Shown here one piece after another: positions 1 to 61,988 of a stretch of 61,988 nt of DNA. A program made the translations under genes and the position numbers. The DNA comes from Syncephalis plumigaleata (Eukaryota; Zoopagomycota; Zoopagomycetes; Zoopagales; Piptocephalidaceae). The stretch spans positions 1-61,988 of the forward strand of contig JAIXMF010000039.1 in NCBI GenBank assembly GCA_025201365.1, written 5' to 3'. The notes under the pieces are model-generated. The model was not told the DNA's origin. It did no database searches and saw only the letters and a list, made by a program, of their open reading frames with translations. The stretch's first letter is position 1. Each line of letters begins with the position of its first letter.

Positions 1-2730
1 GTGCGAGAGCGAGTGAGTGAGTGAGTGGAAAGAAAAATACCGGCACGTAAGGAATAGAAAGGTGAATTACCATTCAGGTGATCGTGCTAACACATGCCTT
101 TGTCGGCAAATAATAGGAGTAGTAATATACCGCTCGTTCCTATCAAAAAGTTACTTGACAACTACGTAATAGTAGTAAAATAACAGGAAGAAAACAGATA
201 AAGCAACTCGTGTTCAGAAAGGAAAAGAAGAGTCTATATGATCCGATATCAAAATACGATCACAAAAAAAGAAACCCAACCCAACCCAGCCCCCAAAAAT
301 AGCTCAATGTCAAGGATACCCGTTGCCAATGGAAAAAGAAAACGCTTAGCAAAAGTGACTAACTGTACACCCTGCGTATTTCCAAGTCAAGTACACATGT
401 GTACACACCTACTCAATGGCTATGTTATGGTTATGATGCGAAGAAAGAGGAAAAGACGACAGAGAGAGAGAGGGAGAGAATGAGAGGACGAGAATGAGTG
501 TTATAGAAAAGGGATGAATAGATTGTGCACGAACAATCAATTAGTGCTAATAGCAATAGCGATACTATCTAATACTACAATTACTATAGAGTCACTAATA
601 ATGAAAAGATGAATAAATGAACATCACCTAATTAGGTAGAAAGGAAAAGGAATACCACAAGTAGATGATAAAAGAAAGAGAGAGATGATAAGAAGTAAAT
701 TAACAGGGAATCCACGTTTAATTGCCTTATGGATGATGAATTGCCGAGAATAAAGCACGCGTTTGCGATGGGATGTGAAGATCAAAGTAAGAAGTAAACG
801 AGTAGAACAGGTAGCATGCGTAAATATAGAGAGCCATACACACATACGCGCATATATACACATAGACACCATGTGATAAAGCACCACCATCAACTACTTC
901 AACTTCACCACCACTATTATTCTTGTTATTATTCCTTCATGTCATGTGTGCCGTGCAAGCATTCACGCACCATTATGGATAGAATAAAAGTGTTAGTGTG
1001 AATTAGCTAGGCTACAATAGGTGTGTGTGTGTGTGTACGTGTGCGTGTATGGATCGGCCCGTTTCGCACTTTTTCATCTGAAGTCAGCGTTGTTGTGCGC
1101 TTGTTTCAAGGCGGCTAGGCAAGACACACTTATCTCGCTGACTGCCCGTGCATATCACTCAACCAGCTAAATAATAGCGGATATAACTAATGAATGTATG
1201 CGCTATAACTGCTAAACAAAAATGGCGTACAAGTACACTCGCAATACTGATCATGTACCCACCAGATGAACTAGTGATAAAGTAAATGTAGCAAGCTATA
1301 ATCAACGTGAATATACGCAGACATTTACAGTCACAGCGATATGGTAGGAACAAAGTAGGAAAAGAAGTAGACTCTAATGGGATAGATCCACTAGCATACA
1401 TCCGTTTACATGTCAATATCGATAAATACTTACCTCGATGGTTGTTATCTAGTGGTAGTAGTAATAGTAATAAAACAGAGCAGTAGTTGCTTGATAGTTA
1501 TGTATTGGTAGTGGTAATGGTGGTGGTAGTAGTAGTAAGGAGAGAATCCAAAGGTATGTTATGGTGACTATATGTATTATCGTAGAATGAGCGGATGAAC
1601 AGAGAAAGGAGTAAACACATACACATGCACACGTGTGTTATGTGCAAGCGTACCAATAATTGAAATAACCAACAAGTATTAATCGTGTTATTACGATGGA
1701 TTAATAGGGAGGGAGAGAGAGAAGTTAAGAAAAAACACGCCAAAAAGGAGACAAATTAAAGAGTAAGAGAGAGAGAGAATGATAGGGAAGAAAAGGAGAG
1801 TAATATGCGGGATAATCAGGCAATCTCCATCCGATGAATATATAGAATTTAGAGAGAGAGAAAGAGAGAAATAAAGATAAAAACGTGGTAATAAGGCGGT
1901 AGAGTGACTATACTACTACTCACATTGATACAACGGTAGCGTATGGTATATACATAGCATACACGCATTCATACCATTCATACGCAAGGGTAACTTGAAC
2001 CTATTCATTATGCCAATGATGGTAATGTCACGCGGTATGTGTGTGTGTGTGTGTGTGTACTGGTGAACATGACTGCCATGTGGATAAAGGTATTGATGAA
2101 ACAGGGCGCCAATAAAATGATGCTCGATAGATGACGGCACCATTTACCACGAATAGAAAAAAAAGAGAGAGAGAGAGAGAGATGGCATGGCAAGTCGCAA
2201 TGTGTGCGTGTGCGTATGTGTGCATGTGTGTATGTGTACATGTCTGTGCCATGAAGTATCGCTTGCTTGTGGAATTCCGGTTTAACTCGGCCTTAAGCCA
2301 TTGCTGTTTATGCTGGAGAGCACCACATAGCAAACTTGTAGGCCAAGGTTACTACTAACATGCTACTCGGCACCATATCAGCATTTGTAGTAAACAGCGT
2401 ATAATTAACTGGATTTACACTGATAAATGCTCTATGCTTTCATACAGATGATATACACATCTGTCATGGAGATAAAGGAATTAACTTTGTAGTGTTATAG
2501 TAGCATTGATTGTAATCTGTAAATAATAGCATTGTCAGTGAATTCATAAAGCCAAGCAAAGTGCAATGAACGAGTCAGGTTGTGTAACCATTCTCTACCG
2601 CTAGCTGGATAAACGATAACACGCTGTAGTTGTAGCATGCTTAGTTTGAGTAACATCATTATCATTTACTATAAGATATATAGATTTAGCAATAAAAAAT
2701 CTATTCAATTATAATTAATGGTGCAAACTT
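1..2730. other. Gene-free AT-rich stretch with microsatellites
   Basis: No open frame here looks like a protein. The stretch holds simple repeats: GA-rich runs near 460-480, 1850-1870 and 2163-2182, and GT runs near 1021-1035 and 2038-2058. The short frames on both strands are translations of these repeats. No RNA gene was recognised. Confidence 0.6.
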
Positions 2731-3370
2731 ATTTATTAATAAAAATAAAGGGCTAACTGTGTTAATTGATTGGGAAAGCCCTGTATACTAACTTGAGTAT
2801 TAATCTCGAGTACATTCACGTAGTAGAAAGGCGGCAATATCAACGTCACTCCAATAGTTAAAGTGGACCTGTAATCCGGTCAAGTACTCATTCTCGAGTA
2901 AACCCTCCTGTAGACACCAGTCTACCCGTCCGGAATAATTCAGCTGTTCCAATAACACTCGTGGATCAGCCGACATACTCGGTCTAGAGTTTTGTGTCTG
3001 TTCAGCACTACTCGTCGTTGTAGTGTCCGCGTTATCCGCCTGCTCCTTGGCCTCCTTGGTTAGTGATTTAAAGATACTTACGGCACGTATACTCGTACGC
3101 ATCGAATCGATCAATCGGTTCACTCGATAGTGCACCTTGCTCGCTCGTTATCGATGTCGTTGTCGTTGTCGATACTCGTGTGAGCTTGTCTCGCTTGATT
3201 TTGTCGTTCTTTTGTGTTAAACGCTCCACTTCATCCCAGCCACGTACCAATTTAATACCACCTAGATTCTCTCCCTTTGTGAATTTAGCAACGATACTTT
3301 CCGCAAAATTGCCACTAAGCAGCCATGCACCTCGTGCAGACGTAAATATAACTGATTGTGTTATATAAGG
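2731..3370 (-). pseudogene. Truncated, rearranged copy of the DDHD phospholipase A1 gene
   Basis: Two blocks are nearly identical to the intact phospholipase gene at 9044-12085. About 2750-3103 matches about 8990-9348 (C-terminal DDHD end and 3' flank). About 3103-3370 matches about 10905-11168 (an upstream exon). The 1.55 kb between them in the intact gene, including the GHSLGS catalytic block, is missing. The junction near 3103 falls in a short shared CATCG-like sequence and puts the two blocks in different frames, so no lipase can be made. A 6-bp gain lies near 3153. Homology on the high-coordinate side stops abruptly at about 3370. This is a recent partial duplication with an internal deletion. 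Confidence 0.85.
2735..2790 (+). repeat. Palindrome-ended dispersed repeat, copy 1
   Basis: A TTATTAATAAAA lead is followed by GGGCTAACTGTGTTAATTG and ends AAAGCCCTGTAT. The ends GGGCT and AGCCC are inverted repeats that could close a small hairpin. It lies directly 3' of the phospholipase pseudogene. Related copies are at about 8985-9033, 16100-16150, 42715-42760 and, on the minus strand, 41521-41580. Confidence 0.6.
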
Positions 3371-3685
3371 ACTGGGACATTCCTCCAATCAATCCGTTGT
3401 TTGTGATCAGCATCGCTTCCTTTTTACCAGTTAGATCGGTGCTTTCACCGACATGGTATTCATGTTTACCTTTACTGCACTTTAGGTCTAAATACGCAAT
3501 ATATTCCAAATACTGACAGGTATTTACCCATTTACCGTTATCCCGCTGGCTATACTCAAAATTAACGCCAATGACAGACGCAAAGGTACACTCCAACATA
3601 GTATCACAAGCACGCCTCTTACTCTCTTCGAACCTGACCTTAATAGTATTTGGATCTTTCAATAGAACTGAAGCAGGTAAGAGAA
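3371..3685 (-). other. Unidentified exon-like fragment fused to the phospholipase pseudogene
   Basis: On the minus strand an acceptor-like CCTGCTTCAG at about 3676-3685 is followed by an open frame of about 100 codons. It contains LLKDPNTIKVRFEESKRRAC and, further on, RDNGKWVNTCQYLEYIAYLD. It runs into the phospholipase-derived block at 3370 in a different frame. The composition looks protein-like rather than repeat-like, but I do not recognise the family. It has no plausible upstream exon and no 3' end of its own. It may be an exon of another gene left here by rearrangement. Confidence 0.35.
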
Positions 3686-3689
3686 ATTG

Positions 3690-6680
3690 TAGCCAATACG
3701 CTTCGAAATAAAAGCAGTAAAGGGCAGATGCTCTAGCTTACTAGCTGCTTGTATAGCTTCATTTTTATATGTGAATTCTTGTAGTTCGTAGGACTATAAG
3801 ACGATATACTGGTATTACTGATCTATACACCAACTAACACATCGCGTCATTGTCTTGACATTATTGTAGCAATATCTTTATTGTAGTAGTCTATATGCAT
3901 GAGCCAAGTACACAAAGCAATCCATTGTCATTCAAATAGAACCATTCAAAAATGCTCAATAATAAGTATATATTTAGTTTATTCGTCTATTATTAGCAAT
4001 CAACAAGAACCAATACTAATTGACATGTTTGTTACTAGTGTCTAATGATATTAATGATTTACTAATCCACATCTAAGTACCCATTTCATTGTTGTTTCTT
4101 TACTTCTTTACCAATGCCGTCTTCTTTCTTTTAACTACATTCCGCTTGTCATTCAACAATACATATATTCTTAGTCTTGACTACATTCTACTTGTTGTTG
4201 ACTTCTTTCACATACTGTCTTCTTCATGCCAACCACATTCTAGTCGTTTCTCTTGCTTCCCTTTTCCCTTTACTTCTTTCACTTGTTATCTTCTTCGTGC
4301 CAACTGCGTTCTAGTTGTTTCTCTTGTTTCTATTCCCTTTTCCTCACTACTAAACAGTAAGTGCCTTCTTAGTAGTAACTACATTTCACTTGTCTGTAAA
4401 CAACACGCGTCCACTTTCTCCTAACTATATGCTATTTATTCTTTTTCCTTCTATTTACTTATTTACTTTACACAGCACGCGTCTTCTTCGTGTCATTCCA
4501 TTCCTCTATTCCTTGTTTATTGCTTCCGGCTATTCTTTTGTTTACTACTAATCTTAGCTCATTTATGTGCTCAGCGTCTTTAGTATCCTAGCACCTTTGT
4601 TTATTGCTTGTCCTACTCATTAGCATACACTGCGCTGTCTTGTATGCGTAATGTTGCTTTTATGTGTCTGCTATCCTCGCTGATACACGTCATCCCCACT
4701 CTGTCTTTTTTCCACTATTCGTTCATATATCACTCCACTCTATCATAATGATATCTACACGTCGTTATTCCACTACAAACATACGTCGTTTCTGCAAGTT
4801 GTTTGAGTATGCGTGTCTTTGTACCGAGTACTTATTACTTTATTCCTTGTTCCTTTTCTTTCATTCTTAACAATATATCACTTGTCGTTAGTCTATTCCT
4901 CGGTCTTGTTCCATTCTATTCTTGACTACCGGTAACATACAACCTGCTAAGCGTGCTGATCAGTTATTCATTCGCAGCATTTGCTATTCCTCGCTATACA
5001 GACAACACTGCCTGCTGTCTATACAATAGCGTGTTTATTTACCTTAATTGCCGCTGTTTGGCATAATAGGGCAATGCAAATAACTAAACGTGCACGCTAT
5101 ATGCATTCTTCTCTTCTTCTCTTCTGCTTCTTCTGCTCATTTTCTACCGTTTCTCTGTGCTTTCTTGCTCTCACACGTCACTCATACGTCTAATAAATTG
5201 CCATGGATTACACCCGTCCATTTTATTTATCTCTTTCTTTGGTCACATGCATGTAGACATTGTTGTAGTATTACCAGGTGTAAGCATATATATGTATGAT
5301 CCTTTGTCATATACGTGCTAACAATTCATTAATTGGAATGATTGGTATACTGCTCGTTCTTAATTGTACTATATTGCCAGCAAACAGTGTAGGCTCATTT
5401 TAGTTTAATCATTCTATTTTATTGCTGTATTATAATCTTGTCTTGACCGTAGATTGCTTCGTGGCATGGACCTGTGTTTATATGAAAGTGTTAACGTACC
5501 AATGTTGTCTTTATTGTTATGCTTAATGATCATTAAATGTACGATTAATTAAGCATCGGTATTATTACTATAGCACATCCAGACGTAGAATTCGACAACG
5601 ACTCGATATACAGCATATGACTATGGAGTATGCGAGTATTTGTAATGTGGATCCGATTTATTTAGTATGGTATAGTTGACACTGTAAACTATCATTGAGG
5701 CATCTGGTAAAAACGAGTATTGCATTCTCGTTGTAAGCATATATGCATACGTGATCATTCCGTTCACTAGTTTGATAACTATTAAATCGTTAATAGCATT
5801 AATCGAATAGGACTACAAGACAGCACAAGACTTACAGGTAAGATGATAGTAGAAGACATGTATATAAATTCATTTAATAAACTGCACTAGATTTATTGAT
5901 TTTATATCGAATGAGGTAGTCCCGGTGGCCATAGCAGCAATAAATGTATTCGAACTAGGTGGCAATAATAATACTTAGCATACACATTCTAATACAGCGT
6001 AAACACGGAGATTTATTATGATGTACTCGCTATGATATTCTTGCCAATGCTTTTACACAATAAACATCCATCTTTACAATAGCTATATGCTGATTCTTCG
6101 AGCAATCATTATTCTACATTAATGCAAATGGTGTATGTCGTGGATGAATCTATACTAGATGATTAGCCTTGCTGGGTTTTGACGACGACTGAAATGGCTA
6201 GTCCACCTACTGATCGAGAATAACATCCGACTCCATTCTAATTACCGAATACTTGCTGCTGTATGTCAGCCATGTGATATGCTCAGTTTAATCGACCGAT
6301 TGAGATGACGATTGCCCATACTTATATAGAAATGCCGTCAATGGTAATAATCGAGTGTTCGCTATGTTGGTAGTAATTAATGTAGCATAGATTGCATAAT
6401 AGTAGTATCGCGTGTATCAATATCTATCATTGATCATACCATATGGATGTTTATAGACTGATGATGATGATAATGATGATGATGGTATCATTAGTAGTAA
6501 TAATTGCTAGCTGATCATTCTAATCCATTCAACTAATAGTAAATATCGTACACGAATACAGTATGATAAAGTAACAATTTATAATGGGTATGTGTCTAAC
6601 AACTTGGTTTTATATGTTCAGGATGATCGAATGAATCAGGTCGTTATTCAATAGGCTTGCTTGTACATCATCGATGGGAT
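3690..6680. other. Intergenic, with a pyrimidine-rich degenerate repeat at about 4080-5200
   Basis: No gene seen. From about 4080 the plus strand becomes strongly C+T rich and contains a degenerate tandem structure: phrases resembling TCTTCTTCRTGCCAAC recur about 71 bp apart (4218 and 4289). Part of this block (about 4240-4510) is similar to the minus strand of about 8450-8650. The open frames here are low-complexity Leu/Ser/Phe translations. 5300-6680 is AT-rich with nothing recognisable. Confidence 0.55.
4240..4510 (+). repeat. Copy A of a pyrimidine-rich dispersed repeat
   Basis: This segment shares a series of phrases in the same order with the reverse complement of 8450-8650: AACAGTAAGTGCCTTCT, then a CGCGTCCACTT-like phrase, then TAACTATATGCTA, then ACGCGTCTTCTTCGTGTCAT. 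Order and spacing are kept, so this is a shared repeat, not chance low complexity. With the 8450-8650 copy it makes an inverted pair flanking the isoleucyl-tRNA synthetase relic. Confidence 0.65.
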
Positions 6681-6687
6681 GTTACTA

Positions 6688-7727
6688 TTAGTTATATGAA
6701 TGCATAGTAGTAGTAATGACGTGTCCATTGTTATTGTTCACAACAAGCTGGCATCGATTGCATAGACATTACGGTTGATCAGATCGATAGCTCCAACATC
6801 TAGGACATTTATGTCGTGCCGATAAACGTAGAATCATTTGACCAGATGCACCATTCATAATGTCTATAACGTTGTCGATCAATAGTCATTATCATGGCAC
6901 ACTCATACTGCATACTTCATCTTTACTTGGTAATGATATCGTTTCACTAATAAGGACAGTGTCATTTCTCGTGCTTAATGTCGACTGTACAGCAACATTA
7001 ACCGATGCATATAAGAACAGTTCAGGTAGTTGTGATGCTAATGCATATTGCTTAATAAGCTATATACAACCAATATCACTATCGCTATTGTTATTGTCGT
7101 CTTACCGTATTTCTGTAGTAATTGACCTAGTGGAGACATTGCACTGTCTTCCAGTTCTAGTGTCAGATCGATTTGCGCGCTTGTCTTGATTCCCCTGTCA
7201 GCCAATGAGATTTGTAAATAAATCATTTGGTATACTGCATATAGTACTTACTTGGCCTGCCGCATCTTCTCGACTAGCTAGTAATACTGACTACGAAGGT
7301 GTCGTAGCACTGTCCAGTCTTGCTCCAAAACAATATTATGCCAACGATCATCCTATTCATCACCAATGCTCGAGTGTTAGACCACACATAGCTCAGTAAT
7401 TGCAAGTGTTTACCAGAGATATCCATCCCAACTGCAATACGCTGTCAAGTGGTGTCGACCAACTCGACGAGGAGAAAAGCTGAATCTCCTCGGCTAAATG
7501 ACAAGTAATTGGTGCGAGTGCGCGTGTGCACACTTCAATTATCTATGCAGTATTCCTTGCTTAGCTACAGTTGCATACCAAGTGTCAATGACTTACGTGA
7601 TATACGGCAGTCTGTGCCGACCTTCGTGCCAACGATAATTTGTCGTCAACGTAAAGCCGCTCCTTGATAGATTCAAAGTAGAACGCCGATAGTTGTGAGT
7701 TGATAAAGCGATTCAATTCTTGAATAA
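6688..7727 (-). pseudogene. Relic of isoleucyl-tRNA synthetase (C-terminal part), probably the mitochondrial enzyme
   Basis: Six exon-like blocks on the minus strand join in phase: 7727-7597, 7542-7414, 7352-7252, 7194-7106, 7037-6909 and 6863-6688. They read as the anticodon-binding and C-terminal region of a class I isoleucyl-tRNA synthetase. The first block contains LNRFINSQLSAFYF, then SLARRSAQTAVYH. The next has APITCHLAEEIQLF. The last has the zinc-binding CPRCW followed by CLCNRC. Splice sites between blocks are kept, but there are two in-frame stops: TAG at 7280-7278 and TAA at 6771-6769. No catalytic-domain exons (HIGH or KMSKS) can be found above 7727. I infer a truncated pseudogene with a functional copy elsewhere. 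Similarity to the bacterial/organellar type is from family knowledge. Confidence 0.8.
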
Positions 7728-8449
7728 CTACAATAAACAAAGCAGATATTAGTCCTACCGTTGCGTATGCTATTCACACTTCTTATCGACAACCTTTATT
7801 GAACGAGAATACTCCATAAACATTGCTAATTAACGTGGCAGAGCAATGTAGTTCATGTAAGATATAATAATCTATCAAGTAACGATAATGCAAAACGGTT
7901 GACGTATTCAATATCCATTATTGCATATGAGTAGCAACGAGTGAACAAAGTGAATACACGATAAACAATGTAATAAACAAGCAGTAGTTAGTAGAATGAC
8001 TGACTTGTTATGAATGAGCAAGGAAGGGTGCATGAACACGTATGTCAGTTTATTCGAAGAAGCAGTGTATGCTTGTAGGTAGATAGAGTATGTAGATGGC
8101 AGTAAACAAATAAAAATACAAATAAAAGCATGACGTAATAGTGGCATACAAACAGATGACGGAAAAGAATGGTAAAAGTAAAAGGTACATATTACAACGA
8201 GAGCAGTAAACGCTCAAACATTGATAAATAAGCAGGACAGTGATAGAAAACAAAGGACTAGAACGAGCAACAAACAAGGCTTATTGGTATAGTAATAATA
8301 ACGACAAGTGAGCATGTAGATAGGTTAGAGCAAGAGGAAGAGAACAAAGAGATAAATAAACGTCATAGAGATAGTATGGCAGAATAGCTGCTATTGGGAA
8401 TGTGTATGTTAAAGTGAAAGAGGAAGTAAGTGGAATGCGAATGACACGA

Positions 8450-8650
8450 AGAAGACGCGTATTACTGAGAAAGTAAATAGGTAAATAAAAGAAAGAGGAA
8501 TAACTAGCATATAGTTAAGAGGAAGTGGACGCGTATTGTTTACTGACAAGTGGAATGTAGTTGACACAAAGAAGGCACTTACTGTTTAATGACAAGGGAA
8601 ATGGCAGGGAAACGAGGCTGGCACGAATAAGACGCATATTAATAAAGAGA
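8450..8650 (-). repeat. Copy B of the pyrimidine-rich dispersed repeat
   Basis: Read on the minus strand, this copies the order of phrases at 4290-4510, for example CAGTAAGTGCCTTCT, ACTATATGCTA and CGCGTCTTCTTCGTGTCAT, with scattered substitutions and small indels. It lies in inverted orientation to copy A. Confidence 0.65.
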
Positions 8651-8749
8651 GAGAAAGAAGGCTTTTATTGACTAATAAAGAAAATTAACAATTTATACAT
8701 CAGTCGATAATGAGGAATGGAAATATATTAGAATTGTTAACGAAGTAAA

Positions 8750-8980
8750 GGAAGAGGAAATAATGTAGATAATGAAGTAAAGGGAAAGGGGAAAGAGAAG
8801 CAAAGATGAAACGAATACTTGGAAGTGGATTGGTAGACCATTAATCAAGTGTTAACAAATAGTTAAGAAGAAATTGCTAATGGTAGTATTAGTAGAAGCA
8901 AATAAATATATTAACACCCGTTACAAGATTTACGCATTTATTAATAAATAATCTATTTAATAAAGTGTTAACAAGTTTAT
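8750..8980 (-). repeat. Left arm of an inverted repeat flanking the phospholipase gene
   Basis: The reverse complement of this interval aligns with 12180-12420. Shared phrases in order are TTGTTAACAC, TAGATT, TTTATTAATAAATG and TTTGTAA, then a TGTTAATA phrase. By eye identity is roughly 70-75% over about 100 bp and weaker beyond. The phospholipase gene lies between the arms. Confidence 0.55.
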
Positions 8981-8984
8981 TGAT

Positions 8985-9033
8985 AAAAATAAAAGACTAA
9001 CTATGTTAATTGATTGGGAAAGCCCTGTATACT
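8985..9033 (+). repeat. Palindrome-ended dispersed repeat, copy 2
   Basis: Almost the same as copy 1 (AAGACTAACTATGTTAATTG, ending AAAGCCCTGTAT). It sits just beyond the stop codon of the intact phospholipase gene, so it was part of the duplicated segment. Confidence 0.6.
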
Positions 9034-9043
9034 AATGTTGGTA

Positions 9044-12000
9044 TTAATCTCGAGTACATTCACGTAGTAGAAAGGCGGCAATATCAACGTCACTCCAATA
9101 GTTAAAGTGAACCTGTAGTCCGGTCAAGTACTCATTCTCGAGTAAACCCTCCTGTAGACACCAGTCTACCCGTCCGGAATAATTCAGCTGTTCCAATAAC
9201 ACTCGTGGATCAGCCGACATACTCGGTCTAGAGTTTTGTGTCTGTTCAGCACTACTCGTCGTTGTAGTGTCCGCATTATCCGCCTGCTCCTTGGCCTCCT
9301 TGGTTAGTGATTTAAAGATACTTACGGCACGTATACTCGTACGCATCGTGGCAAACATCGTACTGGCCCGGCCTGCAATGCCCGACCCCACTTCTTGCAT
9401 ACCAAGATGCAGTCCGCGTAATCCTCCCTTCGTGTATGGAACTGGTTTAGGGACGGTTGCGGCATGACTTGGATCTATCAGTGGTTCCATACGATAAGCG
9501 ATCGGATCGGCTCGATGATAGACGTTGTAGAGATTCTCGACCAATGGTTGAGCCAGTTGCATATGCGGTAATCCATCGGGACCAAGTCGCGTATTGAAGC
9601 CTGTTCCTTCACGAGCACTATTGCCATATGCCTCGTACGCATAATGCATACAACCATTGGGGCCACGCGGTCGTAGCGCGCATCCCTTCAAGAGCAGAAA
9701 TAAACCGATAGGCGAGCCAAGTGCAAATAGATTAGTCACGGGAAACTTGAGTTGCGGCAGAGCTGTCCTCGAGGATTTAGCGGTAGCCACCGAGTCAGCA
9801 ATCGAGCTCTTCTTATTGTGCACGGATTTACCACGTTGACTCGCGTGTCCCCTCAATGACATCCAGGCTTCGGCGCGTGATCGTTGCGCGCACAAAATGT
9901 CGAATGATAACACCGAACCTAGCGAGTGCCCAAGTATCGAGATCCGCCCACCGTTAAGTAGGAAATTAGGATTACGCCGTAAGAATAATCGATAGATACG
10001 ATTCAGCTCTTCAATAAGTGCGTCATACATTTGACGTCGATATTTAGGTGTCATGTAGAGCAGGACTAGACGAGGAATAACACGTTAATACCGACATTAA
10101 TTACTAATTATTACATGAATGCTTACCATCAAGTAGGACATCCGATACGAGTGTTCTAATCGCCGGTATACCACTCAGAGTAATACTCGATAGACTGGGT
10201 AGTGAGGCATAGCCACGATTCTGAGCTGCCAATAAACGACGTTGTGATCTACGCTTCTTACGTCTTTCCTCTTCTGTACATTTACCGTGAGCTACACTGC
10301 CGCCAAATAGATCACCATCGCTACTTTCATTGTCATCGTCATTGTTGTTGCTCGTTTCTTCTTCATTTACATTCTCTGTTAATGGTTCATCTTCGCTGTC
10401 TTCTTCTTCTTCTTCTTCACTTGTATCATTGTTAATCCCACCAAACATGCCATCGCCTAGTGAATGTTCACCGCCTGCACCAAATCGAATCTTGTATCGC
10501 CATTCCACAGGCAATACTTGAACACCTCGTCCAAGTATTAGATCAGGATCAGTTGGCGCTTTCTTCTGATTGCTTGTACCATTGTAAGAAGCAGCTGTTG
10601 TGGTAGGATCCTTCATCACTTGTCGCAATACATTGCAATCATTAACAATGCTAACTAAATCGGTCTTTTCTCCTAACTTTTGACCAATACTACAATGTCA
10701 TGTTAATAAAGTATGGCTTTTTACATTATCATCAGCAGCATAATATTAATAATAATACTTACCCATGTACTACGAGAATTAAATGCTCAATCTTCCGATC
10801 CCGTTTCGCTGAAGATGTCTTACTCGATCTACTACCACCGCCACCACTACTATCGATGGTAGCGCTATCATCCATAATATCCATGGAGGACAGAGAATAG
10901 TCATCGAGTCGATCAATCGGTTCACTTGGTGGCGCACCATGCTCGCTCGTTATCGATGTCGTTGTCGATGCTCGTGTGAGCTTGTCTCGCTTGATTTTGT
11001 CGTTCTTTTGTGTTAAACGCTCCACTTCATCCCAGCCACGTACCAGTTTGATTCCGCCTAGATTCTCTCCCTTTGTGAATTTAGCAACGATGCTTTCGGC
11101 AAAATTGCCACTAAGCAGCCATGCGCCTCGTGCAGACGTAAATATAACTGATTGTGTTATATAAGGACCTAACAAGGGCCATTTAGGAACGGATGTTGCA
11201 TTGCCATTTGCTCCTATGGTGACGTGTCCCGCTGCGACATGAGCATTACCACCCGACGGTGGTGCAGTCGATGATGTTACCATAGAAGTGGGTGGACTAG
11301 TCGACAAACTACCCTGAATCGGTGCCGTAGTAGCCCTTCGCATGGCAGACGAAGTGGTAGAATCCATATCTTGTAGCCATGGTCGATGTTTCCTATCGAT
11401 CAGTTAATTACTGCTACGATTACACATTACTCCATTTCATCCCGTTCACTTACAAGTAACCATCTTCAAGCTGACGAGTTAGATTCTCCTCACATGGTTC
11501 GTATTTATTACCGACAAGTTGGAACCACAACGCTCTACGCACCTCATAGGCATTGCCTCGCCAGTACACCGGTCGTAGTAGACGTGCTCGAATATCCACC
11601 TCGAACAGCTGATCCTCCTGCACTGCCACCAATGGTGATCGATCCTCGCTTCGTGCATCAGCTCGTGCAGCCGTGGACTGTTGATAGGCCGCTTCCAGTT
11701 CATGTGAATCCTCATTAGAGAACGGCTCCCAATTGGTGGGGCGTGGTTGTTTGTCCGCCACCGGAGATGGAGCGGCAGCTGAAGCGGCGGCTGCTGCTGC
11801 TGCTTGTGCACTAGACTCTGTAACATTTGCTGCCACTGCTGCCGCGGCTGCTGCTGCTGCTGTCGCTGTCGTGGTTGAAGGTGAGAACAAGCTAGTGGTT
11901 GAAGGTGGCAATGACGAGGGTAATGACTCTGTTGAGTTTGTCGTAGTCGCTTTTGTAGTGGCACCGGTGGCTTTGTTCTGTGGCACGCTATGTGCCTGTC

Positions 12001-12085
12001 CCGAATGTGGTCGCGGTGCATCTGTAGCGTAGAACCACCGAGGCAGTACAGCTGGTGGCTGTCCTGACGCTGAACCAAACGACAT
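9044..12085 (-). CDS. DDHD-domain intracellular phospholipase A1
   Basis: Predicted 948-residue lipase of the phosphatidic-acid-preferring phospholipase A1 family (DDHD1/DDHD2/SEC23IP group), which removes the sn-1 acyl chain from phospholipids at ER/Golgi membranes. Four exons join in phase: 12085-11454, 11392-10763, 10689-10127 and 10065-9044. Residues about 115-210 form a WWE-like region (NWEPFSNEDSHELE, PVYWRGNAYEVRRALWF). A VHGIGQKLG motif crosses the second junction. The serine nucleophile lies in GHSLGS at about residue 656, and the C-terminal DDHD domain includes RVDW and HFNYWSDVD. The N-terminal region has alanine runs, and an acidic Glu/Asp stretch lies in exon 3. Family assignment is firm; lipid preference is inferred. 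A partial copy lies at 2731-3370, and the flanks are inverted repeats. Confidence 0.93.
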
Positions 12086-12179
12086 TAGAGAGGGGAACTA
12101 AACGGAATGCCAACAAGAAGAGAAGTAAGGTGAAATGAACAAGGAATACAGGGTTGTTCTAACCAGTTAACACTTGGTC

Positions 12180-12420
12180 CTTAACTTTTATTAACAAATA
12201 TGTTAACACGTTATTGGTGGTTATTAACTAGATTCTTTATTAATAAATGTGTAGGATTTTGTAATGGAATGTTAATAAATTTGTTGACTTTTATTAATAC
12301 CTTTCCTTTATCTTTTGTTAATGCTTCCATTAGTAAGGTTGTTAACTTGTATTCATTTCACTTTCCCCACTATCTCATCTCCCCTTCGTTCGTTTATTTA
12401 TTCTCTCGTTCAATAATCAC
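12180..12420 (+). repeat. Right arm of an inverted repeat flanking the phospholipase gene
   Basis: Inverted partner of 8750-8980. It is rich in TTAATAA and GTTAAC motifs. It begins about 95 bp upstream of the phospholipase start codon, so it may overlap that gene's promoter. Confidence 0.55.
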
Positions 12421-13677
12421 GTAACTATTACCGTAACACTCATAGACAATAGCAATGCTCGTTAACACTCACACTCGTCTACTGCTTTGTATTCTTTTAT
12501 TCGTCCTCTGATCACGCATACACCATTACAACTCATGCTTTTCCTCTTACTCCACCTTCGTTTACAGTCATATACAGACTACGCTTAGCTGCAAGCGTAT
12601 ACTACTTGTCTTTGTGTTGTTCTCGGTCGGTTGTCTTATTCCCGTCTAGTCTGCCGCTTTGCCACTGACTACTTGTCGATTATGTTGATTGTATGTCGCG
12701 TACTCGTATTTGTATCGTTACTCGTCGGCAGCCTCACTCCAATCTGTATATTCTGTCATAAGCACACTTTGCTCTTCACGCTGTGTAGTAATTGGTTCTT
12801 TATTCGTTGTCGATCAACGTGGCATATATCCCACTGGGTCTTTCATACTGGTCTATCCTCTATTCAGTTCTTTCTTTCTCGCTCCCTTGTCTACTTGCTT
12901 GCGACACTCCCTTGCCCTCACTCGTGTATTTCTATTATTTCATGTCGTGTCCTTTATTCACGACGTTTGCTTACCGCGTTGCACCACTTTATTCGTGTTG
13001 ACTTGCTGATCATTGCTTGTAGTATGTGGGGACACGTACGCATACGTAACACTCGCGCTATGCATTAGGCGCCACACTTGCTTGCCAGCATACAACGTCT
13101 CCACTCGCTGCTTTGCATTACTTACTCGTGCTTTATACATATATGCAAGTACACGGTACTCGTGTTGATTACTAGCCAATGCTGTTTGTTCATCTAATTG
13201 TGACATGTATACGTAACGAACACTACGCCTTCTACTCGTGCGTTGTGAAAGTACGCGTACATACATAATATCCGCGCTAACTACTACCGATCACGTCGTT
13301 TAGCACTTTGTATTTGTAGTGGTACTGTCTGACATTGTATTGCATATTGTAAATGTGCCGAGGAAATCCTATATGATGGCTATATCTTTATTTGCATAGT
13401 ATATATCAATAGCTAACATGGCACTAATAGAGGGTAATAACGGCATTAGTACATCCATTCATTGATCATTAGCATGGTATTACAGTGTCATTCCAACCGA
13501 TTGACATTGTTAGTCATTAACTTTTGTTCTTATTAATAAATAATCTTGCGCGTTCATTAGCACCATTAATTTTTTAGAAGAGTGTTTATTGATTAATGTG
13601 AATAAAGATAACACAATGCAATGTTAATCAATAGAGATATTGACAAAATCCATTCTTAGGCAGCTGGATAACCAATG
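12421..13677. other. Intergenic, low complexity
   Basis: No gene seen. The plus strand is pyrimidine-rich to about 13300. A minus-strand frame at 12958-13266 lacks supporting splice sites or motifs. Near 13530-13640 is a weak match to the palindrome-ended dispersed repeat (TTATTAATAAA followed by an AAAGATAACA...TGTTAAT phrase). Confidence 0.5.
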
Positions 13678-14073
13678 CTATGTTTGATAGAAGGATTGAA
13701 GAGAGGATTGTACAATTGCCGTACGGCGTTTGGCGTATATGATGTCTTTAAGTATGGATTGCCATATATAAAAGATGTTTGTATGGTTAGTTGGCTTATC
13801 GTCATATATACTCGCCATTCGTGTACGGTGGATTTCCCAGAGTGCGCTCACGACTGCAATATGGTTAGTGATACCAGCTTTGAATGGCTGTGGGTTGTAT
13901 CGTAGAGTGACGACAGCTTTCCAGTTGAAGTCGGGAGATGGAGTGGATGTAGGAAGATGGCTATACTGCTCCTGAAGTCCTTAACAATCGGGCATGACCA
14001 GAAGGAATGCTCTAGCGTATCGATTGGATGTTGGCAGGTGATAGTATTAGTGATATTCCAATGGACTAATTCA
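13678..14073 (-). pseudogene. Relic of a non-LTR retrotransposon ORF2 C-terminus
   Basis: On the minus strand, translation from about 14073 gives a Cys/His segment (TCQHPIDTLEHSFWSCP) typical of the C-terminal zinc-knuckle-like motif in LINE ORF2 proteins. After one frameshift near 13950, the frame continues DFNWKAVVTLRYNP and VVSALWEIHRTRMASIYDD to a stop at 13678. The layout matches the C-terminus of the intact LINE at 26748-33033 (Cys/His motif, then ALAVWQVHRAKVEHA), but the sequence is clearly different, so this is another family. No endonuclease or reverse transcriptase part remains. Confidence 0.75.
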
Positions 14074-14175
14074 TTCTAATCTATTTGAATCATTGATGGT
14101 TGTTAATGAACACATTTGTCGTAAGCAATACATCATATCAGGTAATGTGGCACATAACATTATTTTATTAAATTA

Positions 14176-14709
14176 TCATTTGGCAACATCATCATTTAGA
14201 AGAGGCTTGTTTTTCTTTTCATTTAGAAGAGATTGCTCGCATGGACCCCATGTCCACTTAATAGGGATAACACCCTCCTTAAGATCGCCGATGCGTGCGA
14301 ATGCGGCTCTCGACATATCAAGCGAGTGCTCCTCACACTCTCGGCAAGCGTCAATGATTTTCACGACCACCGATCCTTTTGGTCCCTTAACGTGAGCGCA
14401 TTTGCCGCAGTGTTTTGATATCTCATTTAAATCATTGTACAAATTCTTATTTATCCCAGCAACCAACGCCCTACGCGGACTGGTCGTTTTGCCTTTGGTA
14501 CACGCATCCTTGTCTGGCACCATCCAGGTGGCCTTATTGGCGCGAGTAACAAGACGACGTTGATGATGATTGACATCGTCAAGTGAATTAGTTTTACGCA
14601 TAGTTGCCCTGCCGACATTGGTAGGAGTACTTGCAGCATCAATTGTAGTGACCATAAATCCAGTTATGGTGACGGCGAGAGCAACGATAGTTGGGTTGAA
14701 GAAATGCAT
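14176..14709 (-). CDS. Secreted RlpA-like/barwin-like double-psi beta-barrel protein
   Basis: Single-exon frame of 177 residues. Residues 1-26 form a signal peptide (hydrophobic core IVALAVTITGFMV). The C-terminal half, about 85-157, matches the RlpA-like double-psi beta-barrel fold: paired cysteines in HCGKCAHV, the core SVVVKIIDACRECEEHSLDM, then GDLKEGVIPIKWTW and a last Cys in GPCEQ. Cysteines at 70, 101, 104, 122, 125 and 157 could pair as disulfides. Such small proteins occur in fungi as expansin-like, cerato-platanin-adjacent or protease-inhibitor types. Substrate cannot be told from sequence. Residues 27-85 look disordered and basic, possibly a pro-region. The ATG at 14709 is the only one that gives a signal peptide. 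Confidence 0.85.
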   Translation of the reverse strand: MHFFNPTIVALAVTITGFMVTTIDAASTPTNVGRATMRKTNSLDDVNHHQRRLVTRANKATWMVPDKDACTKGKTTSPRRALVAGINKNLYNDLNEISKHCGKCAHVKGPKGSVVVKIIDACRECEEHSLDMSRAAFARIGDLKEGVIPIKWTWGPCEQSLLNEKKNKPLLNDDVAK

Positions 14710-16394
14710 ATTGAGATTATAGTTGAGGGAATTGGACCGCGTTTGAATAAGTTGATGAGTTGTATCGTGTAGATTGCCTAGGCTATTCCAGTAGCTGTTG
14801 GACTTGAAGGATGAGTTGACAATATATGATTGTGTGTGCGTATGAATGCGAGATGATGGTTACTATGGATAATGACAAAAATTTGCATTGCTTTTATAGT
14901 AGATATTGATGAAGAGAAATGAAGCATACTGTCTAGTAATAACTAATGGAATAAGCGCCAAACGATCGTGTAATCCAGTAAAACTATGCTATCAAAGTCG
15001 CCCAGTCCATTGCAAATTAACTTTGGTTAGTTTTAATTCTAAGTTAGGCCTAATAATCGTTCTATTCAATGCGTATATGGAGTTCAGCTTGCGTATTAAT
15101 CGAGGCCTAACCTATTATACCCCATCACATTTGGTATGTTTTAGATTGCCAACACGGGATAAACAATATTGGGTTATATTCCTACATATGTATCGCAAAC
15201 AAGAAGCGTGATGGTTAGGCTGTCGACTTGTTCGCGTACTGCACTTTTCTTTACTTCTAATGGACCATCATGGTTGGCATTGTACAATATCCTATTACCT
15301 TGTTAGAGGCGTGTATGCGTGTAATGCTTGCTAAAACATGCTTACCAAAAAGAAATGATCTAGAACTACAACAGCTTAAGGGTAAACTATCGAATGGGAT
15401 ATTGATTTATACCATTATTATCATAGATCTGCATACCAATTGTACAATTGAGAAAGTGGCAAATACGTACTAGGCACGTAAGCATTATCAACTATGCATA
15501 TGAACAATCAGTGTCGGTAAATAGGCAATTCATATCGAATTGTGAATGGTGGTAAACAAGTAAGCGAGATTGGCGTTCCATCATTATCACATGCATGGAT
15601 ACGATTGATGATGCAAAGCGTAAAACAGCTAGGAGCATTGCCTACCGAAGGAGTAAAACAATGTTTATGTTGAACACGCCCTCGGCAACTAACATCTGAA
15701 GACAATCTCTAATGACAAGGCATGCGTTTATTGTATCACACATGAACTACACGGAAGCAGACAACAAGAGCATGAAACGATCGTTTACACGAATGATTCT
15801 TGTTGCAGTATACAATTACTCGTTACTCAGCCATCTAAGCGGTCCTTCGTCCATGGTGTGACTATCCATTGGCCACTATAATAAATCATGGGATGTGTAT
15901 GTTGCCGAGTTGGATATGCATTTCCAGAGCTGTTTAGTTGCTGTCGACAGGTCGATTGGCGACAGGTAGCTTTGTTGTTGTTGTCTTTATTGATATTTAT
16001 TAAAAAAAAGCATCTGCTGAGAGAGCATTCCATACTCGCATAATGACAAAGACAGTGATGCTAACTCATACGTAAATGATTTATTAATAAACAACAAAAG
16101 CTAAAGGATAACAGTGTTAATCGGTTAGAGGTATAGCCCTGTATTATTCTATTAGTATTCACTTTATATTGTTTGATCTACTAACAAAAGAAATAACCAT
16201 TCATGGTAATAATGGTAATACTGGTGTAATAAGTATCATGTACGATTTTAAATCCATCACACATTTTACACGATCTTTTTTTCTTTTACGATCTCTTATT
16301 GCTTCTTTGTCGGAATCTTGTCGCTTTGATTCATACTACTCTTGACACTGAATCACGTCCTTGTCCTGTCTTCGTGTCTAATTAATTGTTCAAT
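14710..16394. other. Intergenic region upstream of the uL6m gene
   Basis: No gene seen. A 9-bp inverted repeat (GTTAGGCCT/AGGCCTAAC) lies at about 15041-15120. A copy of the palindrome-ended dispersed repeat lies at about 16079-16150. 16260-16390 is pyrimidine-rich, as expected for a fungal promoter or leader. Confidence 0.5.
16079..16150 (+). repeat. Palindrome-ended dispersed repeat, copy 3
   Basis: TTATTAATAAAC lead, then GGATAACAGTGTTAATCGG, ending ATAGCCCTGTAT. Diverged from copies 1 and 2. It lies about 250 bp upstream of the uL6m gene. Confidence 0.55.
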
Positions 16395-17150
16395 ATGCTG
16401 TCGTTGGTTGGTACAGCTAGGAAATCACCGCTGTTACTTGCGAGTGTTGCAACTACCGCGTGTCGTCACTCGCATATTGGTCGTACGCCTGTGAGATACG
16501 GCAAAGAGGTGACGTTCGAGCATCAACCGCCTACTGGTCCTGCAGGTGCATTCGGTGCTGCTGGCACGCTTAAAGTTGTTGGTCCGCTAGGCAATATGTC
16601 CGTGGCGATACAACCGTTTGTCTCGTTAGATTTACAACCGACCACTAATAATGAACCGGTTGCCACCATTACTGCCACGGGTATTCAGCAGCATGCTAAA
16701 AAGAATAACGCCACTGCCGCTGCCACTAGTGAGGATGCCGACTTTCTACTTACTGTACGCGTCGATGATGACACTAAGAAACAGCAGCGTGCAATGTGGG
16801 GTACTACGCGTGCCTTGATTGCCAATGCGGTAAACGATGTCACCGAGGGTTATCGACTTCCCCTTCGTATGGTGGGTGTAGGTTATCGTGCCAGTCTAGA
16901 ACAGGATGGACGTGTACTAGGATTGAAGCTAGGCTACTCGCATCCCATTGAAATGCCACTACCGCAAGGTGTAACGGCATCGGTGCCTAATCCCACGCGT
17001 ATTGTACTATCAGGCGTAGATCGTCAACTTGTCTCGCAATTTGCCGCTGCTATACGACGCTGGCGTATACCTGAACCATACAAGCAGAAGGGTATATTTG
17101 TGGGTGACGAGACAATTCGTAAGAAGGATATTAAGAAGAGTAAGAAATAA
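16395..17150 (+). CDS. Mitochondrial large-subunit ribosomal protein uL6m
   Basis: Single-exon frame of 251 residues from the ATG at 16395; an upstream in-frame TTG at 16386 is not a likely fungal start. Residues 1-30 are Arg/Ser/Ala-rich and suit a mitochondrial targeting peptide. The uL6 fold follows in two repeats. The first begins VTFEHQPPTG and LKVVGPLG and contains an Asn/Thr/Ala-rich insert around 85-115. The second contains LRMVGVGYRASLEQDG and LKLGYSHPIEMPLP. The C-terminal EPYKQKGIFVGDETIRKKD matches the uL6 signature. It would bind 23S-type rRNA near the GTPase centre of the mitoribosome. Confidence 0.92.
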   Translation: MLSLVGTARKSPLLLASVATTACRHSHIGRTPVRYGKEVTFEHQPPTGPAGAFGAAGTLKVVGPLGNMSVAIQPFVSLDLQPTTNNEPVATITATGIQQHAKKNNATAAATSEDADFLLTVRVDDDTKKQQRAMWGTTRALIANAVNDVTEGYRLPLRMVGVGYRASLEQDGRVLGLKLGYSHPIEMPLPQGVTASVPNPTRIVLSGVDRQLVSQFAAAIRRWRIPEPYKQKGIFVGDETIRKKDIKKSKK

Positions 17151-17959
17151 GAAGCATCTATATTATATAGCAATAATAACAATAACAACAACGAATAAAT
17201 AAAAAAACGAGATCGTTCATATTCGCGTTAATGAGCAGCTTGATGGTAAACATTCTATTTACATATGACAATGATTACATTTGTATTTGGATAAATAAAG
17301 ATTATTACTAAATGTATTTTAATCGCGAATAAGATGTGCATATTACAAAAGTCCTACGTCTTAAATATTGACAACAGTGCGTGTAGGGGCACAGCAATAA
17401 GAATATATATATTCCGGGTCAATGGAACATACATATAAAGGTCGATAGATAGTTAGATAGATAGTTAGATAAAAGCGTGAATGAGTGAGTGAGTGAGTGA
17501 GGAAAAGATGATGATGCCAAATCTAATAGTGTAGGTGTATATAATAAGAAGGAACGCGCGCTAAGAAGAGAATCCTCTTCCATATAAATCGGGCGCAAGT
17601 GCAAAGGATCATCAAGAAAGGTGGAGAAAGAAGGAAAGAGAGAAGAAGAGGAAAATAATAAAGAGTGCAGCGTAAAAGTAGTAATAGAAGGAAGCTGATG
17701 ATAGGGACAACACACAATGAAACGAACGAGTAAACCTAAAGAAATACGCAAAAAAAGAAGAGGTCATATGCTTGAGAGTTGATGAATACACAACATATAC
17801 GCCATTATTGATCTATCCTATGTGCGTGTGTATGTGTGTATACATCGAGCATAATAATAATATCGGTAATGAATAAAGGAGTTACTACTTAAAAGCTAGT
17901 ATGACGTAATGCAATCGAACACAATCACATCATCCACATCAATCAATCAACTATCATAG
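17151..17959. other. Intergenic region between convergent genes
   Basis: 3' flanks of the uL6m gene (plus) and the Mcm1-like gene (minus). Contains GATA-type tetranucleotide repeats near 17440-17470 and a GTGA run near 17485-17500. No gene seen. Confidence 0.5.
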
Positions 17960-19069
17960 TTAATTCCTGTTGAAAGGAAAAGATGCCGATGATGTTGATG
18001 ATGTTGATGATGATGATGGCATGTTCGATGCACCACTGCCAGCCAACGCATGGCGATCGTCCATATCTGTGCGTCAAAATGAAGCATAATATTACGCCAC
18101 TGTAAAATAATATTACTGCGAAGTAGAAGAGGACATACCAAGAGGATGGGACTGCGACGAGGATTGAGTCGTGTAGTTACCCGATCCATGAGGATGACCG
18201 CCGTTATTCCAGTATGGAGCATAGACGGAAGCGGCTGCTGCTGCCGATGTGCCATAATGAGCTGACTGAGGTGTGGGCGTGTAGGGACCAACAGGCGAGT
18301 ATGAGTTGGCCACCGCGCCATACTGCTGAGCAATAGCGGCGTTCATGGGAGCGCTAGAATAGCTCACGCTGGTTGGTTGTGGGGCATAGCCGAGATTCGC
18401 TAAACCCAATGGGTAGCCAGGTTGGGCCGAGATACCAGATGCGTGTTGTTGCTTGTGGGGATCGCCACCGACGGGTGGTGGGCTGTAGAGACCGGCTGCG
18501 GCGGCAGCAGCTGCAGCAGCGGCCGCTGTCATATCACCATGAGGATCGGAGATCGCGTTATGATCCTGTGGATAGCCAGGGGTTTGAGGACCACCACGTA
18601 GTGAGGTTGGACTAGCGCTAACCGATGATTGCGCATTATCCGGTAGAGGATCGGGTGCGTTCAAGCAAGCCTGGATCAAGTTCTTGCCTTCCGGTTTGGT
18701 AACAATCGGTTGCAACTTTGGTGTAGTGAATGTGTACACGAGACCGGTCTCAGACACGACCAACAGCAACACTTGTGTGCCGGTAAGCGTGCTCAACTCG
18801 TAGGCCTTCTTCATGATACCGGCTTTACGCTTGCTGAAGGTGATGTGACGACGGCTCTTGTCCTCAATGTATTCGATCTTGATCTTGCGGCGTCCAGCGC
18901 GCTTATCACGACCCGGAGTGGCGGCACCGCCGTCAGAGTCCGAGTCTTCGGCTGCATTGGTGTCTTCGAAGGCACGCTTAGAGGGTGTTCGGCTGTTGCT
19001 AACCGAGGAATCGGCTTCACTAAGGGCTGGACTGGGTGCGGCCATGTTGGATGCCATAAGATTGCTCAT
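17960..19069 (-). CDS. SRF-type MADS-box transcription factor (Mcm1-like)
   Basis: Predicted 345-residue factor from two exons, 19069-18139 and 18066-17960. The MADS domain is at about residues 59-118: RRKIKIEYIEDKSRRHITFS, then KRKAGIMKKAYELSTLTGTQ and LLLVVSETGLVYTF, which places it in the SRF/Mcm1 class. It would bind CArG-type sites as a dimer and work with partner factors. The rest is low complexity: an acidic Ser/Asp stretch before the domain, and Pro/Ala/Tyr/Gly-rich and Ser-rich sequence after it. Without splicing the frame would stop at 18113; the GTATGT donor at 18138 and the ACAG acceptor near 18067 give a better C-terminus. A branch-site, pyrimidine tract and acceptor near 19159 suggest a 5' leader intron, so the ATG at 19069 was chosen over longer frames. 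Confidence 0.88.
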
Positions 19070-22000
19070 AGTAGCGGGAAAGTTATTGAAAGCTAGCGGT
19101 AGTAAAGAAGAGGTCGCCGATGATGATGTTGTTGTTGTTGCGACAGTTGAAGAAGGCTGTAAGAAAGGAAAAGAATGTTGGTTAGTATCGGAATTGAGAA
19201 TGGGCGGGGTTAATGGAAGCGCACTGTGCATCGCGCAATCCGTGTTTAGCAAGCAAACAAATAAAGAAATCAAGAAAGAGACCAAGAAAGAAAGAATGTA
19301 ACAATAGAAAAGATCAAGAAAGTAAGCACTAGGCTTTAACCGCACAAGAAAGCTATAAATGTAAAAAGCAAGCGAGACAGTCGTGGTAAGTCCAACTTTA
19401 AATGCCCATTCAAGCATGGCAATACGCGTATACTACGGGATAGAGGGAGGGATGAAGGGATGGAGGGAGGGGTAGAGGGTAGTATGTATGTGCACGTACA
19501 GGTACACAAAGAAACTCTGTACCAAAATAGAGAGCATACCATTCTCGATAAAATTAGCATGCTATTAGTCTAGAATAGCTACTAAACAGGAATACAAATG
19601 AATGGTCGGCCAACGGGGGAAAACAGTGTGCCGCCTTGAGCCCCTCTTTATCCCTGCAATGCTCTTAAATATTACCCGATTGGGAAAGGGAGGAGGTCGA
19701 TCATCCTACAGTTTCGGTAGTTCCGCTGGCCATTTACGACAAATGGCTTAGTATCGCGTATCAATTGAGTAAGAGATTGACAAATATAGCCAGGCCATTT
19801 ACATGCATGCCATGCAGACTAGTAGTGTTGGCTGCCAAGCTATAATTACATCAAAAATGATATACGCAATGTTTACAGCGATGTTTCAAGGGATAAAACG
19901 GCAAAAATAGCGCGATATATAAGCCATCGAAACTAATAAGCATCAGCTCAAAATAGTCGATACAAATTCGTAACTATTCATCATTTGTCCGTGCAAGCAC
20001 GTCTCATATCCCGTGGAGATGAAGCAAATTGAAAACCGTTTGGCATGAACAAGACGGCTATTCCTTTTCCTTCTTCCATTCACACGTGCGGATAGGAAAG
20101 TAGGAGAATGTGATAGATAATAGAAACAGGTAACAGAAGGGAGAAGAAAGAGAAAAAACACGGATATCATCAAACGTATTATCGAAGGCAATGGAATGTG
20201 TTTTGATACCGCGTGGCATGATTGATGCCATATCCTCATCACTCATATCACACATAACTGCAGGAGACTGCACACCAATCAACGGATCTCTATACGTGTG
20301 CACATATGGCCACATTATCATCATAGAGAGAGGAAGGGAGAAAGAGAAAGAGTCTAGACTTGCAAACGGGTCAAACGATAAAACAAAACATGAAAATCAA
20401 TAGAAGCATCGTGATACTACTATTGTATGATCAACTGTTACTTACTTACTCACTCAAAGTAGAGGAAGCACAATACGATATACTACCGAGTATTCGTTGT
20501 ATATGTGTTATGGCTGAGCTACTATCTTCTAATTGACTGACTGACTGACTAGCTATTACTAATCGTTTACGTTTGATCAATATAACAACCGCAGCTGCAC
20601 ACACAAGTGATAATACTAATGTCGTATTAGTAATAAATCGGTCACTTTGTAAATCAATGCTTTAGAACGATATTTGTATATGTATATATCTCGTCGTAAT
20701 ATCCAAAAGCTATGACAGTGACAGTGACAGTGGTGGGAATGTGACCAATGTAAAAGATGAGTAGCTACTGACAAGTGGTTGACAGTAATGCAGCAGGCGT
20801 AGTAGCAGTAGTGTAGTAATAGTAGTAGTAGTAGTAGTAGTAGAATAGAGTAATAATACCAGTAGAGAAACCAAAAAGAAAAGAGAGAAAGAGACCAAGC
20901 ACAAGGAAAATACCGAATAAGAAAAGAAAGAGATGGATCGATACGACACGCATGCTCCAACTGGTGGGTGAAGTGAATAAAAAATGGCCGTTATTCGATT
21001 CAGATGAAGTCAAAAGAAAAAAAGCGAAGAGTATATAGCATCATACAACAATGTCATCCATCATACACGCGCATACATTTGACAACGACAACGACAACGA
21101 CACACACACTGCCAACTATTGTCACTATGTCATAGTGTTATACTGATTGAGTAGTGTGTTTGTGTACAGTACTGCATCCCTCGATGATGTATGCAACACA
21201 CAACTACCATAGTAGGAAGCAAACAACAGTGTAGTTATTAATAAAGGATCTAAAACCTAAACCATTATTAAAACCGCACTGTCTTATTTGGATCGATTAA
21301 GGCTAAGCAATGACTTATTTGGCGAGTAATGACCCATTTAGCGTATATAGAAACCAGTATGTATGTTTATGTGTAATACTAGTGCCTATAAAACGCTGTA
21401 TTGACTAAAAAGTCAACATTCGCCAAATAAATAATAGTAAAACCAATCTAAACCAGTATAATACTGAGGAAGATAAATGAAACTACCTTGCTCATCATTC
21501 AAGAACGAATAAACAAAAACAACGCTTCTATTTTGTTTACGCATTCACTCACTCACTCACTCACTCACTTGCCCGTCAGTACTCAAACGAGAATGGATAG
21601 TAAAGAGGAAAAAGACATTGAACGTACACAGTGCAACACAAATATGCCATGGTTTTAACTGTTCACTTCCTCACACTCTCGCATATATCCTCTGTTCACT
21701 TACCTATTACGAGAAAGACTGTCTTGCTTAGTATAGTGCAGCACTGGTTGCGTTACAAAACCACGAGTGGTATGCCTTTACTTGCACCCGGAGATACTAC
21801 AGAGTATATTGCCGATAGATATAGGCGTAGACTGATTGAGCAAAGGCAATCAGTCGTTTAGAAGGAAGGAAGAGTTGCTTGTAGAAATGAGAATAAGAGG
21901 AGAGCAAGAGGCGCACGTACACAAGGGTGGTGCAAGAAAGTAGGAAGAGAAAGAAGAAAAGAGAAGAGAGACAAAAGAGATTGCCTTCTTATACTATTGC

Positions 22001-24988
22001 TATTGCTATGACGACAAGGGTCAATTGTGAAGAATAAAAGAAAGAAAGAAAGAAGGAAAGAAGAGTGGCTAACCAAACACAAGTACAAGTATGTGTGTGT
22101 GTAGGGTCGTTATTCAATAAAGAAGAGAAGCGTTGTTACGAGTATTCGTAATTGTAATAATACGAGTAAACAGCGTAGTTAATTGAAACGCAATATGGAT
22201 AAAGAAACACCACCTCAGTAGGGTAATGTATAATAAAAGGCAAGTAGAAAGACGGAGTAAGCCAAACTAGAAAGAGAAGAGTGAGAGTGAGAGTGAAAGT
22301 AAGTAAGTAAGTAAGTTAAAAAGGATTTAGCATGCAGCAACAATTGTAGTAGTAGTAGTGGTGGTAATAGTAGTAGTAGTAATGGAGAAGACGCAAGCAG
22401 CTGGGGGATGTCGTATAATGTTGGCCAAATAAAGCAAAGAAAATTGGTCTAGCTTGGCTGTGTGAGGAAATGGCTGAGTAGGAATATGGCTAAAATAGTG
22501 AGAATGAGCCGATGGCGAGATGTCTATCTATCAGAAACGAAGTCATCCACTGCCCTAATGCTCTAGGCTCTACGATGAGAGAGCGAGAGCGAGAGAGAGA
22601 GAGAGAGGGCGTGAACACGCAATCATCTGCACCAGAAACGGCAAGTTGAGAGATGCTAGAGCATTTGAGCGACCGTCGACGAATGTGGCAACCGGCATCG
22701 TCGGAAATAGAAGGTGGAACGCGCACTTTTTGGCAAGAGAAAAAAAAGGAGGGAAAAAAGTGGTGGTGTCTTCCGATCTTTGAAGTACCGCACCCGACAG
22801 CAAGGCAAGCACCCCCACGGGTCCATCCAATGGATTCATTGATTGGCTGCATAGTTGGCGTAGCTAGTAGTGTTTCTATAGGAAAACCGAAGCAAAAGAA
22901 GGAGAGAGAGCGAGAGCGAGTGAGTGAGGCAGTTGCCACGTTCTCCGACAATGTTACTACACGAGTGTATGTGCTATACTATCCTATAGTCATCAGGTGA
23001 TGACACAGCATACAATGTGATGCTATCACTACGCTACCATTCACTGTAGAAATACTAGAACGGGCTTATTCTCGCGTCACAGCACCCTCATGCTTCAAAC
23101 GCGATACCACATGGCAGCATAAACATACAACGACATCTAGAATAGCAGTAACAAAGGTCGTTCAGCCTCTACACTCTCACACATTATCAGACTTCTAGGG
23201 TATTTTATTTTGTAGGTAGAACGTGTTCCTTTCCATCTACATACATTGTCAAGTGATCGCCATGTGTTACCACTAGATAATGCGTATATCACTAGTAATA
23301 CACATCTTACTATACATTCGTTCATTCAATAAATCAATGACAATGACACATTAATCATGTGTGTGTATGGCAGTTTATTCAAAATAGTGACCATCTTTTA
23401 CGAATATCTACGTATTAGCATACCTTCGTATCAAGTGACGAGGTGAACACACGAGTTATACACTTGTACTCGTACACGTAGACATCGTCAATGTCTACTA
23501 TCAACTTTTTCCGGGATACTTTTCTCGTGTGGCACAAGGCCATGTTTGGTCTTCTCCGAAGCCCTATCGGTCGTATTCATTTCATAACCATGTCACGCGT
23601 AGAACAATTTAGAGGAGTATCTGTTACACCAGTTGCTGCAATTATATGGATTATAGGCATACACATACACATATTTACACGTATGCATACTCATTAATCG
23701 ATAAACATAGCGTCAAATGAATCTCACTCTCATTCACCCAACTGGGAAATGAGCTGAGAAACGGAGTTTAATTACAATAATAGAGCAATCTACTCATTCA
23801 AGAAGGAAATGGAAAAAACTACACTGCTTATTCATATTATGACAGGTGTGCATGTCTCATCTCTCATCGTACAAGTACGTGTGTGTATGTGTATGTGTGT
23901 GTATGTGTGTGTTCATCATTATGCCACGTGTCGCTAAATATACTAGCACGTTCCGGTCATTTTGTTACAAGTTAACGTGGATTCAATGTGGATTCATCGT
24001 CACTCCGTCTAATGGCCTACCTCCAAGACCATTACTGTATGATCAAGCGGTGTATCACATTGATTTCCATTGTCAACTCGTCTGATCTCATATATGGAAG
24101 TAGACGCAATGTCCTATCGACTAATTGAGATGTTGACATGTTATATCACACATGGAAAGAAGATGTCAATACCTCAATTAGTCGATAGGGCAGTTTCTGG
24201 TGCTCCCATTACTTTGAATGCTACACTTGTATCTGACAATTGTTCCAATTTGAACAATTAGTATTGCTCTTGGTTCTATACGTGGCACAGTAAGACAACA
24301 TTGTCATGAGTACCTTAGACATGAGACTGTACATCTATCTATCCCTCCCTCCCTTCCTCCCTCATTGCATGTGTACTCGATGACGGGTAATGATGGCATA
24401 TCGGCTTTTTGATGTCAATAGGTCATTGATGAATGAGCACATCTTGACAAGTGTTGACCCCCGACATTAGTCATTTTACGAATGGCACAGTAAACAAGTA
24501 GGAGGATAGCTACCTTCCCATACCCATACTATCTCACATTTACTAATTCGCATGCTAAATTTGTCAGATAATAGCATTATTATAGATTGCACTTACCATT
24601 TACATGTGTGCGTATGTCCACATCAAGATTAAGATTGTCCCTGAATACTAGACTATTATTCGTTGATACTACGCAAAATGTAAATATATGCAATGCAATT
24701 GATTGTATTTAGTAGAAAGATTGCCTTGTTATTGATGAAACACGCTATAGAATGCATTCATCACATGTGAATAGAGAGATGCCTAAAAGAATAAACACCT
24801 TCGCCTGATCTAGTCGTATTGTACGTGGATAGCTGCATAAAGTGCTTACTATTCAAGTCAAACCATGGTTCTTTTTATTCAAACGGTGTCTATATACTCA
24901 TGTATTGGGTATATTTTGTTACATTAGCAAAATAATCATTATTAAACGAAATAGGACTAGTTTTATAAACATAAACATATATTTGCTA
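19070..24988. other. Nearly 6 kb without a gene
   Basis: The part next to 19069 should be the leader and promoter of the Mcm1-like gene. The rest has many microsatellites: TAG repeats near 20820-20842, CACT repeats at about 21541-21570, GA-rich tracts at 22569-22608 and GT repeats near 23879-23911. A strong 27-bp inverted repeat lies at 24113-24189. The open frames on both strands lack domains or consistent splice sites. Degraded genes cannot be excluded. Confidence 0.5.
24113..24189. repeat. Long near-perfect hairpin (27-bp arms, 23-nt loop)
   Basis: The left arm 24113-24139 starts CCTATCGACTAATTGAG. The right arm 24163-24189 is its reverse complement with two mismatches. The loop is 24140-24162. 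No coding gene surrounds it. It could be a small-RNA precursor, a miniature transposon remnant or a replication product. No terminal duplication was identified. Confidence 0.75.
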
Positions 24989-25984
24989 TTAGATATGAGA
25001 CATTGCCGTGTCTAGTACACGCTCCATGATATCGGCTTGTAGCAGTGCTTTGGCTTCACATTCGAGTGATGCCTCGTAGGCGGCCGCCAATCTCGTATAG
25101 TCAATCGCGATTTGTCGGTCTGCCATGCCACGTAGACAATTGACGATTCGCGCTATCGTGTCACGCTCGCTCGGGTTAATCTCCTCGTTGACGTTCGCGT
25201 ATAGTTCCTCCGGTTCCATTTGCTCGGGTGTCTTGCTCGCTCGTTTGCTCACCCAGATGTAACCGTTCAACCCGATAATAACCTCGACACTATTTGCCAA
25301 CGTATGAAAGTGGGATCGACTACGTAGTACCAGCGACGGCGACACTACAACTAACACGCCGTTACGCAGTTTACCATATTTGAGACTACGCGTATGCATG
25401 GACATGGCACCATCCTGGAAGAAGGCTTGGGCCTCGGCCACAATCATATCGCCTTCGGTGAAGAACTTGCGCATTTGCAGCTCGTCCGATTCAGATTTAC
25501 GTCGCTAACACGCACACACACACATTGGAAGAAGAGAACAGCATCGTTATCGTGATGGTGATGGTTGCACACTAGTCGTTAGCCATTCAAGCTGCTTATC
25601 GTCATCGTTTCTGCTGTTATTATGCCTACCTGTACACCTCCGGGTAAATTCACTGAGGATAGTAATAGTACGCCGTCCTGTCGTGCATTCACGTCTACCT
25701 TCCAGCGTCGTTGGCCCACTTCGGTGATGCGTCCAACGACAACATCACCAATCTCGCCGGCATAACGAGCGCGTAGTGGACGTACCGTAATAAGCTTGTT
25801 CACCTGTTCGACAACACCTGCCACTGCCGATACAATATCATTACCCTCCTGGTAAGTACCATGACCACTACAATACGTGTAAGCATGGATTAGAATAATA
25901 CAATACTATCGAGATCACATACCGCATAAACGAGGTATCACTCGTAACCACCTGGGCTGGCGTAACAAACGTTGAACCTGACAT
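24989..25984 (-). CDS. RRP4: Exosome complex cap subunit Rrp4
   Basis: Predicted 271-residue protein from three exons: 25984-25923, 25867-25630 and 25504-24989. Rrp4 is one of three S1/KH cap proteins of the RNA exosome, guiding RNA into the nine-subunit core for 3'-to-5' processing in nucleus and cytoplasm. Visible features are the N-terminal RGHGTY motif formed across the first junction, the S1 domain (YAGEIGDVVVGRITEVGQRR, VDVNARQDGVLLLSSVNLPG) and the KH-like end with VIIGLNGYIWVSKR. Length is close to the usual eukaryotic Rrp4. The start ATG at 25984 gives MSGSTFVTPAQ. Splice sites are canonical. Confidence 0.92.
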
Positions 25985-26380
25985 GATTATACTGGAATGC
26001 GAGAAGGTAAAAAAATTTGTTTTTTCTTTTTCTTTCTTTCTGTGACGATAAGGAAAATAAAATAATATATGGTTATTATAATAAAACACGACCATAACAA
26101 TGACAACACTTTATTAGTATTAACACATACGTATATGTATACGTAAACGATAGAGACGTACTATTGATTAATTATATGTTATGCAAACTGATACTCGTAG
26201 ATGAGCATTATAAATGTATATAAATAGGCATTCAATTGATACTAATAATAGAATATTACGCTAAATAAATGTATATTTATATCAATACTATCCATTTCTA
26301 CATATTATTCACTTTATTATTACCATGGAGGCAATACTATACGTAGATATATATTGTTTTACGTTGTTCTATTGTTATTA

Positions 26381-26399
26381 TATAAAAAAACCGTCGCCT
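26381..26399. repeat. SINE target-site duplication, left copy
   Basis: The 19-bp TATAAAAAAACCGTCGCCT is repeated exactly at 26717-26735. The two copies bracket the tRNA-derived element at 26400-26716, as expected after LINE-assisted retrotransposition. Confidence 0.85.
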
Positions 26400-26716
26400 T
26401 TTTTTTTTTTCTTGTTAGAACATATTTGGCTATATGCCGTCTTTTATTATAAATGAATAAACCAGGGTTATAATAACAAACAATTTGACAAACAGCCCAA
26501 TGCCCACGGAATGGAAATGTGTCTTGCGAGTGCAGACCACGGTTGTGTAGCAGAAAACCAACTAGCATATAGTCGGTAGGTTAATAAATGTCAACATTTC
26601 TGTTAACTAGTTAGAAATGATACCTTTTTCCCTATGACGGGATTGGCAGGAATCGAACCCAGGACCTATTCGTCCGAGAAATAGAGCGTAACCACTTGGC
26701 TACAACCCCATCCTCT
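26400..26716 (-). mobile_element. tRNA-derived SINE
   Basis: On the minus strand the element starts with a tRNA-like head (26709-26639), has about 240 bp of unrelated body and ends in an A-rich tail at about 26412-26400. It is flanked by 19-bp direct repeats. The head has a 7-bp acceptor helix (GGGGTTG/CAATCCC), an A-box-like TAGCCAAGTGG and a B-box-like GGTTCGATTCC, so it could be transcribed by RNA polymerase III. The D and T helices contain mismatches, so it is unlikely to be a working tRNA. It would depend on a LINE for mobility, and the neighbouring LINE is an obvious candidate, though I see no convincing shared 3' tail. Confidence 0.82.
26639..26709 (-). other. tRNA-like head of the SINE (anticodon-loop CGG, Pro-like)
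   Basis: Folding by eye gives a perfect acceptor stem, an anticodon stem TATTT/GAATA closing the loop CTCGGAC, and a T arm around TTCGATT with a mismatched outer pair. The D stem has only two good pairs. If read as a tRNA, the anticodon would be CGG (proline). Its place inside an element with target-site duplications and an A tail argues for a SINE head. Confidence 0.6.
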
Positions 26717-26735
26717 TATAAAAAAACCGTCGCCT
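26717..26735. repeat. SINE target-site duplication, right copy
   Basis: Exact copy of 26381-26399. It overlaps the start of the LINE's own target duplication (from 26728), so the SINE went into DNA already beside, or partly made by, the LINE insertion. Confidence 0.85.
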
Positions 26736-26747
26736 GGCGCCGCTTTT
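26728..26747. repeat. LINE target-site duplication, 3' side
   Basis: The 20-bp CGTCGCCTGGCGCCGCTTTT recurs at 33034-33053. Its right edge merges with the poly(T) run that is the LINE poly(A) tail on the minus strand, so the last few T may belong to the tail. Confidence 0.85.
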
Positions 26748-26878
26748 TTTTTTTTTTTATTATAATCCTGGGCCGTAGCCTAATTTTATTTAATAAAGAA
26801 GACATGGCACAAGATCGCGTAAATATACAATACAATAGTTGTAGTGGAAGTTAGGTAGGTGCTGGACATACGTGGCTG

Positions 26879-29800
26879 TTAGGATAATGGGATCGTGTGG
26901 AACTTCAACGTTCCTGTATTCGGCAGCCCGCCAGGTTCAAAGGTGAACCATTGGCATTGAATTTTTGTCCAGGTTTTTTGGAATGTACTGACGGATTTGT
27001 GTCGTATAGCGTGACGTAAATCCGCTTCTATTTTCGATTTTATGGCTGATTGCCATCTAGCAAGGATCGTAATACTAGGTGACGTGACTTGGCGTAACGC
27101 GTGCTCCACTTTTGCTCGATGGACTTGCCATACTGCTAGTGCGTGAAAGAGGCTGACGTTTGGCACATGTGATTGCCATTTTTGTAGGCCGTTCGTAATA
27201 TCGTGTATGTTAAGCGATGTGTCTGTCGGGTGATTCGGCGCGATCGCTTTAAGGAAGAATGTTGCTAGTTGCCAGAATTCTGTTATGCGAGGGCATTCTA
27301 GAATAAAATGACGTTTCGTTTCTACGTGTTCTTGACAAACTGTACACATGTTAGAGTGACCTGGAATGATGTGCATCATTCTATCCCCCGTGAGGATCGC
27401 TGCGTGTTGAAACTTCCACATGTACGAGCTGTGCTTTGGCTCGATTGCTTTGTCGAACGTCTGGGACCATTCCATCATCGATGGGGAATCGTTCTGTATT
27501 TCTTCTTGGGTGTACCATCTTTCGGTTCTTGGTGGCGTGGTTTCCTGGTCACATTGAAACAGGCGGCCGATTTTCGGTTTATAGAGGTCCAATTTGGTGT
27601 CTGCCATCTTCAGGAATCTGAAGGGTAGGAAGTCTGGAATGATTGTAAGGAAATCTGGCCGTACCCAATTCAGTCTAGTGTCTGTGATTGAAGCGTATTC
27701 CTCCCACGTCCAGCTATCGTCGTCCGGTGTATTGTGGCCTTTCAAGTGTTTCCATGTCTCTAACGTGTAGTCGAAGAATCTTTTGGATGGACCTGCTCTA
27801 AGTTGAATTTTGGGCTTTCGACTTGTACATATGATTGAGTGATGCTTATTTGCCTCCTTCAGTTTCTCCTTTAGTAACTCTTGAGCTGTAGGTGCCCATT
27901 TCGGTTGATTCTCCGGCTCATCTAGCATTTGTGCGATCCAGACCGCAAAAATAGCTGTTGCCTGTTTACGTAGCGGTATCAAACCAACGCCTCCTGCCAG
28001 CTTTGGCTTCGTGATGATATCTTCCGCCACGAGGTTGAGTTTGTGTTTCCATATAAATCTCTTTACACGTTGCTTTACTTTCGTTATAAAACCTTTAGAG
28101 AAGGGGATGATGTGGGCGGCGAACCATAATTTTGCTAGTAGACATGAATTTGTCAGGAGGACTCGACCTAGTAGCGATAAGCCGCGATCCTGCCATCTAT
28201 CCGCGGTGACCTCTATACTGTTGAGCAACTTGGCTTCGGTTGCTTCAATTGCTATCCCTTTCCTTGTGAAGAGGATTCCGAGATATCTAGTTGATTCCCT
28301 TTCCGGTATAGGAGGATACGGTAAGACGAAATCTGGTGTGCCTAGTGGTATTAAAACTGTTTTGTCCTCGTTTAGTCGTGCCGCTGATGCTTGTTCATGT
28401 AAATGAATGGCGTGACAGAACGTTCTGACATCCTGGTGAGAGCTAATTGCCACTGCTATGTCGTCCGCAAAAGCAAGGCATTTTAAAGGGTGTACCGGTA
28501 GGTTGATTCCGATGAGTCGTTGGCGTAATGTACATAAAAAAGGTTCGAGGACAAAATTGTATATTATAGGAGAGAGAGGGTCACCTTGACGCAGCCCTTT
28601 ATGTATCGGTATCCATGAAGACAGTAGTGGGCCCATACGAGCCGCTCCATATGCTTCTGCATTCATCATTTGAATTATCTTGCGTATTCTCGGTCCTATG
28701 TTGAATGCGGCTAAGCATCTGTCTAGGTACGATCGATCTACCCTGTCGTAAGCTTTCTGCTGGTCTAATAGTAGCAGTGCTCCGGAGGCTTCTTCCGGTT
28801 TAATAATACCGTATTGAATAGCAAAGTGTAGTGTGTGAAGGTTATCGAAGATGGACCGATTTTTAATAAAACCTTTTTGCGAGTCGCCTATGCAGTGGTT
28901 AGCCGCTTTGTGCATGCGCTGTGTGATGATTCTCGTCAGGATCTTGATGTCGCAATCGGACAGGGCTATCGGGCGCCAGTTCGCTAATGATAGGAGATCA
29001 CCTTGCTTTGGCAGCAGCAGAATGTGTATTCTTTTAAACGATAACGGGAATTGACCGTGCCTTATAAATTCGTTGTATAGCTTTGTTATAATAGGTGTCA
29101 ATGTTGAGCTGAAACGTTTATAGAATTCATACGGTATGCCATCAGGTCCTGGAGCTTTGTTCCTGGGCGACTTCCGAATCGCTTCTGCCACTTCTTCTTC
29201 CGTGATTTCTGCATCTATCTCGTCTCGCATATTGTCGTTCAGCGTTTTTTCGATATTAGCTAGAAGCTCGTTTTGTGCTATCGAATTTGTATGCTCTGGC
29301 CCGAAGAGGTCTGTATAAAAATCCTGTACCACTTCGAAGATTTGCTCTGGTGTATCCACTCGTTGACCGTTGCTAGCGCGTAGTTCTCGTAACCAATCGA
29401 ATTGCTTACGTCCTTTTAGGCACTTGAAGAAGTATTTCGTCGATCGCTCACCTTCCTCTGTCCATCGAACGCGCGAATGTATACGTCTTGCTTCCGCTCG
29501 TCTGTGTGCGTTATTGGTGAGATCATTTTCTATCGTCGTAACCTGTTGTAGCCAATGATGAGTAGCCGCGCTGTCTCGTCTCCAGTCGGGAGGGTTGTTG
29601 TACAACTCCTGCAGCTTCTTACTCTTATCTTGCATGTGTTTGTTGATCTTGCGTTTGTGTTTGCCGGCGAAAGCGATGGAGTAGCCGCGTAGCGTGTTCT
29701 TGAAGAGATCCCATGCGTAAACGGAGCTAGTGAGTGTCGATTTCGGGTTGCATTCAGGGTGGTCAACTCTGGTTTTGAGGGCGAGGATTGTGCGCTCCAT

Positions 29801-30589
29801 ATTTGCTATGTATTCATCTATTTCCAATAAACTTGTATTGAATCGCCACACCGGTCGCCCTGGTAGCTTTGGCTTATTTGGACAGATGGTAGTACATAGT
29901 GGCCAGTGATCTGATCTTGGTGCCGTCAATACTCTAGGTAGACTGCACCTTCTCGCTACCGTCGATGTAGCTAGTATGTGGTCTATACGAGATCGACTGT
30001 CACCTGATGGGCTGCGCCTGGTATAGAGTTTGATGTCGGGATGATAGTATCGTACAGTGTCTATCAAACGGAATTGCGTTATCACGTTTGAATAGTGAGC
30101 CCATTCGTCTCTTGGTTGTCGTGGCGGTGGTGCTCTATCTAAGTGAGGATTCGGTGTGGCGTTGAGGTCGCCTAATACCATCATGTGAGGATGTGGGGTG
30201 ATGACATGGCGTAGTGCTGTGCAGAAATCTGGCTGTTGAGGTGGATCAGCTGGCGCGTAGACGCAATATATAACCAGGACCGGCCATGGTATATTTGGTC
30301 CAACTATTTCCGCTCTTAACACTCTGCCGTCTAGGTATGGTGTAGGTGTGGAATTAAAAGATAACGAGGAGTGTGGGTTTAAAAGAATGCCTGTATAAGG
30401 AGTCCATGCTGCTGGTCCGCCCCATTGAGTAGTCCACCAGTGGTGATCATTAGAACACGCGTTTGTTTCCTGTAAGGCGATAATGTCTATGTTTTCGTTT
30501 TTAATGTGTGTGAAAGTGATTGATCTATTATTGGAGTCACGTATACGGTTGACGTTCCATGTTGCGATATGTATATTACGTGTCGTCAT
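26879..30589 (-). CDS. LINE ORF2: endonuclease and reverse transcriptase
   Basis: Intact 1236-residue polyprotein. The N-terminal 230 residues form an apurinic/apyrimidinic-type endonuclease: ATWNVNRIRD, IIALQETN, VLGDLNATPN, SRIDHILA and SDHWPL carry the expected Asn, Glu, Asp and His. The central reverse transcriptase has KAPGPDGIPYEFYK, NWRPIALSDCDIKILTRII, LLLDQQKAYDRVD, GLRQGDPLSPIIYNF and the catalytic FADD in CLAFADDIAVAI. The C-terminus has a Cys/His motif, CTVCQEHVETKRHFILECP. The protein nicks target DNA and reverse-transcribes the element RNA in place. Its ATG shares one base with the ORF1 stop (TAATG), suggesting coupled re-initiation. Confidence 0.95.
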   Translation of the reverse strand: MTTRNIHIATWNVNRIRDSNNRSITFTHIKNENIDIIALQETNACSNDHHWWTTQWGGPAAWTPYTGILLNPHSSLSFNSTPTPYLDGRVLRAEIVGPNIPWPVLVIYCVYAPADPPQQPDFCTALRHVITPHPHMMVLGDLNATPNPHLDRAPPPRQPRDEWAHYSNVITQFRLIDTVRYYHPDIKLYTRRSPSGDSRSRIDHILATSTVARRCSLPRVLTAPRSDHWPLCTTICPNKPKLPGRPVWRFNTSLLEIDEYIANMERTILALKTRVDHPECNPKSTLTSSVYAWDLFKNTLRGYSIAFAGKHKRKINKHMQDKSKKLQELYNNPPDWRRDSAATHHWLQQVTTIENDLTNNAHRRAEARRIHSRVRWTEEGERSTKYFFKCLKGRKQFDWLRELRASNGQRVDTPEQIFEVVQDFYTDLFGPEHTNSIAQNELLANIEKTLNDNMRDEIDAEITEEEVAEAIRKSPRNKAPGPDGIPYEFYKRFSSTLTPIITKLYNEFIRHGQFPLSFKRIHILLLPKQGDLLSLANWRPIALSDCDIKILTRIITQRMHKAANHCIGDSQKGFIKNRSIFDNLHTLHFAIQYGIIKPEEASGALLLLDQQKAYDRVDRSYLDRCLAAFNIGPRIRKIIQMMNAEAYGAARMGPLLSSWIPIHKGLRQGDPLSPIIYNFVLEPFLCTLRQRLIGINLPVHPLKCLAFADDIAVAISSHQDVRTFCHAIHLHEQASAARLNEDKTVLIPLGTPDFVLPYPPIPERESTRYLGILFTRKGIAIEATEAKLLNSIEVTADRWQDRGLSLLGRVLLTNSCLLAKLWFAAHIIPFSKGFITKVKQRVKRFIWKHKLNLVAEDIITKPKLAGGVGLIPLRKQATAIFAVWIAQMLDEPENQPKWAPTAQELLKEKLKEANKHHSIICTSRKPKIQLRAGPSKRFFDYTLETWKHLKGHNTPDDDSWTWEEYASITDTRLNWVRPDFLTIIPDFLPFRFLKMADTKLDLYKPKIGRLFQCDQETTPPRTERWYTQEEIQNDSPSMMEWSQTFDKAIEPKHSSYMWKFQHAAILTGDRMMHIIPGHSNMCTVCQEHVETKRHFILECPRITEFWQLATFFLKAIAPNHPTDTSLNIHDITNGLQKWQSHVPNVSLFHALAVWQVHRAKVEHALRQVTSPSITILARWQSAIKSKIEADLRHAIRHKSVSTFQKTWTKIQCQWFTFEPGGLPNTGTLKFHTIPLS

Positions 30590-32253
30590 TATTGATTGAG
30601 TGAATGATTGCTGTCCATTGTTGGTGGACTGGTGGTGGACGTGGTGGTAGCTGTGTTCATAGATGATTCATTGTGTTGTGTTTGGGTATGTTGCGTTGCA
30701 CTGGACGGGAATTCCAGGATAGAGCTTGGATTATCCTCGTTTGCCGTAGGGCTGACCTCGTTCTCAAAGCTGTCGACCATCTCTACTATGTGTTCTGTCT
30801 GCTTTGCGGGTGTGCCTTGTTCGGCTGAGTGAATCTCCGGAGCTAGGAGTGGGGTTGACGGGACTGTGGATGGGCTCACGACGTTCATCAAAGGAGCAAC
30901 TTCCTTAATAAGTGTGGGTTGTGGGCCGGTGTTATTGGATTTGGTGTGTTTCTTCGTGATTTTTGATTGCGCTGTATATGGATGTGAGTTGCTTTGGGGA
31001 GGTGCTGGTGTCGTTTTCCGGACAGCTTTCCTCTTCCGTAGCGGGCGGCCTTGCAACTTAGCGTCCAGACTCTCTCGCAACTCGCCGATCGTCCTCCGCT
31101 TGGCCTCCTTCTTCGGTGCTGTCCTCCTGTCGACGTCCTTCATCTCGTCATCTTCGTCTTCCTCCTCTGTTAGATATTGATCCTCTGCTAGATCTTCATC
31201 CATATCACTCAGTACTTCGAATGAATTCGTAGACGGCTGAATTGTCTGCTCCTTTGGCGACGGAGGAGGAGGAGAATTTGGCCGATGTCCAACTTGAGTG
31301 AAGTGTTCCTCATCTTGTGGGCTATCTTCCTCAAGCGATTGGATGGATGCGCTGGTCGAGGGTTGTTCGAGTAATGTTGCAGGCTGTGCGTCGTCTTCAC
31401 CATTAGCAACTGATGGTGGCGCACTGTCCTCGTGTTGTTCCGCCTGTTGGTCGGTTGGGCGGTTATTATTTTGACGGAAACGTTTACGTATGTTCGTGCA
31501 ATCATCCGTTTGGTGATCCGGTTGTTTGCAGATTCGACACGCTGTACGTTTTTGTTTCCAATAGACGTTAGCTTGAGTGTTTATAACTTGTATTCTGCTG
31601 GGGAATACCTCTGGTAACGTGGATGTAGATGTAGGCAATATTATTATATCCGCTCTACGTACGAATATTCTACCTTTACCAATAGTGTGAATAGCCGTAT
31701 CTAACACGGTTCCATATTGAGAGAAGGTCTCAATCAGAGCTTTGGTAAGAGTGACTGCGTCAGTAGCTGGTAAATCTGTGGCAGTGGCTGACAGTACCTG
31801 GTCATCCGCTGCATATAATCTTTGTAATGGAATTTGTTGGTTCTTGTATGTAATACCGGTGTTTAGAAAACCCAATAATAACTCTTCCGATTTCATGGAG
31901 AAAGTTACAGTCAGTTGACGTTTGGAGGGGTCTCCGTACTCCGCTGCATCACCTACCGTATCTGCTACGTGATCTAATGCTTCATTCCATTCATTTTGAA
32001 AAGCGTTTAAGTCGCAATGTAGGGTATAGGTGTATGCGTAGTTGGCTACATGAGGAGGAGAAAAGTATTGTAAGGGCGCGCCTATTTCCGCCTCTCGCAG
32101 ATGAAACGTGCTCCATTTTCCATATACTGAACGATTTTTTTGATTTCTTTTTTGAGCTGTTGGGGGAGGCAGATCCGGTTGGCCGGCAGCGTCTCTATAT
32201 GATCGAGGCTGAGCATATATGGACTCATTGCTGTTTTGCGGAACTGCAATCAT
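30589..32253 (-). CDS. LINE ORF1: RNA-binding gag-like protein with a CCHC zinc knuckle
   Basis: Predicted 554-residue protein from the ATG at 32253; an upstream in-frame TTG at 32292 lies in the leader hairpin and is unlikely to be used. A CX2CX4HX4C zinc knuckle (CRICKQPDHQTDDC) lies at about residues 240-255, preceded by a region that could form the RRM-like fold common in L1-type ORF1 proteins. The C-terminal half is disordered: Pro/Ser/Thr-rich with an acidic Glu/Asp block and a basic RKRKAVRK segment that could act as a nuclear localisation signal. It would coat the element RNA. Family assignment rests on the knuckle and on its place upstream of ORF2. Confidence 0.9.
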   Translation of the reverse strand: MIAVPQNSNESIYAQPRSYRDAAGQPDLPPPTAQKRNQKNRSVYGKWSTFHLREAEIGAPLQYFSPPHVANYAYTYTLHCDLNAFQNEWNEALDHVADTVGDAAEYGDPSKRQLTVTFSMKSEELLLGFLNTGITYKNQQIPLQRLYAADDQVLSATATDLPATDAVTLTKALIETFSQYGTVLDTAIHTIGKGRIFVRRADIIILPTSTSTLPEVFPSRIQVINTQANVYWKQKRTACRICKQPDHQTDDCTNIRKRFRQNNNRPTDQQAEQHEDSAPPSVANGEDDAQPATLLEQPSTSASIQSLEEDSPQDEEHFTQVGHRPNSPPPPSPKEQTIQPSTNSFEVLSDMDEDLAEDQYLTEEEDEDDEMKDVDRRTAPKKEAKRRTIGELRESLDAKLQGRPLRKRKAVRKTTPAPPQSNSHPYTAQSKITKKHTKSNNTGPQPTLIKEVAPLMNVVSPSTVPSTPLLAPEIHSAEQGTPAKQTEHIVEMVDSFENEVSPTANEDNPSSILEFPSSATQHTQTQHNESSMNTATTTSTTSPPTMDSNHSLNQ

Positions 32254-32259
32254 GATTAG

Positions 32260-32295
32260 CTTTTGCGCCTTCGGCGGAACGTCGAGGCGCAAAAG
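32260..32295 (-). promoter_or_regulatory. GC-rich hairpin in the LINE leader, just before the ORF1 start
   Basis: Perfect 11-bp inverted repeat CTTTTGCGCCT (32260-32270) and AGGCGCAAAAG (32285-32295) with a 14-nt loop. Its 3' foot lies 6 nt before the ORF1 ATG in the transcript. A helix there should hinder scanning ribosomes or bind a protein. Its role is inferred. Confidence 0.7.
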
Positions 32296-33033
32296 AGAGA
32301 ATAAATGTCAAACGAGTTGACGAGCAATAACGGTAAAGAGAGAATAAATGTCAAACGAGTTGACGAGCAATAACGGTAAAGAGAGAATAAATGTCAAACG
32401 AGTTGACGAGCAATAACGGTAAAGAGAGAATAAATGTCAAACGAGTTGACGAGCAATAACGGTAAAGAGAGAATAAATGTCAAACGAGTTGACGAGCAAT
32501 AACGGTAAAGAGAGAATAAATGTCAAACGAGTTGACGAGCAATAACGGTAAAGAGAGAATAAATGTCAAACGAGTTGACGAGCAATAACGGTAAAGAGAG
32601 AATAAATGTCAAACGAGTTGACGAGCAATAACGGTAAAGAGAGAATAAATGTCAAACGAGTTGACGAGCAATAACGGTAAAGAGAGAATAAATGTCAAAC
32701 GAGTTGACGAGCAATAACGGTAAAGAGAGAATAAATGTCAAACGAGTTGACGAGCAATAACGGTAAAGAGAGAATAAATGTCAAACGAGTTGACGAGCAA
32801 TAACGGTAAAGAGAGAATAAATGTCAAACGAGTTGACGAGCAATAACGGTAAAGAGAGAATAAATGTCAAACGAGTTGACGAGCAATAACGGTAAAGAGA
32901 GAATAAATGTCAAACGAGTTGACGAGCAATAACGGTAAAGAGAGAATAAATGTCAAACGAGTTGACGAGCAATAACGGTAAAGAGAGAATAAATGTCAAA
33001 CGAGTTGACGAGCAATAACGGTAAAGAGAGAAT
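32295..33033 (-). repeat. 17 identical 43-bp tandem units forming the LINE 5' UTR
   Basis: The unit on the plus strand starts GAGAGAATAAATGTCAAACG and ends CAATAACGGTAAA. Seventeen complete copies plus 8 nt (GAGAGAAT) fill the interval, and I see no substitution between copies. The array ends exactly where the target-site duplication begins, so it travelled with the element. By analogy with the promoter monomers of mouse L1 it is probably the internal promoter, each unit carrying transcription signals. It has no spacers and is not a CRISPR array. Confidence 0.92.
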
Positions 33034-33053
33034 CGTCGCCTGGCGCCGCTTTT
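33034..33053. repeat. LINE target-site duplication, 5' side
   Basis: Exact match to 26728-26747. It continues into unique sequence AAAATTGGG, the uninterrupted original flank. The tRNA-Phe gene starts 60 bp further on. Confidence 0.85.
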
Positions 33054-33113
33054 AAAATTGGGTAAAAAATAGCAAGTACTATGTATATGTACAAATGCAG
33101 AAAGTTTTAACAA

Positions 33114-33186
33114 GCGACTTTAGCTCAGTTGGGAGAGCGTTAGACTGAAGTTCTAAATGTCCCCCGTTCGATCCGGGGAAGTCGCA
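33114..33186 (+). tRNA. tRNA-Phe (GAA)
   Basis: 73-nt cloverleaf with an acceptor stem GCGACTT/AAGTCGC, D arm with AGCTCAGTTGGGAGAGC, anticodon stem TTAGA/TCTAA, loop CTGAAGT with anticodon GAA at 33147-33149, T arm CCCCG TTCGATC CGGGG and discriminator A. No intron. Internal A and B boxes are intact. All helices pair fully, so it should be functional. Confidence 0.97.
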
Positions 33187-33190
33187 TTCC

Positions 33191-33202
33191 TTTTTGCTTT
33201 TT
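33191..33202 (+). terminator. RNA polymerase III terminator of tRNA-Phe
   Basis: Two TTTTT runs (33191-33195 and 33198-33202) begin 5 nt after the tRNA 3' end, as expected for polymerase III termination. Confidence 0.7.
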
Positions 33203-35321
33203 GTTGCTCTATAGGTCACGTGACAATATTGCGTAGAATGTATTCTGTATTCTATTTTATTCTATTAGGGAGTATGCTGATTAATTAGCAGTCTATTCGG
33301 CTTAATAGTAGACTTGTAGATCATCATGATCATCATGGTATTGCGAGAGTTTGTGTACAAGTTCAAGCAATGTCATTAGTGTGATGCTTGCACCAATCAT
33401 GAGGTGAACGATGGTCTAGACCCTCGGTCGATAGCATGCTTCGTGTAGCCGCACATGAACACATCACATTGACCTTGCGAATACAGCACGTTTAAAGGTG
33501 AATTGGCAGAGTTTACACTATTATACAATAGCGAACTTGACTATCCTTAATGAAACAATTGGATTTAACATAAGTTACTTGTAAAGCTATACATGTTTTA
33601 TTGCAGTCATTGGTTGAATACAACTAAATAGAAATATAATTAGCATCTTGTCCATTCGACATCATCTGGCCTTTGTCTGATGAAACAAGTTCGGCAATAT
33701 CAGTGCAATGAGGTAACTCAACCAGCTATACGCTACTAGCATGCAGTTATAAACAATTACCGGTGCTTTCTCATGCTGTATGGAATTTTGTTTTCGAAAC
33801 ATAATGGGCGTACAAACGACCATGACAAGCTCAAGTCGCCATTACCTACGATGTAGATAGTATATCACGATAGAGATAACCAATAATTAGTAATAAACAT
33901 GTATTGCTTGTACAATTGTTGTCAATTGTATCTACGATAGAGTCCATGTATTCTGTGGTATAATCGTTCGTTTATAGTAACATAATATATACAGTAAGGG
34001 ATACTGCGCAATATCGCATTATATTGCTACATCTTCGCATGCAACTTCTTTTACTTACACCTTGCATTCGCTTAATGCTGCACGGCGTTTCATCCTTTAT
34101 TTGACCGTTGAGCTTAAGCATTGCACTTGCTATTACTGCTACAATGATGACGGTACTCCACAACATGGCACGTGCAGAGTTTTTCCGTTAGTAACATACC
34201 TGACCAACTGATTGACCGACCAATTGACCGACTGACTGACTGACTATCCTTGTATTCGAACATCAACGAGAATTGGCCATGTGCTGTACAGTCTAGACTT
34301 TTGCCATTGCTATCATTGCCAGGATTTACAACATTTACGTATATAATCATCCTTTATGTCCTTGTACCCTAGATTGCACCATATTTATTAGTATGAACCC
34401 GTATTAGTTCACTACCCTCTCCTCAGTTGTCTCTATTACTTATTACACCTTCGCGTATTTTACAGTTACATTGGTATTGCTTTTTATATATAAACTTGCT
34501 GCCCTTTGTAATTCTGTCTTACTCTCTGCATCATCATCATCATCCTCATCCTCATCATCATCGTTATTACTATTTGGTGGATTGCAAAGTTTCGTGTTCA
34601 CTTGCACCAGCTGTGTTATCTCTTCCTTTACTTCTCGCTCACTCACTCACTTTTTGTTAGTATTAACAGCCATTTTTGGGATCATTACTAAAATACAACA
34701 CGCCTTGGGTAAGCTACACTTCTTTCGTCATTTCTCACTCCGTACACCTTACTGTTTCCACTGTGCTTGTTACTAATAATACGTGTTGTCATTTAGCGTT
34801 ACTACTCTACTCTACTATATATATATATTGTAAGTGTGCCAATACTGACTATAGATATTATTGTATGCAACAGTATAAAAAGTGTAATCTCGTATGATTC
34901 CACTATGAGGATAAGTTGCTTTTGTTTTTTTACCACTTTGCGTATTGTTCTGCTATTCCTGAATAACAACTATTCTACGGTTAGCAGTAGCATATATATA
35001 CATGTGACAGAACAGGCAAACGAATGAGCATACTGCTATAAACACCTGTTCATACGACAGCATAGTAATCTACTTTGTTTTCTTTTACAACTATAATATC
35101 GACCAACTAGAATGCTAACATACGTATAAATAGTTCATTTATTAGTGTCTAGTCAATAGACTATATCAATATCATTGCTTAATCCTAGTCCGCGGCTGTG
35201 TCAATCAATCACTCAATTGCTACCTTATCTGTTGCTTATAACAAGGTGCCATTATTCTATAACCTCGCCTTGTTATTGTCCATTTCCTTGACGGCATTTG
35301 ATACAATACGTATAATTCATC
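33203..35321. other. Intergenic region
   Basis: No gene seen. It holds GACT-type tetranucleotide repeats near 34230-34245 and CATCAT-type repeats near 34530-34560. The part next to 35321 should carry the Skn7-like promoter. Short frames lack splice support. Confidence 0.5.
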
Positions 35322-37760
35322 ATGAACGACATTCAAGAGCATCGTCTCGGTGGTACTACACTCAATGGCAACAATCAAATACCGGATTTTATTCGTAAAT
35401 TACACAGGTGAGTAGTAGACTAATAGGAATGACTTATTTGACTATCATCATCATCATCATCATCACCATCATCATCATCATACATGGATATGTACTAATA
35501 AGCATGTTGTAGCTTGCTAGAAGATGAACGTCATTCACGCGTTGTCTCATGGGGTGATTATGGAAAGTCGTTCATTGTCAAGGATCAGAGTGAATTCTCC
35601 AAGTCGATCCTTCCTATGCACTTTAAGCATTCAAACTTTGCCTCGTTTGTTCGTCAACTAAACAAATATGACTTCCATAAAGTGAAGCGCAACAATGAAG
35701 AGGACATTGTGTTGTATGGCGAGCATGTAAGTAGAACAACGGAATATACAGCTATTGATCTAATGCAATGCATCTACGAATAGGCATGGGAGTTTGACCA
35801 TCCTATGTTCCAGCGTAATCGACACGATTTACTAGGAGGCATTAAGCGTAAATGCACCAGCAAGTCGACTGCATCTAATTCAGGCTCACAATCAACCGGT
35901 GGATATGACAATGCATTAAATACAAACAATATCGACACGAGACAATCAAATACGAGTCATAATCAGATAGCGGATATAATGTCGCAAATGGAGCAGCTCA
36001 AACATCGTTTGGATACTGTAACTCAGCAGCAGGAGGAGACTAAAGTGAATCTTAAACGTGCCACACTTCATTGTGAGGCGTTGTCTAATGAATTGCAAGA
36101 GGCATATCATGGTATTGCCACTCGCGATAAGCTAATGAATCAAATTGTACAATACCTCGTTGATAGTCGTCCAGGTAAGCAGCGCTTAATTATGAATGCA
36201 TAGTAACTATATCAACTCATTATAATATCGTTTATTTCATTACAGATCAATCGACATTTAGCATGCAACTAAAGCAATTGATCGAGACACATGCCGATGC
36301 AATTACTGCATTTGAGAATACACTCGATAAATTGAATATCCCACCGAATTCAAGTCGTATTACACCCGTGTCAGGCACAGTATCACCTAGGATGGAGGCA
36401 TCCGGTGGATCTAATGGCTTTCTAATGAATGCTTCACCAGTAGCAAGCAACTATGTTGGTCGTTCATTTATGCAACAGCTACAAACATCGCCAACCACTG
36501 CTACACATACAAGTAGCCATGCCACATCTGCTCCCATGTTCCAGACATATACGCAAAATATGCAACCCTTACCATCTACAAGCAGTGTGCCACCTGTATC
36601 GACAGCATCACCAACGGGCATGATTGCCACTGGGATGAACAATGCGGCCAATATCCCATCGATACAAGGTCAGCTGATCAATACGACGACGACGACGACG
36701 ACGGAGACAACGGGCAAGGACAAGGCGCCAACTATTGCACGAAAGCGAAAGCAACTGGCCAAGAAGGCGGGTACCCTATCGGAACTTGAGACACGTCGAC
36801 CAAGCTGGCTGCAACCACCAAAAGTGCTACTCGTGGAGGATGACATTGTTTGTCGACGACTAAGCGGAAAGATCCTACAAGTGTTCGGGTGTACATTCGA
36901 TGAAGCTGAAGATGGTTTAACGGCTGTTAACAAAATGAACATTAGTAAATATGATCTAGTGCTTATGGTAAGATTGCTTTCTATTGACATAGACATATAG
37001 TATGACTAACCCTTGACTATGCTCGTAGGATATCATGATGCCACATCTGGATGGTATGAGTGCCACTGCACAGATTCGTCAATTTGATCGATACACGCCT
37101 ATTGTCAGTTTAACTGCCAACTTCACACAGGATGCTCGTATTGTTTACATGTCATGCGGTATGAACGACGTTCTTCCCAAGCCATTCAGTAAGGATACAC
37201 TACTAAATGTTGTCGAAAAGTATTGCGTTCATCTTATGCGGACACAATGCGTCAATCAAGCTCAAATGACACTGTCCATTTCACGTCCTCTTCCGCCCGC
37301 TGGTACCATCATCGAGGAACTGGACGACAATGCGACATCATCCGAGGAGATCTCGGTTACTCCAACTAGTACTAATGCCATTGGCACCATTGGCTTATTG
37401 TCACCGTCATTATCGAATCATGCTGCACTCTCACCTACTTGCAGCAATAATAGCAGTAATGATGGTAATCATGGTAGTGTAATGACCACCAACACCAGCA
37501 CTGTTTATAATAATCCACTATCAGCTATGATGTTTGATATGGCACAACATATGGCCAACTGGAATGAATCAAGCGGTATGACATCCAATGTCAACAGTAA
37601 TAGCTCATCTAATACCAATACAATGAATACTGGTGTCAAGCGTACATTTATTGAAGTGGCAACTGAACCAAATCCAAACACGTTGATTGCCAATGGATTG
37701 CCATCGAATTCAACGCTAATCTATAATTTCAATCAAGAAGTTAAACGAGCACGTACTTGA
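35322..37760 (+). CDS. SKN7: Skn7-type transcription factor: HSF-like DNA-binding domain plus response-regulator receiver
   Basis: Predicted 714-residue protein from five exons: 35322-35407, 35513-35726, 35784-36174, 36246-36967 and 37029-37760. The HSF-type domain covers residues about 20-125 (PDFIRKLHSLLEDERHSRVV, HSNFASFVRQLNKYDFHKV). A coiled coil follows at about 175-240 (MSQMEQLKHRLDTVTQQQEE). The receiver is at about 423-540, with the acidic pocket in LLVEDD, the phosphate-accepting Asp472 in MDIMMPHLDGM, Thr in SLTAN and Lys in PKPF. Such proteins end the fungal Sln1-Ypd1 type phosphorelay and act in oxidative and osmotic stress and cell-wall responses. The receiver looks fully functional. 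The C-terminal tail is Asn/Ser-rich. The intron at 35408-35512 holds a CATCAT microsatellite. Confidence 0.95.
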
Positions 37761-38307
37761 ATTCATTACACGAAGAGGAACGATTGTTTGTTATTCAACT
37801 GGTAAAAGGGAAAACAAACGAATCGTAACCATTATTACAAAGGAAATATCCCTAAACAACTTGTTATTTTATTATCAAATCGCGCGCGTGTATATTTCTA
37901 TCTCTATTTATCTTATTTCTATTGTATCCTTTCATCTCTTTCTTTCCTTTCTCTTTCTTTTGCGTAATTGTCGTCACATGTGCTTGTGTAGTCATTATTT
38001 CATAACTGCCTTTAGTCAGTTGATTTCTATATTTCCCTATTTCATTCAATTTCATTCCTGTCTCTGTTCATATAACACTGTCAATCATTATTGCTTCATT
38101 TTAACATACATATAATTATTATTAATCGCAGTTCCTTTTGTGACCGCAAATGAATGGTTACTCTATGATTAGCACAGATGTAGTATTGTCGTAATTTCTA
38201 TACAAGATATATATATATATATAAATAACATAGATCGTATTGTATTCTGCAAGGATTTATTGAATGAATACGTTCGTGTGTATGTGTTAATGTTACTAAA
38301 ATCATGA
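37761..38307. other. Intergenic region between convergent genes
   Basis: 3' flanks of the Skn7-like gene (plus) and metaxin-like gene (minus). Pyrimidine-rich around 37890-38060, with a TA run near 38208-38222. No gene seen. Confidence 0.5.
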
Positions 38308-39983
38308 CTAAAATACGCTTTTTAAAAGATCTTCACTCGTTAATGTAGGGAATTCCTCAATGTTGGCATTGTCCTCTTCATCTTCTGACTCCATATCCTC
38401 CTCTTGTTCATCGTCTGAAGCAAACTCAATACTAATAATATTGTTCCATACCATATAGCCTATCATTAAACTGACACCACCTAGAATGGAGAACCAGCGC
38501 TTTTGATAAAAAGGACGCTCCACCTCCATTGATTCGTTTGCCTTATTGACACGGCTCTCGTTTCTATTTCCCGTCTTCTTTTGACGCCAATTAGTCCAGT
38601 ATTCCTGCATGACACGCCATCCATCACCGCCCAATAAAACTCGTCCCGGTAATGCCAGTATACCGGAGAGTGTGGCAGGTAATGGTGGACATGTCTCAAG
38701 TGCTTTGGGTTGCATAGATAATGTAAGTGCTCGTATTCTATCACAATAAGCAACTAGATTGGGGAATTCTCTAATTAGCATTGGACGTAATGTTGAATGC
38801 TGAAATTCATCGGCATAAAGATGAATAGCCAAATGTCCATATACGATTGCATCCAATGACGATGGTCTAATTGATTAGCATACAAATAATAGATTAGTAT
38901 TTAGTTTGTATTCCTATATATAAGATATAGCTTACTTTTCACCAAATATATATGTTTGATTGTTTAGCTTTGTTGAGAGTGCTGCATAGCAATTACGTAC
39001 TTGAATAATAAGCTAGTCATATTGTCATTATCATCAGATTAGATTAGATGACTTATTATTCTACTCTATTACTCACCTCTTCGGGTAGCATAGTCAATTC
39101 AGCTACTGTCTTCTTGTCAGTTGCGTTTGCTTCCACTTCATTCTCATTTACGTTTGGCCTTGTCTTCTTTGCCAGTTTGTATTCGGCATTGGCAAGTCGT
39201 TCTCGTGCAGCGTTCCTCATACGTATAGGGATAATGTAACGCGTGTATATGGGTGACATTTGCGAATACACAGGTCGTACGACCTCAGTGAAATTCTTCT
39301 CTATTTGAAACCATTCATAAAGCTAACGCGACCAGTATTAGTATTTGTAGATTGTACTACACAATGACAGCATTAATCTACCTGAGCCTCGTACAAGATA
39401 TGATCCACCATCGTTCGATATCTAGTGTAAAACGGGTTTATGTCTCAGTCAATCCATAAGTGCTACATACGAATGCTACTTACGCAATGGCATCTGCTTG
39501 TTGCTTTTGAGATAGTTCAATATCCATGTCATAGCCCTATTGGTATAATATACAATAGATTAGCAAAGAAGAGCAATGTAAATACCACGAGATACTTGCC
39601 ATTATTTGTAATTGCTGTATGATACTCTCGCTGCCTGCTATAACTTGATGCTCGCCTACCTTCAAGAGAGGCAGTTCACCTAATAGAACGATAGTTAGTA
39701 CAGCTACCTCGTTGTATTCGCGTGTGTGAGATTCAACACGTTCAGCCACTTACCATTAGGTGATATTGTCGGGTCGTTCACGTTATAAAGAGACCAGCTT
39801 GCATTGGACAATGACAAGTATGTCTAGTGCATACACGGTATATGCATAGAAGAATGAGTCGCTGCAACTAGTATTCATTACTTCTGGTCATACCTGAACA
39901 CCCAAACAAAATGGATCTATGGTGGGCAGTTTCCAACGTCCTGCCCAGGAGTAAAGCGTCAGTGGGACTGACGATCTCGCCAT
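38308..39983 (-). CDS. Metaxin/Sam37-like mitochondrial outer-membrane import protein
   Basis: Predicted 404-residue protein from eight exons: 39983-39894, 39823-39754, 39679-39600, 39536-39484, 39421-39382, 39322-39077, 39012-38936 and 38866-38308. The N-terminus has LTLYSWAGRWKLPTIDPFCL and SLYNVNDPTISPNGELPLLK, the metaxin glutathione-transferase-like thioredoxin fold. The helical part has NNQTYIFGEKPSSLDAIVYG, typical of metaxin C-terminal domains. One membrane segment (WFSILGGVSLMIGYMVW) and an acidic tail end the protein. It would belong to the sorting and assembly machinery that inserts beta-barrel proteins. Intron 3 starts with GC (GCAAGT, 39599-39594), a rare but accepted donor. Metaxin 1 versus Sam37 naming is open. 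Confidence 0.9.
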
Positions 39984-40180
39984 TGTAAGTATAAGAACGC
40001 GAAAGATAATAGAAAAAGATAGAGAAAACAGATACACTATGATCGAATTACACGCTCACCATCCTATTTTGTAATGAATCTAAACCAACAGACATGACAC
40101 AAATGATTCATTGCTGTTTGTAATTGATCTCGATAATAACACACATATTTATTCAAATACACAATAGCCATTGCTATGTC

Positions 40181-41348
40181 TTAAGCGTAGCGCGTAAATG
40201 TACCATGGAAGAAAAGATTCTTGCCATTGCTAGATGACGATGCATCATCCTTCTTGGTACTAGTAAATAGTTCCTTGACTGCCTTGGGCATGCTTCGTTG
40301 CGCTACTGTTGTTTGTCGATGCTGTTCAATAATACTCGCTGCTTTACTTGAAGTACGCGTTGTTGTGGAAGAAGAAGAGGAAGAAGCGTCAATGCGAGAT
40401 CGCTTCTCTGCAGTATTCGCGTCATCATCATGATTCTTCTTTCGTTTCGCCTTCTAATGATTAATTAGATAAATTGATGTTACTCATCTGTTATTATTGT
40501 TATTATCCCCTCCACACTCGCTACTACTTACTTTAGTCTTTTTCTTGCTTTCAAGGGCTGCCCTCAATTTAGTCAACTGTTCAGCATCCGGATTAATAGG
40601 AATATAATCCTCTGGACTAGTCGGTTTATTACACTAAACATCATATTAAAGCAATACAGTATTAGTTATGAGGCTGCATCATTATAGATAAATAGATAGA
40701 TCCATTAGTACTTACTACAAGGCAGTTGGGTTCTTCAATCTCACGTATTGCCTGCTCGCTAACAACACATCCACATTGACGCGAGAACACAAAGCGATAC
40801 CTGCCGTTCATCTCTCTTTTCGTAATGGGGCACACGAATAACGCCTGTGGTGCCGTTTCATCCGAGCCCATGACTGTCGTGCCATTGCTGTGATTGTACT
40901 GCTTCGACAGATCGTGGCCATGCTTGTTATTCTCCGAGTCTGCCGGTTCCTTTGGTTTCTCGCTTGTCGCAGGATTAGGCGTCAGCTTTAGTGTAACTAC
41001 GTCCTTAAGCGAATGAATATGCGGACATATCACGTCCGAGTCACCATAACGACTGCGATCTAGGAGCATTTCCAAGATTGCTTCGCGATTATACATTGTT
41101 CCCAGTAGATCGGCCACTACCGGTGTTTGTAGCAATGCCTACACTGTGGTTAGACAAGCCCTTTTCTCTCTCTCTCTCTCTTCCTTTCTCTTCTTCCACA
41201 TGGATGTACGTATCAGTACACTTACCTTGGACAGAGCACAGTAGAACGAGCGTGCGATCGTTTGTATACGTGCATCAGCCACTGGATCTTTCTTTTTCTC
41301 TTTCACCAATTCACTTCGTTTAGGAATGGAGCCTCCGTCGTTACCCAT
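40181..41348 (-). CDS. RTF2: Rtf2-family replication termination/fork protein
   Basis: Predicted 306-residue protein from four exons: 41348-41226, 41138-40716, 40633-40532 and 40453-40181. It begins MGNDGGSIPKRSELVK, the conserved Rtf2 start, followed by ALLQTPVVADLLGTMYNREA. The RING-like half has CPITKREMNGRYRFVFSRQC and ends EEPNCLVCNKP, with Cys spacing suited to a single zinc site. The C-terminal part is basic and Ser-rich, with KRKK stretches and KELFTSTK near the end. Rtf2 proteins act in the nucleus at stalled or barrier-arrested replication forks and in splicing. Splice sites are canonical. The metaxin-like gene follows on the same strand 197 bp away. Confidence 0.92.
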
Positions 41349-41520
41349 GATATATACGACTAATTCGGGAAATAATAAAGTAATGCTTGCACGAACAATG
41401 AACGATCTAGAGATCTGCTAAATCGAGGAAAAAGGAAATGGAGGTGCGTGGCAAGAATATGGATTAACATGCGCACGCTATTTACCCACTCTTATTGTGG
41501 TTTTTCCATTATTGTCACCT

Positions 41521-41580
41521 AAAAATACAGTGTTTTTCCATCCAATTTGCGCATTTATCCTTTAACATTTGCAGTTTATT
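41521..41580 (-). repeat. Palindrome-ended dispersed repeat, copy 4
   Basis: On the minus strand it reads AAAGGATAAATGCGCAAATT, then GGATGGAAAAA and CACTGTATTTTT. It shares GCGCAAATTGGATGGAAAAA with copy 5 at 42715-42760 in opposite orientation. It lies upstream of the Rtf2 gene. Confidence 0.55.
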
Positions 41581-41806
41581 AATAGATAAATTTGCACAAT
41601 TGTTAACACCATTATCGCATTGCTATTATTAATGAGTAGTTGTCATTGCCCTAGCAGTTGAGGGAAATGTTAATGATAGCGATATCACATATTGCAATCA
41701 GTGATATTAATAATAGACATGTTGATAGAACTTACATACCTTGGATGCAAAGTGATAACCATTACGGATAAGTTGTTTTCCGCTGTTTGATCCTCGTTGT
41801 TGCACT

Positions 41807-41990
41807 AATCCTCCTTTTCTTGAACCTTTGGAGTTGTGCCACTTTGATGCATTGATCCTCCTTTTCTTGAGCACCTGAAGGTAACACCATTGATGAAATG
41901 TATCTAGAGGTATACGTAATCCTCTTTTTTTGAGCATCTGAAGGTAACACCACTGACTAAATGTATCTAGAGGTATACGTAATCCTTTCT
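41807..41990. repeat. Short direct repeats of 47-64 bp
   Basis: Units starting around 41807, 41854 and 41918, and ending near 41981, share AATCCTCCTTTTCTTGA-like starts. The last two also share CTGAAGGTAACACCA and GTATCTAGAGGTATACGTAA. The unit is 63-64 bp between the last two. The minus-strand frame across them is a by-product. Confidence 0.6.
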
Positions 41991-42089
41991 GAGATGCGCT
42001 CCTTATTGCTCATTATTACCCCCAACCATTCCTGCATCATGAGATTGGTGTCTATGTTGGTATTACAGCCATGTCCCTTCAACACTCAC

Positions 42090-42690
42090 CATAGTTTCAA
42101 TATTGAATAATGTTACATTATCCACTATAAATATGGGTCCTATTTTGTACGAACTGAATAAACTTATCTTCACCTTCCAGTTCAATCGTCCCTATTACAC
42201 TCTACTCACACTACCTTATCGTATATCGCCTACACATTGTGCTTGAGCAAATCGAGCAACCATAGCTCCCACACTATCAATGAGAAAGTGTCCTACTACT
42301 TGTCATGATCCCTTACGGTAAGTATACCTCATTACACTTTGATATTTATTACAGTATACTAACTCATTATTCTATTAGATGCACACATCAAAAAATATAA
42401 AGAGGACATGCAAGTTAAAGGATTCGAGTATCAATTGTGGAATCGGGGTTATGGTTGCTCGTCTGGATTTCATTCAAATCACCAACTGCCTTCGTAGTGG
42501 AACCGATGTTCCAACACAACTTCATCCAAGGGTCGTTGCTTCCAATCATTCAAGAGCAGGAGGACAAGGACATCGAGGAACCGAACAACAAATTACAAAT
42601 TACCGGGGTTGTATCGTCAACCACCCCAGTTCTTCTCCAGAGGGGGCTGGGAAACAGAATGCAGGGGGCTCAAAAGGCCGGTAAGTGTTA
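42090..42690 (+). other. Possible LTR-retrotransposon remnant
   Basis: TATAAATA at about 42128 is followed within 30 bp by AATAAA at about 42156, the compact promoter and polyadenylation pattern of LTRs. Downstream, a GTAAGT donor (42317) and a TACTAAC branch site plus acceptor (42378) could join a short start (ATG ATC CCT TAC) to an exon-like stretch ending with a GTAAGT at about 42682, but the joined frame meets a stop after about 40 codons. No reverse transcriptase, integrase, paired LTR or primer-binding site was found. It could equally be unrelated low-level sequence. Confidence 0.25.
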
Positions 42691-42714
42691 ACATCATCAT
42701 TATTTATTCGTAAT

Positions 42715-42760
42715 AACAGAAGGCTAACTGCGCAAATTGGATGGAAAAAGCCTGTAATTT
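42715..42760 (+). repeat. Palindrome-ended dispersed repeat, copy 5
   Basis: AGAAGGCTAACTGCGCAAAT, then TGGATGGAAAAAGCCTGTAA. The ends GGCT and AGCC are complementary. It is preceded by a TTATTCGTAATAA phrase that resembles the TTATTAATAAA lead of other copies. Confidence 0.55.
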
Positions 42761-43823
42761 ATTAATCAACGACCGCACCAATGAATATTGTTTTATCATA
42801 CACCACGCAGAGGAGACAATAATGTATGAAGGAATGGCTGCTATGAGCATTAACAGGATTGTATCATGATGCTGCGTCTCATGAAGTGCCTGCATCAAAG
42901 TCGAACGAGCAGAGGTGTACGTCTCGGCATTTAGTTTTGCTCTTCTTGCTTCCTTCTTTCCCGTTCTATTTCGTCATTTAATCGTTGGCCAAGTCGACCA
43001 TTACTCATTGTTTTCTCATCCTCATTCTCTTACCATTTCCTTTACCATGTCCGTGACGGTTTTAGCGTGTGCTCGTTCACGTTATTCACGAGTTAATAAA
43101 TGTAGTGCCAACTAAAGTGTACATACTCGTATGAACCAATGGATTTTCCTATATTTATTAGTGTTCATGTTACGCGGCTAGCATGTTGCAACGAAAGTGG
43201 GGCTTGTCCTCCGCAAATAAGCTGAAAAAGGCGAATGGGGGCACGCCGTCATATTACATTAGGACGGATGCACGTGTAACCGCGTGCCGGTTAATCCTGT
43301 TAGATTTTCTAAATGTTTTTAAAAGCAAGCGTCAATACCGACGTGTTCTTAGGCTAGTCCTTCATCGTCGCCGATTATTCCTTTGCTTGTCAACTCTCTT
43401 TGCCTCTCTCTCTCTCTTGCCTCTCTTGCCTCTCTTGCCTCTTACCTTTTGCCTCTTTTCTTTTTTGCTTTTAGCGTTATCTTGCGTATAACACATATCA
43501 TTACGTCTATGATATAGTTTTTATTATACATTAAATATATTCCATTCTATCAGCGGTGTACTTCCTGCTCGTATCCACGAAAGCTTCCTTGGTTGGTGTC
43601 CCGTAACATTCTACCCGGGTCACTTGCTCGTCAGCTCGCTCGTACACTCGGCCGTGTTCAACTCATCGACCAACTCTATTTATAGGTTTATCGACAATTG
43701 CCCAGCCCGATATCTATATTGTTATCCATAAAAGCTCAAGCGATACCTACCATTTGATAGTTAAACACGTTATTCCCGATTCTTAATCTCGTTAAACAGT
43801 TGCAACTTTCCTTTCTTTGTGCC

Positions 43824-45717
43824 ATGCTTTTCTCCTCTCAACTTAGTGCTAGTTTACTGGCTGCCGTGTTCGTATTGGGAATCGGTACAACATGGTCCGC
43901 CGGTGTTGTCGATGCCGAACATCATCGAGTGTGTGATGTGCCATTATATTGTCCGGGTCATTTCCTAGATGTTGTGCAATCGGCACATCTCGAGAAAGAC
44001 TCCAAGGTGAGCTAGGAACGAGAGCACGTATGATTAAGCGCATTATTTTACTTACTATTCTTGCTATTTCTGTTCAATGTACAGTATTTCGTCGATCAGC
44101 CTACGTCTAAACCATTGGCACAAGTACTCTCGGCCTTTAACGCATTACCCAAGAATCCAACCAAGGAGCAAGTGAAAGCTTTTGTGGATGCAAACTTCTT
44201 ACCACCGGGCACGGAAATCGCACCGGCTAACTTGGTAGACTATAAGGAAAATCCAAGTTTCCTCGCCGAAATCAAAGATGAAAATCTTCGTCGTTTTGCA
44301 CATGCTGTCCACAAAAAATGGAAGAATCTTGGGCGTGTTTTCCATAAAGATGCCATCTGCAGTGACTGCGTTTCCTCGGCATTGCCGGCACGACATCCGT
44401 TTGTCGTACCAGGAGGTCGTTTTCGTGAATTCTACTACTGGGACTCGTATTTTACCATAGAAGGCTTGCTGATCAGCGGACTAAATCAAACGGTCAAGGG
44501 CATGATTGAAAACGCCATGGATTATGTGAACGAGTATGGATTCGTACCTAATGGCGCACGTAAGTATTGATGGATTAGCAGTTGTATAATAATCATTAAC
44601 CATTATAATTCTAGGTATTTACTTCCTTAATCGATCACAACCACCATTCTTGACGCAAATGGTCCGATTATACGTTGATGCCACGAATGACACGGCATTC
44701 TTGCGGGAAGCATTACCTGTGTTGAAAAAGGAGCACGACTTTTGGATGCATAATCGTACGGTGACCGTGTCCGCTCCTGGTAAGCCGCAGGCTCGCCTTG
44801 CCGTTTATTCCGTCACCAATTATGAGCCGCGACCCGAGTCATGGCGCGAGGATAAGGAGATGGCCCAGAAACTACCGGAATCTCGTCGTCGTCAATATTT
44901 CGCCAACATGGCTAGCGGTGCCGAAAGTGGCTGGGACTACTCGTCACGTTGGCTCGCTGATGGTAAAACACTGCCCACTATTAATACAAATCAAATAGTA
45001 CCCGTCGAGCTGAACAGTCTACTTTACATGAACGAGCAAACCATTGCCGAGTTTGGCGAACGTACCGGTTGCAAACGTACCAAGGCCCGATATGAAGCGG
45101 CGGCAAAGACTCGCCTCGAGGCAATCGAGAACTACCTTTGGTCGGAGAAGGATGCGCAATGGTACGACTTCAACTTGACTAGTCAGCAGCAAAACGCGCA
45201 TTTCTACCCGTCGAATATCGTGCCACTTTGGGCGAACGCCATTGACCGACAGAAATTCACAAAGGAAGATGCAGCACGATTAGTGGCGAACATTAAGCCG
45301 TCTGTGGACTTACCGGGTGGTGCACCGACTTCCTTGGTGAAATCAGGTGAACAATGGGATTTCCCCAATGCCTGGCCACCTCTTGAACACTTTGTCGTGT
45401 ATGGCCTCAATAAAACCGGTGTACCTGAGGGTAGTGCATTGGCCGCATCTATCGCTCAGCGTTGGATCTCCTCTAATTATTGCGGCTGGCTTGTCACCGG
45501 TGGTGATGGTAAGAATGTCAAGAATAATGGAACACTCTTCGAGAAGTATGACGCAACTCATCTTGGTATTCCCGGTCTTGGTGGTGAATACGAGGTGCAG
45601 GAAGGATTTGGATGGACGAACGGTGTCGTTCTCTCTTTCCTTAGTCGTTTTGGTGATCGTCTTGAAGCACCAAAGGATTGCCCACCCATGCCAGCTTCCC
45701 TTCGTCTTCCCGCATAG
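43824..45717 (+). CDS. Secreted trehalase (GH37)
   Basis: Predicted 586-residue alpha,alpha-trehalase from three exons: 43824-44006, 44085-44559 and 44615-45717. It hydrolyses trehalose to two glucoses. A signal peptide covers residues 1-30 (LLAAVFVLGIGTTWSAG), so it should be extracellular or vacuolar, unlike the cytosolic neutral trehalases with Ca-binding regulatory regions. Family signatures are complete: PGGRFREFYYWDSY at about 170, ESGWDYSSRW with the likely catalytic Asp at about 327, QWDFPNAWPP at about 466, and the Glu-containing VQEGFGWTNG at about 546. An upstream in-frame TTG at 43800 was not used as start. The protein resembles animal and bacterial periplasmic-type GH37 enzymes in size. 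Confidence 0.94.
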
Positions 45718-48700
45718 ACGATAATGATGATATTGCTATTGTTCATTCGTAAGCATGCTCATTTTTGTATGCGTGCGTGTGTGTGTGTGTTAACTTGTCC
45801 TTTAACCGTTAGTTTACAATAAATTGTTTTATTATTGTTGGTAATTCTTATATATATATCTTATGAATATACCTAGATGCATTAGTATAGATGGTGTGCT
45901 ATGGAATATAGTTTCCATTTTATCGTGTTACTGAAAAGATTGCAACACTTTCCATTTGTGGTATTTTCTTTTGCAAATGATTGTTCAACTGGCATGAGCC
46001 ATCGTGTTAGGATGTGACAAACCATTGACGCATGTGACCATTCTTTTGCATATGCAAACCATTGACACATTTTGCAAGTAATACTTTCTTTCATTTGTAC
46101 TTGTTATACTATTAACATGCACCAGGTGATACAGTATAATTAGCATTGTATTGCGATGATTTAATAAATCATCATAGTCTATATACTTGTACGAGCAATG
46201 GATATAGAAGATACGGTCAAGTTGCAGTCTACGTATAAGTTGCATCGACATTTCCCAATGTGTCCGTGTACCACCAAGGATCCTTTAATTGTAATGCTGT
46301 ACACAATTAGGAAAGAATGCAAAAATCTATTTGGTGAATCGTTCACGCCGCCGTTATTTCTCTATCTGATTGGTGCGTCCATTAGCATCTATGCTCGGCT
46401 GTAAACACCTACTGATAACGTCCAGTCACTTGAGATGCTGATTGGCAAAGAATGTTCTTTGTTGTGCTAATAAGTCAATGCTCATTGTTTGTCTCTAATG
46501 GCATGGACAGATGAACGGCTGAACGCATGACTGTATTGACACTTGCACTCTCGTTCATCTATTAGACACGAGGTTCGATTACTGATCAAGAAGCGCATTG
46601 AATCCATTTTAGGCAGTGTTACGCTAACTCATTGTTAGTGACGCATTTCTGAATGTGCCAGCCAGAGGTATATATCTTTCCCTCCTCTGCATTGCCAGTG
46701 ACAAATGAATATCATGACTGTTGTTTCGCGTGAGAGATAACACGCACACGATTCAACTCTTATTACTCTTATTGTTATTATTGTGATTATAACGACGGTG
46801 TTGTGTCGATATACACGATATAACTCAATTGGTACAATTATATAAAGCAATACACGTATGTGTTAGATGTCATAAGTCATTAATCTTTATTCAGTATGTG
46901 TAATAAAGTGATATTTATATTAGACGTTAGTGTATGTAGTCCGGTAGTGGAACTACGGTAAGCAATTAAAAGGAGTGGCTGAGTAACTGTTAATTGCTGG
47001 ACTAGAGACGCAGGAGCAAGAAAAGTTGCTAGGACGTAGGGGTCCCAAAAGGGACTCAAGGAGAGGGCACAGATGCTCTGCATATTGACACTTCAACAGT
47101 TATTATAATTATGTTTATTTGTTGCTTTAAATCTCTCATCACCTTTGGAATGAGCTGATGCAATCACAGCTGTTTTTCTTCATTACGCATACTCAAATGA
47201 TTAGCAACATTCATTGTGTAGATTACCCGTGCCATTGCTATTGATAAAAAGTAGTGCTCTACTTTTTGTAAAATGTGTTGCCTTATTAAGCCTATACCTG
47301 TTTAAAAGCCTTCCATTTGCTTTCGAAGATGTCAATTAAGAATAGACCCTTTTTGTTTTACATTACAATTATGTGTTATCTCAATGATAATCCCACTCTT
47401 TGTTATACTATGCAAATGGCGATTCTAGCCTTAGCGTTCATACCATTAACGCAACGTTTTCTTCCTCATTGCTAAGGTGAGCACTGCGAGTAAGTGCATC
47501 AAATGTTTTATAATATGAAAATGCCGATGGGTGCTTATATTTGACAAACTAAACAACCATAACAACAGCAACAACAATGCATGCCTCGCTAACTAAAATA
47601 ACTAACAGGAATCCCTCGCATGCATGCTTAAAGGACTGCAGCTATGCTGTCTAGTAGTGTCGTGTAAATCGTTATATCCGGAATAGCTTGCGATACCAAT
47701 GCGTTTTTTTCTAACCAGCCACTTGGACGTACAAAAAGAAGCGCACATCTATACACCCTTACACCCTTACACGCGTGCATACGCTCACTCACTCACTCAC
47801 TCTCATAGTCTCATAGTCTCATAGTCTCATACTCGCATACTCTTACTTACTCGTCACGCACATTATCCAGTTCTTCTTAGTCGTCCTTGTTATTCTCTTT
47901 ATTATTATATACGTCTTCTTTATAATTTAATATCAACTCCATAGTTTCATACGTTTATACATATATCGCCTTTATCTTCTCTCTCAAACCTTCGTAATAC
48001 TGGCGTAAAACGTCGTTTCTTATGTATGAGCTATATTTAATTAACTTATCTATTAGCAAGGCTGGTTCACGGTAAGTTATTAAGAGCACTGCTGTATATC
48101 CGGGCTACAACCACGTCTCGAGAATAAACGCAACCGTCTAGCGACAATGAACACTATTGTTCAGCTTGCTCAACGTGAAGCGGACATGAATATATGGATA
48201 CGGGCTTCATTATTCTCGTCTCGCTTTACAATACGATGTTTGGCCAAAAATAATCATAATAGGTTTCAACAATTGGCGATTTCATTCAGTACTAGTATTA
48301 TTCTTGTTGCTATTCAATGACAGTCCTTTACATAGCGAAGCTGCTTGTCTGGCGGTCAGTACCCGACAGTGATAGTATACAATGATACATCCAACGGGAT
48401 TGGCTATTGTGTGGATGGTCGTTTGTTACAATATTATCTCTGTCCATTAATATATCAGCGCTATCTTTAATTAGAACGAGTATACTAATAGCACGCTAAC
48501 TCTTTGTTCAAAGAAAAAAATAGGCACTGGTCTTTCTGCATCATCTTGGTATTCCACGTTTTTTTTCAGCTAGGTAAATATTGTGTGGCATTGGCGTGTG
48601 GACTTCTTTGTTTCAACTTGGCGTTGTTACGCTGCTTGTAGATCTAATCAAAGCCACTCTTAACTTCATTATTTCTTTGTTCATCGCTATTTACCACTGG

Positions 48701-49441
48701 AAATTGTAGCACAAACGAGCTGATACTTCTATGTTCGTGAAGACGTCAAATGCTATGTGTTAACTATTGTGGTGCTCATTACACTGGCCAGTGAACTGCC
48801 TATATATAAGTTGTGCATTTCTACTGCTACTCCGGCTTGATCTTCATAACATCATCGCCACCGATAAATTACCTATAACTAAACATCAGTAAATCGCTAA
48901 ACTCTACCTCACTTGTCGATACTTACCTCGCGTAGTATTTATTCGTTCCAATCGTATAGCGTCAGACCCCTTGATACTAAGTGTGTTCAACGTGTAATCC
49001 GTTACAATTACCCGAGAGACAGCACCACAAGAAGGATAATTCCGTAAGTTATCAGAGTGGATTATCGGGATTATTCCCGCAACATGACATTGCAAGCTCG
49101 GTATTACTTTCATTATTGCACTTAGTAGAACCGGGTATTGCTAAATTGCATGGGACATGGCTAGTACGACCTATGGCCAGTGTTAGGAGTGGTTGTACGC
49201 GTGCATACGTGTGTGTGTGTGTGTGTGTGTGTGGATGTGTGGGTGTGATTGATGCCAATGTCCGTTATTTGCAAACAACCGCATCAGGGTCTATCCTTGT
49301 CACAAGACTTCCGCATAAGCACAAATCAGTTGCGGCATTGTCACCTTGTGTTATAATTAGGCTAACAGGTTTTCTCTATATCCATCCTCTTGTCATTGTT
49401 TACATTCTATAGATAGCTCAAGATATTAAATATCAATAATA
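45718..49441. other. 3.7 kb without a clear gene
   Basis: Simple repeats include GT near 45776-45790, CTCATAGT repeats near 47800-47835 and GT at about 49209-49232. A 68-codon frame at 46198-46404 and a 67-codon minus frame at 46880-47083 lack domains. The last kilobase is probably the velvet gene promoter and leader. Confidence 0.45.
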
Positions 49442-52060
49442 ATGGTTTATTGCAAGGAAGAAGACCGCCACAATGCCGAGGCTTCTCGTAGTCTGCCCGT
49501 ACACAACGAGCAGAACATGAATAGCATGCCTAGGCATAATGCTCCTTACACCGGAAGTGATCAAGGACCATATGGTCATACAAGACCAGACATGGTTGGT
49601 CCTCACGTGCATGGTGGTGACGTGCCAATTCCTGGTCGATCCGACCAATTGCCTCGTTCGCACTATCCTGTTGCCGGACCCGGTCCCACTCATGGTCGTT
49701 GGCTAATTGGAAAATCGCCGCCAAAGCAACCGCAGTATGCACCAGCTGATTCGTATGAGCATCATCCAGTTCTTTGGACTCAGGCGGTCGAGCAGCATCC
49801 CCCTCCTATGATCTATCCGTCCCATCCACTCCAATACCATGCACAACCGCCACCACCACAACCACCATCTAATCCACCGTTAAACACTAGTCTACCGCCT
49901 ATTAATACAATGATTTCACCGCAACCGCAGCCTCATCCGATCCATAGAGCAGCGACTTATCCTTCAGCACAAGGGCATGATCTCGCACAGTATTCAAGAC
50001 ATGCATTGGTTAGGCGTGATCACCCATCACCTCATGGATACGTTCACAATTACCAACAAGGAACTAGTCATACGCATGGATTTCATGAAGGTCATGGTCA
50101 TATGGATATAAGAAGGCAACAACAGCCACAATATCATCATCATCATCATCATCATTCGCAGCCTTCGCATGCAACAGTAAATCATTACTCGGAAGCTCAT
50201 CACGGGAAATATTACAGTTCTGCAATGCAGGTGTCCATGCATCCACACCAGCACACTCAACAGGTTTACCAGGCTCCGGTCGTACCGCGGCCTATTTCCG
50301 ACACGCAGGTTCAGACGGTCGACCGTTACACTCGTGAAGGACAGGTGTACGCTCATCCGTATCAGCACAATGAGCAAGCCCATCCTACTCATGCGCCGCA
50401 AGAAACTACCACTAATAACGGGCGTGGTAGGGTCGTCTATTCTCCCGATGGTTCTCCTGGTTATGAATCATCTTACGGTAAACAGAAATGGTATAGAATG
50501 AAGCCATATGATAGTAAGCCTCTGGAGTAAGTATGCATTTACGTTAATAGCATCATGGTGCTAATCGTGTTTACCGGTAGATACACCATAACTATAGAGC
50601 AGCAACCTATACATGGACGTGTCTATGTCACTAAAGATGGGAGTAAGTATTGTCTCGACACGACTCTATTGATAATGCGCCAACTTAGGCTAACACGTTC
50701 ATGCATCAGACGATCGACGACCTTTAGATCCATTACCTATTGTTAGTGTGGCTGCCCTCAATTCCGACGATGAGTATGTAGAGGAAAGATATCGTATTAT
50801 GTTGTGATAAAACTAATCTCGAATCATATAGCTCCTATATGGATAATCCGTATCTTTCCGTGCAAGCGTATCTTATTAATGCGCGTGATTCAAAACCAGC
50901 TAGAGCTGGCAAGGGCAAAGCTGTATTCATCGGAAATAGCTCGCATACAGGCGCGCCCGCAACTTACTTAGATGAGAGTGAGTATTACTCTGTACAAGTA
51001 CGGGATATACCATCGAACTAACAAGTCATTTAGCCAAGCTCTACTTTGCCATATCCGACATCTCTGTTCGTCTCGTAGGCAAATTCCGTCTTAAACTAGT
51101 GCTTTATGAACAGATTGGGTAAGCTTCGATTATCGTTACGATGGTTTGCATTGTTGCTAATCGTTTATTGAACTAGTAATGAATGTCGAAAGCTTGCTGT
51201 GGCTCAAACGAACGTTTTCACCGTTTATCCAGCGCGAGATTTTCCTGGCATGTTTAGTAAGTGTATATTTCTTTAGTTCATAGAGAAAACACACAACAGT
51301 AGCAATGACAACTAGTACTAACGCACGATTTTAGAGTCCTCACCGCTTACGTGTGCCCTTGCCGAACAAGGATTCCACATAAGGATTCGGAAACATGATC
51401 GTATTATATTGTAAGGAAACACATGAAATAACATTAGCTTATAGTTGATGCACGAGAACTAATAAGAGAGTATAGGAGCAAGCGTAAACGCTCATTAAGT
51501 GTCGAAGATGATTATACGCCAGCTGATTCGGTTGACGGGGATGACACCGAGCGGCAAGAGGAATACAGCGACTCGTCGGATACAGAGAGGCCGATCATAC
51601 CATCCAAACGAGCAAAGTAGGTGGTTATTGCAATTGAGGTAGTTAATATGAGCAACTCATCATACTAATTGATATGTATATATCATATTTATAACCATTA
51701 CATCCGTGTATCTATTCATCTATCTGTCTATCTATTAATAGGAATAAGCGTGCTTCTACCACTAAGCGGCAAAGTACGGGTGAACATAGCGCTTCGCAAT
51801 CTACAGTTATTCATGTTGTTGGTGAATTGTGTGCCGAGAGCGATCAAGGCGAAGAAGGAGAAGAAGGAGAAGACGGTGATAGCAGTCCAAGGAGATACAG
51901 CATACCTGGAACGCCAATTCCATGCCAGATATCCTCTTCTGACGTGGAGGACAATTTATTTAGACTTGGTCAATATGAGTTGGAAACCGAACCGAGCTAC
52001 GAGTCTCCTCTGCCAACCAATCATGATTCTACTGGCGAGTCCTCAACCGCTGATGCCTAG
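49442..52060 (+). CDS. Velvet-domain transcriptional regulator
   Basis: Predicted 685-residue protein from nine exons: 49442-50526, 50581-50642, 50710-50773, 50832-50977, 51034-51118, 51177-51256, 51335-51410, 51476-51616 and 51742-52060. The first 361 residues are one disordered exon rich in His, Pro, Gln and Tyr, with a run of eight His. The velvet domain then spans about 362-540, spread over small exons: YTITIEQQPIHGRVYVTK, RRPLDPLPIVSVAAL, YMDNPYLSVQAYLINAR, YFAISDISVRLVGKFRLKL and FTVYPARDFPGMF, ending GFHIRIRK. The tail has basic SKRKRS and SKRAKKNKR segments and a Glu/Gly-rich acidic block. Velvet proteins bind DNA through a Rel-like fold and link development with secondary metabolism. 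Which subtype (VeA, VelB, VelC, VosA) is uncertain. Confidence 0.9.
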
Positions 52061-52502
52061 GAGAGTGCCGACCATTATGATTGCACCGTTGTTCTCGTAT
52101 CATTCGCCAATTAACTAGTATCATTTTTATTGCGAGAATGCACACGAGTCCATGGAAACAAATAACTATTACATAGACACGACCTTCTTACGACCTATTC
52201 CCTCTTTTCCTTTTTAGTTGGCATTATTCACTTTAAGAATAGCCATCTTATGGTTACTTTTCTGGCCGTTTACGTATTATTTCTCGATTTCATTTCTATT
52301 GCATCGGCATAGTTGCCTCTTTTGGCTTTTTTATCTCAACATAAGCAAACCATACTAGTCTCTTATTAGACTGGAATATACGTGCAGCGTATCATTTATT
52401 AAATAAATAACAACTTTTTCATTTCAAACTATTGCTTCAATGTCAAATATTTATTTATTTAGCTATTCAACTATCAAAAGTAACGAGTATACCTCGATAG
52501 AA
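52061..52502. other. Intergenic region between convergent genes
   Basis: 3' flanks of the velvet gene (plus) and GDSL gene 1 (minus). AT-rich, no gene seen. Confidence 0.5.
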
Positions 52503-53417
52503 TCAAACGATATGGCTTGACAGCAGTAAGTCCTCTAATAGTAATTCATGGCCACGTGTAGTCGGATGGAACATGTCCCAGAAGAAGTACTCTGTCGGAT
52601 TAGCACATCGAGTCTTTCTATCCTGGCTGAGACAAGAGGCAACGGTGTTCTTTAGGTTGTACTGGTCGCTCTTTGATATCACATTGACCATGTAGTTTTT
52701 AAAGTCAAAGTAGTACAGCTTAATGTCCGAATGTTGTTTGCGATACTCTGCAAGTCGCGTCTTTAGTAGTTTATTGTGTGCTGTGCTAGTCTTCTCGACG
52801 GCCGTCTGCACCGGCTTAGGCTGCGATAGGAAGTATGGCGTCAGTTCCATGGCGGCAACACCGAATACTAGGACATTACGTGCACCTAGTTTGTACAGGC
52901 TATCGACGGAATCGACCACGTTACCGACACATTCGCTAATGAACGTGGTATTAGTGTCCATTTTAGGTCCTGCCGTGTAGATGTAATCGTTGTTCGCGGG
53001 CTCGATAATATGCAAGGCATGCTTGATCTTCTTTTCCTTAGACGTCTGCTTGCCTGCGTACAGCTTTGTCACTTGGTCGTGAATACTTGGCACGGGCACA
53101 TTAGCATCGGAGGACACGCTTGGAACTAGACGATCATCGGTAGTGGCACCGCCATACGCGTAGTCCTCTACCGATGGATGGAATTTGCTTTGCAATTGGT
53201 CAATCCATATTGGACCGTTGCTGTAGCGTCCTTGATAGAAGAGATCGGGATCAGGATATGCTCCCTTGGTCAGTCGGAAAGCATTGCCATTGTCGGACAC
53301 GCTGTTGCCGAAGACAATGACATTATTGTAGGTATTTACATTGAGTGCTCCGGCGATAGCTGTCGCCTTTATGGAAGCAAGTAGAACAGAGGCAATAGTA
53401 AACGACGAGGAGTACAT
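52503..53417 (-). CDS. Secreted GDSL/SGNH hydrolase-like protein with altered motifs (GDSL gene 1)
   Basis: Single-exon frame of 304 residues with a signal peptide (about 1-22). It has the SGNH layout: block I VIVFGNSVSDNGN at about 33-45, block II YSNGPIWIDQL and YAYGGATTDD, block III IIEPANNDYIY at about 138-148, and block V DMFHPTTRGH near the end, keeping Ser39, the Asp-His pair and the block III Asn. Block I has Asn38 where GDSL has Asp, and block III has PANND instead of GGND. Family members hydrolyse esters or lipids outside the cell. Unlike the other three copies here it has no intron. It may be active with changed specificity, or a non-enzymatic relative. Confidence 0.87.
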   Translation of the reverse strand: MYSSSFTIASVLLASIKATAIAGALNVNTYNNVIVFGNSVSDNGNAFRLTKGAYPDPDLFYQGRYSNGPIWIDQLQSKFHPSVEDYAYGGATTDDRLVPSVSSDANVPVPSIHDQVTKLYAGKQTSKEKKIKHALHIIEPANNDYIYTAGPKMDTNTTFISECVGNVVDSVDSLYKLGARNVLVFGVAAMELTPYFLSQPKPVQTAVEKTSTAHNKLLKTRLAEYRKQHSDIKLYYFDFKNYMVNVISKSDQYNLKNTVASCLSQDRKTRCANPTEYFFWDMFHPTTRGHELLLEDLLLSSHIV

Positions 53418-54394
53418 GGTGAAGTGTGAATAGCCTTTGCGGAAGCGATACGCTCAAGTTGCCGTATTTTATGAGGATATCATGCCATGCCCTTAGCTTA
53501 TCATTCGGCAATTACGCATGCATAATGGAACCAATTAAAGGTGTGGTTACGCGTTTGAAGTAAGAAATTGTAGAAAATCTCGGCATTGCTATATTTAGCC
53601 ATTCTGTTACTGTATTCGTCATTCTTGCTACTTTTATGCTTTTCTAAGCTTACTTTATGATTAATAATAGATTGCTATACAAATTGACTAGATTATAAAT
53701 TTAGCGATATACTTGACAAGTAGTATTCATACGATAGATCAGCTATTAATAGTCGGCGCTCAATTGATCAATGCGCTACATTCGACGCTGTAATTTATAT
53801 GAGGATCTTTGTTTGCATTGCTTCAACGCTACATTATATATATTCTGTGATTATTTATTAGCATGCTACTAATGAATACATGTACTCTTTGTGTGTATGT
53901 GATTGCTGCGGAAACAAACACATGCAAACAAACAAGCCGAATATCAGGGGGGGGGAGGGTCATTCTCCAGCTTATTTGGCAAATGCAAATAATTACTTGC
54001 CAACCTAGATCCACCAGTATATTTGTTGCTTCATAAGAGGCGTTAGCTTAGCCCCCGCAACAAGGTTGGTAGGCAAGTAAGCTTTGTCTATTTAAATTAG
54101 TATTTAACCTAGGTAACCAAAAATATAGTGGTGTAATATGCTAAAGACAACGAGTGGCAATGACAGATAGGTAGTCGACAGAGAGACAGACTGATAGTTA
54201 GGCAGTCAGACCGGCAGCCAGGCAGTCAAGCAGCCAGGTAGACAGATAGGCAGAAAGAGTGACGGTTTCAACCGGTCACATCAACAGATTCCTCGTAATT
54301 ACCTTGCAACACGGTTAGCCGTTCCATTAATCGTATCGTCCTACTCTCAACTGAACATAATTGCCGATACTCGCAGTAACACGGAGCAATACTG
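53418..54394. other. Divergent intergenic region between GDSL genes 1 and 2
   Basis: Should contain promoters in both directions. A degenerate run of CAGNCAG/CAGATAG-like units occupies about 54165-54260. No gene seen. Confidence 0.5.
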
Positions 54395-55677
54395 ATGGCT
54401 TTCAAAGTAAAGGCCCCGTGGCCTGTTTGCTGGCCACATCGTAGAGCGATATTGCTATTGAGCGCGAGACTATTCCTAGTATTGCTGCTATTGTCGCAGG
54501 TATGGGCGAAGGCGACAGCCTACCAGATAGCCATGCAAACCGATCTCACGACAGAGCGAGCGATTATCTCGCGTCTAATGATCGATGGCGCCACGGATGG
54601 CACGATCGTTTGGCCGATTCTCTCGCCAACCACTTATTTCAATACAACGCCCATTACTCACGCGAAAAGCGAAATACTCGATGGTAACGGGTGGTTCCCC
54701 AAACGCATGGTAGTATTCGGTGATAGTATGAGTGATAATGGCAATTTCTTTCGGCGTAGCCTTAACTTCTATCCGCCCAACTACTGCTACTTCTCGGGAC
54801 GCTTTAGTAACGGACCAGTTTGGGTGGATCGACTGGCCGAGCTTATCGACGGTCTAGAGGTGGAGAACTACGCGTTTGGCGGTGCCGTGACCAGCGAGGG
54901 TTTATTACCCACGAAAATACCATTAGCCAAGGACATTATTCCTAGTGTTACCGATCAAGTGAATCAGGTAAGATGCTGCCATACAATCGTTATTCTTACT
55001 ACGATCGTTATGATACATTGCTTAACAGAATGCTACCATTTCATTAGCTCTATCTTAGTGGTATACCGGAGATAAGCGTGGACAATGTTACGAAAGCTGA
55101 AGTACACGCGGATAACACGTTATACGTGATTTGGGCCGGTGGCAATGACTATTTCGAATTGATTAAGCGGGACGACGTCGAGGAACGTATCGCGGAACAT
55201 CCTCGTCTAGTGATAGATACGCTGCTAAAAGCGGTGGACGCATTGTACGCACGAGCTGGGGCTCGTCGTTTCCTTCTGATCAATCTGCCGGCAATGGATT
55301 TTATGCCGCGATTCCTAAGTGACGACATGAAAACCAGTGCCAATGAACTGCACCAGCTGGTGAATAGTCATAACCAGCTACTAAGCGAGAGTATCGGACT
55401 AGCATCGGATCGCTGGCCGAAATCCAATGTCCAAATGCTTGACGCGCACTCGATGATGACGCGTGTACGAGCATCGCCCAAGAAGTACGGGTTCACCGAT
55501 GTGTCCACCGCTTGCATGAAACCGCGAGCTTGGGGCTTCCTAGGCGGTAGGGTGTGCCGTGACCCGCATCAGCATTTCTTCTGGGATGACGTGCATCCAG
55601 GTTGGAGGGCGCACATGCTATGCGCCGAGACCATTTATAAACTATTTCGCGATAAGCCCGAGCTATTCCAGCTCTAA
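54395..55677 (+). CDS. Secreted GDSL/SGNH hydrolase (GDSL gene 2)
   Basis: Predicted 400-residue protein from exons 54395-54967 and 55048-55677. A hydrophobic N-terminal segment (about 18-38) acts as signal peptide or anchor, followed by an extra stretch of about 65 residues not seen in the other copies. Catalytic blocks are complete: VVFGDSMSDNGN with Ser111, RFSNGPVWVDRL, YAFGGAVTSEG, IWAGGNDYF and DDVHPGWRAH. It is the only one of the four paralogues with all canonical residues. Predicted esterase/lipase of the plant- and fungus-type GDSL group; substrate unknown. The single intron lies at the same place (after a QVNQ or QVED-like motif) as in gene 3, supporting common descent. Confidence 0.9.
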
Positions 55678-55797
55678 TTGGGGGCGCTCCTTTTTCTTCT
55701 CTCTCCGACATTATCATGTCTCTACACAATACATTGTAATAAAATAGTATCATTCGATCTTAAACAATGTAAAATATTTTATATAACTATGTGCTAG

Positions 55798-57911
55798 CTA
55801 GGAGATGATGCATCGTGATGTGGCGGCCGGTTCATCGACTACCGGAGGAATCACTTCTTCATTCGACGGTGCAGTCACTGCCTCCTCCTTCTTTGGTAGT
55901 CGTCGATGCTGCTTACAACCGGTGGAAACACTGCGAGGCTTGCAACAACTGCGACATGCACGGTGGACGCACTTTTGGGAGGCGATATTTGCGCAGTACT
56001 GACAGGAAAGAGGCGCTTCATGTTTCTCCTTCTTGGCTCGTGCTAATCAACACGCTGCTTTAGATCGAATACTCACAAATGCTAATGGATAATTACCTTT
56101 TTTCGATGATGTCATTTCCGTTGAGGAGTGTGGACGCTTCGATGATTCACTACCAATGGCGAGTGAATCATTCTCGGCGGCAGGTGCAATAGCGGGCTGC
56201 TCTTTTTCACATTTCGTATCAGCGGCAACATCCTCACTATTTGCATTGACCGCTTCTTTCGCCGCTTGTTCAAGCTTTCGTTTGTTTTCTATAAGTGGTG
56301 GACGCACATAAGGTTGACACAACCAGTGCGGATAATAGGGCAGCTTCGTATCGGGATTAATCTTCTCCTCCGTATACTGGTGAGCAGTCTCCTCCTCCTC
56401 CTAGTAGTCCATTTGTGAATAATTGCAATCATCGTTAGATTATCGATAATGTTAGCTTGGATCGTTCAAACCATACCTTTGATAATCTTTCCTTTATTTC
56501 GTTGTTTACCGCTACAAAGTCATCTAACGATTTCGCAGATACTAATCTTTCCCGTAAATCTGTATGAGTGCCCAGACTAGTAAAATAGAAGCAAGCCATT
56601 AGCGTATTATACTTATTCCTAACACGACTATCTTACCATGGACGTAGTATCTTGAACAAATGCGCACGAATGAATGCCATCTTGGTTGGGATTTCTCGAC
56701 AGATATCCAAATACTCCTGCGTTATCTCCCAGACTCGATGCTGTTTATCGGCAAACAATGCCGGATTGTATAGTAGACCCTCTGCTAGCGTGTAAGTATC
56801 GTGTTGTTTACATTCAATTATTATCTCGACTTCTATCTTACCCGCTGACATTACTCCATCAGCACCAGTTGCTTCCAAACAGGCAGCAACATCTTTATAC
56901 TGCAATATATTACCATTGGCAAATACCGGTATCTTGACTGATTCCCTAAATGATAGCGTTAACAACAAATGATCAACTAGTGTCACATATACATATACAT
57001 ACTTGACTCGACGTATTTGCGACCAATCCGCCAATCCCGTCTTATGTCCCTTCATCTCACGCGTTCTTCCATGTACCGTCAACAACTAGTTCCACCATTA
57101 GTAAGCGATTATATCATCATCATTTCCTACTATCATCATACCTGACAGCCAGCTTGTTCAAGCATTTTGGCATAGGCAATCGTGCGTTCTGGATCGGGAA
57201 AGACACGAATCTTGCAAGTGATAGGAACAGATAACTTATTGTGTAGTAATTTCACTATACATATAATCATCTAGCTTAGTATAATGATATCCACACATGC
57301 ATGATACCACTGACATGCACCTACCAATCGATTCAAGCAATTCCCAATCATCCTGAAGGAATGAGCCATAATGACCTCGACGAGCAATATGTTGAGGACA
57401 TCCAAGATTTAGATCTACCGCATCGCATTGATCTTGTACCATTAACGCGGCACGTAACAACTCTTCCGGTTTGTTGCCGCAAAACTATATAAATGGTAAG
57501 CATGTAAATACAAATGAACAAGCAAAACACTAGACGAGCAATTACCTGTACGATCAATGGTCGATCAGTTTCATTGGTTTGCCATAATTCCTTGCGATAG
57601 CTTTCACTTTCACTGAATAGACGAGCATGAAACATGGGCGTGTAGCATAACTCTGTACCATAGCGTCGATTCAAATGCCGGAATGCCAACTCTGACTGAT
57701 CAACCATAGGAGCTGCAACATAGCGTGCCCCACCCAGTGCTTGCCTCCAAAAGTCATAACCGGTTAGTTTTGGTCGTACGTCTGCTGCAACAGTCGCGGT
57801 AATAGTCGTAGCGACAATATTAGCAGTATCTGTATCAGCAGTATCAGTTGTTGTAGCGGCAGTAGCGGTAGCTTGAATGCTAACAGACGCCCTGCTTGCA
57901 CTCTTCTTCAT
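55798..57911 (-). CDS. DUS1: tRNA-dihydrouridine(16/17) synthase, Dus1 type
   Basis: Predicted 539-residue flavoenzyme from nine exons: 57911-57546, 57484-57325, 57254-57142, 57085-57003, 56945-56842, 56781-56637, 56576-56477, 56400-56097 and 56042-55798. It reduces uridines 16 and 17 in the tRNA D-loop with FMN and NADPH. Visible motifs are [44 protein letters not shown] with catalytic Cys at about 151, [33 protein letters not shown] and [15 protein letters not shown]. The C-terminal extension has [12 protein letters not shown] and a Cys-rich segment ([14 protein letters not shown]), a conserved Dus1 tail. The N-terminus is Thr/Ala-rich and may be disordered. The Siw14-like gene is divergent, 300 bp away. 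Confidence 0.93.
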
Positions 57912-58211
57912 TGCTCGTCTAAGTAATAAGTTAATCAGCGTGATGATTCAAACGTTGTCAGTAACGACAATCTACGAGATAAGAGTGCAAACAAAGTGAT
58001 TACAATATAAAGACAATGAAAAAGTCACAGGTGCGGGATATTAAAAATTTATTTTTATTTTTAATGAAGTCTGAATTCAATCTAAAAACTTATGATGATG
58101 ATTGGTGTGTGTTAGGGAGGAACGATTAGGCATTATCCAAGCTTCCACTTCTTTACGTATTTACTTGTTGCATTTCTCGTCATTATCATTATTAGTATAC
58201 TCATTACTTCT
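57912..58211. promoter_or_regulatory. Divergent promoter region of the Dus1 and Siw14-like genes
   Basis: 300 bp between two divergent start codons, so it should hold both promoters. AT-rich with an A/T-run element near 58043-58065. No specific factor site was recognised. Confidence 0.45.
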
Positions 58212-59447
<1,236 letters not shown>

Positions 59448-60009
59448 GGAGAGCAAGCAAGCAAAAGAGCAATAAGCGACATTTGTATTTTATTCTAGTT
59501 TGTGTTTATTACGTATACGTGTGTGTGTGTGTGTGTGTGTGCTCATAAAATAGATTAATGATGACAAATTAGCGTATGATTACCGCACATGTAACACATG
59601 CATGTATACGCGAGGGGGTTACTTTCGTTTCCATGGTAGACCTACAGGACTTGGCTTTATAGTCAACTATACGGTTACCTCAATAACAATAATAACAATA
59701 ATAACAATAACAATAATAACAATAACAATAGATATTCATCTATCTATCTATCTATCTAACATATAAATATTTGTTGTTATCAACAGCGGGATAATGAATA
59801 AAGATCTCTACAAAAAGCAAGCATATCTCTGTGCTTTCTATTCTATTCTTATTCGATATTGCGGTTATTGCTTATATTCACTCTCTTACTCATTCTTACT
59901 CTCTCTTACTCTTACTTCTTAGACATTAGTTCTATTGTTGTCTTTGACAATTAACTCGATATCATTGATATAGACGTTGTGGTGTGATCGTCATTGTCAT
60001 CGGTCTATC
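59448..60009. other. Intergenic region before GDSL gene 3
   Basis: Holds a GT run (59520-59541), AATAAC repeats (59685-59730), CTAT repeats (59740-59758) and a pyrimidine-rich promoter-like stretch (59870-59925). Confidence 0.5.
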
Positions 60010-61000
60010 ATGTACAAGTTAATACCGACGATTCTTCTTAGTGTAGTGGCCTGCTCATCATTAGTATTCGCCCAGGGACATCTACCACCGGTGAAGCAGA
60101 TTGTATCCTATGGCGACAGTCTAACAGATACGGGCAACATCTACGCGCTATCCGACAAGATCTTCCCGGATGGTCGTTTCTACTATCCCGGTCGATTCAG
60201 CAATGGTCCTGTATGGGTGGAATGGCTACAACAGTACACCAACTCTACCTTGACCAACTGGGCGTTTTCCGGTGCCTCGACCGATAGCGACTTTATCCAA
60301 GGTGTTACGGGTGCTTGGCCACACACTGTCAAGGCGCCGGGTTTCAAGCAACAAGTCGAAGATGTAAGCAGTCATAAGTGTATTCGCTATCTAATTAGTA
60401 TTAATGACATTGATGATTTATTATTTGTTCTAGTATTACATTCCTAATATTAGCAAGACGCAAGTGGCCCCGCAAAAGAATACACTGCACGCCATTTGGT
60501 TCGGTGGTGTCGATTACATGCGTGCGACCGAGTTACGCTTCTCGGTCGACGATGAATTCGTGCAGCATGTCGTAAGGAATCTCGTTAATACGATGCAAAC
60601 CCTTCACGATCGAGTGGGCGCTACACGTTTCCTACTATTGAACGTGCCATCCTACTCGGCCTCACCGGTAGCCAAGATGTTGCCATCATTCTTGTCACGT
60701 TCGCTTGAGAAACGTCTTCCACATCACGATGCCGTACTACGCGAGGCGCTCATGCATTTCGAGGAGAAGAATCCCGACGCTCACGCCACACTACTCGATT
60801 ATCGTCAATTCGAGGCGAACATCCAGAATCATCCGTCCACCTACAACATCACTAATTCCGACTCGGGCTGTCTGAGTCTGCTCACCTGGCGTAAATGTCC
60901 CAACGAGGATAACTATTACTATTACGATAGTACGCATCCCTCGACTGCCGTGCATCGTTTGCTAGCTCGTAGCATCTTTGACTGGTTGAACTCGCCATAA
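60010..61000 (+). CDS. Secreted GDSL/SGNH hydrolase-like protein with altered block III (GDSL gene 3)
   Basis: Predicted 306-residue protein from exons 60010-60363 and 60434-61000. The ATG at 60010 gives a clean signal peptide (LIPTILLSVVACSSLVFAQ); the in-frame TTG at 59977 was rejected. Block I is SYGDSLTDTGN with Ser37, block II RFSNGPVWVEWLQ and WAFSGASTDSD, block V DSTHPSTAVHRL with Asp and His. Block III reads WFGGVDYM, so the Asn that normally helps form the oxyanion hole is Val144. Activity may be reduced or changed. Closest in the window to GDSL gene 4 (shared TLTNWA, EWLQ and FKQQ/VKQQ phrases). Confidence 0.9.
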
Positions 61001-61407
61001 ACGCAGGATATACATGTTCTATCGACACGACCAGAGCAGCAGTGAGTATAGACTTGAATCGCGCGCATTGCAACAATATCATGTTGTGCACCGTGTTCTC
61101 TTTTTCTTTTCTTTCTCTCCTACTATGTCGGGTCTAGGAATAAATTATACACACACATTCATTCATTCACACGTATATTAATGACATCAGTTGTACCCAA
61201 TGTTTCAAATTGAATGAACGCAAGCAAATAAAAACCGTATTCTGCACCGTGCACTAACTGCCACGATAAGAATCTATTCATCCACCTGCTCTATTGCTGT
61301 TGTATTGTTTCCTTCGCTACCACCATCATCACCAATATTATCTAGTGTATTTATCGTCGTTGTTGTTGTTGTTTATTTGCTACACTGTTGATAGGCAATA
61401 TAACAAC
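61001..61407. other. Intergenic region between GDSL genes 3 and 4
   Basis: 407 bp between tandem paralogues. Contains a pyrimidine-rich stretch (61088-61120) and trinucleotide GTT repeats (61358-61378). No gene seen. Confidence 0.5.
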
Positions 61408-61988
61408 ATGAAATCATTCTATACTTACTTGTCACTTGTACTTGTGACGACACCGGTTACCCGGATATCGGCTGTACCTGTGGCTGGACCCCTTCCCATT
61501 ACACACTTTGTAGCATTTGGCGACTCGTTAACCGACAATGGTAATGCGTTCGCCCTCTCGAATCAGACATGGCCCAGTACCGAGTTGTATTTCAATGGTC
61601 GTTTCACCAATGGTCTAACTTGGATTGAATGGCTGCAACGTATGTACAACGCCACACTAACCAATTGGGCGTATGGTGGTGCCACCACTGACAGTCAGTT
61701 TATACCGGGCACCACAGGGTTGTCACCTTCTCAACCGGCGGAATTGTATTTGGTACCTGGCGTAAAACAACAAATTACCGAGGTAAGCGTCTACCATTGA
61801 CAGTGTTTTGTTGAATATGAATCGTAATTGACACACACGCACATTATTATTATTATTATTTAGCACTATTTAAAACAACAACAGCAAAACAATAATAATG
61901 ATAAGTAGTAGTAGTAGTAGTAGTGACATGGAGCACACTCTATTCGTGTTATGGGCAGGCAAGCAGGATTACGTTAATGCGATGCACC
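61408..61988 (+). pseudogene. GDSL/SGNH hydrolase paralogue, cut by window end and probably frameshifted (GDSL gene 4)
   Basis: Exon 1 (61408-61782) encodes a signal peptide, FVAFGDSLTDNGN, RFTNGLTWIEWLQ, WAYGGATTDSQ and VKQQITE, and ends with a proper GTAAGC donor. The next block, after the acceptor at about 61863, starts HYLKQQQ in the expected frame but runs into stops in a TAG repeat (about 61906-61923). The next recognisable piece (HTLFVLWAGKQDYVNAM) is in another frame. I found no intron that restores it. Block III reads AGKQD in place of GGND. It could be a recent pseudogene, a length variant of the microsatellite or a read error. The 3' part lies outside the window. Confidence 0.65.

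Follow-up and report, generated by a model that had tools for sequence, protein, structure and literature searches.

What allows a retrotransposon to hold at its 5' end a long tandem array of identical monomers, with a different number of monomers from copy to copy? This question is raised by a LINE in the window, the whole stretch of 61,988 nucleotides from Syncephalis plumigaleata analysed here, where the first-pass annotation had described a young element whose 5' end consists of 17 identical promoter-like monomers of 43 bp. The element and its surroundings comprise the following features:

26748..33033, minus strand: full-length copy (C317) of a family-A LINE, 6,286 bp with two ORFs, delimited by ORFs, poly(A), and target-site duplication (TSD)
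32292..33033, minus strand: 5' array of the 43-bp monomer ATTCTCTCTTTACCGTTATTGCTCGTCAACTCGTTTGACATTT (element sense) repeated exactly 17.26 times; the monomer is also present in four other copies
32260..32295, minus strand: hairpin between array and ORF1 with the tip CGACGTTCCGCCG, its outer arm overlapping the last four array bases (fold z -2.9 and -4.1)
30589..32253, minus strand: ORF1 (ORF call), 554 aa, with a single CCHC motif (CRICKQPDHQTDDC)
30587..30591, minus strand: TAATG, overlap of the ORF1 stop and the ORF2 start (ORF coordinates)
26879..30589, minus strand: ORF2, 1236 aa, with APE endonuclease, reverse transcriptase (FADD), and zf-RVT (Pfam)
26748..26878, minus strand: 3' UTR and poly(A) tail, the tail preceded by TATAATAAAA
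26728..26747, no strand: 3' copy of the 20-bp TSD CGTCGCCTGGCGCCGCTTTT, adjoining the poly(A) end
33034..33053, no strand: 5' copy of the 20-bp TSD CGTCGCCTGGCGCCGCTTTT, adjoining the first array base
33114..33186, plus strand: tRNA-Phe(GAA), the likely target (ARAGORN, Rfam), gene 5' end 80 bp from the element 5' end
26442..26715, minus strand: SINE1 copy with a tRNA-like head (ARAGORN 'tRNA-Pro', 26636-26710), adjoining the element 3' end

Judged by its sequence, the family-A element is an L1-type non-LTR retrotransposon. Its ORF2 matches Exo_endo_phos, RVT_1, and zf-RVT, all above the Pfam cut-off, and has its best PDB match in human LINE-1 ORF2p (E 6.6e-69, residues 5-884), the best R2 match reaching 2.8e-28; ORF1 has no Pfam match. 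The hallmarks of the L1 type, namely a poly(A), a TSD, and frequent 5' truncation, recur among the family-A copies, although the boundary of the window TSD is ambiguous in that its last four T possibly belong to the tail. Identity at period 43 is exact over 742 bp (32292-33033, zero mismatches), with a Tandem Repeats Finder score of 1484 that excludes chance, so the monomers are indeed without differences, the array starting at 32292 instead of the 32295 given at first.

The host assembly (32.6 Mb, 383 contigs) was searched with the ORF2/3' DNA, and at least 29 match rows were reduced by our own count to 25 independent family-A insertions. C1b joins two rows, C128 duplicates the C318 site, and C341a, b, and c make up one insertion, C341a being no separate one because it has the same 5' end (base 5464) and TSD as C341b+c. 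The near-full-length bodies are 99.4-100% identical to the window copy, whose two ORFs are open, and the description of the LINE as young is supported. Four copies (C317, C351, C290, and C1a) run over the full length without a break in the stretches read. A fifth, C1b, is interrupted by other insertions, and its array at C1:2444086 is linked to it by coordinates, by the adjoining hairpin tip, and by a TSD matching the 3' flank. The contig of C320 begins exactly at the ORF1 ATG, where the presence of an array cannot be judged, and the remaining copies are 5'-truncated, starting at element base 3631 or beyond. Family A does not appear to be telomeric, several copies being situated over 100 kb from the contig low end, such as those at 243 kb and 2.43 Mb of the 3.05 Mb of C1. 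An element with the end sequence ...GGGCTACCGCGTTG interrupts three LINE copies (C341, C320, and C1b), spanning about 6.1 kb by coordinates in C341, and the 5' flank of the C88 copy contains a long palindrome made of sequence that also adjoins the C290 copy.

The array is present in all five full-length copies with an assessable 5' end; it lies within the TSD in C317, C351, C290, and C1b, as it does in C1a, where a SINE separates it from the TSD. Since the arrays are inside TSDs at different loci, they do not represent a pre-existing minisatellite. The claim that the array is part of the transposed unit was therefore upheld, and neither of the doubts voiced with it, copies lacking the array or a minisatellite older than the insertion, was borne out by the genome copies.

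The predicted variation in monomer number was also found, with about 15, 17.3, 20, 27.5, and 48 monomers in the five copies. As assembled, C317 holds 17.26, C351 27.47, and C290 20.0, and C1b and C1a hold about 48 and about 15, in the order listed. Despite these differences, all 127 matched family-A monomers are exact (100 in the genome listing plus 27 of C351), in a search that allowed up to three mismatches and would miss monomers bearing an indel; such is the irregular first monomer of C1a, which is outside the 127. From the body divergence, about 8.5 changes would be expected in the arrays of C351, C290, and C1a, and none is seen in the matched monomers (Poisson P 2e-4). Not one difference separates C317 from C351 over 5,326 compared body bases, but their monomers number 17.26 and 27.47.

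The same behaviour is found in a sister family, family B (C92, C148, and C35), whose ORF2 is about 55% identical to that of family A. Its three full-length copies found all carry, at the same place, an array of a 25-bp monomer, GAGCTTTTATTTTCTAGTAGCTTCT, and the 66 monomers found are all in these copies (12 in C92, 8 in C148, and 46 in C35). Between C92 and C148, only 2 body bases in 5,634 are different, while the monomers number about 12 versus 8.5-9. Unequal arrays on near-identical bodies, as in this pair and in C317 and C351, indicate that array length changes at or soon after each jump. Position 8 of the monomer is T in 20/20 monomers of C92 and C148 and C in 46/46 of C35, so the arrays have been homogenised copy by copy. 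The bodies of C35 and C148 differ at 12 of 5,028 bases, and about 2.7 scattered changes would be expected in the C35 array, where none is seen (P 0.06). The base fixed throughout C35 is the strongest sign that an array descends from about one monomer, and the different array at the same place in a sister family suggests that arrays are rebuilt from roughly one unit with each jump or afterwards. A promoter motif common to the 43-bp and 25-bp monomers was sought and discarded (local score 11, P 0.167, not significant). Family C (C24:474 kb and C57) is about 32% identical, and no array was found by eye in the 641 bases upstream of C24 plus the locus start, nor is there a Tandem Repeats Finder row.

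It is very improbable that assembly or polishing produced such arrays from a shorter repeat. Repeats without differences do pose an assembly problem, the contig of C320 begins where its array should adjoin, and assembly may have affected the copy numbers; however, five family-A arrays of different lengths are bounded on both sides by non-repeat sequence, and the preservation of its own variant in 46/46 monomers of C35 argues against false smoothing.

Between the array and ORF1, a hairpin folds in both families, at -19.5 and -21.7 kcal/mol (z -4.1 and -3.7). Its tips are nearly alike, CGACGTTCCGCCG or CGTCGTACCGCCG, whereas the stems differ between families A and B. Genome-wide, the tip pattern CGNCGTNCCGCCG is matched 12 times versus 2 for the reversed control, and 8 of the 12 are the eight array-ORF1 junctions. 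The 5' UTR of these elements is made up of a homogeneous tandem array with the hairpin at its end. Outside the junctions, two tip matches are located at C35:127664 and C2:806991, and the matches of C328 and C46 have no array over the 171 and 141 bases read. The idea of further hairpin families was dropped, these last two of the four extra matches being without array.

All eight array-bearing copies of both families start within a monomer and not in unique sequence. The first-pass annotation had proposed that reverse transcription reached the very first monomer, which is only partly supported: the start phases differ among the five family-A copies, and the start of C351 coincides with a microhomology some 8-12 bases upstream of the C317 phase. 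The 43-bp monomer contains one Inr-like match, and C317 starts at the +1 A of this sole match; the starts of C1a and C1b are a few bases upstream of the C317 phase, and that of C290 is about 12-13 bases downstream. A fixed transcription start in family A was rejected, since the phases scatter and their clustering, judged by hand, is not significant. The family-B arrays start with GAGCTT in 3/3, the phase of C148 being ambiguous owing to the sequence that follows. Ahead of the array, C1b and C92 have a G that is foreign to both monomer and target and would fit the copying of a capped RNA end.

The copies themselves show TPRT hallmarks, an array belonging to the mobile unit, and homogeneity within each copy. 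We lean, slightly beyond even chances, towards a joint reading in which the 5' UTR is a hairpin-ended homogeneous array, the monomers carry the promoter, and the array is regrown by re-copying by the reverse transcriptase. A promoter in the monomers is plausible and most likely, to judge from the monomer sequence and the copy starts. From the 8/8 array-bearing copies that begin inside a monomer, we infer that transcription may start there as well. A start inside the array would lose monomers in each cycle; the reverse transcriptase would reach the RNA 5' end, the cDNA would re-anneal to the same repeat and be extended by copying it again, and the array would be regrown from about one monomer. 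More tentatively, and with the odds rather against it, this could take the form of telomerase-like repeat addition, in which an RNA with about one monomer plus a short repeat of its start would let the cDNA slip back and recopy. If true, every insertion would receive a fresh homogeneous array, offsetting the 5' loss.

The main rival to regrowth, to which we give a serious though less than even chance, holds that the arrays are ordinary 5' UTR minisatellites altered after insertion by slippage, unequal exchange, or gene conversion, with the reverse transcriptase uninvolved. DNA slippage fits most of the same facts, and homogenisation per locus is an outcome of concerted evolution. Moreover, unequal crossing-over is among the two routes proposed for mouse L1 monomers (PMC6454616), and PMC12857005 ascribes the variable 5' repeats of fungal telomeric LINEs to slippage and recombination. 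Such events must, however, shift array length where the bodies differ at 0 of 5,326 or 2 of 5,634 bases, and fix a variant in 46/46 monomers where they differ at 12 of 5,028, leaving no mixed array among eight; the unrelated monomers of two families must behave alike at the same place; and a mouse array of 50 monomers is described as not homogeneous in PMC6454616. A promoter working as in mouse L1, with transcription starting in any monomer, fewer monomers inherited, and length restored by occasional crossing-over, would account for the variable copy number, the starts inside monomers, and the one Inr-like site per monomer; we give it a less than even chance, since alone it leaves unexplained the complete homogeneity with an array-wide fixed variant.

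Mouse L1 monomers are about 200 bp long. Like the elements described here, mouse L1Md has a variable number of tandem 5' monomers and a unique stretch before ORF1, as described in PMC6454616 and PMC9022269; its monomers fall into subtypes, whereas those of 43 or 25 bp are identical within each array. The recovery of lost monomers in mouse L1 is called unclear in PMC6454616, and a clean natural experiment on this recovery is offered by two sister families in which the monomers are short and unrelated, the bodies nearly identical, and the arrays homogeneous. Among fungi, the MoTeR and FoTeR LINEs also carry variable tandem repeats, in FoTeRs mainly in the 5' region (PMC12857005), but they are telomeric and hold many repeat motifs, while family A lies mostly at Pol III genes and has a single uniform monomer. 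Zorro3 from Candida is likewise a fungal L1-type LINE (L1 superfamily), differing by a very short 5' UTR, poly(A)-tract targets, and no known regional preference according to PMC7175516. No fungal LINE with tandem monomers like these, and no fungal tRNA-targeting LINE, was found in the literature searched (titles, starts of abstracts, and passages), which is no proof of absence.

The first-pass annotation missed the sister family with its different monomer and the common hairpin, and also the targeting of Pol III genes and the SINE partner. Family-A insertion prefers the upstream zones of Pol III genes: in 16/25 insertions a Pol III gene or a SINE head faces the element 5' end at 72-101 bp, 13 of them facing a tRNA or 5S gene and three more a tRNA-headed SINE, as follows:

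Facing tRNA genes: C317 Phe, C290 Thr, C199 Ser, C341b+c Thr, C172 Val, C362 Leu, C113 Thr, C92 Leu (Tyr under an intron setting), C94 Val, C380 Lys, C2b Val
Facing 5S genes: C68; C1a (distance to the SINE preceding its array)
Facing SINE heads: C351 at 74 bp, C1b at 86 bp, C1c at 77 bp

The spacer to the near TSD edge is about 55-85 bp, measured by hand. Within 110 bp, heads are found at the 5' end only in 13 insertions, at both ends in three (C317, C380, and C2b), and at the 3' end only in two, where they are SINE1 heads (C88 and C112, at 27 and 28 bp); counting tRNA and 5S heads alone, these figures are 12, 1, and 0. The SINE head on the 3' side of C317 was entered into this tally by hand. 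Heads at both ends are accounted for by reuse of one site by SINE and LINE, C88 and C112 remaining exceptions. No head was found within 300 bp of C322 and C2a, whose target sequence is common to neighbours at Pol III sites, and no Pol III head within 300 bp of either end of C24, C254, C318, and C223; C320, with its contig starting at the ORF1 ATG, offers no 5' flank to score. A permissive Rfam search of six loci (these four, C88, and C112) gained only the two SINE1 heads, besides weak miRNA-model matches on the C88 palindrome and one weak snoRNA match. In family B, there is a 5S gene facing C148 at 84 bp and a tRNA-Leu facing C92 at 90 bp; the parts of the C35 locus that were read, including about 240 bases of 5' flank, contained neither tRNA nor 5S. 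The genome has two U6 genes, and neither contig holds a family-A copy.

That the tRNA association is incidental, the sites being chosen by the endonuclease alone, is almost certainly wrong. The C317 site does read TTTT/AAAA, a canonical L1 endonuclease site, but no other resolved site reads even TTTT/AA, with the poly(A) boundary ambiguous; a strict endonuclease site, fitting C317 alone, was accordingly abandoned. Furthermore, the 13/25 insertions facing a tRNA or 5S gene at 72-101 bp have a P of about 2e-24 under a generous background ((956 first-look tRNA candidates, 63 scored, + 22 5S genes) x 150 bp), and SINE1 is placed likewise in 10/10 copies with a listed upstream gene.

This behaviour matches that of the TRE5 elements of Dictyostelium. 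TRE5-A from D. discoideum is also L1-type, with two ORFs and APE-RT-zinc finger domains; it integrates on the upstream side of tRNA and 5S genes, its 5' end turned toward the gene 5' end, and has a non-autonomous partner and a modular 5' UTR with promoter (PMC5391098 and PMC5911963); tandems at reused sites are described as well (these two and PMC5006619). The TRE5 pattern also includes dependence on the B box and a contact of ORF1 with TFIIIB. However, TRE5 inserts about 40-54 bp upstream, compared with 72-101 bp to the element start in family A; its orientation is strict, whereas two family-A copies depart from that rule; its ORF2 requires a -1 frameshift in place of the TAATG overlap; and the 5' UTR of family A is a long homogeneous array. 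Membership in TRE5 is not claimed, because distance and ORF coupling differ. The four non-LTR entries in the review table of PMC5911963, seen in part, are all dictyostelid, and family A looks like a case of LINE insertion targeted to Pol III genes outside this group.

SINE1 occupies 36 places in the genome, is about 270 bp long plus poly(A), and has a tail, TTTATAATAAAA, like the LINE tail, and is probably mobilised by this LINE group. Its head is called tRNA-Pro(CGG) by ARAGORN, with an Rfam score just under the cut-off. A tRNA or 5S gene lies within 300 bp upstream in ten copies, in a scoring that covered upstream genes from an incomplete tRNA list, and all ten are divergent at 76-107 bp; SINE1 thus appears to use the same target zone as the LINE. 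The SINE1 copy of the window (26442-26715) is probably an earlier insertion at the target of C317, likely tRNA-Phe(GAA). In C1 (238800-239500), SINE1 stands between the target duplication and the array of C1a, with the TSD GATATCGCGTTTTTTA outside both, and C1a is possibly a SINE-LINE chimera formed by template jumping; the alternative is that the SINE inserted later and made an uncommonly short duplication. Another SINE with a tRNA head, SINE2, lies inside the family-B array of C148 (7300-8500); its 3' tail (AATAAAATAAGCTACGGC) is similar to that of the LINE, and with its apparent 17-bp duplication it is read as a later insertion.

Elsewhere in the window, neighbouring GDSL-lipase-like ORFs form an apparent cluster (52503-53417, 54395-55677, and 60010-61800; Pfam on the first only), and repeated segments about 92% identical are located at 2670-3372, 8922-9348, and 10902-11168. 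Weak tblastn traces of the ORF2 C-terminus (25-31% identity) at 13681-14036 on the minus strand are perhaps an old LINE remnant.
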